Origin: Polyangiaceae bacterium
GTDB taxonomy: Bacteria > Myxococcota_A > Polyangia > Polyangiales > Polyangiaceae
DNA length: 48,945 nucleotides
Assembly: GCA_029261965.1 (NCBI GenBank)
Contig: JAJDAH010000383.1
Location: forward strand, 1 to 48,945
Direction: 5' to 3'
The notes below the pieces were generated by a model. That model was not told where the DNA came from. It was given only the letters and a program-made list of their open reading frames with translations, and did not search any database. The translations under genes were made by a program, and so were the position numbers. Within the stretch, counting starts at the first letter, position 1. The number at the start of each line of letters is the position of its first letter. Shown in pieces: positions 1-48,945 of this stretch.

Positions 1-624
1 TCCCATCATCACGGGTGTCAGGAAAAAGAGAGCGGCGCCGTAGCTCCCCAGCACGTAGACACTCACCGCGATCATCGCGCCGCCGATGGCGAGGCCGCTG
101 CCGGCACCGATCAAAGTGGCACGCAACCGCTCGGAGAGAAGCTCGGGCTCGACCGGCTTCGGTGGCTCCCGGTAGACGTAGGTCGGCGGTCCCTCGCTTT
201 TCGTTCTGGTCGGGACGACCGCCAAAGCGGTGATGGCAAACAGGTTCAGCAAGGGGACGAGGAACGCGAGGCCGGTCCAGGGCGAAAGCCCGGCGTCCGC
301 CGCTCGGCGCACGCTCATGGACACGCCCACCCACATGAACATCATGGCCCAGAGGGTCATCGCCAAGAGCGCGAACTCGTCGGCGTTGACCGAAACCTCG
401 GCCGCGGGCTTGGGAAGCCGAAATGCCATCAATGGGCTCAAGAAGCGCAGCGGGGAATAGAATCGACCCGTCGCGGCGTACACCGCGATACTGTCCAGCC
501 CGTACTTGAGCGCCATCAGGATGAATCCCGCGATGACGTACTGTCGGCGCTCGATCGGGATCGACAAGCCGAACAGCAATTTTCCGAGAGGCGCGCGTTC
601 GGATGCGGAGGCGGCGTCGGTCAC
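1..624 (-). CDS. DUF805-like multi-pass membrane protein (3' part cut by window edge)
   Basis: Reading the minus strand from a GTG at 624 gives an open frame of at least 208 codons that runs off the left edge, so the C-terminus is missing. It has hydrophobic stretches around residues 30-50, 90-105, 122-140 and from about 178 onward. The segment RRAADAGLSPW followed by a hydrophobic run with PLLNLF resembles the R(R)xxDxGxSxW signature of DUF805-type membrane proteins. A charged Pro-rich loop (near residues 145-175) separates the third and fourth helices. Function is unknown. The start is uncertain because no good ribosome site precedes the GTG. The gene is divergent from the Pro/Gly-rich protein at 715. 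Confidence 0.6.
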   Translation of the reverse strand, partial: MTDAASASERAPLGKLLFGLSIPIERRQYVIAGFILMALKYGLDSIAVYAATGRFYSPLRFLSPLMAFRLPKPAAEVSVNADEFALLAMTLWAMMFMWVGVSMSVRRAADAGLSPWTGLAFLVPLLNLFAITALAVVPTRTKSEGPPTYVYREPPKPVEPELLSERLRATLIGAGSGLAIGGAMIAVSVYVLGSYGAALFFLTPVMMG

Positions 625-714
625 GCGCTGGAGGTTACACCCTGGAGCCCTTCGAGCCGTCGTCCGAGCTAGCCCGTTGAGTCGGCGCGCACATCGTGAT
701 TGGATGGGCGGGCG

Positions 715-1560
715 ATGACGGCGCCTGGTGGATATGGGCAACCGCCCGGGGGCGGTGGGGGCTACCCTGGAATGCCGCCGGGTGGGGCGCCGCCAGCGGG
801 ACCTGGGGGCGGAGGGTACCCTCCGCCAGGTGGACCGCCGAGCGGCGGGGGCTACGGTGCCCCACCGGGTGGTGGAGCGCCACCCGGTGGACCTCCCCGC
901 GCCGGTGGACCTCCTCGGGCGGGAGCCGCGGCAGCGAAAAAGAGCGGAGCACCGGTGGCGCTTTTGGTGGGCGGCGGGTGCGGGCTCATCGCGGTCGTGG
1001 GCGTCGTGCTCTTGTTGATCATCGTCGTTGCCGGGGCAGCGGCGAGCTCGGACGACAGCACCGAGATCGTAGCGACACCGACGCCGACTCCCAACCTCCC
1101 CAAGGGTGACGGACTCGGGGACGTCATGCAGGGGGCGACCTACGCGCGAGTCAGGGCCACCAACGTGCAGGTTCCCGTACCACCCGGCTGGACCCAGGAT
1201 CGTAAGGGGCTGTACTCGTTCGCCGTTTCCGGCGACGACAAGGCCATGCTCGCGTTCACGACGGTGTCGAGCATCGGCGAGTTCAATGGCCGAATGGCGC
1301 ACGCGACGCGCACGTTTCGCATCGAGCAGTGCAAGATGTTGCCCTCAGCGCGCGTGAGGATCGGGCCAAACAAGTTGCGCGCGCGTTTGAAAGAGGGAAA
1401 GTGCATCTTCAACGGCGTAACGGCCAACGTGGCCACCGTGCTCGTGGAATCGGGGCGGAGGGCGCACCCCTTGGTCATCTACGCCGTGAGCACTTCGGCG
1501 TCCCCGCGCACGACCAAGCAAGCGCAGCTGACGATCGCCCGAATGCGAACGTCGCTATAG
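715..1560 (+). CDS. Pro/Gly-rich single-pass membrane protein, unknown function
   Basis: This is a 281-residue protein. The first 70 residues are almost only Gly and Pro with Ala and Tyr, followed by a KKS basic patch, one strong membrane helix (about residues 86-110, GGGCGLIAVVGVVLLLIIVV) and a Thr/Pro spacer. A folded extracytoplasmic domain of about 160 residues follows, with two cysteines that could pair. The ATG at 715 is preferred over the in-frame TTG at 700. Low-complexity Pro/Gly N-termini before a single helix are common in myxobacterial proteins of unknown role. I do not recognise the C-terminal domain. Its stop codon overlaps the stop of the convergent gene at 1555: both lie within the palindrome CTATAG. 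Confidence 0.75.
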   Translation: MTAPGGYGQPPGGGGGYPGMPPGGAPPAGPGGGGYPPPGGPPSGGGYGAPPGGGAPPGGPPRAGGPPRAGAAAAKKSGAPVALLVGGGCGLIAVVGVVLLLIIVVAGAAASSDDSTEIVATPTPTPNLPKGDGLGDVMQGATYARVRATNVQVPVPPGWTQDRKGLYSFAVSGDDKAMLAFTTVSSIGEFNGRMAHATRTFRIEQCKMLPSARVRIGPNKLRARLKEGKCIFNGVTANVATVLVESGRRAHPLVIYAVSTSASPRTTKQAQLTIARMRTSL

Positions 1561-1974
1561 TGATCCGGCTGAGCCGACGCCTTCGCCGAGGGCGATGACC
1601 GCCGCCACGGCCAACACCGTCAGAAACACCAGGGCGATCCGGATCACGAAGATCCAGTGCAGGGTGTTGAGTGCCTTCAGCATGTTCTTGAGGTCGTTGC
1701 CCTCGGTGTTTACCACCCGGCGGAGCCCCGCGCTCACGACCGCGAACAGCGTGCCCGCCACCAAGTAGCAGCTGGCCGAGACGAGGCCAGCCCCCAAGTC
1801 GAACACGAGCAGCGTCGCCGAGCTGTCGGCCAGGTCGGTCCCGATGAACGCAAACGCCAGATGCACGGCGACCATCACGAAGGATGCGCCGGCGAGCGCC
1901 ATCGCCCATGTGGCGGCCTTGCCGATGGTCTCGTTCTCGCGACTCGTGAACTCGTAGGCGTCCCGGGCTTCCAT
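1555..1974 (-). CDS. Small four-helix membrane protein, paralogue of the gene at 1987
   Basis: A 139-residue protein with four hydrophobic helices (about 24-46, 58-78, 107-122 and 122-135). Between helices two and three it carries RRVVNTEGNDLKNMLKAL, which aligns with KEVVETQGNDVEHLMRAL of the neighbouring gene, so the two are tandem paralogues. The ATG at 1974 is preferred to the GTG at 1977 because GGGAG lies about 6 bases upstream of it. It starts 12 bases after the stop of its paralogue, so the two are probably one transcription unit. No enzymatic motif is visible. Function unknown. Confidence 0.75.
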   Translation of the reverse strand: MEARDAYEFTSRENETIGKAATWAMALAGASFVMVAVHLAFAFIGTDLADSSATLLVFDLGAGLVSASCYLVAGTLFAVVSAGLRRVVNTEGNDLKNMLKALNTLHWIFVIRIALVFLTVLAVAAVIALGEGVGSAGSL

Positions 1975-1986
1975 CACCGCTCCCGA

Positions 1987-2415
1987 CTAGCCTCGGCTCA
2001 CGATCGCCAACACGGCGAAGACGACGACCGCCACGACTGTGGCGATCACCTCGTAGCGGAAAGCCTTCGCCATGCGGTCGAGGGCACGCATCAAGTGCTC
2101 CACGTCGTTGCCTTGAGTTTCGACGACCTCTTTGAGCGCCCGTCCGGCACCGAGGTATAGCCAGCCGGCGACCGCGCAGACGAGAAAGAGCGGGAGGACC
2201 AAGATCGCGCCGCGTACGTTGTCCAGGTAGAACTGGACGAACGCCAGGGTGCCGAGCAGTACCGCGCCCACCACGGCGCACATCGCCCAGACGGTGGCGC
2301 TCGCCCCGGCCCTCTCGATGCTCACGTCTTCTTCCGCTTGGAACTCGTAGCCCCCCGAAGACAGCGGCGCTTGATCAGCGCCGGGCGGCGGCTGGCCTGG
2401 CATCTGCGGATTCAT
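1987..2415 (-). CDS. Small membrane protein with Pro-rich N-terminus, first gene of paralogue pair
   Basis: A 142-residue protein. A Pro/Gln-rich N-terminus of about 35 residues precedes hydrophobic helices at about 40-60, 68-88 and 120-140. The conserved cytoplasmic segment with the TQGND motif matches the TEGND segment of the downstream gene. The ATG at 2415 has GAAGGCGG just upstream. The open frame continues further 5' to 2679, but that extension is compositionally different and is not needed. Function unknown. The pair may form a hetero-oligomer, which is inference from tandem arrangement only. Confidence 0.75.
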   Translation of the reverse strand: MNPQMPGQPPPGADQAPLSSGGYEFQAEEDVSIERAGASATVWAMCAVVGAVLLGTLAFVQFYLDNVRGAILVLPLFLVCAVAGWLYLGAGRALKEVVETQGNDVEHLMRALDRMAKAFRYEVIATVVAVVVFAVLAIVSRG

Positions 2416-2598
2416 CGACCGCCTTCGTACCGCGGTGGATGCGCGGTCGCAAGCCACCGCGGCGAGCTCCCGCCTGTTCGGGCGGGCATCTCGGGCGCTG
2501 AAACGCGCGGCGTTTGCCGCGGGACGCCGTCCACTGCATCGGGTGGGGACAACCCCGCTGGCGCTCCTCCACGGAACGTGGGGGAATTGCCGAAGGGC

Positions 2599-2961
2599 AT
2601 GCGAATCTCGAATCGACCCACGGCCAAGTCGAAGCACGAGCGGTGCGTGTTCGCCGTGGGCCTCGGGGAGGAGCATCAACGGGCCTGTGCGGAGGCGGCC
2701 GAGTCCGCGGCGCTAGCCCGGCTAGATGCGGTGGGCCTGGACGAGCTCAGCTCACTGATTGCCGAACGGCGACCGATGGCACTGGTCGTGGACGATGCGC
2801 TCTACCAATTCGACCCTGCTCGATTCGATGACTTGGCCGACGCGGTGGGCTCGAAGTGCATTCCCGTGGATGCGGCCAGAACCGCGCCTAAGATGCTCAG
2901 CAAGATCCTCGAGCCGTTGCTTGCTCGAGTGGGCGAGCAACGAAACGCCGAGCGTGGCTAG
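2599..2961 (+). CDS. Hypothetical 120-residue protein, weakly receiver-like
   Basis: The frame from ATG 2599 (GAAGGG just upstream) encodes a soluble 120-residue protein. The pattern ERRPMALVVDD, an alternating helix/strand profile, and a C-terminal segment SKCIPVDAARTAPKMLSKILEPLL suggest a small alpha/beta fold such as a degenerate receiver domain. No conserved phosphorylation site can be assigned with confidence. It is divergent from the paralogue pair at 1555-2415. The 183-base gap between them holds a GC-rich hairpin (CCCGCC ... GGCGGG near 2467-2484) but no clear promoter. Confidence 0.5.
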   Translation: MRISNRPTAKSKHERCVFAVGLGEEHQRACAEAAESAALARLDAVGLDELSSLIAERRPMALVVDDALYQFDPARFDDLADAVGSKCIPVDAARTAPKMLSKILEPLLARVGEQRNAERG

Positions 2962-2965
2962 TCTC

Positions 2966-3136
2966 ATGTCCGCTGACCCCTACGGTCTGGTGGAGTCGGC
3001 GGAGGAAGCCCTCGCGAAGCTGGCCTCGTGCAGCACAGTCGTCGTGCTCTGCGATCTCGGATTACCCGGCATACGCCTCCACGCGAAGAGCAAACGTGAG
3101 GCGCTCTCGAAGGCTAGGAAGAAGGGTCTGTTGTAG
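2966..3136 (+). CDS. Possible small protein, 56 residues
   Basis: An ATG five bases after the previous stop opens a 56-codon frame whose last 23 bases overlap the end of the convergent symporter gene. The peptide has a hydrophobic strand STVVVLCDLGLPG and a Lys/Arg-rich C-terminus. It may be a real small gene in an operon with the 2599 gene, or chance. No family is recognised. Confidence 0.25.
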   Translation: MSADPYGLVESAEEALAKLASCSTVVVLCDLGLPGIRLHAKSKREALSKARKKGLL

Positions 3137-4550
3137 AGGCGCCGGGGCCGACGATGACGTCGCTGCCGGACACCGCTCGCTGCGCTTCATGGCTTCTCTC
3201 GATGGCGAGTTGTTGATCCGCGGTCTGGAGTCCGCCGACCGTTCTGTCGAGCAGCACGGTGGCCACGAGATCTCCAGTCACGTTCACGGCGGTCCGGCTC
3301 ATGTCGAGAATGCGATCCACGCCGATCAGGAGTGCGATCCCGGCTGCCGGTACACCGGCGGCGTCCAAGACCATGGCCAATATGACGATGCCGACGCCAG
3401 GTGTCGCCGGCGAGCCGATCGACGCGGCGACCGCAGTTATCACCACGAGCGCCAGCTGACCGGTGCTGAGCTCGATGCCGAAAACTTGTGCCAGGAACAT
3501 CGTGGCCACGCCCTGATAGAGCGCGGTTCCATTCATGTTGATCGTCGCGCCGAGGGGGATGACGAACTGGGATACCGAAGGACGGACTCCAAGCCGCTCC
3601 TCGGCCGTCTTGATCGACAGCGGCATCACGGCTGCCGAGCTCGACGTGGAAAAAGCCAGCAGCTGGACCTCGCGTACGGCGCTCAAGAACCACAGCGGGC
3701 TTTGCCGGGTGACGGCGACCACGACGATGACATAGAAGACAAACAGCAGGCCGAGACCCGCGAGCACGGTCAGCACGTAGACCGATAGTCCGAGCAGAGC
3801 CTCCAGACCAATCTTGGAAGTGAGCCTGGCCATCAGGCCGAACACGGCAATCGGAGCGAGCCGCATCGCCCACTTCACGACCGTCATGCAGATCTGTTGG
3901 AGCGACCCGAGTAGCGCCAGCATCGGCCTCGAGTCCTTGGCCGGAAGAGACACGAGCGCCACGCCCACGATGACTGCGAAGATGACGACCTGAAGCATTT
4001 CGGCTTCCACCATCGAGCCCAGAGGATTTTTCGGCAGAATGCCCACGATGCTGTCGGGCAGTGAACGGGTTGACCCGGATTGCTCCGCGCTCGGAGCGAC
4101 TGCCGCCGCCGAATCGAGAACGCTCCTCGTCATCGACGGATCGACGAAGCGGCCGGGTTTGACCAAGAGCGCCAGGCCGATGCCGATGCCGATGGCACCG
4201 ACGGTCGTCACTAGGAAGAATGCGACGGCTGCCACGCCCAGCTTTTTCACCTGGGCGATGTCCTCTCCAGCAGCGAGCCCACGGATGATCGAGGCAAATA
4301 CCAACGGGACGACGATCATCTGAATGATTCCGAGAAAGATCTGCCCGGGGAGCGCGAGCCATTCACCGAGCTCGGATGCGGTGGATGGCCGAACCCATCC
4401 GGCGGAAGGGCCCAGAGCGACGCCCACGGCCGCGCCGAGCACCATGCCGAGGAGCACCTTCAGCCACAGGCGCTTCTCGACGAGTTCGTCGATGTATTCC
4501 GCCAGGTACTTCAGCGACCGGGGATGGAGAAACTCGAGGTGGTTAGCCAT
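3114..4550 (-). CDS. Dicarboxylate/amino acid:cation symporter (DAACS family)
   Basis: A 478-residue multi-pass transporter of the GltP/DctA/GltPh fold, expected to import a dicarboxylate or acidic amino acid with Na+ or H+. Family marks are visible: an N-terminal scaffold helix (about 30-50), the helical-hairpin 1 serine run FSTSSSAAVMPLS (about 305-320), the NMNGTALYQG motif in TM7 (about 339-348), and the hairpin 2 plus TM8 signature with SIGSPATPGVG and DRILDMSRTAVNVTGD (about 387-430). The Asp-Arg and Asn positions that bind the substrate carboxylates in this family are present. Length is slightly over the usual 400-440 because of an insertion near residues 140-175. Its start overlaps the upstream DUF4833 gene by 8 bases. 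Confidence 0.92.
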   Translation of the reverse strand: MANHLEFLHPRSLKYLAEYIDELVEKRLWLKVLLGMVLGAAVGVALGPSAGWVRPSTASELGEWLALPGQIFLGIIQMIVVPLVFASIIRGLAAGEDIAQVKKLGVAAVAFFLVTTVGAIGIGIGLALLVKPGRFVDPSMTRSVLDSAAAVAPSAEQSGSTRSLPDSIVGILPKNPLGSMVEAEMLQVVIFAVIVGVALVSLPAKDSRPMLALLGSLQQICMTVVKWAMRLAPIAVFGLMARLTSKIGLEALLGLSVYVLTVLAGLGLLFVFYVIVVVAVTRQSPLWFLSAVREVQLLAFSTSSSAAVMPLSIKTAEERLGVRPSVSQFVIPLGATINMNGTALYQGVATMFLAQVFGIELSTGQLALVVITAVAASIGSPATPGVGIVILAMVLDAAGVPAAGIALLIGVDRILDMSRTAVNVTGDLVATVLLDRTVGGLQTADQQLAIERSHEAQRAVSGSDVIVGPGASTTDPSS

Positions 4551-5127
4551 CCGGAATCAGCCGCTCGAAAGTCGGTCGACCGGTTTCGATCGACTTTCCG
4601 TGCAAGTCGACGTGCAACACCTTCGGAATGGGCCCCCTCTCCTTGGTTGCGACTCGCACGAGCGTCAGAACCGACGGCTCCCCGGCGACTGCGACCTCGG
4701 GATGGAAACCTTCCCCACGATTTCGAATCGTGATCCGACGGCTCTTCACCGCGACGAGCTGTACGGGCAGCGAGTCGCGCGTCGCGCCCGGTAGGATCTT
4801 GTAGCCGTAGGCGAGGCGGCGTTCGAGAGGGCGCAGCTCCTCGCGCCGACCGTCTTCCTCGAGCAGGACCCAATACACGTCCAACGGGCCGCGAAGCCGG
4901 TATCGGCCTGCGCGGTCGAGGCTCAGATCGTACCGAACGACGTTCGCGTTCTTGCTGCGCTGAATGTCGAAGAGATGCTGACGGGTGACCTTCGGCGCCC
5001 CCAGCGCCAACATCGCCGCGAGCAGCATGACGACGACAATCCGCCGCGCCAACGAAGCGTGCGGTCGGAGCCGGGTTGACACGGGCAAGAGCGAAGCATT
5101 CGGCGTGCCAAAAGTCGACACGTGCAA
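4543..5127 (-). CDS. DUF4833-domain exported protein
   Basis: Up to 194 residues. A hydrophobic segment LARRIVVVMLLAAMLALGA (about 27-45) looks like a signal peptide or membrane anchor. The rest matches DUF4833: HLFDIQRSKNANVVRYDL, then VYWVLLEEDGRREEL and RRLAYGYKI. The family has no assigned activity. The start is ambiguous: the frame opens with TTG at 5127, and a GTG at 5121 would remove two residues. The stop overlaps the start of the symporter by 8 bases, so the two are likely co-translated, and an envelope role beside the transporter is plausible but unproven. Confidence 0.75.
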   Translation of the reverse strand: MHVSTFGTPNASLLPVSTRLRPHASLARRIVVVMLLAAMLALGAPKVTRQHLFDIQRSKNANVVRYDLSLDRAGRYRLRGPLDVYWVLLEEDGRREELRPLERRLAYGYKILPGATRDSLPVQLVAVKSRRITIRNRGEGFHPEVAVAGEPSVLTLVRVATKERGPIPKVLHVDLHGKSIETGRPTFERLIPDG

Positions 5128-5312
5128 GAACGGGTGGGTGACGCGAGGCGCGTCGCGCAGCTGGGTTCGCCGGACGCAAGCGCTGCGTCGCCGGGGTGAG
5201 TCCCATGGGGGATCGCGCAGGGCTTGCGCAGTTTGGAGCCCCTGGTCCGGGGCTGGCCCGGCGTTTCCGCGATTTGCGTCTCTGGCACGTCCGCCGCTAC
5301 TCTTCGGCAGCT

Positions 5313-6188
5313 ATGAGGGCTCGGCTGGTGGACGGTCCTGTCGAGATCCCCGTCAGGGAGATGCCGTTCGAGTTCGGAGGGCACGTTCCGTGCGTCTGGG
5401 ACGAGTCGATTCCAGAGCGCTGCTACAAGACCCATGCGCTGTCGCTCGAGGTCGCGTTCTTGGAGCCGTACTTCATTGCCACGATCAAAGAGGCAGCCGA
5501 ACGGGTCGCCGACGAAGAGCTCGCGGAACGCGCCATTGCGTTTTGTGGCCAGGAGGCGAACCATTCACGGCAACACACCCATTTCAACCGGACCTTGAAA
5601 CAAAGTGGCTATCCGGGTCTCGAGAAGTACGAAAAGCAGATCCAGCGGAGCCTCGTCCGAAGCCGACAAGAGCACAGCCTCGCGTACCGACTGGCCTATA
5701 CCGCTGGTTTCGAGGCGTTGACACTGGCTTCGGCCGAGCGGCTATTCGAGAAGGACTTGTTGCACGTGCTCGACAAAGCTCCGCCTAGCCTCGTTGCAAT
5801 GTGGGTTTGGCATGCGGTGGAGGAGGTAGAACACAAGTCCGTGGCGTTCGAGATGTTCCAGGCCGTTCATGGCGGGTACGCTCTTCGGTGTCGCGGGCTC
5901 TTGGCCGCGCTGAAAAAAACCGCCGATGACATGCGAGGCCCCGTCGCGTACATGATCGAGCAAGACGGGCGGACGGGAGATCCCGAGCTAGAGCGGCGGA
6001 TGCGACGCGGAGCTTGGGAGGACGCGCGGGAGATCATTCCGCGTCTACTGCCGTACTTCCGTCCAGGATATCACCCGAACCAGCACACGAATCCTTCCGT
6101 AGTCGCCCGCTGGCGCGACGCCCACGCGAGCGGAAAGACACTTCTCGAAGTGCACCCACGCGATGTTCTGCCTTCCGTCGAGTCGTAG
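5313..6188 (+). CDS. Predicted metal-dependent hydrolase (PF10118-type, ferritin-like helices)
   Basis: 291 residues from the ATG at 5313. The frame is open to 5196, but homology-like sequence starts with VPVREMPFEF. The family marks are FCGQEANHSRQHTHFN (metal-ligand Glu and His) and WVWHAVEEVEHKSVAFEM (HxxEExEHK), matching the PF10118 predicted metal-dependent hydrolases, which use a helical di-iron-like centre. Substrate is unknown. No signal peptide or membrane helix is seen, so it is probably cytoplasmic. It is divergent from the DUF4833 gene and followed by about 290 bases without a gene. Confidence 0.8.
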   Translation: MRARLVDGPVEIPVREMPFEFGGHVPCVWDESIPERCYKTHALSLEVAFLEPYFIATIKEAAERVADEELAERAIAFCGQEANHSRQHTHFNRTLKQSGYPGLEKYEKQIQRSLVRSRQEHSLAYRLAYTAGFEALTLASAERLFEKDLLHVLDKAPPSLVAMWVWHAVEEVEHKSVAFEMFQAVHGGYALRCRGLLAALKKTADDMRGPVAYMIEQDGRTGDPELERRMRRGAWEDAREIIPRLLPYFRPGYHPNQHTNPSVVARWRDAHASGKTLLEVHPRDVLPSVES

Positions 6189-6481
6189 ACGGCTGGTGCC
6201 GATCAAGAATTCCTTCAGCGGCTCATTCTGAGCGAACTTGGCAACATCGCCCTCGACGACGAGGTCGAAACGCGGGTCCGACCATCTCCGATTGTCAAAA
6301 CCACGGACCCGACGACCGAGCTTTTTCGCTTCGGCCGGATTCGGCGCATCGACTCAAGTCGTGTAGCCGCATCTTCTTTGTTTAGGATAGACACTAGGAT
6401 CGCGCAAGCGGATCTGCCGAAAGCCGTGGCACGTTTCACATCGGCCTTGCCCACGCGCGCATTGTTGTCGACCATGGCGCC
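6189..6481. other. Intergenic stretch without a convincing gene
   Basis: No frame here has coding character on either strand. The long minus-strand frame crossing it (6215-7192) is antisense to the stress-protein gene and is a shadow. The stretch contains a locally AT-richer run around 6370-6395, which may include the promoter of the 6482 gene. I cannot assign -35/-10 boxes. Confidence 0.4.
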
Positions 6482-7339
6482 ATGTCGGGGCTGGACGAGT
6501 TCGAAAGCGTATTCAAAGCCGCCTCGAAGGAGCGCTATGAGCACTCCCCGATAGACATCAGCAAGGTGCTGGTGGTCACGGATACCGAGGGCGAGCCGCG
6601 CCGTCTGTTTCTCAAGGACGTGCGCGACTTCACGGCGAAGGTTTTGGGCGAAGGCGTCGAATGGGTGGATGTCGGCGCGGGGGACTTCGGTGACGCGGGC
6701 GAGTTGCTCGAGCTCGTCGAGCGGTGCCGCCCCGACGTCATCTTCACGTATCGAAACCTCCACGGTCCTGCCCGCGGGTTCCCGTTCAGCTTGGGCGCCC
6801 ATGTCGACGTCTTGACTCAAGCCACGACGACGCCGCTGCTCCTGTTGCCTCAGCTCACCGGAGAAGGTCGTTTGGCGCCGAGCTGCGAGCACATGAAGGA
6901 CGTGCTGGTGATAACGGATCATCTGACCGGCTCGAATCGCCTCGTCGACTGGGGAGTGCGTTTCACGGAGCCCGACGGCCAGTTGCTCTTGGTGCATCTC
7001 GAAGACGATGCGGTTTTCGACCGCTACATCGAAGTCATTTCGCGCTTGCCTTCGCTCGACACGGATACCGCGCGCGAGGACATTCCCAAGCAGTTGCTCA
7101 AAGAACCCGCCGACTACATCCGATCGATTCGCGAGGAGTTGAATTCCCGAGCATCGGAGCTGAGAGTCGAGAGCATCGTAGAAATGGGGCACCGCGTGAC
7201 CGACGTGAAGAGACTAACGACCGACCACGAGGTCGACGTGCTCGTGATGAACACCAAGGACGACGAGCAACTCGCCATGCACGGTCTCGCCTATCCTCTA
7301 GCCATCGAGTTGCGCGACGTGCCTCTTCTTCTGCTTTGA
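6482..7339 (+). CDS. Universal stress protein family (UspA-like), double length
   Basis: 285 residues forming two USP-like halves. The first half has VLVVTDTEG at about 30-38 and ends in TTTPLLLLPQL. The second begins KDVLVITDHLTGSNRLVDWGVRF (about 139-161) and ends VDVLVMNTKDDEQLAMHGLAYPLAIELRDVPLLLL. A classical GxxGxxxxGS ATP-binding loop is not clear, so nucleotide binding is uncertain. The gene stops two bases before the start of an ion transporter, implying a shared transcript. This suggests a regulatory or stress-sensing role for the transporter. Confidence 0.8.
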   Translation: MSGLDEFESVFKAASKERYEHSPIDISKVLVVTDTEGEPRRLFLKDVRDFTAKVLGEGVEWVDVGAGDFGDAGELLELVERCRPDVIFTYRNLHGPARGFPFSLGAHVDVLTQATTTPLLLLPQLTGEGRLAPSCEHMKDVLVITDHLTGSNRLVDWGVRFTEPDGQLLLVHLEDDAVFDRYIEVISRLPSLDTDTAREDIPKQLLKEPADYIRSIREELNSRASELRVESIVEMGHRVTDVKRLTTDHEVDVLVMNTKDDEQLAMHGLAYPLAIELRDVPLLLL

Positions 7340-7341
7340 CG

Positions 7342-8745
7342 ATGACCATGCTCGCTACCGTTGCCGCTGATGCTGGCCATGCACATCACCCGCCGCCCGC
7401 GTCGGTGACGTATCTGTTCGCCGCGCTGTTGGTGTGCATGGTGCTCGCTCTCGCGTTCGAAGAAAAAATTCACGCCAAGAAGTCGGTCATCACCGGGATC
7501 GCGGCGATCGTGACCCTCGTCGTCGGCACGGCGTGCGGGATCATGCCGTTTGGGCCGGTCGTCAATGTTTTTGGGGAAAAGCTAGCGCTTCCCGTCTACA
7601 TCCCGGCGGTCGATTGGGGCGTCATTGCCATCATTTTCGGCGCGAGTTTGTTCGTGGACGTGACCAGCAAGTCCGGACTCTTCTCCTGGATCGCGATCAA
7701 GCTGACAAAAGCCTCGCGTGGCGATCCTTGGATATTGCTCTTTTCCTACGGCGCGATGACGGTCGTTTTCAGCGCCGTCTTGAACAACGTCACGGCGATG
7801 CTCATCGTCGGCTCGCTGACCGTCGTCAGCCTGGACAAGCTGGGCAAGCGGGATTTGCTGCTCGGCTTTCTGCTCGTGGAGGGGCTGCTGACGAACATCG
7901 GCGGCCTGCTGACGCTCATCAGCTCGGTGCCGAACATCATCATCGGCAACGCGGCGAAGATCGGGTTCGTGCAATTTTTTCTGGTCGCCAGCCCCTACGT
8001 ACTGGTCGCGATGCTCGTGACCATCTTGCTCGGTGCGAAGCTGTTCGGGGTCAAGCGGCTCTCGGGAGACGAAGAAAAGGCGACGGCCGCGAAGCTCGTC
8101 GCCGGCTTCGACGAGAACGATGGCGTCAAGAGCCAAGGTTTTTTCTGGTTTTCGACCGCGCTGTTCGTCGCCTTCATCGGCGTGCTCGCCACCACGTCGC
8201 TCATTCCATACATCCAAGAGCTCGGCATGGGCTATGTGGCCCTGGCGTTCGCTGGAATCTCCGTGCTCCGCTATAAAAGTTCCGTCGACAAGCTCTACAA
8301 GGCTATCGACTGGGATCTGCTGCTGTTCTTCGCGTCGCTGTTCGTCGTGATCAACGTCATGGAGCACGCGAGGGTGCTGCATGCCATCGGCGGTGCGCTC
8401 GGCGGCATCATCTCGCTCGGCCCGAAGCTCGGTTCAGGGGCGCTGCTCGTCTCGTCGGCGGTAGCGAGTGCGGTGACCGACAACATCCCGCTGGCCGCCG
8501 TTCTCGCGAAGATTCTCGGCTCCATGCCGACACCGCCGGACACCGGCATGTGGTGGGCCGTCGTGTTCGGGGCGAATCTCGGCGGAAACATCACACCCAT
8601 AGGTTCGGCTTCCACGGTCGTTGCGGTGACGATCATGCACAAGCACGATCTGCCTCTGGGTTTCGCTCGATTCGTCAAGCTCGCGATTCCGTACGCGGCG
8701 GTGCAGCTCGTGTTGGCGGTCGCCTACGTCGTCGTTTTTCTGTGA
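7342..8745 (+). CDS. ArsB/NhaD-type ion transporter (IT superfamily permease)
   Basis: 467 residues with about 11-12 membrane helices. Signature segments are FSAVLNNVTAMLIVG and, in the second repeat, SAVTDNIPLAAVLAKIL plus GANLGGNITPIGSAST, diagnostic of the ArsB/NhaD/SLC13-related ion transporter superfamily (Na+/H+ antiporter NhaD and citrate/anion permease relatives). The His-rich N-terminus (AHHPPP) could bind metal. Substrate cannot be decided from sequence; Na+/H+ exchange is one option. The ATG at 7342 follows the stress-protein stop by two bases. The gene ends 3 bases before the convergent TetR gene. Confidence 0.85.
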   Translation: MTMLATVAADAGHAHHPPPASVTYLFAALLVCMVLALAFEEKIHAKKSVITGIAAIVTLVVGTACGIMPFGPVVNVFGEKLALPVYIPAVDWGVIAIIFGASLFVDVTSKSGLFSWIAIKLTKASRGDPWILLFSYGAMTVVFSAVLNNVTAMLIVGSLTVVSLDKLGKRDLLLGFLLVEGLLTNIGGLLTLISSVPNIIIGNAAKIGFVQFFLVASPYVLVAMLVTILLGAKLFGVKRLSGDEEKATAAKLVAGFDENDGVKSQGFFWFSTALFVAFIGVLATTSLIPYIQELGMGYVALAFAGISVLRYKSSVDKLYKAIDWDLLLFFASLFVVINVMEHARVLHAIGGALGGIISLGPKLGSGALLVSSAVASAVTDNIPLAAVLAKILGSMPTPPDTGMWWAVVFGANLGGNITPIGSASTVVAVTIMHKHDLPLGFARFVKLAIPYAAVQLVLAVAYVVVFL

Positions 8746-8748
8746 GGG

Positions 8749-9447
8749 TCAATCGTCCGCACGATGACCGAAGGCGTCGAGCACCATGGCGACGATTCTC
8801 GAGGTGAGCTCGGGCAGGCGTTCGTGTTCGCCGTGGTCCATGTAACGCGCGCTGATGGCATCGATCCCACCGACGAGGCAATACGCCGTCGTCTCGTCCG
8901 GCGCGCGTCGCACGAGTCCTGCGGCGTAGGCTTCCGCGACGCCTTCCATGATGAGCGAAGCGTAGCGCGAGAACACTGCTTCACGTCGGCTCACGCCTTC
9001 CGCGCCGAGTGCGAGAACCTCTCGCGTGACGACGAGCGTCGCGTTAGGCTCCGCTGAAAGCGCAAGCAAGTAGGTGCGAATTGCGCGCTCGACCTTCTCG
9101 CGCGGGTCCGTCGTGCTTCTGACCTCGCGTTCGATCGCTCGGAACAGCGAGCGAGTCCCGAAGTCGTAGACTTGGACCAGTGCGTCCGGCAGGTCTCGAA
9201 ACTCTTGGTAGAACGCCTGGCGACTCACGCCCGCGCGGTCGACAATCTGCTGGACGGAAGCACGCGCGAATCCGTGCTCGCCGATCACGTCGATCGCTGC
9301 GCGAAGGAGCTTGAGGCGGCGCTCTTTCGCGCGCTCGCCCCCAGTTTTTTTTCGGTCGTAGCTGCCGGGTCCCGGCCCCTTACCGGCGGCCTTTCTTGTC
9401 CCCGAAGGCCCGGAGTTCCCCCGTGTTTGAGTGCTTGGAGACGACAT
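8749..9447 (-). CDS. TetR/AcrR-family transcriptional regulator
   Basis: 232 residues. A basic, Gly/Lys-rich tail of about 38 residues precedes a typical TetR helix-turn-helix: RLKLLRAAIDVIGEHGFARASVQQIVDRAGVSRQAFYQEF (about 44-83). The C-terminal ligand-binding helices are variable and give no hint of ligand. The gene is divergent from the serine-hydrolase lipoprotein at 9582. The 134-base gap holds two inverted repeats, one touching this gene's start, so autoregulation and control of the lipoprotein are likely (inference). Confidence 0.9.
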   Translation of the reverse strand: MSSPSTQTRGNSGPSGTRKAAGKGPGPGSYDRKKTGGERAKERRLKLLRAAIDVIGEHGFARASVQQIVDRAGVSRQAFYQEFRDLPDALVQVYDFGTRSLFRAIEREVRSTTDPREKVERAIRTYLLALSAEPNATLVVTREVLALGAEGVSRREAVFSRYASLIMEGVAEAYAAGLVRRAPDETTAYCLVGGIDAISARYMDHGEHERLPELTSRIVAMVLDAFGHRADD

Positions 9448-9449
9448 CG

Positions 9450-9468
9450 TCTAATTGATAATAGTAGA
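9450..9468. promoter_or_regulatory. Imperfect inverted repeat next to the TetR start
   Basis: TCTA and TAGA ends flank an AT-rich core (TCTAaT ... AgTAGA) two bases upstream of the TetR start codon. It is AT-rich in a GC-rich genome and placed where an autorepressor would block transcription. Only 5 base pairs per arm match, so this is a candidate operator or promoter element only. Confidence 0.35.
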
Positions 9469-9521
9469 CAAGTTGCTGGACAGGACTAAAAAATGGCTTG
9501 CTCAGCTCCGCGCGAGACTGT

Positions 9522-9543
9522 ATCTGAACATAAGCGTTCAGAT
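9522..9543. promoter_or_regulatory. Perfect inverted repeat, candidate TetR operator
   Basis: ATCTGAAC and GTTCAGAT form perfect 8-base arms separated by six bases (ATAAGC). It sits between the divergent TetR gene (8749-9447) and the lipoprotein gene starting at 9582. Its size and symmetry fit a TetR-dimer operator. It could alternatively form a hairpin in the leader of the lipoprotein mRNA. Confidence 0.55.
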
Positions 9544-9581
9544 GACTGGCCGCACACTCGTCGCACTTTCCGGAGGTTTCC

Positions 9582-11129
9582 ATGGCCGCTTTTTTCTCTC
9601 GTTCGCCCGTCACGTCGGGTTCCATTGCCGTTTCGTTGCTGCTCTGTGGGTGCGGGAGCGCCGACGGCCACCCGGACCCCGAGGAGCCGACACTGCCGTT
9701 GGCGACCGGGCAGTTGGTCGAGTGGCCGACCGACCAGTGGGTGGTCAAGACCCCGGAAGAGATGGGCATGGACGCCGAGGTTCTCGACGGTGTGCGCGAG
9801 TACGCGTTTCAGCCCGAAAAGAACACCCAGTCGGTCATCGTGATCCGCGGCGGCGCGATTGTGGCCGAGTGGTACGCCGAGGGCGCGGACCGCACCAGCA
9901 TGGCGACGAGTTGGTCGGCGGGCAAGAGCTACGCGAGCGCGCTCGTCGGCGTCGCGCTCACCGAGGGACTGATCGAGAGCGTCGAGCAACCCATGACGGA
10001 CTTCTATCCGCAGTGGATCGGAACTGCCAAGGCGGACATGAAGCTCAAGGACGCACTGCAAGCCCAGTCCGGCCTCGACTTCAACGAGGACTACGCGAAC
10101 CCGGCGGTCAGTCACGTCATCCAGCTCGGAGCCGCCGCGGACGCGCTGGACTACATCACCAACGTCGTAGAGCTGCGGACGAAGCCCGGCACGCGCTGGT
10201 ACTACTCGAGCGGTGACACGATGCTGCTCTCCGGCGTCATCGAAGCGGTCACCGGTGTCAACGCCTCGACCTACGCCAAGGACAAGTTGTTCGGGCCGTT
10301 GGGGATGGACGAGGCCAAGTGGTGGGTCGATGGAGCTGGCCATACCGAGACCTGGTGCTGCGTGGATGCGCCGACGCGGGAATTCGCGAAGCTCGGTCTG
10401 CTGTTCATGCGCAATGGCGAATGGGACGGCGAGCAAGTCGTATCGAAGCAGTGGGTGAAGGACTCCACCACCGACACCGCGAGTGAGTTCCCGGGATACG
10501 CTTATCAGTGGTGGACGTCTTACGCCCTCGACCCCAGCGGTAAGCTGCCGGCGGATCTGTTCTTCGCTCGTGGCTACGATGACCAGCGCATCCACGTCAT
10601 TCCCAGTCTCGACCTCATCGTCGTGCGTCAGTCGATCTATCGCGAGCCCCCGAACGAAGAGAGGGTCGCTCCAAACGGAGTGTTCGCTGAAATGCAGGGA
10701 CGGAGCGAAGGGACCTACGGCACGATGGCTGCGGACATTTGGATCGATCCCGAGCTGCTCGTTCCCGCCATCAACTCGATCGAAGGTGCGGAAAAGATCG
10801 AGCTGACGAGCCTACCCGGCCTCGGCGAGGTGAGCGACGATCCCGACGAGTGCCGCGCCCGGGCGGCCGAGCTCGGTGGGTTCTGCGAGCCGGTGCACGG
10901 TTGCGTGTGCACCTCGTGCGCGGAGGACTTTCTGCGTTGCAATCAGGATCGGGGCTGCGCCGAAATCCTCGGCTGCGCGCTGGAAACTGGCTGTCGTTCC
11001 GTGGAGTGTCTCAACTCCTGCGGGGACGTGATCGAGCGGAACGGGGGACTGTCGGGCACGAGTACCGCGCTGGCCCTGATCGTCGACGAGTGCCAGGGCG
11101 TTGCCCAGTGCGCGACCAGTTGCGAATAG
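9582..11129 (+). CDS. Lipoprotein serine hydrolase, class C beta-lactamase-like fold, with Cys-rich tail
   Basis: 515 residues. A short N-terminal signal ends in a lipobox-like LLLCGCGS (Cys 22 or 24). Residues about 50-400 match the class C beta-lactamase/esterase family: TSWSAGKS carries the SxxK nucleophile motif (Ser112, Lys115), and WYYSSGD at about 206-212 takes the YxN place with Ser rather than Asn as third residue. ARGYDDQRIHV (about 329-339) takes the place of the usual HxG region. The Asn loss argues against efficient beta-lactam hydrolysis and for an esterase/peptidase role. The last 100 residues form a separate domain with some 15 cysteines (patterns such as CVCTSC and CAEILGCALETGC), probably disulphide-rich and extracellular. 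GGAGG lies 7 bases before the ATG. Confidence 0.85.
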   Translation: MAAFFSRSPVTSGSIAVSLLLCGCGSADGHPDPEEPTLPLATGQLVEWPTDQWVVKTPEEMGMDAEVLDGVREYAFQPEKNTQSVIVIRGGAIVAEWYAEGADRTSMATSWSAGKSYASALVGVALTEGLIESVEQPMTDFYPQWIGTAKADMKLKDALQAQSGLDFNEDYANPAVSHVIQLGAAADALDYITNVVELRTKPGTRWYYSSGDTMLLSGVIEAVTGVNASTYAKDKLFGPLGMDEAKWWVDGAGHTETWCCVDAPTREFAKLGLLFMRNGEWDGEQVVSKQWVKDSTTDTASEFPGYAYQWWTSYALDPSGKLPADLFFARGYDDQRIHVIPSLDLIVVRQSIYREPPNEERVAPNGVFAEMQGRSEGTYGTMAADIWIDPELLVPAINSIEGAEKIELTSLPGLGEVSDDPDECRARAAELGGFCEPVHGCVCTSCAEDFLRCNQDRGCAEILGCALETGCRSVECLNSCGDVIERNGGLSGTSTALALIVDECQGVAQCATSCE

Positions 11130-11147
11130 TCTCGAAGGTGCCGACGC

Positions 11148-12926
11148 TCAGGCGGAGCGCGCCTCGCGCTTTCGCTTCTGCGCGTCATCGAGCACCGCCG
11201 CCAGCGTCTCGAGCTGGACGGGTTTCGTGACGAAATCGTTCATTCCTGCGGCGCGGCAAAGGTCGCGCTGCTCGTCGAGCACGCTGGCGGTCAGCGCGAC
11301 GACGAAGGGTTGCCCGCTCTCGACTTCGCGCCCGCGGATTCGGCGCGTCGTCTCGGCCCCGTCTATGTCGGGCATGTGCAGATCCATGAAAATGATGTCG
11401 TAGGCTTTCTTGTCGATCGCTGCGAGAACTTGCTGCCCGTTGCTCGCGACATCCGGCGAATGGCCGAGCTTCGACAAGAGCCGTGTGGCCACACGTAGGT
11501 TCAGCGGATCGTCGTCGGCGACGAGCACACAAAGCGGAGTGCTCGAGGGCTTGATTCGAGTGGCCGAAAGAGGTTCGTCTCTCGGTGCCTCTTCCTCGCG
11601 TTCCACGATGGGGATGGCGAAGTGAAACGTCGAGCCGCGACCGACTTTGCTCGTCACGCTCATGGTGCCACCCATCAACGCGACCAAGCGTCGGCTGATG
11701 GAGAGACCGAGCCCCGTTCCGCCGTGCCGGCGCGTCGCCGACGCGTCGAGCTGAGTGAAAGGCTGGAAAAGCTTCTTGCGAGCCTCGGCGGGGATGCCGA
11801 TTCCGGTGTCGCTGATGTCGAACTGGAGTCGGTCTCGTTGAGAAGTGGCGCTCACTGTGACGCGCCCAGCACTCGTGAACTTGATGGCATTTCCCACGAG
11901 GTTGACGAGCACTTGCTTGAGGCGAATGGCATCGGCTTCCACCGAGCGCGGGAGGTTCTCGTCGAGGTCCACGTGGAGGTCCAAGCCCTTGTTCACTGCA
12001 GCGGGTTTGAGCAATCGCGTGACATCCGCGACGCAATCACGCACATCGAAATGCACGCTTTTCACGTGGACCTGCCCGGCCTCCATTTTGGACAGCTCGA
12101 GAATATCGTCGACGATCGTGAGAAGTGCGCTGCCGCTGCTGCGCATGGTGTGGATGATTTCCGCCCGGTCCACGTCCGGGTCGTCCATCAGCGGCAGCAA
12201 GCCCAGCACTCCGTTGAGCGGGGTCCGAATTTCGTGGCTCATGTTGGCGAGAAATTCGGATTTGGCTCGAGCTGCAGCGAGTGCCGCGTCTCGCGCTTGC
12301 TCGAGCTCGAGGGTCTTGGCTTTCAGTACCTCAGCGTACTTTTCTACTTGCATTTCGTGGGCTTCGACACGGGCCACGTGCGCGTCCATGATGCGTCGCG
12401 CGGCGATCGCGAAGGCAAGGACCACGGCGACGAGCGCAACGCGACCGAGGAGGAGCTCGCCGCCCACCGGAACGAATTCCGGTTCGACCCTCGCGACCGC
12501 TTCGCTCGCGTGCACGCAGGCGACGAGTACGGAAGCAATGAGCGCCCACACCACGGCGGCCCGAGAGCCGAGCTGGTAGGCGGCGACGAGTGGCGCGCAG
12601 GCGAGCCACCACACCGCCATCGAAGCCGTTTGCCCGCTCAGGATTGCCGCTGCGGTCAGGCCGACCGCCGACGCCGCGAGATTGAGATGGGCGCCAAGAG
12701 GGATTCGCCGGCTCTCGTCGTCCGCGAGAGCCCACGCTCGAATGCCCAGACCGGTCGCCGCTACGGCAAGGTCGATGGCGACGGTTTTCCAGCGCCCCTG
12801 CATGGCGTACTGCAAAGCGAAGCCGAGCCAGCCCACCGCCATCACGGAGGCGAGCACGCTCAGCCGCGAACGTGCCGCCCGGTCGGCAGCATGCATGCGA
12901 ATGTCGAGCTCGCGACCATCGCTCAT
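11148..12926 (-). CDS. Membrane hybrid sensor histidine kinase/response regulator
   Basis: 592 residues from the ATG at 12926 (a TTG at 13004 would extend it). Order of domains: five or six membrane helices (about 22-175), a coiled coil (about 183-222), HisKA with FLANMSHEIRTPLNG (phospho-acceptor His231), HATPase with NLVGNAIKF (about 342-350), DTGIGIP and GTGLGLSISR, then a receiver domain (about 466-580) with acidic pocket DDD, phospho-Asp515 in FMDLHMPD and Lys568 in TKP. All catalytic residues are present, so it should autophosphorylate and pass phosphate internally. No HPt domain or separate regulator is adjacent, so the output partner is elsewhere. No extracytoplasmic sensor loop is large, so the signal is probably sensed in or near the membrane. 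Confidence 0.92.
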   Translation of the reverse strand: MSDGRELDIRMHAADRAARSRLSVLASVMAVGWLGFALQYAMQGRWKTVAIDLAVAATGLGIRAWALADDESRRIPLGAHLNLAASAVGLTAAAILSGQTASMAVWWLACAPLVAAYQLGSRAAVVWALIASVLVACVHASEAVARVEPEFVPVGGELLLGRVALVAVVLAFAIAARRIMDAHVARVEAHEMQVEKYAEVLKAKTLELEQARDAALAAARAKSEFLANMSHEIRTPLNGVLGLLPLMDDPDVDRAEIIHTMRSSGSALLTIVDDILELSKMEAGQVHVKSVHFDVRDCVADVTRLLKPAAVNKGLDLHVDLDENLPRSVEADAIRLKQVLVNLVGNAIKFTSAGRVTVSATSQRDRLQFDISDTGIGIPAEARKKLFQPFTQLDASATRRHGGTGLGLSISRRLVALMGGTMSVTSKVGRGSTFHFAIPIVEREEEAPRDEPLSATRIKPSSTPLCVLVADDDPLNLRVATRLLSKLGHSPDVASNGQQVLAAIDKKAYDIIFMDLHMPDIDGAETTRRIRGREVESGQPFVVALTASVLDEQRDLCRAAGMNDFVTKPVQLETLAAVLDDAQKRKREARSA

Positions 12927-13044
12927 CGTGACTAGTTGTACGGGATTTCGGCCGACTCGGCCGATTTCGTGTCGGACTGGGTAGATGTCCGGAGGTGCGC
13001 TCAATCGCCGCGGCCGGCCCCGCGAGTGGCCGAAAGCGTGCTGC

Positions 13045-14427
13045 TCAGAGCATGCACTGGTTGCGGTTCGTGATCCCGAGCGACGTCAGCGCCTTCGCGG
13101 GGTACGCCCACACGAAGTTGTAGCACATCTCCTGAAGCGTACTTTCGCCGAACGTCACGAGTTGGTCGGTCGTGTTGCGGAAGAAGCACGTGGAGTTGAT
13201 TCGATCGCCAGGGTTGATGACGGCTGGCGTGTCGTAGGCCGCTTGGTTGTTGAAGTCGAAAGGCACGTCGAGCATCGGCTCGACCCCTCCGCCGGCGCGA
13301 TGGATCGTCGAGTTGAAGTGGAAGCCATGGGTGTGCATGTGCGGCCACGAACGCAGAATGGTGATGGGAGTCTGCGCTGCCGGCGTGCAGGTGCCTTGCA
13401 CCGGGGTTTCCGCGCGTGGAGGGAGGACGATGAGTTCGTTACCCAGCCACGACACCGTGGCGGTCTCCTGGCGGAAGGTTCCCGACGCGCAAATTTCTAC
13501 GCCACTCTGGTCCATCTCCGTCGGCGCGAGTGGCGGATTGAAGTAGTGGATCTCGAGCAACATCGACGAGCCCGGTGGGGGAAGAGCGAGGCCGACGTTT
13601 CCGGGCAGGTTGTAGTCGGGCGCGCCCGGGGCCCAGCCGGCCACGAGCTCGGCGTTCGGATGGGCACCGAGGCATTCGTAGTTCGCCCCGTCTGCTTCCG
13701 GAGTGTCGAGGGAGTAGAGCAGCCAGTGGTGGAGCACTTTGGTGTTGTCGAGCACCGGCCGGAAAGAGAACGCTTGGTTCGGCTCTTGCCATGGCACGGT
13801 GAAGATGAAGCACTGATAGACCTCTGGCCGCGGCGGGACGTGAAACTTGTCGTTCGCCGCGGTCTGCCGCGCAGTGAAGCGGTAGGGGACACACTCGTCG
13901 TTCGCGGGAGGTGGGTTGACTGGTGGCGGGGCAGGCGGGCCGCCGCCGGGTGGCGGCGGCTGTCCGCCGGGTCCCGGCTCGCCCGGGCCGGGTTGGCCTA
14001 CTGGCGGCGCCGTTCCGCAGGTGCCGTCGGAAGGTGGGGCGCCACTAGCCGCCCAGTCGTTGAGCACCTTGAGATCTTGCTCGGTAGGCCGCGGGAAGTT
14101 TGGCGGCGGCATCGGCGCCGACTGATCGTGCACGCGAACGAGCATCTCCTCGAAGATGGGTCGTCCGCCTGCTGCCGCAGCCTGCGTTTGCTCCCACGTG
14201 GCGAGTCCCATTGGCGCGCCGAACTGACGCGCGTCAGCGGCGGCGGCATGGCACCCGAGGCAGTGGGTGGCGAGCACCGCCTCCACGTCGCAGGGCAACG
14301 CCGTCCCGCCGGCGGCGTTGCCGCCCGGACCCTCACCGAACTCGCCGAAGCCGAGCCGGCTGCCAGCATCGCCACCGGTGCAGGAAAGCATCGCGAAACT
14401 AGCTGCGGCGATCAGGGCTCTTTTCAT
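13045..14427 (-). CDS. Lipoprotein with c-type haem site and copper type II monooxygenase-like domains
   Basis: 460 residues. A short signal peptide ends at a lipobox-like FAMLSC (Cys16). Residues 45-130 hold a CLGCH haem-binding motif (56-60) in a cytochrome-c-like stretch with a candidate axial Met near 106 and a TEQDLKVLNDWAASG helix. A Pro/Gly linker (about 140-175) follows. Residues 180-455 resemble the two copper domains of peptidylglycine alpha-hydroxylating/dopamine beta-monooxygenases: VLHHWLLY (His233, His234), LEIHYFN (His294), HMHTHGFHF (His363-367 region) and EMCYNF (Met434). These match in order the CuH (three His) and CuM (two His, one Met) ligands. The ATG at 14427 has GGAGA 7 bases upstream. 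The substrate is unknown; the haem domain may deliver electrons (inference). Confidence 0.8.
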   Translation of the reverse strand: MKRALIAAASFAMLSCTGGDAGSRLGFGEFGEGPGGNAAGGTALPCDVEAVLATHCLGCHAAAADARQFGAPMGLATWEQTQAAAAGGRPIFEEMLVRVHDQSAPMPPPNFPRPTEQDLKVLNDWAASGAPPSDGTCGTAPPVGQPGPGEPGPGGQPPPPGGGPPAPPPVNPPPANDECVPYRFTARQTAANDKFHVPPRPEVYQCFIFTVPWQEPNQAFSFRPVLDNTKVLHHWLLYSLDTPEADGANYECLGAHPNAELVAGWAPGAPDYNLPGNVGLALPPPGSSMLLEIHYFNPPLAPTEMDQSGVEICASGTFRQETATVSWLGNELIVLPPRAETPVQGTCTPAAQTPITILRSWPHMHTHGFHFNSTIHRAGGGVEPMLDVPFDFNNQAAYDTPAVINPGDRINSTCFFRNTTDQLVTFGESTLQEMCYNFVWAYPAKALTSLGITNRNQCML

Positions 14428-14606
14428 GACAGGTCTCCGAGCCGAACGGACGAGTGATGTCCGCAGAGCCAATTCTGCCAGGAATCTCGCGATCCGGAAG
14501 TGTACGAGTTTCGCACACCGCGCGAGGTTCGATGACATGGCGCGTCGAGCCCGCTCGGGGCGGCGCTGCGGCCACTTCAGCCGAACAGGTGCGTTTCGTC
14601 TGCGTA

Positions 14607-15653
14607 CTACTGCGCAGCGAAACGCCATCGCTGCTGGCCGGTCGTGCCTTCGAAGCGGGCCGCGGTGCGCTTGCTCGTGGCGATGACGAGCGACTCGTCC
14701 TTCAAGAAGCGCGCAAAAATGATCGTGCCAGGATCGAACGAGGTCGACCACGCTCTCGCGCCCGTGCTCACGGCGATGACGTCGAGGCGGCTCCGACGGC
14801 CACCAGGCAGGGTGAGGCCCACCGCGCAGAGCTTCCCGGAGTCGCTCATCGCCACCTCGGTCGGCTCCCTTGCGCCAACGATTTCGTGTCGGAACGTCTC
14901 CGCGCCGGTTCCCTTCTGGTGGCCGACGACCAGCATCGGCGTCACATCCTTCTGCGCCTGTGTTCGGTGCACGGTGGCGATGATCCGACCGTCGCGCGTC
15001 GCTCCCGCCGCGACGATCGACGAGGGTTGAATGAACCGGTCTGGAGCACGCATTGGCGCCCAAGGCGTGGTGGTTTCGGTGCTCGGATCGAGCTCGTAAA
15101 ACGCGAGTGACCGTGGATCACCAACGCCCTGATTGACGAAGTTTGGCTGGGCCCCCGCCGCGATCAGGATCTTGCCATCGTCGGTCGCGCGGACGGGGAC
15201 GGTGACGAGCATTTGTGCGTTTCGTGCGTCGATGCCCCGAAACTTGTCGATCGCCAGATCGATCGACTTGGGAGCTGCCCCCCGGGACAGCTGCAACTGG
15301 TCCCACCTCACCGAGTCGTCGATGGCCAAGAAGCTCACTACCTGCCCCTTGGGTGTCACGTCGACGACGCTGGAGTGAGGACCGATGTCCGTAGTCGTGC
15401 CGTCGGGAAGACACGCGAGCGCCTTGCGGTAGCCCTGCGTGCCGTCGATTCGCGACCCGTTGGACAAGTCGAGCCGGGCGGTCACGTCGCCGCCGAGGGT
15501 CAGCACGTTGGTTTCTTCCCGCGGGATGCAGCCGCTCGACCAATAGTGCTCACCCTCCGAGCCCCCAGCCTGGGCCGAGCCGTCGCGGGAGCCTTTGCAG
15601 GCGAGCAGTGCCATGCCAAGTACAATGACGCCGAGGCACACCTGCCGGATCAT
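14607..15653 (-). CDS. Lipoprotein with beta-propeller-like repeats
   Basis: 348 residues. The signal peptide ends in MALLACKG, a good lipobox with lipidated Cys19. The mature part is rich in short beta strands with repeated phrases such as DGKILIAAG, DGRIIATV and SGKLCAVGL, then a final TTGQQRWRF, which suggests a WD40/PQQ-like propeller of six or seven blades. No catalytic motif is recognised; it may be a binding or assembly platform at the envelope. It lies 53 bases downstream of the DGPF gene on the same strand and may share its transcript. The 179 bases between its stop and the next gene downstream (14427) contain nothing I can identify. Confidence 0.7.
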   Translation of the reverse strand: MIRQVCLGVIVLGMALLACKGSRDGSAQAGGSEGEHYWSSGCIPREETNVLTLGGDVTARLDLSNGSRIDGTQGYRKALACLPDGTTTDIGPHSSVVDVTPKGQVVSFLAIDDSVRWDQLQLSRGAAPKSIDLAIDKFRGIDARNAQMLVTVPVRATDDGKILIAAGAQPNFVNQGVGDPRSLAFYELDPSTETTTPWAPMRAPDRFIQPSSIVAAGATRDGRIIATVHRTQAQKDVTPMLVVGHQKGTGAETFRHEIVGAREPTEVAMSDSGKLCAVGLTLPGGRRSRLDVIAVSTGARAWSTSFDPGTIIFARFLKDESLVIATSKRTAARFEGTTGQQRWRFAAQ

Positions 15654-15706
15654 GTCCGCCAGGGTACCCCGATTGCTCGAAGGCTTCGAATGCTCTCTCG
15701 TGCGAA

Positions 15707-16051
15707 CTATTGTTTGGGGAGCTCGAGCAACGGCCGGACTTCGATCGATCCATGTTTGGCGCCAGGGATCTTGGCTGCGATTGCGATGGCCTCGTCCAGA
15801 TCCTTGGCATCGACCAGGTAAAATCCTCCGAGCTGCTCCTTGGTTTCGGCGAAGGGACCATCGGTGGTCATGGTCTTGCCGTCGCGGACGCGCACGGTGG
15901 TCGCCGTCGAGACTGGCTGCAGAGCCTCACCGGCTTTGTAGTTGCCTGCGGCGACAATGTCCTCGTTGAACGCAAAGTAGGCCTTCATCATGTCGGGTCC
16001 CGGCTCCGGGCTCTCGGACTCGTTGGCGTAAATGAGCAAGAGGTACTGCAT
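15707..16051 (-). CDS. YCII-related/DGPF-domain protein, ECF42 partner
   Basis: 114 residues starting MQYLLLIYANE and containing TTDGPFAETKEQLGGFYLVDA, the DGPF motif of the YCII-related family. These small dimeric ferredoxin-like proteins are characteristically encoded next to ECF42 sigma factors, as here, where the sigma gene is divergent and 72 bases away. Their biochemical role is not settled; they are usually seen as targets of the sigma factor. A promoter-like element matching the one in front of the VOC gene lies 62 bases upstream, inside the beginning of the sigma gene. Confidence 0.88.
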   Translation of the reverse strand: MQYLLLIYANESESPEPGPDMMKAYFAFNEDIVAAGNYKAGEALQPVSTATTVRVRDGKTMTTDGPFAETKEQLGGFYLVDAKDLDEAIAIAAKIPGAKHGSIEVRPLLELPKQ

Positions 16052-16113
16052 GGCGTCTCCTGAGCAATGAGTTGAAAAGACGGGAGCTCGAGCGAGGAAG
16101 GCTCTAGCATCCA

Positions 16114-16140
16114 GTCGAACGGGATGAGCCCAGATCGACA
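16114..16140 (-). promoter_or_regulatory. Candidate ECF42-dependent promoter of the DGPF gene
   Basis: On the minus strand TGTCGA (16140-16135) is followed by 17 bases and CGAC (16117-16114), about 60 bases before the DGPF start. The same TGTCGATCTGGG and CGACTG at the same spacing occur at 17452-17480 before the VOC gene. From memory, TGTCGA in the -35 region is the motif reported for ECF42 promoters. The -35 part lies inside the sigma gene's own coding start. Confidence 0.7.
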
Positions 16141-17419
16141 GGCCGACGAAAAAAAAACCGGCAGCGCCGACGAAACCGCCCATCGGGCGCTCGAGAAAGC
16201 ATTTCGGGAAGACCGGGGCCGCCTCGTTGCCGGGCTGATTCGACGACTCGGGGATTTCGACCTCGCCGAAGAAGTGCTGCAGGATGCTTGCGCGGCGGCA
16301 CTTCGGCAATGGCCGAGCGAAGGCGTGCCATCGAACCCGCGGGCATGGCTTGGGAGCACGGCGCACCACAAGCTCATCGATCGATTTCGGCGTCGCGAAC
16401 GGCTCGGCGAGAAGGTCCGCGAGCTGGCCTATGGCGCGGATGAAAAGGAGCCGTCGCCGGACGAAGAGCGCGAGATCCCCGACGATCGATTGAGGCTCAT
16501 CTACACCTGTTGTCACCCAGCGCTCGCCGTCGAAGCCCAGGTCGCCCTCACCCTGCGAGTGCTCTGTGGGCTCCACACGGAGCAAGTGGCCCGGGCATTC
16601 CTCGTGCCGGAGCCGACGATGGCGCAGAGACTCGTGCGTGCGAAAAGGAAGATCCGTACGGCGAAGATCCCGTATGTCGTGCCACCCGAGGAGCAACTCG
16701 AGGAGCGCACGGCTGCCGTCACGGCTGTCGTTTATCTCGTGTTCAACGAGGGCTACTCGGCCAGCACGGGGGGAGATCTCGTGCGGGCGGATCTCTGTAA
16801 CGAGGCATTGTATCTCGGTCGCCTACTCGCCGAGCTCGTGCCGAACATCAAAGAGGTACGCGGACTTTTGGCGTTGATGCTTCTCCACGATTCGCGGCGG
16901 TCCGCGCGAGTCGGATCCGATGGTGAGCTCGTCCTGCTCGAGCACCAGGACCGTTCGCGCTGGAACGTGCAGAAAATCGAGGAAGGGCTGGGACTCGTGG
17001 AGGAAGCCCTCGGCCCCGGCGCCGGCGCCGGCCCTTATGCTTTTCAGGCGGCGATCTCTGCTCTTCACGCCCGGGCGGCACGCTACGAGGACACCGACTG
17101 GCGCCAAATCGCCGCGCTCTACTACCTGCTCGGGCAACGCCACCCGTCTCCGGTCTACGAGCTCAATCACGCCGTGGCCGTTTCGATGGTGGATGGCCCC
17201 GCCCGGGGCCTTGCCCTCGTGGACTCGCTTGCCGCTCGTGGCGCGCTCTGTGCCTATCGACCACTGTACGCTGCCCGAGCCGACATGCTCAGGCGACTCG
17301 GCCGGGTTCCCGAAGCCGTCGAGGCCTACCGCGACGCAGAAAACCTCGCGGGAAACTCGCATGAAGCTCGCTATTTTCAGCGCCGAATTCAGGAGCTGGC
17401 CAGCGGGTCAGACTCTTGA
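16124..17419 (+). CDS. ECF42-type RNA polymerase sigma factor with long C-terminal helical extension
   Basis: 431 residues. Region sigma2 spans about 22-95 ([17 protein letters not shown] and [21 protein letters not shown], the -10 recognition helix) and sigma4 about 125-185 ([35 protein letters not shown]). A 240-residue tail follows, with [11 protein letters not shown] and helix pairs ending in TPR-like motifs ([13 protein letters not shown]-type). This tail and the adjacent DGPF gene define ECF42. In this group the tail, not an anti-sigma factor, is thought to control activity, and no anti-sigma gene is adjacent. The ATG at 16124 has no strong ribosome site. Confidence 0.92.
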
Positions 17420-17451
17420 TTCTTCGTCCCCCGGAATTTTTTTTCGTCGGA

Positions 17452-17478
17452 TGTCGATCTGGGCGCTGCCCAAACGAC
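17452..17478 (+). promoter_or_regulatory. Candidate ECF42-dependent promoter of the VOC gene
   Basis: TGTCGA (17452-17457), 17 bases, then CGAC (17475-17478), about 58 bases before the VOC start. The first 12 bases (TGTCGATCTGGG) and the last six (CGACTG) are identical to the element in front of the DGPF gene; the 11 bases between differ. A run of eight T precedes it. Confidence 0.7.
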
Positions 17479-17536
17479 TGAAGGGCAGACCAGGACGCGT
17501 GGGGAAAGGTCCTCACCCAAGAAGGAGTGTCGAGAT

Positions 17537-18286
17537 ATGGCCCACGATCAAGGCCGGTTTGTTTGGTTCGAGTGCATCACGAAAGACGTGAAAAAGGCGA
17601 AAGCGTTCTACACCGAGGTGTTCGGTTGGAAAGTCGAGCCAATGGAAATGGCCGGAGGCAAGACCTACGACCTCCTGAAGAAGGGCGATACTCCACTAGG
17701 CGGATTCATGGAGCCGATGATGGAGGGCGTGCCCAGTCACTGGATGAGCTACCTGTCCGTCGACGACGTCGACGCTTCGCTCGCCAAAGTGGAACAGGCG
17801 GGCGGCAAGTCGTTGGTCAAAGCGTTCGACGTCCCTGGTGTCGGCCGCATCGCCCCGGTGCAGGACTCCGAGGGTGGTAGCTTCTGCCTTTTTCACTCCG
17901 CGAACGGGGATTCGAACGCCGCGACGGGCCCGGGGTCCTTTCATTGGAACGAGCTCTGGACCAGCGACGCTGGCAAGTCCCTCGCTTTTTACAAGAAGGC
18001 GTTCGGCTACTCTTCGGAAGAGATGCCGATGCCCACCGGCAAGTACTACGTGCTCAAGAACGGCGACAAGCCGCGCGGCGGGCTCATGAAGTCGATGCAA
18101 GAGGGGATCCCGACGATGTGGCTTCCCTACGTTCAGGTGGATGGCTGCGACGACACCGTGAAGCGGGCGAAAAATCACGGCGCCGAAGTGCATCTCGAAG
18201 CCACCGACGTTCCGAACGTCGGTCGATTCGCGATCTTGAAGGACCCGCTAGGCGCCGTCATCGGTGTCATCACTCCGGCAAACTGA
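17537..18286 (+). CDS. Tandem VOC-domain protein (glyoxalase/bleomycin-resistance superfamily)
   Basis: 249 residues with two vicinal-oxygen-chelate domains. The first (about 8-115) starts GRFVWFECITKDVKKAKAFYTEVFGW. The second (about 133-245) starts GSFHWNELWTSDAGKSLAFYKKAFGY and ends KDPLGAVIGVITP. In each half a candidate metal ligand lies in the first strand (Glu) and last strand, but without structure the metal site is uncertain. Proteins of this type are found near DGPF/ECF42 genes, and the shared promoter sequence implies co-regulation with the DGPF protein. AAGGAG lies about 10 bases upstream of the ATG. Activity (lyase, dioxygenase or binding) unknown. Confidence 0.88.
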   Translation: MAHDQGRFVWFECITKDVKKAKAFYTEVFGWKVEPMEMAGGKTYDLLKKGDTPLGGFMEPMMEGVPSHWMSYLSVDDVDASLAKVEQAGGKSLVKAFDVPGVGRIAPVQDSEGGSFCLFHSANGDSNAATGPGSFHWNELWTSDAGKSLAFYKKAFGYSSEEMPMPTGKYYVLKNGDKPRGGLMKSMQEGIPTMWLPYVQVDGCDDTVKRAKNHGAEVHLEATDVPNVGRFAILKDPLGAVIGVITPAN

Positions 18287-18298
18287 AATGCTCGAGGA

Positions 18299-18335
18299 GT
18301 CAGACCCGGCGGGCGTCTACCCGCCGAGGGCTGAC
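18299..18335. terminator. Long hairpin between convergent genes, candidate bidirectional terminator
   Basis: CGGCGGG (18307-18313) and CCCGCCG (18320-18326) form a 7-bp stem around a 6-base loop, extended by outer GTCAG/CTGAC arms. It lies across the end of the OPT gene and 13 bases after the VOC stop. There is no T tract, so it would act as a weak or Rho-assisted terminator. Confidence 0.4.
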
Positions 18336-20107
18336 TTCACCGCGAACACGACGCCGGTGAGGCTCTCTCCTGCAATGATGCCGGACGCGATGACGATGAC
18401 GAACCGTTCGGCCCACCCCTTCGAAATGCGAGCGGCCACGAGTGCGGCTACCGCGCCAACGACGATGTTGACCGAATAGTAGGCCGGGATGACCAGTGCG
18501 AGGCCGACCGCCGATGGGCTCGGCACGAAGGCTCGCGCCCCTTCGGGTAGCTTGCGTTCGAGCACCGCCAGCACGATGCCGGCGCTCCCGGCGACGAGAA
18601 TGGCTTGGATGCTTCCGGGAGGCATCTTGTCGAAACCTTCTTTGAACACCTCGGCGACGGCTTTCCATTGCGCCACGGCCGGTGCTGGCCACTCGTCCGT
18701 CAACAACATTTCGGAAGGGTTCGGGACGAGTAGAAGATACGCCGCGCTGCCGGCGAGGGCGCCGGCCAGCGCTCCGAACGCCTGGGCGGTTGCCTGGTGG
18801 CGAGGCCACGAGCCCAGGAGCTCACCCGTCTTGAGATCGTGCAGCATGTCTGCACACTGGCTGGCCGCGCCGCCCGTGACGTTGGCGGCCATCAAGTTTG
18901 CCGTGGCGTTGCCCGGAGACACGAGACCGAACGTGAGTTGAGTGACCTTGCCCATCGCACCGACCGGAGTGATCCCAGTCTCTCCCGACACCCGTGCGGC
19001 CACGATTGCGAGGGCGAAAGTGAGCAATACGCCGAACGCTCCGATGTACCAGGGGATCCCCCAGAAGAGCGCCTGACAAAGCACGGAGAAGACCAGGGCG
19101 ATCAGCAATCCGCGAACGAACCATCGGCGAGGCACGCCGTACTGATCCGCATCCCCCGACTCACGCATTCCACGGAACGCGCGCAGCACCGACCTTCCAG
19201 AGAACGAGAAAGACGTGAGCGACGCGCTGACCATCATCGCGACCCCCGGCCAGAGCATCCATTGGATCATCGGACCGAACCAGTTGGCTTCCGGACTGTT
19301 TTTTCCCGGTGACGCCCAGCCTCGGTCGAGGATTTCCGGGCCCACGATCCCCCACGCCACGATCGCGCCGAGCAACATCGAGAGCGAGGCGCGCATGCCA
19401 ATGAGCGCACCGACGCCGACCATGAGAAGCGGCGGATTGAACGCGAGGGTGAGATTCTTGAAGGTCGCAGTCGTGATGCCCTTTGCCGCCAGTGCCGGGC
19501 TCGACAGCGAGATGCCACCGGGAATGGCGACCTTCGAAATGAGTTTCAGCTTTTCGAGCGAAAGCACGAGTGAAGCAGCGGCGCCCCCAGCCAAGAGCGC
19601 GCCGACGCGCACCATCGCTTCGCGGCCCCGGGAGTACATTTCTTTCAACGTTTCCGCGGTGGCAACGCCCATGGGAAACGGTAGACCGTCCACTTCGAGC
19701 ATTTGCCGACGCAGTCCGACGGCGACGACGACGCCGACCGCCATGACGCTGAATACCCAGAGCGACAAGAGCGGCCACGTCAACGTCTGCCCAGTGATCA
19801 TCGCCAGCGCGGGGATGGGAGCGACGAGCCCGGCACTCGACGCAAAAGCCGCTGACGAGGCGGCTGTCTGGTTCATGTTGTTCTCGAGCAGTCCGAACGG
19901 ACTGGCGCCCAGTCCTCGGGCGACTTGCCAGAATCCGTAGGCCAGAAGCGCCGCCGTGACGCTCATATTGGAGCTCCATCCGAGCTTGAGTCCGCTGTAG
20001 ATGTTGCAGAGCGAAAGCACGCTGCCGAGCAACATTCCCGTGAGCACCGCGCGCACGGTGAGCTGTTTCAGCTGGGCGCTCGCGGGCTTCGGGACCTCCG
20101 ACGACAC
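18317..20107 (-). CDS. Oligopeptide transporter, OPT family
   Basis: 596 residues with about 14-16 membrane helices. The N-terminal segment VRAVLTGMLLGSVLSLCNIYSGLKLGWSSNMSV and ENNMNQTAASSAAF are typical of the OPT/YSL superfamily, whose members take up peptides or metal chelates using the proton gradient. GETGITPVGAMGKVTQLTFGLV (about 379-400) matches another conserved block. Length agrees with bacterial OPT proteins. The start is a GTG at 20107; an internal ATG at about residue 24 is too far in to keep the first helix. The substrate cannot be told from sequence. Confidence 0.88.
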   Translation of the reverse strand: MSSEVPKPASAQLKQLTVRAVLTGMLLGSVLSLCNIYSGLKLGWSSNMSVTAALLAYGFWQVARGLGASPFGLLENNMNQTAASSAAFASSAGLVAPIPALAMITGQTLTWPLLSLWVFSVMAVGVVVAVGLRRQMLEVDGLPFPMGVATAETLKEMYSRGREAMVRVGALLAGGAAASLVLSLEKLKLISKVAIPGGISLSSPALAAKGITTATFKNLTLAFNPPLLMVGVGALIGMRASLSMLLGAIVAWGIVGPEILDRGWASPGKNSPEANWFGPMIQWMLWPGVAMMVSASLTSFSFSGRSVLRAFRGMRESGDADQYGVPRRWFVRGLLIALVFSVLCQALFWGIPWYIGAFGVLLTFALAIVAARVSGETGITPVGAMGKVTQLTFGLVSPGNATANLMAANVTGGAASQCADMLHDLKTGELLGSWPRHQATAQAFGALAGALAGSAAYLLLVPNPSEMLLTDEWPAPAVAQWKAVAEVFKEGFDKMPPGSIQAILVAGSAGIVLAVLERKLPEGARAFVPSPSAVGLALVIPAYYSVNIVVGAVAALVAARISKGWAERFVIVIASGIIAGESLTGVVFAVKSALGG

Positions 20108-20223
20108 TACGGGGAACTAACAGTAGCCTTCGAGCGTTGTCGAGCCGGTTCTCGTGCGCCGGAGGGCGGCACGTCGGAAAGACACCGAAGACGAGCGATA
20201 CCCCCGCCTGGCGATTCTTCTCG

Positions 20224-21240
20224 ATGAGGCCCCAAAACACAGAGCAGGAGGGCGAGGTTCCACCCGATTTCGGCGTACGGACGCTCTGGCAGCTCGTGCG
20301 GTGGTTTCTCGTCCTGGCGGGTTGGGCGAGTGCGGTCGCTCTCACTTGCATTGCTGCTGCGAGGCTCCTCACACACGATGCCACGCTCCTATTCGTTTGG
20401 CTCAACTCGTTCACGCTCTACATCTACCTGCCCGCCTACGCCGTTTTCGTCTTCGCCCTCGTTGCTCGACACTGGTGGTTGGGATTGCTGGCGGGCGTTC
20501 CGGTAGTGCTTCATCTCGTTTGGGTCACGCCGGACTACGTCGGACATGCCGCCGCTGCTCCAGCGACGGGGCCGTCGTTGGCTCTGTTCAGCGCGAACTT
20601 GTTGGCGAACAACGAGCAGGGCGAGGCCATGGCAGAGGAGATCCGCGCCTCGGACGCCGACGTCGTATTGCTACAAGAATACTCCACGCGGTGGCACCGT
20701 GCTCTGCGAGCGAGCGGAGTGCTCGACCCCTATCCCCATCAGGTCAGTCGCGTGCGTGACGATTCTTTCGGCACTGCCATCTATTCGAAGTTCCCGTTCG
20801 TGGATGCGGGCATCATCGATCTCGAAGGGTTGCCGATGAGCACTGCCCGCGTGACGTTCGTCGGCCGCGTAGTCGACATCGTCAACGTACATACCCTCCC
20901 GCCCCGCGTCAGTGCTTACCTGCCGGCCTGGCGCGCACAGACGGCGTGGCTACGAGAGCGAGCACAGGCTGCGAAGGACCCGCTGATCCTGCTCGGAGAC
21001 TTCAATGCGACACAACACTCCTTGGCCTATGCCGGTCTCTTACAGGCAGGACTGGTCGATTCCCACCGGGAAGTCGGGCGAGGTGACGCGACGACGTTTC
21101 CCAACGGGTTGGCTCCGGTGCCCCCGATTCGAATCGATCATGTGTTTCACACCCGAGAGTTGACGTGTATTTCGCTCTCCGAAGGGGTCGGCGCCGGCAG
21201 TGATCATCGGCCGCTGACCGCACGGCTCACCTGGCATTGA
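20224..21240 (+). CDS. Endonuclease/exonuclease/phosphatase-superfamily membrane protein
   Basis: 338 residues. Three membrane helices (about 22-45, 55-75 and 78-97) precede an extracytoplasmic or peripheral EEP domain. Conserved marks are SLALFSANLLANN, VVLLQEYS (metal-binding Glu), DIVNVHTLPP, LLGDFNATQHS (Asp and Asn) and GAGSDHRPLTA (catalytic Asp-His). Members of this superfamily cleave phosphoester bonds in nucleic acids, phospholipids or phosphoinositides; the membrane helices favour a lipid or surface substrate here (inference). The ATG at 20224 is used; the frame is open upstream to 20137 without needed homology. Gene order suggests co-transcription with the gene at 21274. Confidence 0.85.
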   Translation: MRPQNTEQEGEVPPDFGVRTLWQLVRWFLVLAGWASAVALTCIAAARLLTHDATLLFVWLNSFTLYIYLPAYAVFVFALVARHWWLGLLAGVPVVLHLVWVTPDYVGHAAAAPATGPSLALFSANLLANNEQGEAMAEEIRASDADVVLLQEYSTRWHRALRASGVLDPYPHQVSRVRDDSFGTAIYSKFPFVDAGIIDLEGLPMSTARVTFVGRVVDIVNVHTLPPRVSAYLPAWRAQTAWLRERAQAAKDPLILLGDFNATQHSLAYAGLLQAGLVDSHREVGRGDATTFPNGLAPVPPIRIDHVFHTRELTCISLSEGVGAGSDHRPLTARLTWH

Positions 21241-21273
21241 CACCTTCGCGGTCGCTGGGTTGGTATCTCGGCG

Positions 21274-23091
21274 ATGGCGCTCCGCTGGCTTGCTGTCGGT
21301 CGTGGCCGAGCCTTCTTGGTGATTGGGCTCAGCGTGATCGCGTGGGGGTGTGCGGCCCCCACGGCGACACCAGAACCGGTCGAGCCGAAGCCTCGCCAGA
21401 AGGCCGTGTGGAACACGCACCCGTTCGTCGCTCGCGTCGCCAGGCTTCGCGGTCTGCCGCAACGTCGGCCGACTCCCGTTTCCTTCAAGGAGACTGACGA
21501 GTTCATCTCGGACATGTTCGAATCCGCGCACGACCGGAGCGCCAAAGCGAAGGTCGCCCAGATGGAAGCGTGGCTCCTGGCCTTTGGATTGCCGCCGCTG
21601 GATTCGGACTCGGAGAAACCCCCCAAGCGGACCAACGTTGCGGGCTTCTACGATCTCAAGTCGCGAGAGATCGTCGTGCGTCGGGATGCGGAGCTCGAGA
21701 AGGAAGACCGGTATCACACGCCGATGGTGCTGGCCCACGAGGTCGCCCATGCCCTTCAGGACCAGCACTTTTCGTTCCCGAAGCTCGCTGGGCTCACCGA
21801 GGACGCGCGCCTGGCTGCTCTTGGAGTCGTCGAGGGCGATGCCATGGTGCTGATGCTCGCCTACCGGAGCGAAGAAGCGACGATGTCGCTCCGCAGGGTT
21901 CTCGCCTCGGTCATGCGCCACGAGAAGAGCGAGGACGTGGAGATCTACAGCCACGCGGCCGGAGTCGCTCCCGCGAGCGACGCCACCGTCGGCCTTTTGC
22001 TCGAACGGCTCGCGTTCCCCTATGACCACGGGTTGAGGTTCGTCGGGGCGATCTATCGAACCGGAGGCTTTGCGTTGGTCAATCGGCTCTACTCGGCGCT
22101 GCCGAGGACGACTGAGCAGCTACTTCACCCAGAGAAGTACGTTGCCGGCCACGACGCCATTCTGGTGCCAGTGCCGGAGCTCCCCGCTGGGTACACGCCG
22201 AAGGCGACCGGCACCTTCGGTGAGTTCTTGACGCGTCGGTGGCTCGCCCAGTGTGGTGACGTGGACGGGGCTGCCGTCGGCGCCGAAGGGTGGGGTGGGG
22301 ACGCGTACGCGGCCGGCGCGAAGGGTGAAGCGGTGGGACTCGTCTGGAGCACGGCGTGGGACTCCGAGAAAGACGCCGAGCAATTTCAGCTCGCCGTAGA
22401 AAAACTTCGCGACTGCGCCGGCGCCCGCTATTCGACGCTGCGCGTCGCGCGTTTGGGTTCGAACGTCGCACTGGCTCATCGAGTGGACGACGCGGATCTC
22501 GACTCGCTGACGGGCGTGACACTTTCGCCCGCACCAGCGAAGCCCCCCCTCGGGCGCGTGACGCTCGTTCCGGTCAAGCCCGCCCCGAAGAAGGAAAAAC
22601 CCACGGTCGTCGACGGCGAGTACCGGGATACTTATCTGGGTCTCCGTGCCACCGTGCCAGCCTCGATGAGCGCGCGCGTGCGTGACGGTAGCCTCAGCTT
22701 GACTCGAAAGGGCGAAAAGAAGACCCAGCCAGCCGTGTTTGGAGCGATCGCTCACTCCTATCGGTTGGTCACCGAAGATTCCGCCGTGGAGCTGTACAAC
22801 GACTTCACTCTCATACTGCGGGACATCACGGGCAACCGGAGCAACCTCATTACAAGCGTCGGGCCAGTCGACACGCCGTTCGGCCGCGCGTTCCAAAGAA
22901 GCTGGCGCGTCGACGGAACCGACATCGAGGCTCAGCGCATCGTGATTCCGATTTGCGGCGCCACCGGTTCGATCGTCGTCGACAAGATCTGGGAAAAGCT
23001 GAAGGACGGAGACGCGCTCGAAGATTGGGTGAGCTCGTTCGAGTGGCTCGAAAAGTCCGAACCCCCGGTTTGCGCCGACTTGGATCCTTGA
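21274..23091 (+). CDS. Lipoprotein zinc metallopeptidase-like protein (HExxH)
   Basis: 605 residues. Signal peptide with lipobox VIAWGC (Cys26). Around residues 150-190 it has LAHEVAHALQDQHF (His155, Glu156, His159) and VVEGDAMVL (Glu187), the arrangement of a zincin with a downstream Glu as third ligand. A large C-terminal part (about 330-600) includes a Lys/Pro-rich spacer (PVKPAPKKEKP, about 429-439) and a second globular domain of unknown type. It likely acts at the cell surface or periplasm. Family assignment beyond the zinc motif is not possible by eye. It follows the EEP gene by 33 bases. Confidence 0.72.
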   Translation: MALRWLAVGRGRAFLVIGLSVIAWGCAAPTATPEPVEPKPRQKAVWNTHPFVARVARLRGLPQRRPTPVSFKETDEFISDMFESAHDRSAKAKVAQMEAWLLAFGLPPLDSDSEKPPKRTNVAGFYDLKSREIVVRRDAELEKEDRYHTPMVLAHEVAHALQDQHFSFPKLAGLTEDARLAALGVVEGDAMVLMLAYRSEEATMSLRRVLASVMRHEKSEDVEIYSHAAGVAPASDATVGLLLERLAFPYDHGLRFVGAIYRTGGFALVNRLYSALPRTTEQLLHPEKYVAGHDAILVPVPELPAGYTPKATGTFGEFLTRRWLAQCGDVDGAAVGAEGWGGDAYAAGAKGEAVGLVWSTAWDSEKDAEQFQLAVEKLRDCAGARYSTLRVARLGSNVALAHRVDDADLDSLTGVTLSPAPAKPPLGRVTLVPVKPAPKKEKPTVVDGEYRDTYLGLRATVPASMSARVRDGSLSLTRKGEKKTQPAVFGAIAHSYRLVTEDSAVELYNDFTLILRDITGNRSNLITSVGPVDTPFGRAFQRSWRVDGTDIEAQRIVIPICGATGSIVVDKIWEKLKDGDALEDWVSSFEWLEKSEPPVCADLDP

Positions 23092-23169
23092 GGAGCAGTC
23101 GCCGCCAACGACGACCGCGCCCCGGGCGGTTGTCGTGACCTTTCGCCAGGTGTAGCGTTCGGAGCTGTC

Positions 23170-24822
23170 ATGCGGGTTTCATACGAGATTCTGTTTGCAG
23201 CGCTCCTGGGCACCTGCGCGCTCGGCTGCGGCGGGGGAGATAGCGGCGGCTCGACCGGTGCCGCGGGGCGCGGCGGGACGGCTGGCTCCGACGGCGGCGT
23301 TGGCGCGACGGCGAATACCGGCGGCGCAGGTGGAGTGGGCGGAGTTGGCGGGGCAGCGGGCGCTTCGGTCGGTGGCTCTGCGGGAATGGCCGGCATGGCA
23401 GGCGCCGCGGGGGCAGGTGCCACCGGCGGAGTCGGCGGGCTGCCGTTCAGCTACGAGCGGCCCGATGTCGGGGTCGCTCTTTCATCCACCGAGCTCAGCG
23501 ACGCGACTGACCGCTACCTCGAGCTTCTCGACGGCACACGCTGGATCGATTTCGTCGACGAGCGAGCGCACGGGTGGCCGAAATCTGATCCGCAGGGTCG
23601 ATACTGGTTCGGCACCTGGTGGAGCGGGGTCACGGTGGTCAAGCAAGGTGGGCAGGTCACCTACGAGCACGGGGACAACGGCGCCGACAACAATGGGCTT
23701 CGAACGGCCCACGTTCTCGAAGGAGCGTGCTTCGCGCATCTCGTGTGGGGGCTGCCAGTAGCGGAGCGCGTGACTCACAAGGTGCTCCGCGGCTTCACTT
23801 CCTGGATTCTGTCGATGGAGCGTCAGCCGAACGACGCGGCGGCGCCTCTGCTCGGGCGCGCGCACTACCCCGCATCGATTCAATCAGACGACGGTCCGAG
23901 CTATTTCATCGACTACGACCGCAATCATCCGGGGAACGACAACGGTGCCACGGAGTACGTCAGGGTCCCGCTGAATCCGCACTGGGGGGACATTTGGATC
24001 AAGAACAAACGTTCGAAGGACGACATCGGCCACATGGCGCGCGCCATCGGGCTACTCGATGCGTGTGACGGTACGTTTGGCTCGTCAGAAGCCCAGGCGG
24101 ACTTGGTGCAGATGAGAGATCTCTACGCCACGTGGGCACGCAAGGTCGAAGACGAGGGCTGGAAAATCGCGACATTGGACAAGTCGGGCAACGTCTGGCA
24201 GCCGCCGGACCTACTGGCGAACTTCGTCACGTTGGGCAACGCTGAATGCGACGCCGTGCTTGCCCTCAGGCTGATGGGCCGCGGGGACCCCGGCATGTTC
24301 GATTGCGGCAATGGGATAGTCCCGCTCGAGGCCGCGATCGTCGGTAGCAATGACCAAAACGGAGAAATTTTCCGGAGCTTCCACGAGGCGGCAGTGGTGC
24401 ATGCACTCCGATCCCGACAGAACACCGTCGCCCGCGCGCTGCTCGACGGGCTTGCCCTGCGCATCGAAGAAGGTATCGACGGATTCGAGAGCGGGAACCC
24501 GCCGGCGTTTCTGACGGATCGGGATTTTGCGGACCTCCTGCTGTTGAGCGCCTCGTTGGGGGTCCCGTTGACGAGCCGAGAGGTGCGATGGGTGCACGGT
24601 CAAATCGACATCGCCCGCACCGAGTATCTCGATTCGAAGAACGACCGCATTTACAACGTGTTCGACGCTTCGACCCCCGACGGCGCGTACTCGTTTCAGC
24701 CCGGTCAAGCTGGCATTCATTTCAAGAGCCTCGCCTTGGCGCTGGGCTCGTGCGCGTCGCCCTACGCGAACCCAGCGGCCCGACCACTTCTCGATTGCGC
24801 CCGCGTGCGGGCCGCTCGCTAG
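23170..24822 (+). CDS. Gly/Ala-rich-linker lipoprotein with alpha-toroid-like domain
   Basis: 550 residues. Signal peptide ends CALGCGGG (Cys20). Residues 20-90 are a Gly/Ala/Ser/Val linker of the type common in myxobacterial surface proteins. The remaining 460 residues are helix-rich with many Trp and Asp/Gly motifs (YWFGTWWSGV, YFIDYDRNHPGNDNG, AFLTDRDFADLLLLSASLG, DGAYSFQPGQAGIHFKSLALALGSC), reminiscent of an (alpha/alpha) toroid such as glycoside hydrolases or lyases. No catalytic pair can be named. Exported and surface-anchored; activity unknown. Confidence 0.7.
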   Translation: MRVSYEILFAALLGTCALGCGGGDSGGSTGAAGRGGTAGSDGGVGATANTGGAGGVGGVGGAAGASVGGSAGMAGMAGAAGAGATGGVGGLPFSYERPDVGVALSSTELSDATDRYLELLDGTRWIDFVDERAHGWPKSDPQGRYWFGTWWSGVTVVKQGGQVTYEHGDNGADNNGLRTAHVLEGACFAHLVWGLPVAERVTHKVLRGFTSWILSMERQPNDAAAPLLGRAHYPASIQSDDGPSYFIDYDRNHPGNDNGATEYVRVPLNPHWGDIWIKNKRSKDDIGHMARAIGLLDACDGTFGSSEAQADLVQMRDLYATWARKVEDEGWKIATLDKSGNVWQPPDLLANFVTLGNAECDAVLALRLMGRGDPGMFDCGNGIVPLEAAIVGSNDQNGEIFRSFHEAAVVHALRSRQNTVARALLDGLALRIEEGIDGFESGNPPAFLTDRDFADLLLLSASLGVPLTSREVRWVHGQIDIARTEYLDSKNDRIYNVFDASTPDGAYSFQPGQAGIHFKSLALALGSCASPYANPAARPLLDCARVRAAR

Positions 24823-24846
24823 GCCGGCCACCAACCAGAGGCCGGC
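24823..24846. terminator. Inverted repeat between convergent genes, candidate terminator
   Basis: GCCGGCC (24823-24829) and GGCCGGC (24840-24846) make a perfect 7-bp stem with a 10-base loop directly after the stop at 24822. No T run follows. The placement between two convergent genes supports a transcription stop. Confidence 0.4.
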
Positions 24847-24880
24847 TGCGCGCTCGACGGGACCAGGGTCGGGTGGAGGG

Positions 24881-26716
24881 TCATTCTTCGGCACCTAGAA
24901 CGAGCCCGGCTTGGTGGGCTGGTTCGTCGACCGGTCTCGGCAGTGGGACTGAGTCGCGATACGGGTGGATGATGACGCTTTCGCCGACGGCGGGGGGCGT
25001 GAACGGAGCGAATTCGTGCCCGGACCAGGCGATCCAGGACAGGTGCGTACTTTCTAGCGGCCACCCGAAGCGGAATCTGACCTCCGTCGGCATGTCGTCG
25101 TCGTCGACGTCGGTCACGACGGCCTGGAAACGCGTCAGCTGAAAGCCGGTGCCGATGCTCAGCCCCTCGCGGCGATAGAGATTGTTGAATGGCGTGCGCA
25201 TGAATCCACGTTCGGGTCGCACCAGCAACGTTCGGTCGTCGAGTCGCGTGAGCTGGACTGCGCCGGGTCCGCCGTGAAGTAGGCGGTTGTGCTTCGGGAT
25301 CGGATGACCGGTGCCCGCGTGCACCGACAGCATGGCGCCGCTCGTGAGGAGGCTCGGCGCGTTGACGATGATGAGGTGCTGACCGGGTTGGTGCTCACGA
25401 AGCGCACTCTTGGCGAGCGCGGCGAGGGCATCCGTTTGGTCACGAAGGCCGCGAGAGCGGAGCGGCATGATGAGTGGACCTACGACGACGTTCAGAAGAA
25501 GCGCCCCGCAGGTGGCCGTCCATGCGATCGGTCGCGTCCACCCGACGAGCGAATCACGCGTGACCACGGCACGCACGACGAGCGCCAGGAGCGCGACGAC
25601 ACCGAGACCGGGAAAGTAGAGGAGTCGGTCCCCCGGTAGCGTGGCGCAGAGCGGCACGGCGCTGAGCCCTGCGCCGACGAGCCAGAACTTCGCCTCGCGA
25701 TGTCGTCGGCAGAGCGGAGCGAGGCAAACCGTGGCTCCAAACAGCGCCGCAGCCACGAGCGCGAAAAAAACGGCTGGTGAGCCGTCGAGCACCAAAACCC
25801 CCACGGTGGATGGCAGGACGCCCACTGCCCCGAGCAGTAAGACCGGCATTCGATTGAGAACGAGGGCGCCGAAGCTCGACGGATCTTCGAGTGGGCTCAC
25901 GTAGACCCCCGACCCCCGGGAGCCGAACCCGAGGTCGTGATAGGCGAGCGCCCACACGATGAAGACGAGTGCTGCGGGCAAGAGCGCTCGCCACCTTTGG
26001 CGATTCGAATCGAGAAATAATGCGTGCGCGCCGAGGTACGCGAACGCACCCACACCGCTTTCGCCCGCCGCGAGCGCCATCCAAAGAACGAAGGGGGAGA
26101 GCCAACCCGCCAGTTTGGAGCCTTCACGCCGCCAAATGTCGTGCAAGAGGATGGCTCCCACACCGAACGTGGCGGCGAGCAATGTGTTGCGCCCGGCGAG
26201 CCAGCCGACGGAGATGCCATGCGCGTCCTCCACGGCGTAGAGCAGAGTCGCCAGACCAGCGACAGCCGCGGACGGTAGGGTGCGACGAAATAGAAGCGCT
26301 CCGAGATAGATGAGAAGCGCGTACCAGAGGAGGCTCTGGGCGTGCATCAAGGCTGAAGACTCGGGCCAGAGCTTGTAGTCGACCCAATGGGTGACGACGC
26401 TGAGCGGACGCGAAAAGGTCAGCTGCCAGTCGAGCGAAGCGATCCACGGAAGCAGCCCAGCATCTTTGGCGAGATAGTTGCCCCATGCCGGGTTTCCGGG
26501 TGTTCCGAACGGCGCTGCCCCGATGGCGATCGCGGCTTGGTGCTCACGGTCCTCGGGTTGAAATCCGCTCCCGATGGCAGGCAGACAAAGCAAGACGCCA
26601 ACGGCTACGGCAAACCATGGAACTCGGCGGCTCGCGAGAGCGCGTCGGATCTTCCACAGTAGCCGAACGCGGCGCGGTGGGATCGCGTCGTTCAGCACAG
26701 TACCTCGCAGGCGCAC
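24881..26716 (-). CDS. Multi-pass membrane protein, GT-C glycosyltransferase-like topology
   Basis: 611 residues. About 11 hydrophobic helices fill residues 30-430, then a 180-residue soluble C-terminal domain. The large first loop holds PEDREHQ, and a later AVEDAHGISVGWLAGRNTL segment carries acidic residues near the membrane, as in GT-C type enzymes that use lipid-linked sugars, but no diagnostic motif is certain. LPGDRLLYFPGLG recalls membrane proteins with related topology. The start is GTG 26716; another in-frame GTG (26698) would shorten it by six. Its promoter region is shared with the divergent sigma-factor operon. Confidence 0.65.
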   Translation of the reverse strand: MRLRGTVLNDAIPPRRVRLLWKIRRALASRRVPWFAVAVGVLLCLPAIGSGFQPEDREHQAAIAIGAAPFGTPGNPAWGNYLAKDAGLLPWIASLDWQLTFSRPLSVVTHWVDYKLWPESSALMHAQSLLWYALLIYLGALLFRRTLPSAAVAGLATLLYAVEDAHGISVGWLAGRNTLLAATFGVGAILLHDIWRREGSKLAGWLSPFVLWMALAAGESGVGAFAYLGAHALFLDSNRQRWRALLPAALVFIVWALAYHDLGFGSRGSGVYVSPLEDPSSFGALVLNRMPVLLLGAVGVLPSTVGVLVLDGSPAVFFALVAAALFGATVCLAPLCRRHREAKFWLVGAGLSAVPLCATLPGDRLLYFPGLGVVALLALVVRAVVTRDSLVGWTRPIAWTATCGALLLNVVVGPLIMPLRSRGLRDQTDALAALAKSALREHQPGQHLIIVNAPSLLTSGAMLSVHAGTGHPIPKHNRLLHGGPGAVQLTRLDDRTLLVRPERGFMRTPFNNLYRREGLSIGTGFQLTRFQAVVTDVDDDDMPTEVRFRFGWPLESTHLSWIAWSGHEFAPFTPPAVGESVIIHPYRDSVPLPRPVDEPAHQAGLVLGAEE

Positions 26717-26746
26717 GTGAATCGGTGCGGTCGTGCAGCCTGTCGC

Positions 26747-26760
26747 TGATCAATTGCCAG
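26747..26760. promoter_or_regulatory. 14-bp motif, copy 1 (TGATCAATTGCCAG)
   Basis: Lies 65 bases before the first gene of the sigma-factor operon. It differs at one position from the copy at 28859-28872, just before the sigma gene itself. AT-rich for this genome. Candidate binding site or promoter element for the operon's own sigma factor or another regulator. Confidence 0.45.
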
Positions 26761-26825
26761 TCAATCGCCATCTGATCCTGCTTTTTTGGATCTCCATCCG
26801 GGGGGGACATGACACATTGAAAGGC

Positions 26826-27782
26826 ATGGGCGGGTTCGCGAGGACATGGCTCGGTCGAGCGCTGTGCGTCGCGGCGCTCGTGCAACCCGGATGCGGCGAG
26901 CGCGTGAACTTGGGTGGTGCCGAGGGCGTCGCATCCGGAGGAAGCTCCGGTGCCGACTCGGGCTCAGCGGCCACGGATGGCGGGCAGGGCGACGCCGCGG
27001 GATCGAGCGGCGCTGCGGGATCGAACGGCGCCGCGGGAGCGGACGCTGGCCCGGCGCCCGACGTTGGCGCTGATGTGTCGGTTGCCGTTCCTCGACCCCT
27101 CGCCTACTACAGTTTCGACGCCAGCACGGTCGCTGGAGGCACGCTTGCGGATCTCGAGGGCAGCCATCCCGGGGCACTGATGGGCATGAGCGCGCCGACG
27201 CTCATGGTGGGTGTAGTCGACGGCGCCCTAGCGTTCGATGGCGTCGACGATTTCGTCGAGCTCGACTCTTTTCCGCAGATCGTGGGAGAGCACTCCATCG
27301 CCGTCTGGGTCAACTTCCGTTCCCCGCCCGATTTTTTCGGGGACCCAGCCTTCTTCGACAAGTGGGATTGGGTTGGCGACCAACGGAGCTTCGGAGTGGG
27401 GGTGAGTCGGGGACGCCTCAACGCCGCGATTTCGCTCAATGGGACGCATTCCTTTTCGCCGCACGCGACGGATGTGCTTGACGTCGACTCGGAGCTCCTC
27501 GACGTGTGGATACACGTCGCCGTCACTTACGACGGCGACGAGGTGCTCCTGTTTCGGGATGGTCAGCCCATCACCAGGAGCCTCGTCAAGTTCGACGGCC
27601 CGCTGTTCGTCCCAAGCCCCGACATCCCAGTGTGGATTGGGCGATCCAGGGGCACCGATGGCGTATTCCTCGATGCGCTGCTCGACGACCTGGTGATCTG
27701 GAACTTACCACTCGTCCCGGAGCAGGTCCGAGCGCTGTTCGAGCGGGGTCGACGCGGCGAGCCGGCATGGGATGGCACATGA
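26826..27782 (+). CDS. LamG-domain lipoprotein
   Basis: 318 residues. Signal peptide with lipobox-like LVQPGC (Cys23). A Gly/Ser/Ala/Asp linker runs to about residue 75. The C-terminal domain (about 90-315) has the phrases PLAYYSFDAS, GVVDGALAFDGVDDFVEL, HSIAVWVNF, WIHVAVTYDGDEVLLFRDG and DALLDDLVIWN, the hallmark strands of LamG/concanavalin-A-like folds, which usually bind sugars or calcium. Surface-exposed binding protein. The stop overlaps the next start (ATGA), so it is translationally coupled to the gene at 27779. Confidence 0.85.
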   Translation: MGGFARTWLGRALCVAALVQPGCGERVNLGGAEGVASGGSSGADSGSAATDGGQGDAAGSSGAAGSNGAAGADAGPAPDVGADVSVAVPRPLAYYSFDASTVAGGTLADLEGSHPGALMGMSAPTLMVGVVDGALAFDGVDDFVELDSFPQIVGEHSIAVWVNFRSPPDFFGDPAFFDKWDWVGDQRSFGVGVSRGRLNAAISLNGTHSFSPHATDVLDVDSELLDVWIHVAVTYDGDEVLLFRDGQPITRSLVKFDGPLFVPSPDIPVWIGRSRGTDGVFLDALLDDLVIWNLPLVPEQVRALFERGRRGEPAWDGT

Positions 27783-28861
27783 CGGTGCCGCGTGCCTGGC
27801 TGTCGTCGGCTGTACTCGCTCTCCTGGCGATGCTCGGCTTGGCGGCCCCGGCGGCTTCTCAGGAGGACTCGGTCGAGCCGGTGAAGCTCGACTACTCTGG
27901 GCATGCGGGGTGCCCGCCGGTAGCGGAGTTTCTTCGCGAGCTCGGGGCCCGGACCGATTTGCTGCGACCCGCGCGGGCTGACGAGCCGGCGCGACGGTTC
28001 GAGGTCGCCATCGAAGAACGCGGCGGACGAAGCGTCGGTCGACTTTCAGTCACGATGCAGGGTGCGCCTGTCGTTCGCGAAGTCACGGCGCCCACCTGCT
28101 CGGAAGTGGTCTCCGCCCTCGCCCTCATCGCGGCGCTGGCGCTCGATCCGCGCTCACAGGACGAGCCCTCGAAGACACCTGCCGCCCCGTCGTCGACGCC
28201 CTCGGTAGCATCGGCAGCACCGACGCCGCCTCCCGTCGCGCCGAGGCTTCCCCCCGTCGAGCCGTTCGAGTCGGTGCTCATTCCGGATCGCCTGGCAGTC
28301 GCAGCAGAGGAGGAAGAGCGTCTGTCATGGTCGATCGGGATCGGCGCCGAGGTGCTGAGTGGAGTTGCCCCGGATCCCACAGCTGCCGCTCGGGTGTTCG
28401 GAGCTTTCGCATTTCCGGCGCGTTCGGTGGGCGGCGTTTTCGCTCCGGAGCTCCGCATGTCCGTGGTTCGTTCCGCCAACACTCGGGGCGTCGCGCCGGA
28501 TCTGCGGGAAGCGAAGTTCGCGTGGACATCGGCACGACTCGAGCTCTGCCCGGCTCGGGTATCGATTCGCGATGACATTACGCTCAGGCCTTGCGCTGGG
28601 CTGAGTGCCGGGGCGCTCCAGGCAGCCGGCGAGCGCGGCGTGGAAGCTGCGCAGAGTCAGCGTCGGCCGTGGCTGTCGGCAGACGTGCTGGGTCGGATCG
28701 CGTGGCGGGTGGCCGGCACGTTTCTCGTCGAAATCCACGGGGGCGCCCTCATCCCGATCGTCAGGGACGAGTTCTTTTTCGTCGGCCCCACGACCACCGT
28801 GCACGAGATCCCCCCGGTGGCCGGGTATTTCGGCGCCGGTGCCGGGGCCCAGTTTCCGTGA
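27779..28861 (+). CDS. Exported protein, unknown function, second gene of sigma operon
   Basis: 360 residues. A signal peptide ends near APAASQ (about residue 27). The N-terminal domain (30-125) contains paired cysteines (GCPPVAEF and APTCSEVV). A Pro/Ala/Ser/Thr linker (about 130-165) leads to a C-terminal part with amphipathic strands (SWSIGIGAEVLSGV, VFGAFAFPA, RPCAGLSAGAL, YFGAGAGAQF) ending in Phe-Pro, suggestive of an outer-membrane barrel-like or beta-rich domain. Similar genes are often seen before ECF sigma genes in myxobacteria (recollection). Start shared with the previous stop as ATGA. Confidence 0.75.
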   Translation: MTVPRAWLSSAVLALLAMLGLAAPAASQEDSVEPVKLDYSGHAGCPPVAEFLRELGARTDLLRPARADEPARRFEVAIEERGGRSVGRLSVTMQGAPVVREVTAPTCSEVVSALALIAALALDPRSQDEPSKTPAAPSSTPSVASAAPTPPPVAPRLPPVEPFESVLIPDRLAVAAEEEERLSWSIGIGAEVLSGVAPDPTAAARVFGAFAFPARSVGGVFAPELRMSVVRSANTRGVAPDLREAKFAWTSARLELCPARVSIRDDITLRPCAGLSAGALQAAGERGVEAAQSQRRPWLSADVLGRIAWRVAGTFLVEIHGGALIPIVRDEFFFVGPTTTVHEIPPVAGYFGAGAGAQFP

Positions 28862-28872
28862 TCAATTGGCAG
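28859..28872. promoter_or_regulatory. 14-bp motif, copy 2 (TGATCAATTGGCAG)
   Basis: Begins in the stop codon of the gene at 27779 and ends 23 bases before the sigma-factor start. 13 of 14 bases match the copy at 26747-26760. It may be an internal promoter or operator giving independent control of the sigma gene. Confidence 0.45.
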
Positions 28873-28895
28873 GATTCCGGCAATGAGCGATCAGG

Positions 28896-29543
28896 ATGAG
28901 TAGCGTTGCGCGCGGGGCCCAGATGATCCTCGCGGCCAACAGCCCCGGGCTCTGGAATCGGGATGCCGGAACGACCGTGAACACCCCCGACCGCAGTGCC
29001 CCCGACCGCAGTGCCCCCGACCGCGTGGCGGCGTTGCGCCTTCGAGAAATGGTCGACGAGCACTTCGACTTCGTGTGGCGCTACGCTCGTCGGCTCGGTC
29101 TCGCTCCTGCGGACGCCGACGACGCGACTCAACAAGTGTTCGTCGTCGCGGCTCGCAAGCTCGACGACATCGAGGTCGGCCGGGAACGGGCTTTTTTGTG
29201 TGCGAGCGCGATTCGCGTCGTGCACACGGCACGTAGGACCTTTGCTCGCCGACGCGAAGTGCTCGAGGCCGAGCCGCCCGATATCGAAGACCCCGCACCA
29301 AGTCCGGAGCGGGCGCTCGATCAGCGCCGAGCGCGGGATATGCTCGACGAAATCCTCGACGAGATGGTCGTCGATCTGAGAACCGTGTTCGTCCTCGTCG
29401 AGCTCGAAGAACTGACGACCGTGGAGACGGCTGACCTGCTCGGGCTGCCACGCGGCACTGTCGCGTCGCGACTCAGGCGCGCGCGAGAGGCTTTTCGAAG
29501 CGCTGCTCGGAAGCGGCAGAGATACGTGAAGGGACCCCCATGA
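28896..29543 (+). CDS. ECF-like RNA polymerase sigma factor (sigma-70 family)
   Basis: 215 residues. An unusual 45-residue N-terminal extension with a DRSAP repeat precedes sigma2 (about 48-115: DEHFDFVWRYARRLGLAPADADDATQQVFVVA) and sigma4 (about 155-205: VVDLRTVFVLVELEELTTVETADLLGLPRGTVASRLRRAREAF). The linker between them is acidic (EAEPPDIEDPAPSPE). The downstream gene overlaps by ATGA and may encode its regulator. A later ATG at 28923 could be the true start, though both keep the repeat. Likely to control surface lipoproteins such as those upstream. Confidence 0.9.
   Translation: MSSVARGAQMILAANSPGLWNRDAGTTVNTPDRSAPDRSAPDRVAALRLREMVDEHFDFVWRYARRLGLAPADADDATQQVFVVAARKLDDIEVGRERAFLCASAIRVVHTARRTFARRREVLEAEPPDIEDPAPSPERALDQRRARDMLDEILDEMVVDLRTVFVLVELEELTTVETADLLGLPRGTVASRLRRAREAFRSAARKRQRYVKGPP
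28984..29024 (+). repeat. 15-bp tandem repeat inside the sigma gene
   Basis: Two perfect copies of a 15-base unit (CCCCCGACCGCAGTG) and a partial third, in frame, giving DRSAPDRSAPDR. It lies in the poorly conserved N-terminal extension, so copy number changes would be tolerated and keep frame. Confidence 0.85.
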
Positions 29544-30259
29544 CTCGGCACCACGATGCTCTCGGAGGGGGTGCCAGCGAGCTCGAGCGGAGCCTGCTCG
29601 AATCGGCCAAGTTGGACGCGCCATCGCCCGCGGCGAAACATCGCACCATGGCCGCGGTGGGGGTCGGTACCGCCGTCGGCCTCGGGGGCGCCCAGGCTGC
29701 CGCGGCCGGAACGAGCGCGACGGTGCTCGCGCTCAAGTGGTTGGCCGTTGGTCTGTTCGGCGGAGCGCTCACCGCCGGAGCGGTGACGGGCTTCGTGGCG
29801 GAGCCTGCGCCGGAACGGTCACCGTTGTCGTCTTCAGAACCAGCTGGACGCTCACAGGCGCCAGCCCCCGAGCTCGACCCGCCTCGAGCCGCTCCGGTCG
29901 CGGAGCCACCGGAAGAACCTGCGCCCCCGAAGACCCGTGCGCTGAGGGGCTCGCCGACCGGAAGCGCGACAGCTGGGCCGACGCTGTCGGAACAGGTACG
30001 GTCGCTCGACCGAGTGCGAGCCCGGTTGGCGTCGGGCAGCTCGGAGCGCGCGCTCGCAGAGCTCGACGAGCACCAAACAAAGTACGCGACCGGCGCCCTC
30101 GCCGTGGAAGGGCGAGTGTTGCGTATCGAAGCGTTGCTTGCGGCCGGGCGACGTGCCGAGGCGGCGGCTGCCGCCGAGCGATTTCTGGCCGTGCATCCGC
30201 CGACGCCGCACACCCGGAAAGTGCGGTCGCTCTTGGAGCGTGCCCGAGGAGGAGACTGA
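29540..30259 (+). CDS. Membrane protein with TPR-like C-terminus, putative sigma-factor regulator
   Basis: 239 residues. N-terminal cytoplasmic region (about 1-35, with ELERSLLESAKLDAPSP), one or two hydrophobic segments (about 36-85, GAQAAAAGTSATVLALKWLAVGLFGGALTAG), a long Pro/Ala/Glu-rich spacer, then a helical repeat (about 155-235: ALAELDEHQTKYATGALAVEGRVLRIEALLAAGRRAEAAAAAERFLA) of TPR/BamD-like type. Its start overlaps the sigma stop (ATGA), the usual position of an anti-sigma factor. There is no ZAS zinc motif. Assignment as regulator is from context. Confidence 0.75.
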   Translation: MTRHHDALGGGASELERSLLESAKLDAPSPAAKHRTMAAVGVGTAVGLGGAQAAAAGTSATVLALKWLAVGLFGGALTAGAVTGFVAEPAPERSPLSSSEPAGRSQAPAPELDPPRAAPVAEPPEEPAPPKTRALRGSPTGSATAGPTLSEQVRSLDRVRARLASGSSERALAELDEHQTKYATGALAVEGRVLRIEALLAAGRRAEAAAAAERFLAVHPPTPHTRKVRSLLERARGGD

Positions 30260-30264
30260 GGCCC

Positions 30265-30534
30265 TCAGAGCGGTGCTGCAGTGATGGGATCGAGACCCAT
30301 GGCCAGGCGTCCGCTGAACAAGGCTTGGTTCTTTTCGGGCAGCGGATGGTACGGCGCGGCGTGCACGTCGCGAAGCAGGCGTTCGAGTGCGGACGTGCGA
30401 AAGAAACCGCGCCCGCCGGATGCTTCTACGGCTTTTTCGACTGCGGCGATGGCCGCGCGTGCGCAGACGGTCTTTCGAACGAGGGCTGCGTTCGCCGTTT
30501 CGACGACCGGATCGAATTCGTATTCAAGGCCCCC
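30265..30534 (-). pseudogene. Remnant: C-terminal end of an acyl-CoA dehydrogenase family gene
   Basis: On the minus strand the frame after a TGA at about 30535 reads GLEYEFDPVVETANAALVRKT and continues to RDVHAAPYHPLPEKNQALF and GRLAMGLDP before a TGA at 30265. The last part is the typical C-terminus of one acyl-CoA dehydrogenase subfamily (RDVxxAxxHPLPEKxQ..FxGRxAxGLDP). About 80 residues remain of a protein normally near 380. No start codon or N-terminal domain exists in the 100 bases upstream, before the end of the epoxide hydrolase gene. It has kept an open frame and good conservation, which suggests recent truncation or acquisition of the fragment. Confidence 0.65.
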
Positions 30535-30635
30535 TCAAATTTCAGAGAGCCTTCCCCAAATGGCTTCGACTGAGCGGTTCGCTCAGGTGGAGCGGCCCGC
30601 GCGCACGGCGTAAAGCGTTTCGAAAAAGGGACGGC

Positions 30636-31607
30636 TCAGGGTTTCGGTGACGTCTTCCGGGCGAACTCGACTAGTCGCTGACTGACCTCTGAAGCGGCTT
30701 CTTGCTGCACCCAGTGTCCGACGGCGTCGATGATCACCGTGTCCTCGAGCTCTGGCACGTAGTCGGGCATTCGCGACAGCGGCTTTTGACTCATGATCAA
30801 CGCGGGGTCCTTCTCGCCAGCGATGAAAAGTCCCGGTTGCGTGACCTTGGCATCGGCCAGAGCCTCGGTGCGCGCGAATGTTCGATCGAAGTTCCGGTAC
30901 CAATTCAAAGGGCCGCGAAATCCACTCTTCTCGAATTCCGCGACGTAGAAGTCGATGTCCGCTTCGGTTACCCAAGCGGGTAGGGGATTCGGCAGATCCT
31001 TGCTGCCGTCGAGAAACTTGGCGCTGGGAGGTTTCGGCGTCGAGAACAACCCCTCCGGAGCGTTGCCAGACCACGTCATTTGGATTCGACGGATGGTTCG
31101 TCTGACATCCGCTTCGAGCTCGGCCTCGGCGATCCCTGGCTCTTGGAAGTAGAGCATGTAGAAAAACATGTCGCCGAAGATTTGTTTCATCTTGGCGAGC
31201 GGAGAGGTGCGCGGGCGGCCGCCGTACGGGATGCACATGCCGACGACGCTGCGAGCTCGCTCGGGGTGCAGCAGCGCCGTGTGCCACGCCACCGGAGCGC
31301 CCCAGTCGTGCCCAACGACCATCGCGTTTTCCGCTCCGAGCGCTTCGATCAGCCCGGCGACGTCGCCGGCGAGACAAACCTGGTCATACGCTTCGATCTC
31401 GATGGGTTTGTCCGTGCCACCATAGCCACGTTGGTCGGGGGCGACCGCACGAAATCCCGCGTTCGCCAAAGCGTCCAGCTGGTGGCGCCAGCTGTACCAG
31501 CACTCGGGAAAGCCGTGCAGCAGGACGACGAGTGGACCCTCTCCCTGCTCGACGTAGTGCATTTTCACGCCGTTGGTTTCGATATGGCCGTGTTTACGCG
31601 CTGGCAT
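30636..31607 (-). CDS. Alpha/beta-hydrolase, epoxide hydrolase family
   Basis: 323 residues from ATG 31607. Motifs: LHGFPECWYSWRHQ (HGxP oxyanion loop, about 31-44), RGYGG, VVGHDWGAPVAW (nucleophile Asp in the SmxNxSmx position, as in soluble epoxide hydrolases), and C-terminal DAVGHWVQQE (catalytic His). A cap domain (about 135-230) carries Tyr residues including NWYRNF, which usually activate the epoxide. It should open an epoxide with water via an ester intermediate. No signal peptide is evident. Divergent from the EamA transporter with 38 bases between starts. A natural link to the epoxide-forming sterol genes 3 kb away is speculative. Confidence 0.9.
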   Translation of the reverse strand: MPARKHGHIETNGVKMHYVEQGEGPLVVLLHGFPECWYSWRHQLDALANAGFRAVAPDQRGYGGTDKPIEIEAYDQVCLAGDVAGLIEALGAENAMVVGHDWGAPVAWHTALLHPERARSVVGMCIPYGGRPRTSPLAKMKQIFGDMFFYMLYFQEPGIAEAELEADVRRTIRRIQMTWSGNAPEGLFSTPKPPSAKFLDGSKDLPNPLPAWVTEADIDFYVAEFEKSGFRGPLNWYRNFDRTFARTEALADAKVTQPGLFIAGEKDPALIMSQKPLSRMPDYVPELEDTVIIDAVGHWVQQEAASEVSQRLVEFARKTSPKP

Positions 31608-31645
31608 CAGCTTCCGCTCTACCTCTGCGGCTCTTCGAACGCTAC

Positions 31646-32635
31646 ATGGTGCGGATGACGAGCCCTCGCGAAGTCGTCGTGGCCGCGCCGCCGGACGAGC
31701 GGAGCCTGGGTCCACTCGAGAGCTTCGCACGCCGTAGGCCGCTCGTGCTCGTGGGGTTCGGCGTTTTCCTGTACGGCATTGGCCCACTGTTCGCGAAGGC
31801 GTCGCACGCCGTCGGCCCCGTGTTCGTGTTCTGGCGGCTGTGGTTCGGTGTGCTCGCGTTCGGCATTGCCGCGTTGGTGCACAATCGCATGACGGGCCGA
31901 TTGCCCAACCGGCGCGCCATCGGCTGGGCCGCCCGCGGTGGAGTTGCATTTGGTGTGCACCAGCTCCTGTTCATCATCGCGATCAAGGCCACGACGGTCG
32001 TCGACGTGATGCTCGTCGGCACTCTTTCGCCGATCGTGGTCGGTATCCTGGCCGTACCCATGTTCGGCGAACGACCGGGGGCACGATTTCGGCTCTGGTC
32101 CGTCGTGGCGATGGCTGGGGCGGCCGTCGTTGCGGTCGCCGGGTCCACGGGTCCGAATGGCAATCCAGTCGGCATGGGCATCGCGCTACTGAACGTGTTC
32201 ACGTTTTCGGCATTCTTCGTCATCTCGGAGAAAGGGCGAAATCACATCGACGTGATTCCGTTCTTGTTCGGAACCATGGTGATGGCTTCGGTGACCGTCA
32301 GCGTTTGGGCGTTGATAGCCGGCGAGCCGGTTTCGAGCATCTCGAGCCGCGACTTGTGGCTGGCGTTCGCTCTGGCGTTTGGTCCAGGCTTCGTCGGGCA
32401 CTTCGTGATGACTTGGCCGCTGAAATGGGTACCGGCCAACGTGCCCCCGGTGATGCGACTCGCAGTGCCACTCATTGCCGGACTAGGGGCATGGGTCGTG
32501 CTCGGAGAAACCGTCGGTTGGGCTCACTTTGCCGGCGGGTTCGTCGTTCTGGCTGGAGTGCTCGGTGCGGTTCGCTCGATGAGTCGCGAAACCGGCGCCA
32601 CGTCCGCGCAGTCGTCACCCGGAGCTTCGAGTTGA
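31646..32635 (+). CDS. EamA/DMT-superfamily transporter
   Basis: 329 residues with ten membrane helices in two EamA repeats (about 28-155 and 170-310). The two halves have GVFLYGIGPLFAKASHAVGPVFVFWRLWFG and MAIALLNVFTFSAFFVISEKG-like starts, and the second ends MRLAVPLIAGLGAWVVLGETVGW, the usual end of an EamA repeat. Such proteins export metabolites or amino acids; substrate unknown. The start may be 31646 or 31655 (both ATG, MVRMTSP). The last 21 bases overlap the end of the convergent DUF6559 gene. Confidence 0.88.
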   Translation: MVRMTSPREVVVAAPPDERSLGPLESFARRRPLVLVGFGVFLYGIGPLFAKASHAVGPVFVFWRLWFGVLAFGIAALVHNRMTGRLPNRRAIGWAARGGVAFGVHQLLFIIAIKATTVVDVMLVGTLSPIVVGILAVPMFGERPGARFRLWSVVAMAGAAVVAVAGSTGPNGNPVGMGIALLNVFTFSAFFVISEKGRNHIDVIPFLFGTMVMASVTVSVWALIAGEPVSSISSRDLWLAFALAFGPGFVGHFVMTWPLKWVPANVPPVMRLAVPLIAGLGAWVVLGETVGWAHFAGGFVVLAGVLGAVRSMSRETGATSAQSSPGASS

Positions 32636-32911
32636 GCGCCGAGTCGCCTCGGGCCACCGCCCAGTGACGTAGTCCGCGAGGATTCGCCGTTGTCGTGCAT
32701 CGCCGAGGCCTGATTTTCTGAATTCTGCGGGTGAGGCGAGGATCGCCATTGCGTACTTGAGGTAGTCGCGGTCGAAATTGTTTTTCTCGGCGACCACCCG
32801 AATCTCCGCGACACGATAATCGGGTTTTGCGCCGTATCGCGCTTCGAGCAGCGGCGCGAGACGTTTGGCGTAGCGTCGCACGGCGAAGTAGCGACGAATC
32901 GACTCGAACAT
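32615..32911 (-). CDS. DUF6559-family small protein
   Basis: 98 residues, basic, helix-rich, starting MFESIRRYFAVRRYAKRLAPLLEARYG, which matches the start of small DUF6559 proteins, followed by NNFDRDYLKYAMAILAS. No signal peptide or catalytic motif. It begins 17 bases after the SDR stop and is probably the last gene of the TetR-SDR operon. Function unknown. Confidence 0.65.
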   Translation of the reverse strand: MFESIRRYFAVRRYAKRLAPLLEARYGAKPDYRVAEIRVVAEKNNFDRDYLKYAMAILASPAEFRKSGLGDARQRRILADYVTGRWPEATRRSTRSSG

Positions 32912-32928
32912 CGACGCGCGAGCTCTCG

Positions 32929-33699
32929 TCAGCCGCCGCTGATGGTCACGCCGCCGTCGATGACGATCGATTGCCCGGTGATGAAGCTGCCGGCCTTCGA
33001 CGCGAGAAGGATCGCGGCTCCGGCGATCTCGTCCGACTCACCGATTCTACGGAGCGGGTAGGTCGCAACGGCCCGCTCGTAGGTCTCGGGATTCTCCCAG
33101 AGTGCTCGTGCGAAGTCGGTTCGGACGAGCCCCGGCGCTATACAGTTGACGCGTACGCCCTTTGGGCCCCATTCGACGGCGAGATTTCTCGCGATCTGCA
33201 TGTCTGCGGCCTTACTGATGGCATACGCCCCGAGCGCGCCGGAACCCTTCAGGCCGCCGATCGAGCTGACGATGATGACCGAGCCGTCGCCTCGTTCCGC
33301 CATTTCGGGGATGACCATCTGACAAAGCCAGTGATTGCTTCGGATGTTGCAGTCCATGACCTTCTCGAACGCGCTGTCCGGAATGTTCTGGCTCGGGCCG
33401 TAGTGGGGATTCACCGCCGCATTGCAAACGAGCACGTCGATGCGGCCGTACCTTTTTTGTGCTTCGTCGACGAGGTGCTGCAGCTGATCCTTGTGGGTGA
33501 TGTTGCAAGCAACGGCGGTTGCGTCCCCGCCGGATTCCTGGATGCTCGCGACGACCTCCTGGCACTTGTCGAGCTTGCGGCTCGAGACGACCACCTTGGC
33601 GCCATGCTCCGCCATGGCCTCGGCGATGGCTTTTCCGATCCCTTTCGATGCGCCGGTGACGACGGCGACTTTTCCCGTGAGGTCGAACAAATTCTTCAT
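32929..33699 (-). CDS. Classical short-chain dehydrogenase/reductase
   Basis: 256 residues. TGASKGIG (nucleotide-binding, about 16-23), NAAVN (about 92-96), IIVSSIGG with catalytic Ser (about 144) and YAISKAA (Tyr-xxx-Lys, about 157-161), then APGLVRTDF. NADP is favoured by SSRKLDK after the second strand. It oxidises or reduces an alcohol/ketone; steroid, acyl and sugar substrates all occur in this family. The start ATG 33699 has AAGGGA 6 bases upstream. It is 53 bases after a TetR gene and 800 bases downstream of the oxidosqualene cyclase on the same strand. A role in sterol oxidation is possible but not shown by sequence. Confidence 0.92.
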   Translation of the reverse strand: MKNLFDLTGKVAVVTGASKGIGKAIAEAMAEHGAKVVVSSRKLDKCQEVVASIQESGGDATAVACNITHKDQLQHLVDEAQKRYGRIDVLVCNAAVNPHYGPSQNIPDSAFEKVMDCNIRSNHWLCQMVIPEMAERGDGSVIIVSSIGGLKGSGALGAYAISKAADMQIARNLAVEWGPKGVRVNCIAPGLVRTDFARALWENPETYERAVATYPLRRIGESDEIAGAAILLASKAGSFITGQSIVIDGGVTISGG

Positions 33700-33752
33700 G
33701 AGGTTCCCTTTGAGTGATTTTCGATCCGATGGTCGAGGGCCGAGCCCGCAAG

Positions 33753-34400
33753 TCAATCCATGAACCCTTCGACGGTCACCCGCACCAGCTCGAGGAAACA
33801 CTGTTCGGCAGCGGTTTCGTCGTCGAAGTAGCCGTCCACCTCGAGGCTGACGTGGCCATGCATCGCCGCCCAAAGCACGTCGCAGACGAGGGTCGACTCC
33901 GCCGAGCCGAGCTCGCCAGCGTCTACGCACGCCTCCACGGCGTCGAGCACGGTCTTGTAGGCGGTCGTCGCACGAATCTTCTGGGCGTTCGGTGGCGCCC
34001 CGGTCGGGAGCGCCCGGCCGTAGGCGACGCCGTACCACTCGGGGCTGTCCAGGGCGGCCGTGCGATAGGTGGCGGCCAAAAGGGCCAGCCGGTGCAGCGG
34101 TTCCCGGTGGCGCGGTGCCGAACAAAGCGCTTCACCCAACCGCTCGAAGCCCTCGAGCCACAGAGCGTCGACGAGACCCTCTTTCCCTCCGAACGCCGTA
34201 TACACGGCCATCGTCGAGCCACCGACGGCGTTCGCCAGACGGCGCACGGTGAGGCCGGCGGCTCCCTCGTCGGCGAGAATCTGTCCCGCAGCGTCGAGAA
34301 GCACGCGGCGCTGTACGCCCCTTCCGCGCGCGGGCGGCGCCTCCTTCGGACTCGGACGAGCCTTGGGAGCCTTCTTTTTCGTCGTTCGACGAGCGGCCAC
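33753..34400 (-). CDS. TetR-family transcriptional regulator
   Basis: 215 residues. A Lys/Arg/Pro-rich N-terminus (about 1-28) precedes the helix-turn-helix RRVLLDAAGQILADEGAAGLTVRRLANAVGGSTMAVYTAFGGKEGLVDALW (about 31-81). The C-terminal half contains PEWYGVAYGRALP and WAAMHGHVSLEVDGYF, as in TetR_C_13/WHG-type domains. The start is a GTG at 34400 inside an inverted repeat. A second perfect palindrome lies 37 bases upstream. Likely autoregulated and controlling the SDR and DUF6559 genes, perhaps also linked to the sterol genes upstream. Confidence 0.9.
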   Translation of the reverse strand: MAARRTTKKKAPKARPSPKEAPPARGRGVQRRVLLDAAGQILADEGAAGLTVRRLANAVGGSTMAVYTAFGGKEGLVDALWLEGFERLGEALCSAPRHREPLHRLALLAATYRTAALDSPEWYGVAYGRALPTGAPPNAQKIRATTAYKTVLDAVEACVDAGELGSAESTLVCDVLWAAMHGHVSLEVDGYFDDETAAEQCFLELVRVTVEGFMD

Positions 34401-34415
34401 TAGACGACGCTAGTG
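34398..34415. promoter_or_regulatory. Inverted repeat over the TetR start codon, candidate operator
   Basis: CACTAG (34398-34403) and CTAGTG (34410-34415) with a six-base spacer (ACGACG). The TetR GTG start (34400-34398) is in the left arm. Binding here would block both initiation and translation. Confidence 0.45.
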
Positions 34416-34437
34416 CCGCGTCTCGAAAGCCGCAACG

Positions 34438-34453
34438 CTACTCGATCGAGTAG
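34438..34453. promoter_or_regulatory. Perfect 16-bp palindrome, candidate TetR operator
   Basis: CTACTCGATCGAGTAG is fully self-complementary. It sits 38 bases upstream of the TetR start and 46 bases after the cyclase stop, the expected place for an operator of the TetR-SDR-DUF6559 operon. Confidence 0.6.
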
Positions 34454-34498
34454 AACGTGGGCGTCGAGCAAGCTGAAGGCCGTTCTTTGTGCGGCTTG

Positions 34499-36475
34499 TT
34501 AGTCGACTGGGCGCGTGTCCGCGACCGACAGGGCCCAGAGCGGGAAAATCTTCAGGTAGTTGTCGTAGTGGATGGCACTGGTCTTGTTGAACATGCCTGC
34601 GATGTGCTCTGCGGGCCAGCTGCCGTCTTGTCGTTGCGTGCGACGCAGAAAACCTATTCCCCGCTCGACGACTTCGCCGGTCTCTCCGGCCTCCATGAGC
34701 GCTAGCAATGACCACGAGGTCATGACCGCCTGGCCTTTTTCCGTGTCCACCCATCGGCGCTCGGCGCAGCTTCTGGCGTGTTCTCCCCAGCCGCCATCGG
34801 GCATTTGGTGTCGCTTCAGGAAAGCCACGGCCTTGCTCAGGGCCGGGTGTTCGTTCGGGATACCGGCGGCTTTGAGCCCGAGCACGCCGAACCAAGTTCC
34901 GTAGCTGAAGCACACCCCCCAAGAACCTTCCCACGAACCGTCCGCCCGTTGCATTTCGAGGATGTAGTCGACGCCGCGCTGCACCGATTCGCGGATCTCA
35001 CGCTCCCGCACGCCGGGGTAGCGCTTGTTGAACGCCATCATGGCTTGCACACATGCCGACGTGCACTCGACGTACGAGTAGTCGATCATGATGTCGGCGA
35101 AACAGTCTGATGGATTCAAGAGCTCGAGCCACTTCGGGCCGCGGGTCAGCTCGTACGTCGCCCAGCCGCCGTCTTCGTTCTGCCACGACAGGATCTGGTC
35201 GACGGCGTCGGTCAAGCGCGACTGGCCGATGGGGCGCTCGACGCGTTTTTCGGCGAGCAAGCTCGCCTTCAGTCCTTCAGCCGTGCAATCGCTGATTGGC
35301 CACCCGTGAGGGCGGTCCGAGAACGGCCACCCCCCTTTCGATCGATGGCGGTAGCACTTCTCTTTGTCCGGCACGTCCTCGAGGACCTGATTGTCGTCGA
35401 GGTAGGTGTGGGCGCGAGACAGCATGGCCTCTGCTTCCGAGTGTCGGTTTGACGCCATCGCCGCTTGCATGGCGAAGGTCGTGTCCCACAATCGCGAGTT
35501 GTTGTAGCCCTGCATCTTGAGGCCATCTTCCGCCTGGTAGAGGTAGTCGGACAGCCGTTCGATGTGACGTGCGAGCTCGGGTCCGTCGCGATCGACGAAG
35601 TACCACACGAGTGTGTGATAGAGCTTGTTGATCGGTCCGATGCAGATGTAGTCGGTGTTCCTGTCCTCGTAACCGATTTGCTCGAGGACGAAATTTTGGG
35701 CCCGGCCGCGCAGCGCCCGACTGTGGCGCGGCTCGTACTCGTTCAGAACTTTGTTCACCGATTGGATGACTCGCGAATGCGGCGTGTAGGCGTCGTGGGG
35801 AGCGACGCGATTTCGCGCCGCCGCCCAGTCGATGCGGTCGAAAGGCTCCGTGTAAATTTCGGTGCGAATCTCTTCGAGCAGCGGCGTGAGCTCTGCCGTG
35901 ACTTTTCGGCCGTAGAGCCAACTCATCGGCAGATACACCATGCGGCAGTGGCACCAGAGTCGCGACGGGTGCACTGGCAGGCTCTCGGGCAAGAGCCAGA
36001 GCTCCGGCGGGATCGGGTTCAGCCCGCGGTAGTCGTACAGCCCCAACACCGAGAGGATGAACTTGCCCCAAGCCGCCGACGCCAGCGCGCCACCCCGCGG
36101 TAGGAACCAGTCGCGGGCTTTCTTGAGCGCCGGGTCGTCGGCGGGCACGCCGAGAAGGCGCAGCGCGACGTAGTTCAGGACGGAGGTGAACATGTGGTTG
36201 TCCCCCTCGACGTGCAGCCCCCACCCGCCGTCGGCCGCTTGGTGGTGGCGCATGTAGCGGATCATTTCGGCCCGTTGATCGGCGGGGATCTCGATCTTCG
36301 CCGTTTCGGCCACGGCGACGTAGGCGGGTAACAGAAATTGCGGACCGCCGTAGTCGCCGTGCCAGGAGCCGTCGGTGTGCTGTGTCTTTTCGAGGTAGCC
36401 GAGCGCCGCGCTGATCGGGTCGGTCAGCGCGCGCGGAGCGTCGGCGTCGCGAGGCATCGGTTCTTGTAGGGTCAC
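34499..36475 (-). CDS. Oxidosqualene cyclase, cycloartenol-synthase type
   Basis: 658 residues. The catalytic motif is DCTAE (396-400), the protonating Asp motif of oxidosqualene cyclases; squalene-hopene cyclases have DxDD. At the product-deciding sites it has Tyr324 (in MQGYN), His390 and Ile394 (in HGWPISDCTAE), equivalent to Tyr410/His477/Ile481 of Arabidopsis cycloartenol synthase, whereas lanosterol synthases carry Thr, Cys/Gln and Val. Six QW repeats are visible (for example QAADGGW 79-85, QNEDGGW 432-438, QRADGSW 509-515, QRQDGSW 614-620), plus YVECTSA and SWGVCFSYGTWFG. The start is GTG 36475 with GGGAG upstream, 46 bases after the fusion gene. It should cyclise 2,3-oxidosqualene, most likely to cycloartenol, at the membrane surface. 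Confidence 0.93.
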   Translation of the reverse strand: MTLQEPMPRDADAPRALTDPISAALGYLEKTQHTDGSWHGDYGGPQFLLPAYVAVAETAKIEIPADQRAEMIRYMRHHQAADGGWGLHVEGDNHMFTSVLNYVALRLLGVPADDPALKKARDWFLPRGGALASAAWGKFILSVLGLYDYRGLNPIPPELWLLPESLPVHPSRLWCHCRMVYLPMSWLYGRKVTAELTPLLEEIRTEIYTEPFDRIDWAAARNRVAPHDAYTPHSRVIQSVNKVLNEYEPRHSRALRGRAQNFVLEQIGYEDRNTDYICIGPINKLYHTLVWYFVDRDGPELARHIERLSDYLYQAEDGLKMQGYNNSRLWDTTFAMQAAMASNRHSEAEAMLSRAHTYLDDNQVLEDVPDKEKCYRHRSKGGWPFSDRPHGWPISDCTAEGLKASLLAEKRVERPIGQSRLTDAVDQILSWQNEDGGWATYELTRGPKWLELLNPSDCFADIMIDYSYVECTSACVQAMMAFNKRYPGVREREIRESVQRGVDYILEMQRADGSWEGSWGVCFSYGTWFGVLGLKAAGIPNEHPALSKAVAFLKRHQMPDGGWGEHARSCAERRWVDTEKGQAVMTSWSLLALMEAGETGEVVERGIGFLRRTQRQDGSWPAEHIAGMFNKTSAIHYDNYLKIFPLWALSVADTRPVD

Positions 36476-36521
36476 CTCAAAACTCCCATGGCGGGTGGCC
36501 GCGTCCTGCGGCGCTCGACTT

Positions 36522-39500
36522 TCAAGCTTGTTCGGCGGCAGAGACGTCGCCGGCCGGTGCGGTCCAGAGCCGGCTGTAGGCGTCGCGAAGCGCGTCGTCG
36601 TCGGCGAAGAGATTTCCGCATTCCGCCATCAGCTTCGCCATTTCCATGCGTGAGATCTTCACCGGCGCACCGGCGGTGAACATTGCGTCATTTCCTCGTG
36701 CCAGGACGAGCGTTCGCGCGGCCATCCACAGAGGGATGAGACAGAACATGCGAACGCCCTTCTGTGTTGGCGGCACCGCGAGCGTGTACTCGAGCGCCAT
36801 TCCGAGGCGCTTCTCGGCGATGTCGAGCAACGGGGCCGCAACGGCGTGCGCTCGGTCGCGCTTGGCGGGCTCGAAGAGCTCCCGGATTTCGAGGCCGTGC
36901 TCTTGGCACAGGTTCCGCGGCAAGTAGGAGACGCTCCGCTCCATGTCGTCGGTCACGTCTTTGAGGATGTTGACCAATTGCAACCCGGCGCCGAACGACT
37001 CCGAGTTGTGGCGAAGCACGACCTCGGCATTTCGGTCGAGCTGGTGCCCGAACTCGTCGACGAAGAGCTCCGTCAGCATGTGTCCGACGGTTCCGGCGAC
37101 GTAGTAGCAGTAGCGTTCGAGGTCGTCGGTCGAGATGACGGCGATGATTCCGTCTGGACCCGCCGTGCGATGGCTGTAGAGGCTCATCCCGCGAGCCATT
37201 TCACTGATCCACTTGGTGCACGCCAGCTGGGTCTTCCGCGGGAGATCTCGAAACACGCGCATCACTCGCGGCAGGCCCCGGGCGAGCTCGACTTCGGCGT
37301 CCGCGCCCTCGACCCGGCGGAAAGCGTCGACGACCTCGTGCGAGGTTTCGCTCCCCTTGAGAACCTTGAGAAACGCGGTGAACAGCTCGTCTCTCTGTTC
37401 GAGCGGCAGAGAAGGGTGGTCCTCGATGGTGTCGGCGATTCGGCAGAGCAGGTAGCCACAAGTCACCGCGGTATCGAGCGGATCGGGGAGCATGAGGATG
37501 GGCTTCGAGAAGCTGCGCGATACCTCCTCAAGCCGTGCACGGCACCATTGGCGATCGCCGCGGGTGGGTTTCGCGGTGTCTTCGACCGGGAGAACCGACA
37601 CCGGGGCACGCCGCTTGGGTGGCTCCGAAGCCATGTCCCGTCGAGGCTCTCTCGACGTCGCCATCTTCGGCGTCGGCCGATTCATGCGTTCGGCTTCCGC
37701 TGAGGCGAGGCCCTCGATCAGCTCACAAGTGAGCGGCCAGGTGATTGCCCGCGTCTCGGCGAGTTGGACCTTCAGAGCGCTAGCTGCGGCTACCGCGGTC
37801 TCATCGACGAGGTCGCAGTACGGTGCTTTGGTCGCCAACAGAGCTCGGAGCCGGCGAGCGACATCGCGCGTCTCGGTTTCGTCGCCGTGCGCGTACACCC
37901 AGTTCGCGGCGCGACGAAGCGCAGGATCCGAAGGCGGAGCGCCGCCGGCGCGAAGCGCATCGATGGCGAGGCCGGTCGCCGTGATGGTTCCGCTCCAAGA
38001 ACCATCCTCTCGCTGATCGCCGCGAAGGCGGGTGAGCGCGCTATTCAGGGCGCGAGCGACGGGCGCGCCAACCGCCGCCGGGTAGTGACGGGCATAGGCG
38101 CCAAGAGCCTGGCACGCGAGCGACGTCGCGCGGAGCGGGGGATCGCCGTCCGCGGCGAACATTGCGTTTTCGCCCTGGTGGCGGAGCAAGCTCTCGACGG
38201 CGGCATCGACGGCTTCCGCGCCGTCACCACCGGCCGACGGCGAGTCGAGCAGCGCCAAGAGCACGACGGCGAGTGTTTCCGCTCCCGGCGTGGCGACACC
38301 TCGCGAGCTCTCGAACGCCAACTCGCGGAGCGATTTCACGACCCGGCCCCGACCTTCGCGATCCGCGGCTGGTGTCACTCGGAGCGTGGATTCGATGCGA
38401 TCCACCGTCCGCAACAGTAACGCTGCGCGGCGCGTCAGGTCATCGCGGTTCGGCTCCACCTCGTCCGAGATTCGGCTGAGCTCGGCGAGAAGTTCGTGGC
38501 GGGCGCTACGCAGGATGACGTCGGCCACGAGTGGCTTGGTTCGTTTCTTTTTCGTGGGGGCGCGCGTGCGGGCCGCCTTGGCTTCGAAAGACGCGGCTAG
38601 GGCGGGGATGGGGTGAAACGCGCTGCTCTCGACCCGGTAGCGCCGCCGCAATCGACCCGGCACGATCGTCGCTGCAGGCCACCGCACCCATTGCCCGTAG
38701 CTGGCGAGATCCTGGGCCAAGCGGCCCCAGTGTCCCTGACTGAGCGAGTCCGCCACTGTCGAGTGGGCGGCGTGCAAAGCGATTCTGGAGAATGTCGAGC
38801 CGAAGCTCGCCGTTCCCGCTTCGTCGCCGGTGAGAAATCGCATCGTCGTTTCCCGCACGGACGAGCTTTCGCGCCACACGTCGTAGACGGAGCTGCGAAC
38901 TCGCGCGGCGTTTTCGTCGTCGCGACGGAGCACGTGATAGAGCACGTTCGCGAGCAATTCGGGAACGTAGCTCTGTTTCTCCCGGGTGGACTCGTACTTC
39001 GAAACCTTCTTGTTGGCGGCCAGAGCCTCGGCGTCGAGAAAGCCCATGGTCAGGCCGGCCGCGGTCATCGGATGGAAGTGACCCACCGCGTCGCCGACGA
39101 GGGCCACGTTGTCCTTGCCGTAGGTCGACCTCGGCCGAAAGCGCGTCGCCGCCCAGGCAACCTTCCGCTCTTCGAGCGCCGTACGGAACGCCGGCCTGAG
39201 CGCTTCGGGGAACAGGGGACCGAAAGCATCCCAGAGGAATCGAGCGTCGCGCCGCGCCCCGGCGAACGACACCGGTACGTCCAGGCACACGCGGATGCGG
39301 TTGGTCGCGATCCGATACATCAGCACCGGCCCCGGACCACCGAGCAGAACGTGACCAAATCCTTCGAACGGCAGCTCCGTATCGATGAGCTCGATCGAGG
39401 CCATGGACGACAGCAAGGTGCTGTTTTCCGGTAGGCCGAGGTGTCGACGGGTGAGCGACGAGCGGCCTTCCGCACCGACGATCCGGCCGGCGGTGACTTC

Positions 39501-39941
39501 GAACTCTGCGCCGCCGCTCCTCGGCGTGGCCCGAAGCCGGTTGCCCTCGATGCTCGTCACGCGCGTGTCAGGGAGGTATTCGACGCCGACGCTTGCGGCC
39601 TTCTCGCGCAGCGCGGTGACCATGGCTTCGTGGTCACAAGTGATCGCGACTGCGCCATCAGCGTAGGGCAGAGGGATCGCCGCGCTGCCGTCGTCAGGGA
39701 AGACGACGAAGCCGTACGCCGAGCAGGTTTCTGCCGGCTCCAGGCGACCGGCCCGGAGGCGGTCGAGCGCGTCGACGCCCGGAGGGTGAATCCATTCTCC
39801 AGCGAAGCGCGTGCACGACCTCGGGTTGGCCTCGAGCATCAACACGCGTGCGCCGCGTCGCGCGTAGGCGATGGCGGTCACGCATCCAATCGGTCCCCCG
39901 CCGATGATGGCGGCATCGTAGCTCGCGGCGCTGCTAATCAT
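36522..39941 (-). CDS. Fusion: squalene-epoxidase-like FAD domain + QW-repeat domain + squalene-synthase-like domain
   Basis: 1139 residues from ATG 39941 (a TTG at 39947 adds two). Domain 1, about 8-440: FAD-binding GGGPIG (14-19), GE of the GExxxPPG block (48-56), IVGAEGRSS (154-162) and GDAVGHFHPMTAAGLTMG (283-300); the HP(L/M)T after GD is typical of squalene monooxygenases. Domain 2, about 470-750: helical, with one clear QW motif QREDGSW (643-649) in an alpha-toroid-like context, no DCTAE or DxDD. A disordered Lys/Pro linker (755-795) follows. Domain 3, about 797-1125: SRSFSKPILMLP, the aspartate motifs DTIED (837-841) and DVTDD (995-999), YCYYVAGTVGHMLTELF (944-960) and YLPRNL, all of the squalene/phytoene synthase family and closest to squalene synthases. 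It could make squalene from farnesyl diphosphate and epoxidise it. Confidence 0.85.
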   Translation of the reverse strand: MISSAASYDAAIIGGGPIGCVTAIAYARRGARVLMLEANPRSCTRFAGEWIHPPGVDALDRLRAGRLEPAETCSAYGFVVFPDDGSAAIPLPYADGAVAITCDHEAMVTALREKAASVGVEYLPDTRVTSIEGNRLRATPRSGGAEFEVTAGRIVGAEGRSSLTRRHLGLPENSTLLSSMASIELIDTELPFEGFGHVLLGGPGPVLMYRIATNRIRVCLDVPVSFAGARRDARFLWDAFGPLFPEALRPAFRTALEERKVAWAATRFRPRSTYGKDNVALVGDAVGHFHPMTAAGLTMGFLDAEALAANKKVSKYESTREKQSYVPELLANVLYHVLRRDDENAARVRSSVYDVWRESSSVRETTMRFLTGDEAGTASFGSTFSRIALHAAHSTVADSLSQGHWGRLAQDLASYGQWVRWPAATIVPGRLRRRYRVESSAFHPIPALAASFEAKAARTRAPTKKKRTKPLVADVILRSARHELLAELSRISDEVEPNRDDLTRRAALLLRTVDRIESTLRVTPAADREGRGRVVKSLRELAFESSRGVATPGAETLAVVLLALLDSPSAGGDGAEAVDAAVESLLRHQGENAMFAADGDPPLRATSLACQALGAYARHYPAAVGAPVARALNSALTRLRGDQREDGSWSGTITATGLAIDALRAGGAPPSDPALRRAANWVYAHGDETETRDVARRLRALLATKAPYCDLVDETAVAAASALKVQLAETRAITWPLTCELIEGLASAEAERMNRPTPKMATSREPRRDMASEPPKRRAPVSVLPVEDTAKPTRGDRQWCRARLEEVSRSFSKPILMLPDPLDTAVTCGYLLCRIADTIEDHPSLPLEQRDELFTAFLKVLKGSETSHEVVDAFRRVEGADAEVELARGLPRVMRVFRDLPRKTQLACTKWISEMARGMSLYSHRTAGPDGIIAVISTDDLERYCYYVAGTVGHMLTELFVDEFGHQLDRNAEVVLRHNSESFGAGLQLVNILKDVTDDMERSVSYLPRNLCQEHGLEIRELFEPAKRDRAHAVAAPLLDIAEKRLGMALEYTLAVPPTQKGVRMFCLIPLWMAARTLVLARGNDAMFTAGAPVKISRMEMAKLMAECGNLFADDDALRDAYSRLWTAPAGDVSAAEQA

Positions 39942-39985
39942 GTTCAATCGGCAGCGCGAACTCGTGCGTGAGCTTCATGAAGCAA

Positions 39986-40005
39986 ACCCCACTCCGCGCT
40001 GGGGT
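39986..40005 (-). terminator. Terminator-like hairpin in the sterol operon leader
   Basis: On the minus strand ACCCC (40005-40001), a ten-base loop and GGGGT (39990-39986) are followed by TTGCTTC. The left arm overlaps the end of the riboswitch-like motif, so the two structures would compete. The T tract is weak. A perfect 12-bp palindrome (GCTTCATGAAGC, 39972-39983) lies next to it. Confidence 0.3.
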
Positions 40006-40092
40006 CCTCTTACCTGAGAGCCGCACCAGAGAGAAGTTAGAAACAGGTCCAAAGTCGGAGCATTCTGGTGGTTCCGGCTTCGACCTCTCGTT
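40003..40092 (-). ncRNA. Candidate glycine-riboswitch-like leader element
   Basis: Read on the minus strand, CTCTCAGGTAAGAGGACC (40020-40003) closely resembles the conserved 3' part of glycine riboswitches (CUCUCAGG-A-AAGGAC). A GAGAG that could form the P1 helix with CTCTC lies about 65 bases upstream (near 40085-40089), the right length for one aptamer. The central conserved core (CCGAAGG-GCAA) is not convincing; only CACC plus a loosely similar stretch is seen, and CACCAGA/TCTGGTG can form an alternative stem. It precedes the sterol fusion gene by about 60 bases. The rest of the 39942-40296 gap contains nothing else I can name. Confidence 0.3.
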
Positions 40093-40296
40093 ACGGAACC
40101 GGCCGATCGGTTGTCTCGTCCCGCGTGGCCCGGATCCCTCGGCGTTTTCCCTGTGACCTTGATGACTTGTTGGCGCCGACGCTCACGCCGGTAGCCGCGA
40201 AACCGCGTTCGCAGCTCAGAGAAGCAGTCGCACCACGGACTTCGATCAGCTGACGTTTTCTTGGCCGACTCGCGCTGCATCGGGATGGTGCTCGGG

Positions 40297-40773
40297 ATGA
40301 AACGCATGCTGGGACTCGTCGCCGCCGCTTCGATGCTGATGCCGGCCTGCCACCGCGCGGCGGCTCCGTGCGAGCCCCCACCGCATGCAGGTGCTCCTTC
40401 TACGGACGGACTGGCGGTATGGACTGGAACGCCAGTCTACATCCCGCCGCCGTCGAGCGACGCCGCGGAGGTGCTCACTGGTCAAGCCGTCTACTACGGT
40501 GACTCGCTGTCCGGGAATCTGACAGCGAGCGGGCAGCGGTACGATCCACGCCTGATGACCGCGGCGCATCGGTCGCTTCCGTTTGGCACCCTCGTTCGGG
40601 TCATTCGGGTCGATACCGGGCGTTGGGTCGATGTCGTCGTCAACGATCGTGGCCCGTTTGGCGAAGACAAACGCATCATCGACGTGTCGAAGGCAGCTGC
40701 CGAGCGTCTCGATATGATTCGCGCCGGCGTCGTCGACGTTCGGGTCGAAGTTTTTCCGGCTCGCGGAGGCTGA
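40297..40773 (+). CDS. rlpA: RlpA-like lipoprotein (double-psi beta-barrel)
   Basis: 158 residues from ATG 40297 (another ATG at 40285 is possible). Signal peptide with lipobox MLMPAC (Cys18). After a Pro-rich spacer, residues about 65-155 form a double-psi beta-barrel: GQAVYYGDSLSGNLTASGQRYDP, MTAAHRSLPFGTLVRV, VVVNDRGPFGEDKRIIDVSKAAAERL. The Asp and His positions of RlpA septal lytic transglycosylases are present; the SPOR domain found in longer RlpA proteins is absent. It acts on peptidoglycan in the periplasm. The stop overlaps the next start (TGATG). Confidence 0.88.
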   Translation: MKRMLGLVAAASMLMPACHRAAAPCEPPPHAGAPSTDGLAVWTGTPVYIPPPSSDAAEVLTGQAVYYGDSLSGNLTASGQRYDPRLMTAAHRSLPFGTLVRVIRVDTGRWVDVVVNDRGPFGEDKRIIDVSKAAAERLDMIRAGVVDVRVEVFPARGG

Positions 40774-41558
40774 TGCGGCGAACGGTCGCCATCGCCGCGG
40801 TCGTTTCGGCTGCGGGATTGGGCTGCGAGTCGTCGCCCGATTCGCTACCCGTTGCGAGGCTCGCGCATTTGGCCGCGGCCGATGAGCACGGCGATGCCGA
40901 GCTCGCCAAGAGGCGTGCTCGGCTGGACTACCTACGTCACACGTTGCGGCTCCGTTTGCAGACGGATTTCGATCCGCCGAAGGAGGCGAAGCGCGCAGCT
41001 TGCGACGAAGCGTTGCTTTCAGGTGGCACGGCGGCGCAGCAGACCGTGCTGCTCCGAGTGAACGATGCACGGGTCGATGGACGCATGTTGCTGCCGCTTC
41101 GCTTGACCGGTCCGGTGGAGCACGATCCCGATGTGCCTCGCAAGCTTGGTCCGCTACCGTCGCCGCCGGACAGCATTGCCGTAGCGGACAGACTGATTCG
41201 GCGCCTGGAAGGTGCGCTCGAGCGGAGGTACGCCGCCGTAGTGCACATTACCCACTACACGGTGCCCAAGTGGATCCGCAAACCGAACAGGCGTCGCGCG
41301 GAATGGGTTCCGGGTTGGGTCCGGGCGTGGGTCGCCGTACACGATGTCCGGAGCGGATCGATGCTGTGCCAAACGCTTCTCGACATTCGCAACGACGTTA
41401 GCGACGTGAGCATTCGGGTCCGGCTTCGCTCGGATACCCGGCATGCCCTCGTGAAAGCTCTCGGAGAAACCCTCAGAAGCGAAACCGAGCGCGCCCTGCA
41501 GAATTTGGGCGGTGCATTGCTGCTCCCTGGGGAGCGCCGACGACCGGGCCCGAGCTGA
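40773..41558 (+). CDS. Lipoprotein of unknown function
   Basis: 261 residues. Signal peptide with VSAAGLGC (Cys18). The mature part is Arg-rich with mixed helix and strand, including AAVVHITHYTVPKWIRKP and WVPGWVRAWVAVHDVRSGSMLCQTLLDI, which read as a beta domain, and a C-terminal helix. I do not recognise the family. It starts by a 1-base overlap with rlpA (GGAGGC just upstream) and overlaps the thioesterase start in the same way, so the three genes form one tight operon. Confidence 0.75.
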   Translation: MRRTVAIAAVVSAAGLGCESSPDSLPVARLAHLAAADEHGDAELAKRRARLDYLRHTLRLRLQTDFDPPKEAKRAACDEALLSGGTAAQQTVLLRVNDARVDGRMLLPLRLTGPVEHDPDVPRKLGPLPSPPDSIAVADRLIRRLEGALERRYAAVVHITHYTVPKWIRKPNRRRAEWVPGWVRAWVAVHDVRSGSMLCQTLLDIRNDVSDVSIRVRLRSDTRHALVKALGETLRSETERALQNLGGALLLPGERRRPGPS

Positions 41559-42016
41559 TGGCGGAGAAAGAATCCTACAACCGAGCGATCTGGGGTCGTC
41601 CGGAGCCGGGCAAGCTGCTCGGCAAGGGACACCCAGCAGGCGACCTTCTCGAAGCGTACGAGTGGGACGTCGTCGAGGAGCGTGAAGGTTTCTTGCGACT
41701 CGACGTGCACCTTCCCGATCCTCTAAAAAATTTCCGCGGCGTCCTATTCGGTGGATTTGCCCCTGCGTACGTCGACCTGGTGGCTCTTCGCACGGTGAGC
41801 GCCGGCCGCCCGCTGAGCACGCGACGAGGCTGGCTGCTGACGGTCAACATGAGGGTCGACTATCTCGAGCCGGTAGCGGGCCCACGGTTTTTCATCGAAA
41901 GCGAGATCAGGAACCGCCGAGGCAGCATGATTCTCGTCGAGACTCGCTTCCTCGACGCGGACAAGAAGCTCCTGCTTTTTGCGATCACAACGCTGAAAGA
42001 GCTGAACTCCAGCTGA
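41558..42016 (+). CDS. PaaI-type hotdog-fold thioesterase
   Basis: 152 residues, a single hotdog domain. LKNFRGVLFGGFAPAYVDLVALRTVSA corresponds to the central HGGxxxxLxDxA helix region of PaaI-like acyl-CoA thioesterases, followed by strands LLTVNMRVDYLEPV and SMILVETRFLDADKKLLLFAITTLK. The usual His of HGG is Phe here, and the helix Asp is kept (AYVDL). It probably hydrolyses an acyl-CoA; substrate unknown. The ATG overlaps the previous stop (TGATG). Confidence 0.85.
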   Translation: MAEKESYNRAIWGRPEPGKLLGKGHPAGDLLEAYEWDVVEEREGFLRLDVHLPDPLKNFRGVLFGGFAPAYVDLVALRTVSAGRPLSTRRGWLLTVNMRVDYLEPVAGPRFFIESEIRNRRGSMILVETRFLDADKKLLLFAITTLKELNSS

Positions 42017-42108
42017 ATTGCCCGGCGGATCGGCTGCCTGCCGGGCCGCCGCATGGCGTGCTTTTGTTCAAGCCCCAATGCGTCCAGCCGTTCATCGAGC
42101 GAGGACTC

Positions 42109-43380
42109 ATGCAAGGTGACCTGCTCGGGGGCGGAAAGCCCAATCGCCTTTTTCAGCGCAACGGCCGGTGGTTCATGGACTACGTGCGCCTGTCTGCGAG
42201 GGGTGGTGGCGTTTTTCGTCCCGAGCTCAAGCGGGTCGAGGGCGAACAAGCAATCCTGACGCTGCTCGGGAGCCAAGCGAATGCGCGCACCTTGGCCGTT
42301 GGTGCCGATCGACTGTTGCGGGCGCCGGCGGGCGACCGCGATCGGAGCTTCCACGTCATCGACGAGGACTGGGTCCCAACCGAGGCGGTCCCCTCCATCG
42401 CCAAGGGGCTTCGAGCTTCGCCCACGAAACGGGCGATGGATTCCGAAGTGCTCGAACTCCGCGCGGAAGTGTTGGTATTGCGGGCCGGATACGAGCGGCT
42501 GAGGGAGCGAGTCGCGGCGCTCGAGGCGCTAGTGCGAGGCGTCTCCTCGCCCGAGAAATTGGCGGTCGAATCCTACGCGCAAGTGATGGGAGGGCTCACG
42601 GCCGCCAAGATACCGAGTACCGATGTGTCTTCGGAGCAGACGAGGGCGCTCGCTGACGCTTCCGAGCGAGAAGCGCCGAACGCCGAATTGCCGGCGGGTA
42701 GCGATCCAGCGGCGAAAGAGCGAGAGGGTGACGCGGCGGGAGCTCCGTCGCCCGCCGTCGAAAGCTCCTCTGAGGCCGTGGACGCGGCGTCGACTGGGGG
42801 GGCTCCCGCGGCCGAATCCCCGGGGACGGCTGAGTCTGAACCTGTGGCCAAGACTCCGGCGCCAGCCGCGGCCGCCCCGAGCACTTCTGCAGGAATCGAC
42901 GACGGAGCACCGGAAAAGTGCCTGGGTTTGCCAAAGGTCGACGACGTCGTGCAGTTGCTCAAACAAGTCGTCAGCGACGACGTCGACGCGACCGAGCTCG
43001 ACACGGCGCCGGATCTGAGCGCCGCTTCGGAAAAACTCCACATGTCTCGCCTGAGTGATGAAAGCGGAAACATCGTTGGCGTGCTCGTTGCGGATCTGAA
43101 GTCGGTCGTCGGGTTTGGCTCGGCGTTGATGATGCTGCCCGAAGCCGAGGTGGCGTCTCAACTGGAAGCCGCTGAGCCGAGCGCGGACTCCATCGAAGCG
43201 ATGGGCGAGGTGTGCAGCAACATGACCTCCGCGATCAACAATGTGCCGGGCAACCCGACAGTCGCGTCGGCGGCCGTCGAGCCGTTCGACTTCGAACAGG
43301 TGCCGTGGGCTGCCAATCCCCGACAGCGCGTCGCGATGCGGGACAGCTTCGGCGGCGTACTACTGCTGGTCGCTCGCTGA
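42109..43380 (+). CDS. Protein with C-terminal CheX/CheC-like domain
   Basis: 423 residues from ATG 42109 (AGGA just upstream; a GTG at 42058 would add 17). An N-terminal beta-like domain (about 1-110) is followed by a coiled coil (DSEVLELRAEVLVLRAGYERLRERVAALEALV, about 130-161), then a long Ala/Glu/Ser/Pro-rich disordered part (about 190-285). The C-terminal domain (about 292-423) contains GVLVADLKSVVGFGSALMMLP and SIEAMGEVCSNMTSAINNV, which fits the ExxN phosphatase signature of CheX/CheC chemotaxis phosphatases. It may dephosphorylate a response regulator or only share the fold. Cytoplasmic. Confidence 0.7.
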   Translation: MQGDLLGGGKPNRLFQRNGRWFMDYVRLSARGGGVFRPELKRVEGEQAILTLLGSQANARTLAVGADRLLRAPAGDRDRSFHVIDEDWVPTEAVPSIAKGLRASPTKRAMDSEVLELRAEVLVLRAGYERLRERVAALEALVRGVSSPEKLAVESYAQVMGGLTAAKIPSTDVSSEQTRALADASEREAPNAELPAGSDPAAKEREGDAAGAPSPAVESSSEAVDAASTGGAPAAESPGTAESEPVAKTPAPAAAAPSTSAGIDDGAPEKCLGLPKVDDVVQLLKQVVSDDVDATELDTAPDLSAASEKLHMSRLSDESGNIVGVLVADLKSVVGFGSALMMLPEAEVASQLEAAEPSADSIEAMGEVCSNMTSAINNVPGNPTVASAAVEPFDFEQVPWAANPRQRVAMRDSFGGVLLLVAR

Positions 43381-43454
43381 ACCGGGTTCGGCAGGCTCCG
43401 TGCGTCGTTTGCTCGAAACTTGGGGTCGGGCGGCTTCGGGGATAAACGAGCCGC

Positions 43455-44633
43455 ATGCGTTTTCGCTTTGCGACGAATGCCGACGAGAACGAGGTTCGGG
43501 CGATCCGCCGAATCGAAGCGTCCGCGGATCGCTTCTGGCAGCGGTTCGCCGAGGTCGGCGATCCCGACCTCGTGCTCGAGGACCGGGAGCTCGCCCAGCG
43601 ACTCGAAGAAATCCATCCGAGACTTCGACTCGATGTCGAACCGGCCGAAGGTGATGGAAGCCACGCCCTCGTGATCACACCAGAGATCGAACGTCGCTTG
43701 ATACCGCTCGCGGAGGCTGTGGTAGCCCGAGCGAGCTCGAGGAAGAACTGGCGCCACGCCACCGGGCGGAGCGCGCGAAACTGGAAGCACGCGCTCGAAC
43801 GCGTCCGTCGCGAGACCGGAGCAAACCACGAGCGTGCGCGAGCGCGAGCCGGGTTCCGACGAGGTCATCTGCTCGACATCGTCGTGTACACCGACGGATG
43901 CGGAGGCCACGAGGACGAAGCGGCGCTCGACGCGGCCTACGTGGCCGTTGAAGCTTTACTCGGCGAGGAGTGCTTGCACGAGTGGGTGGGGGCGATCAGC
44001 GTGGCTCCCATGCCTCGTGGAGGCCCGCTCCGGCTCGTTGGCGCCGACGACGACACGACTTCGTTTCCACTAGTGGACCTCGCCGATGCCGTCGACGCTG
44101 CGGTTCGCGGAGTCACCGACGAGTTGCCCGGTCCGCTGTGCGCGGATGCCTCGGCGGACTGGACTCTACTGGAAATGGAAGCCGAGCCCGGCGACGACTA
44201 TCGCGGTCAAACCGATCGAGTTCTCGCGTCGACGCGCATGCCCGAGATGCTCAAGTGTGCGCTAGAAGAAGCTGCGTTCGCGTCGTCTCGATTTTCGAAG
44301 TGGGGTGAGCGTTTCTGCACGCTCAAGATGGACGCCACCGGGACCCAAGAAGAGCGGCTAGCCAAAAGACTCGCCCTCGAGGACGCGCTCGGTCCGAGTC
44401 TCCACCGGGAACAGAGCGGAGTCGTCGTTGGAGGTGGCGTCGGGCTGCGATACTCGTACGTCGATCTCGCGCTGTCCGATGTAGCGCGTGCCACGGAAAC
44501 GATTCGAGGTCTGGCGCAGTCCCAGAAAGTGAGCAACCGCAGCTGGATGCTCTTTTTCGACGACGAATGGGCGGACGAGTGGGTCGGAGTCTACGGTGAT
44601 TCACCCGCCCCGCCCGGTATGCTCGACGATTGA
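43455..44633 (+). CDS. Hypothetical cytoplasmic protein
   Basis: 392 residues, acidic, no signal peptide or membrane helix. Conserved-looking stretches are LLDIVVYTDGCGGHEDEAALDAAYVAVEALLGEECLHEWVGAISVAPMP in the middle and VGGGVGLRYSYVDLALSDVARATETIRGLAQSQKVSNRSWMLFFDDEWADEWVGVY at the end, the latter in a typical small alpha/beta fold. I do not recognise the family. The stop is one base from the stop of the convergent kinase gene. It follows the CheX-like gene by 74 bases on the same strand. Confidence 0.75.
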   Translation: MRFRFATNADENEVRAIRRIEASADRFWQRFAEVGDPDLVLEDRELAQRLEEIHPRLRLDVEPAEGDGSHALVITPEIERRLIPLAEAVVARASSRKNWRHATGRSARNWKHALERVRRETGANHERARARAGFRRGHLLDIVVYTDGCGGHEDEAALDAAYVAVEALLGEECLHEWVGAISVAPMPRGGPLRLVGADDDTTSFPLVDLADAVDAAVRGVTDELPGPLCADASADWTLLEMEAEPGDDYRGQTDRVLASTRMPEMLKCALEEAAFASSRFSKWGERFCTLKMDATGTQEERLAKRLALEDALGPSLHREQSGVVVGGGVGLRYSYVDLALSDVARATETIRGLAQSQKVSNRSWMLFFDDEWADEWVGVYGDSPAPPGMLDD

Positions 44634-44634
44634 G

Positions 44635-45690
44635 TTACCCCAGGAGACGGTCGAGCAGACGGGCGAGCGCCGCCAGGTTCTTTCCGTCGTCGAGTCGAGC
44701 GAGCGCGGCTCGAGCTTTTTCGATTGTCGGTTCGACGTACTCGAGAAACGCGCTGTTATTTTTCGTTCGGTCGATGAACACGAAACGGCCGGCGTCCTTG
44801 AGCTTTCTCTGAACGGTGACCATGTCGAACTCGCGGCCGACGCTTTTCCGTTCGGCGCTGTCTAGCCCGCGTAGCTCGGCGTATTCGTCGAGCCGTTCGT
44901 CGATGAATTCGCGGCTGAACGTCTGGTAGCTGTCGCTCAAGAGGGCCACCAAGTCGTAGACCCTCGGTCCCATCAACCCGTCCTGAAAGTCGATCCATAC
45001 GAGCTCCGCGGAGCCGTCCGAAGTGGAACGGACCATCAGATTTCGACTTTGATAGTCGCGGTGTACGAACCCGCGCGGCCAGCTCGAGATTTCACGCGCA
45101 AGATGGCGCGCGGCTGCTTCGAATGTCGAGGCCCCGTCGGCGTCGAGGTGAATGTCTCTGGCCTCGAGACCCCATTCGCGGAAGTGCTCGACCTCCCATT
45201 TCAACAAGTCCTCGTCGAAGGCACGGGCGCCTACGATTGAACCCGACGGTAGGTCGGCGAGCGCTTCTTGCGCGCTGGCGAGGTCCGAGACGGCCTGCTG
45301 GTAGAGACGGGTTCGTTCGTCCGGATGCCCGTCGAGGTAGCGGGCGAGGGTGTCGTCGCCGAGGTCCTCGACGAGGATGAATCCGTCCTCGGTGGCTTCG
45401 CCGAGCAGCTTGGGGACACGGACTCCGCGTTCAGCGAGTAGGTCCCGCACTTCGAGGAACGGCCAACGTCGGCCGCTCTCGTCGACCTTGACGATCTCAT
45501 CGGGTTGGCTCGCATCCGGAAAGTACATGGCGACCGCGGTTTGCCCGTCTCCGAAGGCGACACGGAAGAAGCGACGAGTCGATGCGCCCCCTGGCATCTC
45601 GGTGGCGTTCAGCCGGACGCTTCTTCCTGCCACTCGCCCAGCGAGCCGTTCGAGAGCATCGAGTGGAATGGGGGCTGTGCTCGTCACCAC
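44635..45690 (-). CDS. Phosphotransferase, AmgK-like sugar kinase (APH fold)
   Basis: 351 residues with the aminoglycoside phosphotransferase/choline kinase fold. The nucleotide end has RRFFRVAFGDGQTAVAMYFP (Lys replaced by Met/Tyr context, so check), followed by VPKLLGEATEDGFILVEDLGDDTLARYL. Catalytic loop: FVHRDYQSRNLMV; metal loop: LVWIDFQDGLMGPRVYDLVALLSDSYQTF. This pattern is that of AmgK, the anomeric kinase for N-acetylmuramate and N-acetylglucosamine in cell-wall recycling. The partner MurU nucleotidyltransferase is not adjacent. Start ATG or GTG at 45690. Confidence 0.82.
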   Translation of the reverse strand: MVTSTAPIPLDALERLAGRVAGRSVRLNATEMPGGASTRRFFRVAFGDGQTAVAMYFPDASQPDEIVKVDESGRRWPFLEVRDLLAERGVRVPKLLGEATEDGFILVEDLGDDTLARYLDGHPDERTRLYQQAVSDLASAQEALADLPSGSIVGARAFDEDLLKWEVEHFREWGLEARDIHLDADGASTFEAAARHLAREISSWPRGFVHRDYQSRNLMVRSTSDGSAELVWIDFQDGLMGPRVYDLVALLSDSYQTFSREFIDERLDEYAELRGLDSAERKSVGREFDMVTVQRKLKDAGRFVFIDRTKNNSAFLEYVEPTIEKARAALARLDDGKNLAALARLLDRLLG

Positions 45691-45787
45691 GCCTCCGAGC
45701 GGTAATACGGTAGACTCGCCGGCCTGGGCCAGTATTCAGCGAGTCCACGCGACGGCGCAGCGAGCCAGCGGGCCAGCCCCCAACGGG

Positions 45788-46366
45788 CTACCGGCGTCGG
45801 CGCGCGAATAGGCCGAGGGCCGCGAGTAGAGCAAAGAACGCGGCGCCGCCATCGAGATCGCTTCGGGGCTCTATTCGCGCTCCGCAACCATAGGCGGGTC
45901 CCGCGCAGACGTCCGTGTCGTCCGCGGTTCCGGGGCTCATGGCGGCTCGCAACTCATCGATGTCGCCTACGCCGTCGCCGTCGCCGTCGCACTTGTTGTC
46001 TGCAGTGACCGTCGCGCCTTCCGGCGGATTGATGCAAAGCGGTAGCCCATCCTGATCGACGAAGCCCGTTCCGATGGGGTCTTCGAGTTGCTGTGTTGCC
46101 CCGGCGACCGTGGACGGTCGAGTGGGAAGCAATCCCGCTAGTGACATGTTGCGACCGAACTCGGTCGCCAGCGTGCCAAGCCCCCCGTTTAGGTCCTTGT
46201 GGCAAATCGTGCAGGCAGGGGCGCAAGGTAAGTCGAGCACATCCTGCAACTCTCCCGGGAACGTTGGCGAAGCGTTCGCGCCAGAAGACGCGACCGTCAC
46301 GGCAATCGCCAGCGCGATGGCAGCGCTCACGCGCCCGGCGGTTCGGATGGCGTCAGAGGTAGACAT
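45788..46366 (-). CDS. Secreted CxxCH protein with MYXO-CTERM-like sorting tail
   Basis: 192 residues. Signal peptide (about 8-32, ending SSGANA), one haem-type motif CTICH (52-56), Cys pairs, a GDGDGDGVGDI calcium-binding-like repeat (about 126-137), and a C-terminal tail with GCGA, a hydrophobic helix AAFFALLAALGLFA and RRRR, the layout of MYXO-CTERM substrates that are sorted to the cell surface. Near the haem motif GGLGTLATEFGR echoes GGETLNSFGR of the upstream outer-membrane protein. The start overlaps the end of that gene by 14 bases. Confidence 0.8.
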   Translation of the reverse strand: MSTSDAIRTAGRVSAAIALAIAVTVASSGANASPTFPGELQDVLDLPCAPACTICHKDLNGGLGTLATEFGRNMSLAGLLPTRPSTVAGATQQLEDPIGTGFVDQDGLPLCINPPEGATVTADNKCDGDGDGVGDIDELRAAMSPGTADDTDVCAGPAYGCGARIEPRSDLDGGAAFFALLAALGLFARRRR

Positions 46367-47564
46367 GAAACTGGGACTGGATGGTGATGTCGCTCAGCTG
46401 TCGAAAAACTGCATCGACTCTGAAATCCATGTGCGAAAAGAAGAACCAATTGATGCTGAGCCAGCCACCGAGGCGAGGCTCTCCGGCACCCTTGATCGCC
46501 GGCGTGCCATCGACCTGACCGCCGTCGAGTAACTCACCGGTCGCCATGAAGTGGAGGCCTTTGATGGCCTCGACATCCGCCTGCAAGAACCCCACGTAGC
46601 CGAACTCGCGGTCGGTTTGTAGCAGGGCGTTTGCTTCGGCGAGCAATACGAGAGGTTTCACCGGTGCCAATCTGCCCGTCACTCCATGTGAATGGCGGAG
46701 GGTCTGGTCTGCGCTGAGCGATATGCGGTCGGCTTGCGCGGTCGTCAGCAGGCTGCTCACTCCGACGGCGTACTTGCTCGTGGGTAAGAACTCGGCGAAG
46801 AGGCTGTAACCCCGTTCCCGAAAATCGTCCGGCCTGATCTGATAGTTGCCAGCGACGCCCATGACCTCGCCGCGAAACTTCTTGGTGGTGAACGCTATCG
46901 CGGCGCCGTGTTGTTGGTCGGACTCGCGGTCGGTTCGGGTGGCTTCACGCGCCCAGAGCACGTGCTCGGGAATGCGGACACCGAACGGGAGGTTCAGACG
47001 ACCTGCCCGCACCAGCAGATCGGGAAACTGCCAACCGAGCCAGTGGTTGCGGCTGATGAGGTTGAACTGATCCCCCTGGTTCCGTGTGATCTGTGCGGGC
47101 CGGACGTGGGGCGAGCCCGCCGGCACTTTGCCGACGCCGAGGCTGCCGCCGGCTCGGAACCCGTCCACCATCAGGTGGCCGTACACGTCGGCTTGCATCG
47201 GAAACACGCGGGAGTCTTCGACGTTCTCGACGCGCAGCAGGCTCATGATGCGGTAGCTGCCACCGAGCTGGAGTTGGCTAGGCAGGTCGAATGCGCCCCA
47301 GAGGAACTCTCGGCGCTTCTTGGGTGCCGTGTCGTCGCCGAAGCGCGTCTCGAGGACTTGGTCCGCCTGCAGTCGACCGAAACTGTTGAGCGTCTCGCCG
47401 CCCGATGGATCGGTGTGGCAGCTGTTGCACTTGGCGTACCCGTGACGAATCATCCACGGGTAGGCCTCGGCGCTGCTCGGCCAGAGCGTGACGAGCGTGG
47501 CCGCGAGCGTCAGCCAGAGGAGCGACGGACCAAGACGGTGGGTGCCGGAACGGCCTCGGCGCAT
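46353..47564 (-). CDS. Outer-membrane beta-barrel-like protein with N-terminal CxxCH motif
   Basis: 403 residues. Signal peptide ends near SSAEA (about residue 34). Immediately after comes YPWMIRHGYAKCNSCHTDPSGGETLNSFG with one CxxCH (46-50). Residues about 90-403 show alternating polar/hydrophobic strands with aromatic ends (QLQLGGSYRIMSLLRVE, HMDFRVDAVFRQL, IQSQFHVYL) and end in a hydrophobic Leu, as expected for an outer-membrane barrel. The haem site would lie at the periplasmic entrance. Overlaps the MYXO-CTERM gene. A role in electron transfer across the outer membrane is a hypothesis only. Confidence 0.75.
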   Translation of the reverse strand: MRRGRSGTHRLGPSLLWLTLAATLVTLWPSSAEAYPWMIRHGYAKCNSCHTDPSGGETLNSFGRLQADQVLETRFGDDTAPKKRREFLWGAFDLPSQLQLGGSYRIMSLLRVENVEDSRVFPMQADVYGHLMVDGFRAGGSLGVGKVPAGSPHVRPAQITRNQGDQFNLISRNHWLGWQFPDLLVRAGRLNLPFGVRIPEHVLWAREATRTDRESDQQHGAAIAFTTKKFRGEVMGVAGNYQIRPDDFRERGYSLFAEFLPTSKYAVGVSSLLTTAQADRISLSADQTLRHSHGVTGRLAPVKPLVLLAEANALLQTDREFGYVGFLQADVEAIKGLHFMATGELLDGGQVDGTPAIKGAGEPRLGGWLSINWFFFSHMDFRVDAVFRQLSDITIQSQFHVYL

Positions 47565-47658
47565 GGGTCAACCTTGTCGCTCAGCTGGCTCGTCTCGTCA
47601 ACTTTGCGCAGCCAGCCGGACAACCCTGTCCGTCGACGACTCTACCCTGTCACTCGCC

Positions 47659-48081
47659 TCAGTCCTCGTGGATCTCCGACGTGATGAGCGCGAAGAAACT
47701 GTCAGGGGACACCATCGTCCGCGCGGCGGAGAACGCCCAGCCGACGTGGTTGACACACTTTTGACAGAGCGCTGCTCGCCACGCATACCCGGCGAACCAC
47801 GTGAACTCGGGCGTGGACTCACCGGCCAGCCGCAACCCGTCGGCCTGACGTACGGTCAAGACTTCGAAGACCCGTCCCGACGGGTTGGCAAACACACGCT
47901 TGGGTCCGTCGCACCCAGGAGCAACGAACACCGCCGAGGCACGAGCGATACCGAGCGAGCAGGCGCGGCAGCGGATTAGCCGTTCTTTCTCGCTTCTAGT
48001 TTTGTCCTCGGGTAGCCGAGCTTCGTCGCGTTCCGGCGTCTGGCCGTCATCGTCGAGGAAATGCGCCGGTGAATCGGTCAC
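47659..48081 (-). CDS. CULT-domain (cereblon-type) protein
   Basis: 140 residues from a GTG at 48081 that overlaps the rsmG stop (GTGA). After a 35-residue charged start comes one CULT domain: zinc cysteines CRAC (38, 41) and CQKC (106, 109), and the tryptophan cage Trp95, Trp101 and Trp115 in TWFAGYAW and NHVGW. The spacings Trp-6-Trp-14-Trp and Trp101-5-Cys106 equal those of human cereblon (380/386/400 and 391/394). In cereblon this pocket binds thalidomide-like glutarimides and cyclic imide degrons. The bacterial role is unknown; the known bacterial relative is from Magnetospirillum. Length fits a single-domain bacterial CULT protein. Confidence 0.85.
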   Translation of the reverse strand: MTDSPAHFLDDDGQTPERDEARLPEDKTRSEKERLIRCRACSLGIARASAVFVAPGCDGPKRVFANPSGRVFEVLTVRQADGLRLAGESTPEFTWFAGYAWRAALCQKCVNHVGWAFSAARTMVSPDSFFALITSEIHED

Positions 48082-48629
48082 TGCTTTCGATAACAGACGG
48101 CCCGGCGCTCGGCGCCGGTGCACGGCAGCTGGTACTCGACCACGGAATCCACGAGCCAACTCGGGTGCGCTGGAGCATCTTGGCGGGCAAGTAGCAGCCA
48201 GAAGCGCTGGCGAGCCAATCGTGACCCCTCGAGCATCCACTCGTCCGGATTGAGCGTTGCGCGGGAGATCGCCGTCGTCCAACCGTCACTCTCGAGATCG
48301 CCGCATCGAGCGCGTCGGATCTCCACGTCCTGCAGATCGAGCTCGCCGACGACGGTCCGCAAAAACGCCACCCGTTTGGTCTTTGGCTCGACGAGCGTCA
48401 TGGGCGTGCCGAGTAGAAGGTGTACGCCGATGCCTGGCGCGCCGGCACCACTACCCACGTCGACCCAGCTCGCGTTCGCCTCGCAAGCATGTTTGGCGAC
48501 GATCGCCGCGTCCACGATGAACAAGTCGACGAGCTCGTCCTTCGTTCGAGCCGCGGTGAGATCGATCGACGAGTTCCACTCTTCGACCAACTCGAGCCAT
48601 CGAGAGAGCTGGTCGACTTTCGCGGCCAC
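48078..48629 (-). CDS. rsmG: 16S rRNA (guanine527-N7)-methyltransferase RsmG (GidB)
   Basis: 183 residues from GTG 48629. LVEEWNSSIDLTAARTKDELVDLFIVDA, then WVDVGSGAGAPGIGVHLL (SAM-binding glycine loop), VEPKTKRVAFLRTVVGELDL and AISRATLNPDEWM fit RsmG, which methylates G527 of 16S rRNA. It is shorter than the usual 205-220. In-frame sequence upstream (to about 48680) encodes ATRIESALGAIGCALPV, which resembles the missing RsmG N-terminal helix, but no ATG, GTG or TTG is found there before the preceding stop region. The true start may be a rare codon. Its end overlaps the CULT gene by four bases. Confidence 0.8.
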   Translation of the reverse strand: MAAKVDQLSRWLELVEEWNSSIDLTAARTKDELVDLFIVDAAIVAKHACEANASWVDVGSGAGAPGIGVHLLLGTPMTLVEPKTKRVAFLRTVVGELDLQDVEIRRARCGDLESDGWTTAISRATLNPDEWMLEGSRLARQRFWLLLARQDAPAHPSWLVDSVVEYQLPCTGAERRAVCYRKQ

Positions 48630-48682
48630 GGGGAGCGCGCATCCAATCGCGCCGAGGGCGGATTCGATTCGGGTAGCTAGTG

Positions 48683-48945
48683 TCAGGTGCCGCCCGCTCC
48701 GGCGGTTCCGCTCGAGCCGGCGGTTCCTCCGGCGCCCGCCACGCCTGCCGAGCCGCTCGCACCGGCTGAGCCCGATGCACCTGCGGCTCCGCTCGCGCCA
48801 GCGCCACCGCCAGTGCCCGCCCCAGCGCCACCACCGGTACCCGCTCCCGCGCCGCCGCCGGTACCCGCTCCCGCGCCGCCGCCGGTTCCTGCGCCCGCGC
48901 CGCCGCCGGTTCCTGCGCCCGCGCCGCCGCCGGTTCCTGCGCCCG
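48683..48945 (-). CDS. C-terminal end of a Gly/Ala/Thr-rich repeat protein (5' part beyond window)
   Basis: The minus strand is open from the right edge to a TGA at 48685-48683. At least 86 residues are almost only Gly, Ala, Thr and Ser, with an eight-residue repeat of the type GAGTGGGA, ending SGTAGAGGT. The bias resembles the linkers of the lipoproteins at 23170 and 26826, but at a C-terminus. No domain is visible. On the other strand the same DNA would give Pro/Val/Ala repeats without a start, so the minus strand is favoured. Confidence 0.5.
   Translation of the reverse strand, partial: GAGTGGGAGAGTGGGAGAGTGGGAGAGTGGGAGAGTGGGAGAGTGGGAGASGAAGASGSAGASGSAGVAGAGGTAGSSGTAGAGGT
48801..48944. 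repeat. 24-bp tandem repeat, at least six units, cut by window edge
   Basis: Six consecutive 24-base units start at 48801, 48825, 48849, 48873, 48897 and 48921. The last three are identical (starting GCGCCGCCGCCGGTTCCTGC); the first three differ by a few substitutions, so the array seems to have grown from the distal end. Each unit codes for eight residues on the minus strand and keeps frame when copies are gained or lost. Confidence 0.9.

Follow-up and report, generated by a model that had tools for sequence, protein, structure and literature searches.

The early steps of sterol synthesis in which squalene is made and then oxidized are usually carried out by separate enzymes, squalene synthase (SQS) and squalene epoxidase (SE), the product of which is cyclized by an oxidosqualene cyclase (OSC). 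Whether squalene is handed directly from the first enzyme to the second has been argued from indirect yeast data, which showed that the yeast SE uses squalene made from farnesyl diphosphate (FPP) far better than added squalene, implying proximity of the two enzymes (M'Baya and Karst 1987, as cited in PMC9399743). Natural fusions are known in bacterial sterol pathways, such as the CYP51-ferredoxin fusion of Methylococcus capsulatus (PMC13277303), which couples an enzyme to its electron donor and not two successive carbon-skeleton steps, and the fused SMO/OSC homologs mentioned in one sentence of PMC10070321, in which an SE at the N-terminus is joined to a sterol-pathway partner. In the papers searched, we found no fusion of SE with SQS, although an earlier mention outside that set cannot be excluded.

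The window analysed here is a stretch of 48,945 nucleotides from a Polyangiaceae bacterium (assembly GCA_029261965.1, contig JAJDAH010000383.1, positions 1 to 48,945), and it contains one uninterrupted reading frame at 36522-39947 on the minus strand, encoding 1141 aa from a TTG or 1139 aa from the ATG at 39941. The frame carries an N-terminal SE domain, an all-helical middle domain (MID), and a C-terminal SQS domain, and is followed after a gap of 46 nt by an OSC gene at 34499-36475 (minus strand, 658 aa). This confirms the sequence-only reading, which had proposed a fused SE and SQS next to an OSC. Its wording of a helical QW-repeat domain can be refined to a single cyclase-type barrel without a cyclase catalytic motif, and the architecture, of which it knew no described example, is not unique to this genome. 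The AlphaFold model of the fused protein has a mean pLDDT of 88.7, with the linkers at residues 459-472 and 763-787 falling below 50.

The SE domain (residues 1-455, 38583..39947, minus strand) matches the Pfam SE profile PF08491 with an E-value of 6.8e-23 (81.5 against a gathering score of 20.1 bits) and human squalene monooxygenase in the PDB (6c6n) with 2.6e-18, and its predicted fold is closest to human squalene epoxidase, with a VIA Z of 41.5 to 6c6n (rmsd 2.1 over 421 residues), as compared to a Z of 34.4 for the best other flavoprotein listed, and a Foldseek match to 6c6r at 3.6e-20. The FAD motifs GxGxxG and GD read GGGPIG (39885..39902, minus strand; position 16 counted from the TTG, as for the motifs below) and LVGDAVGHFHPMT, the second FAD motif (GD...HP), GDAVGHFHPMT, being located at 39063..39095 on the minus strand (position 285), and AGEWIHP is present at position 49. 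It has to be noted that the DG motif reads AEG instead of ADG, that the position which appears to correspond to Y195 of the human enzyme is F by pairwise alignment, and that PF08491 is not specific, since it also matches in 2 of 14 control genomes, E. coli and Caulobacter vibrioides, so that the SE assignment rests on score, alignment and fold together. Models of the geranylgeranyl reductase and UbiH type are listed by NCBIfam far below their cut-offs, whereas Pfam, PDB and fold comparisons each place squalene epoxidase first among annotated families for this part, so that neither these identities nor that of a phenol hydroxylase were borne out, geranylgeranyl reductase and phenol hydroxylase being those which the sequence-only reading had named as possible refutations.

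The SQS domain (residues 790-1136, 36540..37580, minus strand) matches the SQS_PSY profile (PF00494) with 1.4e-47 (163 against 26 bits) and squalene synthase in the PDB with 2.3e-25, and its closest predicted folds are squalene synthases, with a Z of 36.2 to TcSQS (3wca) and of 36.0 to the human enzyme (3weh). It carries the first Asp-rich motif DTIED (37419..37433, minus strand; position 839), YCYYVAG (position 946), the second Asp-rich motif DVTDD (36945..36959, minus strand; position 997), and FCxIP. However, it does not reach the NCBIfam equivalog cut-off for squalene synthase, TIGR01559 (122 against 286.75 bits), although this is still the best-scoring NCBIfam model, with HpnC, HpnD and CrtB models scoring lower. 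Eukaryotic SQS ends in a membrane anchor (PMC9399743), while none of the eight top hydropathy windows of the fused protein lies after the SQS domain.

The MID (about residues 475-757, 37677..38525, minus strand) is predicted to form a 12-helix alpha/alpha barrel (pLDDT 83.7 in an AlphaFold2 model) that is homologous to the C-terminal part of OSC, as evidenced by profile alignment (hhalign E-value 1.5e-20) and by Foldseek and VIA comparison (Z 23.9 to 2sqc). It lacks both DCTAE and DxDD, and among 16 MIDs scanned DCTAE occurs in 0 and D.DD in 1 only (locus L027), while the invariant residues in a 14-row alignment are L, R, R and A, none of them acidic. The MID thus appears to be a dead cyclase remnant, and it differs in this from the SE-OSC fusions, in which a complete OSC stands behind the SE.

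The OSC of the neighboring gene is by contrast an ordinary member of its family, matching TIGR01787 with 4.7e-201 (669.6 against 322.7 bits), TIGR03463 just below its cut-off (826.6 against 851 bits), and, as best PDB entry, human lanosterol synthase 1w6k with 4.7e-197. Its DCTAE motif (35276..35290, minus strand; residue 396) lies in the context WPISDCTAEG, with isoleucine two residues before the Asp, at what is probably the equivalent of human position 453, as in two Methyloceanibacter loci (L054 and L063). Isoleucine at this position marks cycloartenol synthases (PMC4919349), which fits the suggestion of cycloartenol in the sequence-only reading.

In this 96%-complete genome, PF00494, PF08491 and TIGR01787 each match once, so that, if the organism makes sterols by the usual route, the fused gene must supply both steps. 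The later sterol genes are not beside the window pair: CYP51 (7jj1, "Cytochrome P450 51", 4.4e-147), ERG24 and an ERG2_Sigma1R gene lie within 4.6 kb on another contig. While a search for related loci with the single protein returned none, searches of the phylum found the fusion in 13 of 377 sampled Myxococcota genomes, this one included, which is a lower bound because only the best initial candidates were scored. In two relatives examined, the fusion leads a run of sterol genes ending in OSC, with the order fusion / SdmB-like / HMGR / CYP51 / OSC in one locus (L043) and fusion / 3bHSD / SdmA-like / HMGR / P450 / OSC in the other (L045). One fusion genome, G048, a single contig of 10,327,335 bases, is probably Sandaracinus amylolyticus, a cultured cholesterol producer whose genome was reported as "a single contig of 10.33 Mb" (PMC5010890). 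PMC4919349 gives two different locus tags for that species, the second being its Osc tag and the first presumably that of its SE, which is not readily explained by the SE-OSC fusion that G048 also carries.

Taken together, these results suggest (with a probability of roughly 0.8) that the gene encodes a bifunctional enzyme, in which the C-terminal domain condenses two farnesyl diphosphates and reduces the product to squalene and the N-terminal FAD domain oxidizes squalene to 2,3-oxidosqualene, which is then cyclized by the OSC made from the next gene, probably to cycloartenol, and modified by the CYP51, ERG24 and ERG2-type enzymes. In this model, which is inferred from sequence and structure prediction in the absence of any assay of an enzyme of this architecture here or in what we read, the MID is a catalytically dead barrel that spaces the two enzymes on flexible linkers and may hold them at the membrane or dock the real OSC. 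Importantly, both the channelling of squalene, as put forward in the sequence-only reading, and the docking role of the MID are likewise inferred. It also has to be noted that only two fusion genomes (G000 and G169) have no other SQS_PSY gene, with 11 of 13 having a second, higher-scoring one of unidentified product, and that the fused SE is the only PF08491 match in 7 of 13.

An alternative in which both halves work, but the fusion only fixes co-expression and stoichiometry while squalene diffuses through the membrane, remains possible, if somewhat less likely than not. It is in line with the low-confidence linkers, with the MID being the least conserved part of the protein, with a relative (L081) that has only about 15 residues between SE and SQS, and with the split, adjacent SE and SQS genes found among relatives, but is less easily reconciled with the yeast data on proximity and with the range of fusions observed, in which SE is joined to SQS or to OSC, and SQS to SE, OSC or SHC. 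It is unlikely that one half has another substrate or product, such as presqualene diphosphate, phytoene or dehydrosqualene for the SQS half. Although the missed equivalog cut-off, the PF08491 match in E. coli and the many substrates of the FAD_binding_3 superfamily leave some room for it, the best PDB and fold matches, the lower scores of HpnC, HpnD and CrtB models, the lack of a second SQS_PSY gene in this genome for an HpnC/HpnD route, the adjacent OSC, and the sterol genes following the fusion in L043 and L045 speak against it. An active or regulatory cyclase function of the MID is very unlikely despite its homology to OSC, since it is one barrel without the catalytic motifs. An assembly chimera or missed stop codon, conceivable in a draft genome of 480 contigs, is refuted by the recurrence of the same architecture in one frame in other assemblies, including the single-contig G048 and the two-contig G381, and no sign of a frameshift was found.

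The fused protein belongs to a wider set of upper-sterol-pathway fusions in these bacteria. A more far-reaching and tentative model, which we consider less likely than not, is that Myxococcota build the head of the sterol pathway from interchangeable fused modules, with HMG-CoA reductase, prenyl synthase, SQS, SE, OSC and 3-beta-hydroxysteroid dehydrogenase recombined into two- to four-enzyme polypeptides, and that the barrel of the window protein is a docking mimic that holds the real OSC, so that squalene and oxidosqualene pass along one membrane-bound assembly. A natural single-chain SE-SQS protein, with natural split and SE-OSC relatives, makes the handover of squalene directly testable in one construct, provides a ready-made fusion for triterpenoid engineering together with an apparently dead cyclase domain as a scaffold, and offers a marker for the history of sterol synthesis in Myxococcota, whose pathways have been proposed as a source of eukaryotic sterol synthesis (PMC12004948).

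With regard to the origin of the fusion, the SE trees place the SE of SE-SQS and of SE-OSC proteins on separate branches, which does not favor a recent origin of the former from a duplicated SE-OSC fusion with complementary loss. As the MID is homologous to the OSC C-terminal part, an older SE-OSC or SE-OSC-SQS ancestor is not excluded, although no three-way SE-OSC-SQS frame was seen among the loci mapped. Free-standing SE and SQS genes lie among the fused ones in the trees, and while the SE tree does not reject a single origin (p-AU 0.44), the SQS tree rejects one clade (p-AU 0.0003), so that there were later splits or repeated fusions, between which the data do not decide. These were quick trees with long branches, and the 35 SE rows of the SE tree tested for a single origin were selected after an earlier SE tree had been seen, from which 17 SE rows (15 from Verrucomicrobia-type loci, plus L078 and L082) had been left out. 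Domain matches under 100 bits or under 80% of the model were omitted, so that the two-piece SE of L045 is in no SE tree, and loci L049, L053, L065 and L067 were dropped as duplicates of L025, L024, L030 and L026 before loci were counted.

Where a genome has an SE-OSC fusion in addition to the SE-SQS protein, the SE half of the former scores lower and has changed motifs while the SE of the latter keeps them, suggesting that the SE fused to SQS is the working copy. This decay is seen within one clade and counts as about one evolutionary event, and changes of the DG motif also occur in 4 of the 11 SE-OSC rows without an SE-SQS in the same locus (L028, L060, L064 and L066), in the free SEs of L030, L069, L074 and L075, and, as the D-to-E change, in the window protein itself.

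The minus strand carries two ORFs arranged head to tail, at 36522-39947 (1141 codons from TTG, or 1139 from the ATG at 39941) and at 34499-36475 (658 codons), which are separated by 46 nt. In the first protein, Pfam identifies squalene epoxidase (SE; residues 158-397, 6.8e-23) together with FAD_binding_3 (10-310), a weak squalene-cyclase match (633-701) falling below its cutoff, and SQS_PSY (807-1101, 1.4e-47). The best solved relatives by sequence are human squalene monooxygenase for the N-terminus (2.6e-18) and squalene synthases (SQS) for the C-terminus (2.3e-25). The second protein is an oxidosqualene cyclase (OSC), which is closest in the PDB to the lanosterol synthase entry 1w6k (human OSC, 4.7e-197) and carries the DCTAE motif at residue 396. 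A TetR-type regulator is encoded at 33753-34400 on the same strand, 98 nt downstream of the OSC gene, and is possibly a regulator of the sterol pair.

The AlphaFold2 model of the whole chain, computed with 39 aligned sequences, has a mean pLDDT of 88.7 and a pTM of 0.78, with linkers at residues 459-472 and 763-787 (pLDDT under 50) separating three predicted domains. The N-terminal domain of the model aligns to human squalene epoxidase at Z 41.5 (rmsd 2.1 over 421 residues), ahead of other flavoproteins at Z 34.4 or less, and the C-terminal domain aligns to squalene synthases at Z up to 36.2. The middle domain (MID), when folded alone (14 sequences, pLDDT 83.7, pTM 0.80), shows 12 helices, and its best matches are human OSC (Foldseek, 1.1e-5) and squalene-hopene cyclase (VIA Z 23.9, rmsd 3.3 over 263 residues). 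It has to be noted that complement and carbohydrate-enzyme barrels also reach Z 20-22, so that more weight is placed on the link at the sequence level, where a profile-profile comparison aligns MID (16 rows) with the C-terminal part of OSC at E 1.5e-20 and a probability of 99.3. The DCTAE motif of the window OSC lies before the aligned part, and DCTAE is absent from all 16 MIDs that were scanned, while D.DD occurs in one of the 16.

In the 9.59-Mb, 96%-complete genome, the SQS_PSY, SE, and squalene/oxidosqualene cyclase profiles each give a single hit, which implies that, if this organism makes sterols by the usual route, the fused gene must supply both steps. The SE profile alone does not prove an epoxidase, however, since among 14 control genomes it also gave matches in E. 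coli and C. vibrioides. Consistent with sterol synthesis, another contig of the same genome (C140) holds within 4.6 kb a CYP51 (best PDB match 7jj1, 4.4e-147), an ERG4/ERG24 reductase, and an ERG2/sigma-1-receptor-like protein, the last at 10712-11695 on the minus strand of the extracted locus L159, so that later sterol steps are encoded. The ERG2-type protein, which is beside CYP51 and near the ERG24-type gene, represents a eukaryote-style sterol isomerase family in a bacterium and had no NCBIfam match at 1e-10. Four polyprenyl synthetase matches were also found in the genome. The window OSC reads WPISDCTAEG, and isoleucine at position 453, to which this residue appears to correspond in the human numbering, marks cycloartenol synthases in tested bacteria (PMC4919349). 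Of the other genes of the window, ten ORFs between 27.5 and 45.7 kb were scanned with Pfam, none of which has a sterol-specific match (alpha/beta hydrolase, EamA, SDR, TetR, DPBB, thioesterase, and APH, with three ORFs giving no match).

A search with the whole protein in 59 genomes revealed full-length, one-piece relatives at 45-48% identity in three other genomes of the order. With a six-member profile, 76 of 377 Myxococcota genomes (own included) gave some match at 1e-30, and in 13 of 377 the SE and SQS lie in one open frame. Of these, the genomes designated G000 (that of the window), G048, G381, G038, G058, G053, G047, and G052 show the match in one piece, whereas G209, G169, G396, G250, and G227 show it in two pieces of the same frame; the five two-piece cases and G381 were confirmed at the level of the DNA. 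G000 is the only one of these genomes in its own family. A second scan gave 74 named loci, and domains were mapped in the 92 loci L022-L113 and the window. The SE-MID-SQS arrangement was found in 16 entries (the window, L022-L027, L040, L041, L042, L043, L045, L047, L048, L050, and L051, of which L042 is cut and is a near-copy of L023), and SE-OSC in 17 entries, some of them on contigs labeled as Gamma- and Alphaproteobacteria. An SE-SQS fusion without MID is present in L081 (4269-6671, plus strand), a Dadabacteria-labeled MAG contig, where only about 15 residues lie between the domain matches and the frame overlaps an OSC frame reading WPTADCTAE, with T, neither I nor V, at the 453 position. 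SQS is itself joined to a cyclase in two further loci, as confirmed with Pfam: in L112 (9294-12431, plus strand; 1045 aa), from Nocardia sp. alder85J, an SQS-OSC fusion directly follows a separate SE gene, and the DCTAE pattern was not found in its cyclase, while in L033 (5798-8872, plus strand; 1024 aa), from genome G044, the partner is a squalene-hopene-type cyclase.

The fused SE is the only PF08491 match in 7 of the 13 genomes carrying the fusion (G000, G047, G052, G169, G396, G250, and G227), but the fused SQS is the only SQS_PSY match in just 2 of 13 (G000 and G169), with the other 11 having a second, higher-scoring SQS_PSY gene, which is perhaps a phytoene synthase. The gene order in relatives provides strong guilt by association with sterol synthesis, as judged from two loci, L043 and L045, and part of L022. 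In L043 the fusion is followed on the same strand, with short or no gaps, by an SdmB-like 3-beta-HSD, HMG-CoA reductase, a P450 closest in the PDB to sterol 14-demethylases (9.9e-107), and OSC. In L045 it is followed by a 3-beta-HSD, an SdmA-like Rieske oxygenase, HMG-CoA reductase, a P450, and OSC. The NCBIfam SdmA and SdmB models are the best matches in these cases but remain below their cutoffs.

Genomes G048, G381, G038, G058, and G053 and locus L048 carry both SE-MID-SQS and SE-OSC. The SE half of their SE-OSC proteins scores 272-387 bits, as against 410-473 bits for the 11 SE-OSC rows of loci without an SE-SQS, and it has changed motifs (e.g., GASIAG, GAWLHP, and AAGA in L023 and PPLPAIG in L022), while the SE fused to SQS keeps them. 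The profile used for scoring was built from SE-SQS proteins, but this cannot by itself explain a gap between two sets of SE-OSC proteins. It has to be noted, however, that the decayed rows form one clade and thus count as about one event, and that changes of the DG motif alone are not diagnostic, since they occur elsewhere too.

In phylogenetic trees, the SE of SE-SQS and the SE of SE-OSC lie on separate branches. One origin of the SE-SQS type of SE is not rejected (p-AU 0.44), whereas the SQS tree rejects one clade (p-AU 0.0003) because free SQS genes lie among the fused ones, so that one fusion with later splits and several fusions both fit the data.

The sequence-only reading, which had proposed a squalene synthase and a squalene epoxidase fused in one protein next to an oxidosqualene cyclase gene, is right in substance. 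Bifunctional FPP-to-oxidosqualene activity is considered likely (probability of about 0.82), with channeling being left open. The enzymes themselves are known, but their joining in one chain, the recurrence of this chain, the apparently dead cyclase barrel, and the wider set of fusions around it were not described in the literature that could be searched. Full-text searches, together with searches for fusions within PMC10152446, PMC4919349, PMC10202945, PMC12004948, PMC9304148, PMC13277303, PMC10070321, and PMC12146001 and for the enzymes in PMC9399743, revealed no SE-SQS fusion, although this coverage did not extend to the two papers most likely to mention one. Cholesterol has been reported in Sandaracinus amylolyticus (PMC12004948), and G048, which is probably that species, carries the fusion.

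The wider set includes fusions of other enzymes of the upper sterol pathway. In locus L060, from a Myxococcota MAG, one 1556-aa frame (1026-5696, plus strand) holds HMG-CoA reductase (HMGR), polyprenyl synthetase, squalene synthase, and 3-beta-HSD-type domains, and an SE-OSC fusion lies further along at 7842-11372, which places much of the upper sterol pathway on two proteins. Further single-frame fusions are HMGR-SQS-3bHSD in L066 (6348-10346, plus strand), SQS-3bHSD in L028 (8393-10711, plus strand), polyprenyl synthetase-SQS in L183 (3135-5240, plus strand), HMGR-polyprenyl synthetase in L184 (6265-8685, minus strand), and HMGR-3bHSD in L182 (930-3557, minus strand), the last of these being in G048.
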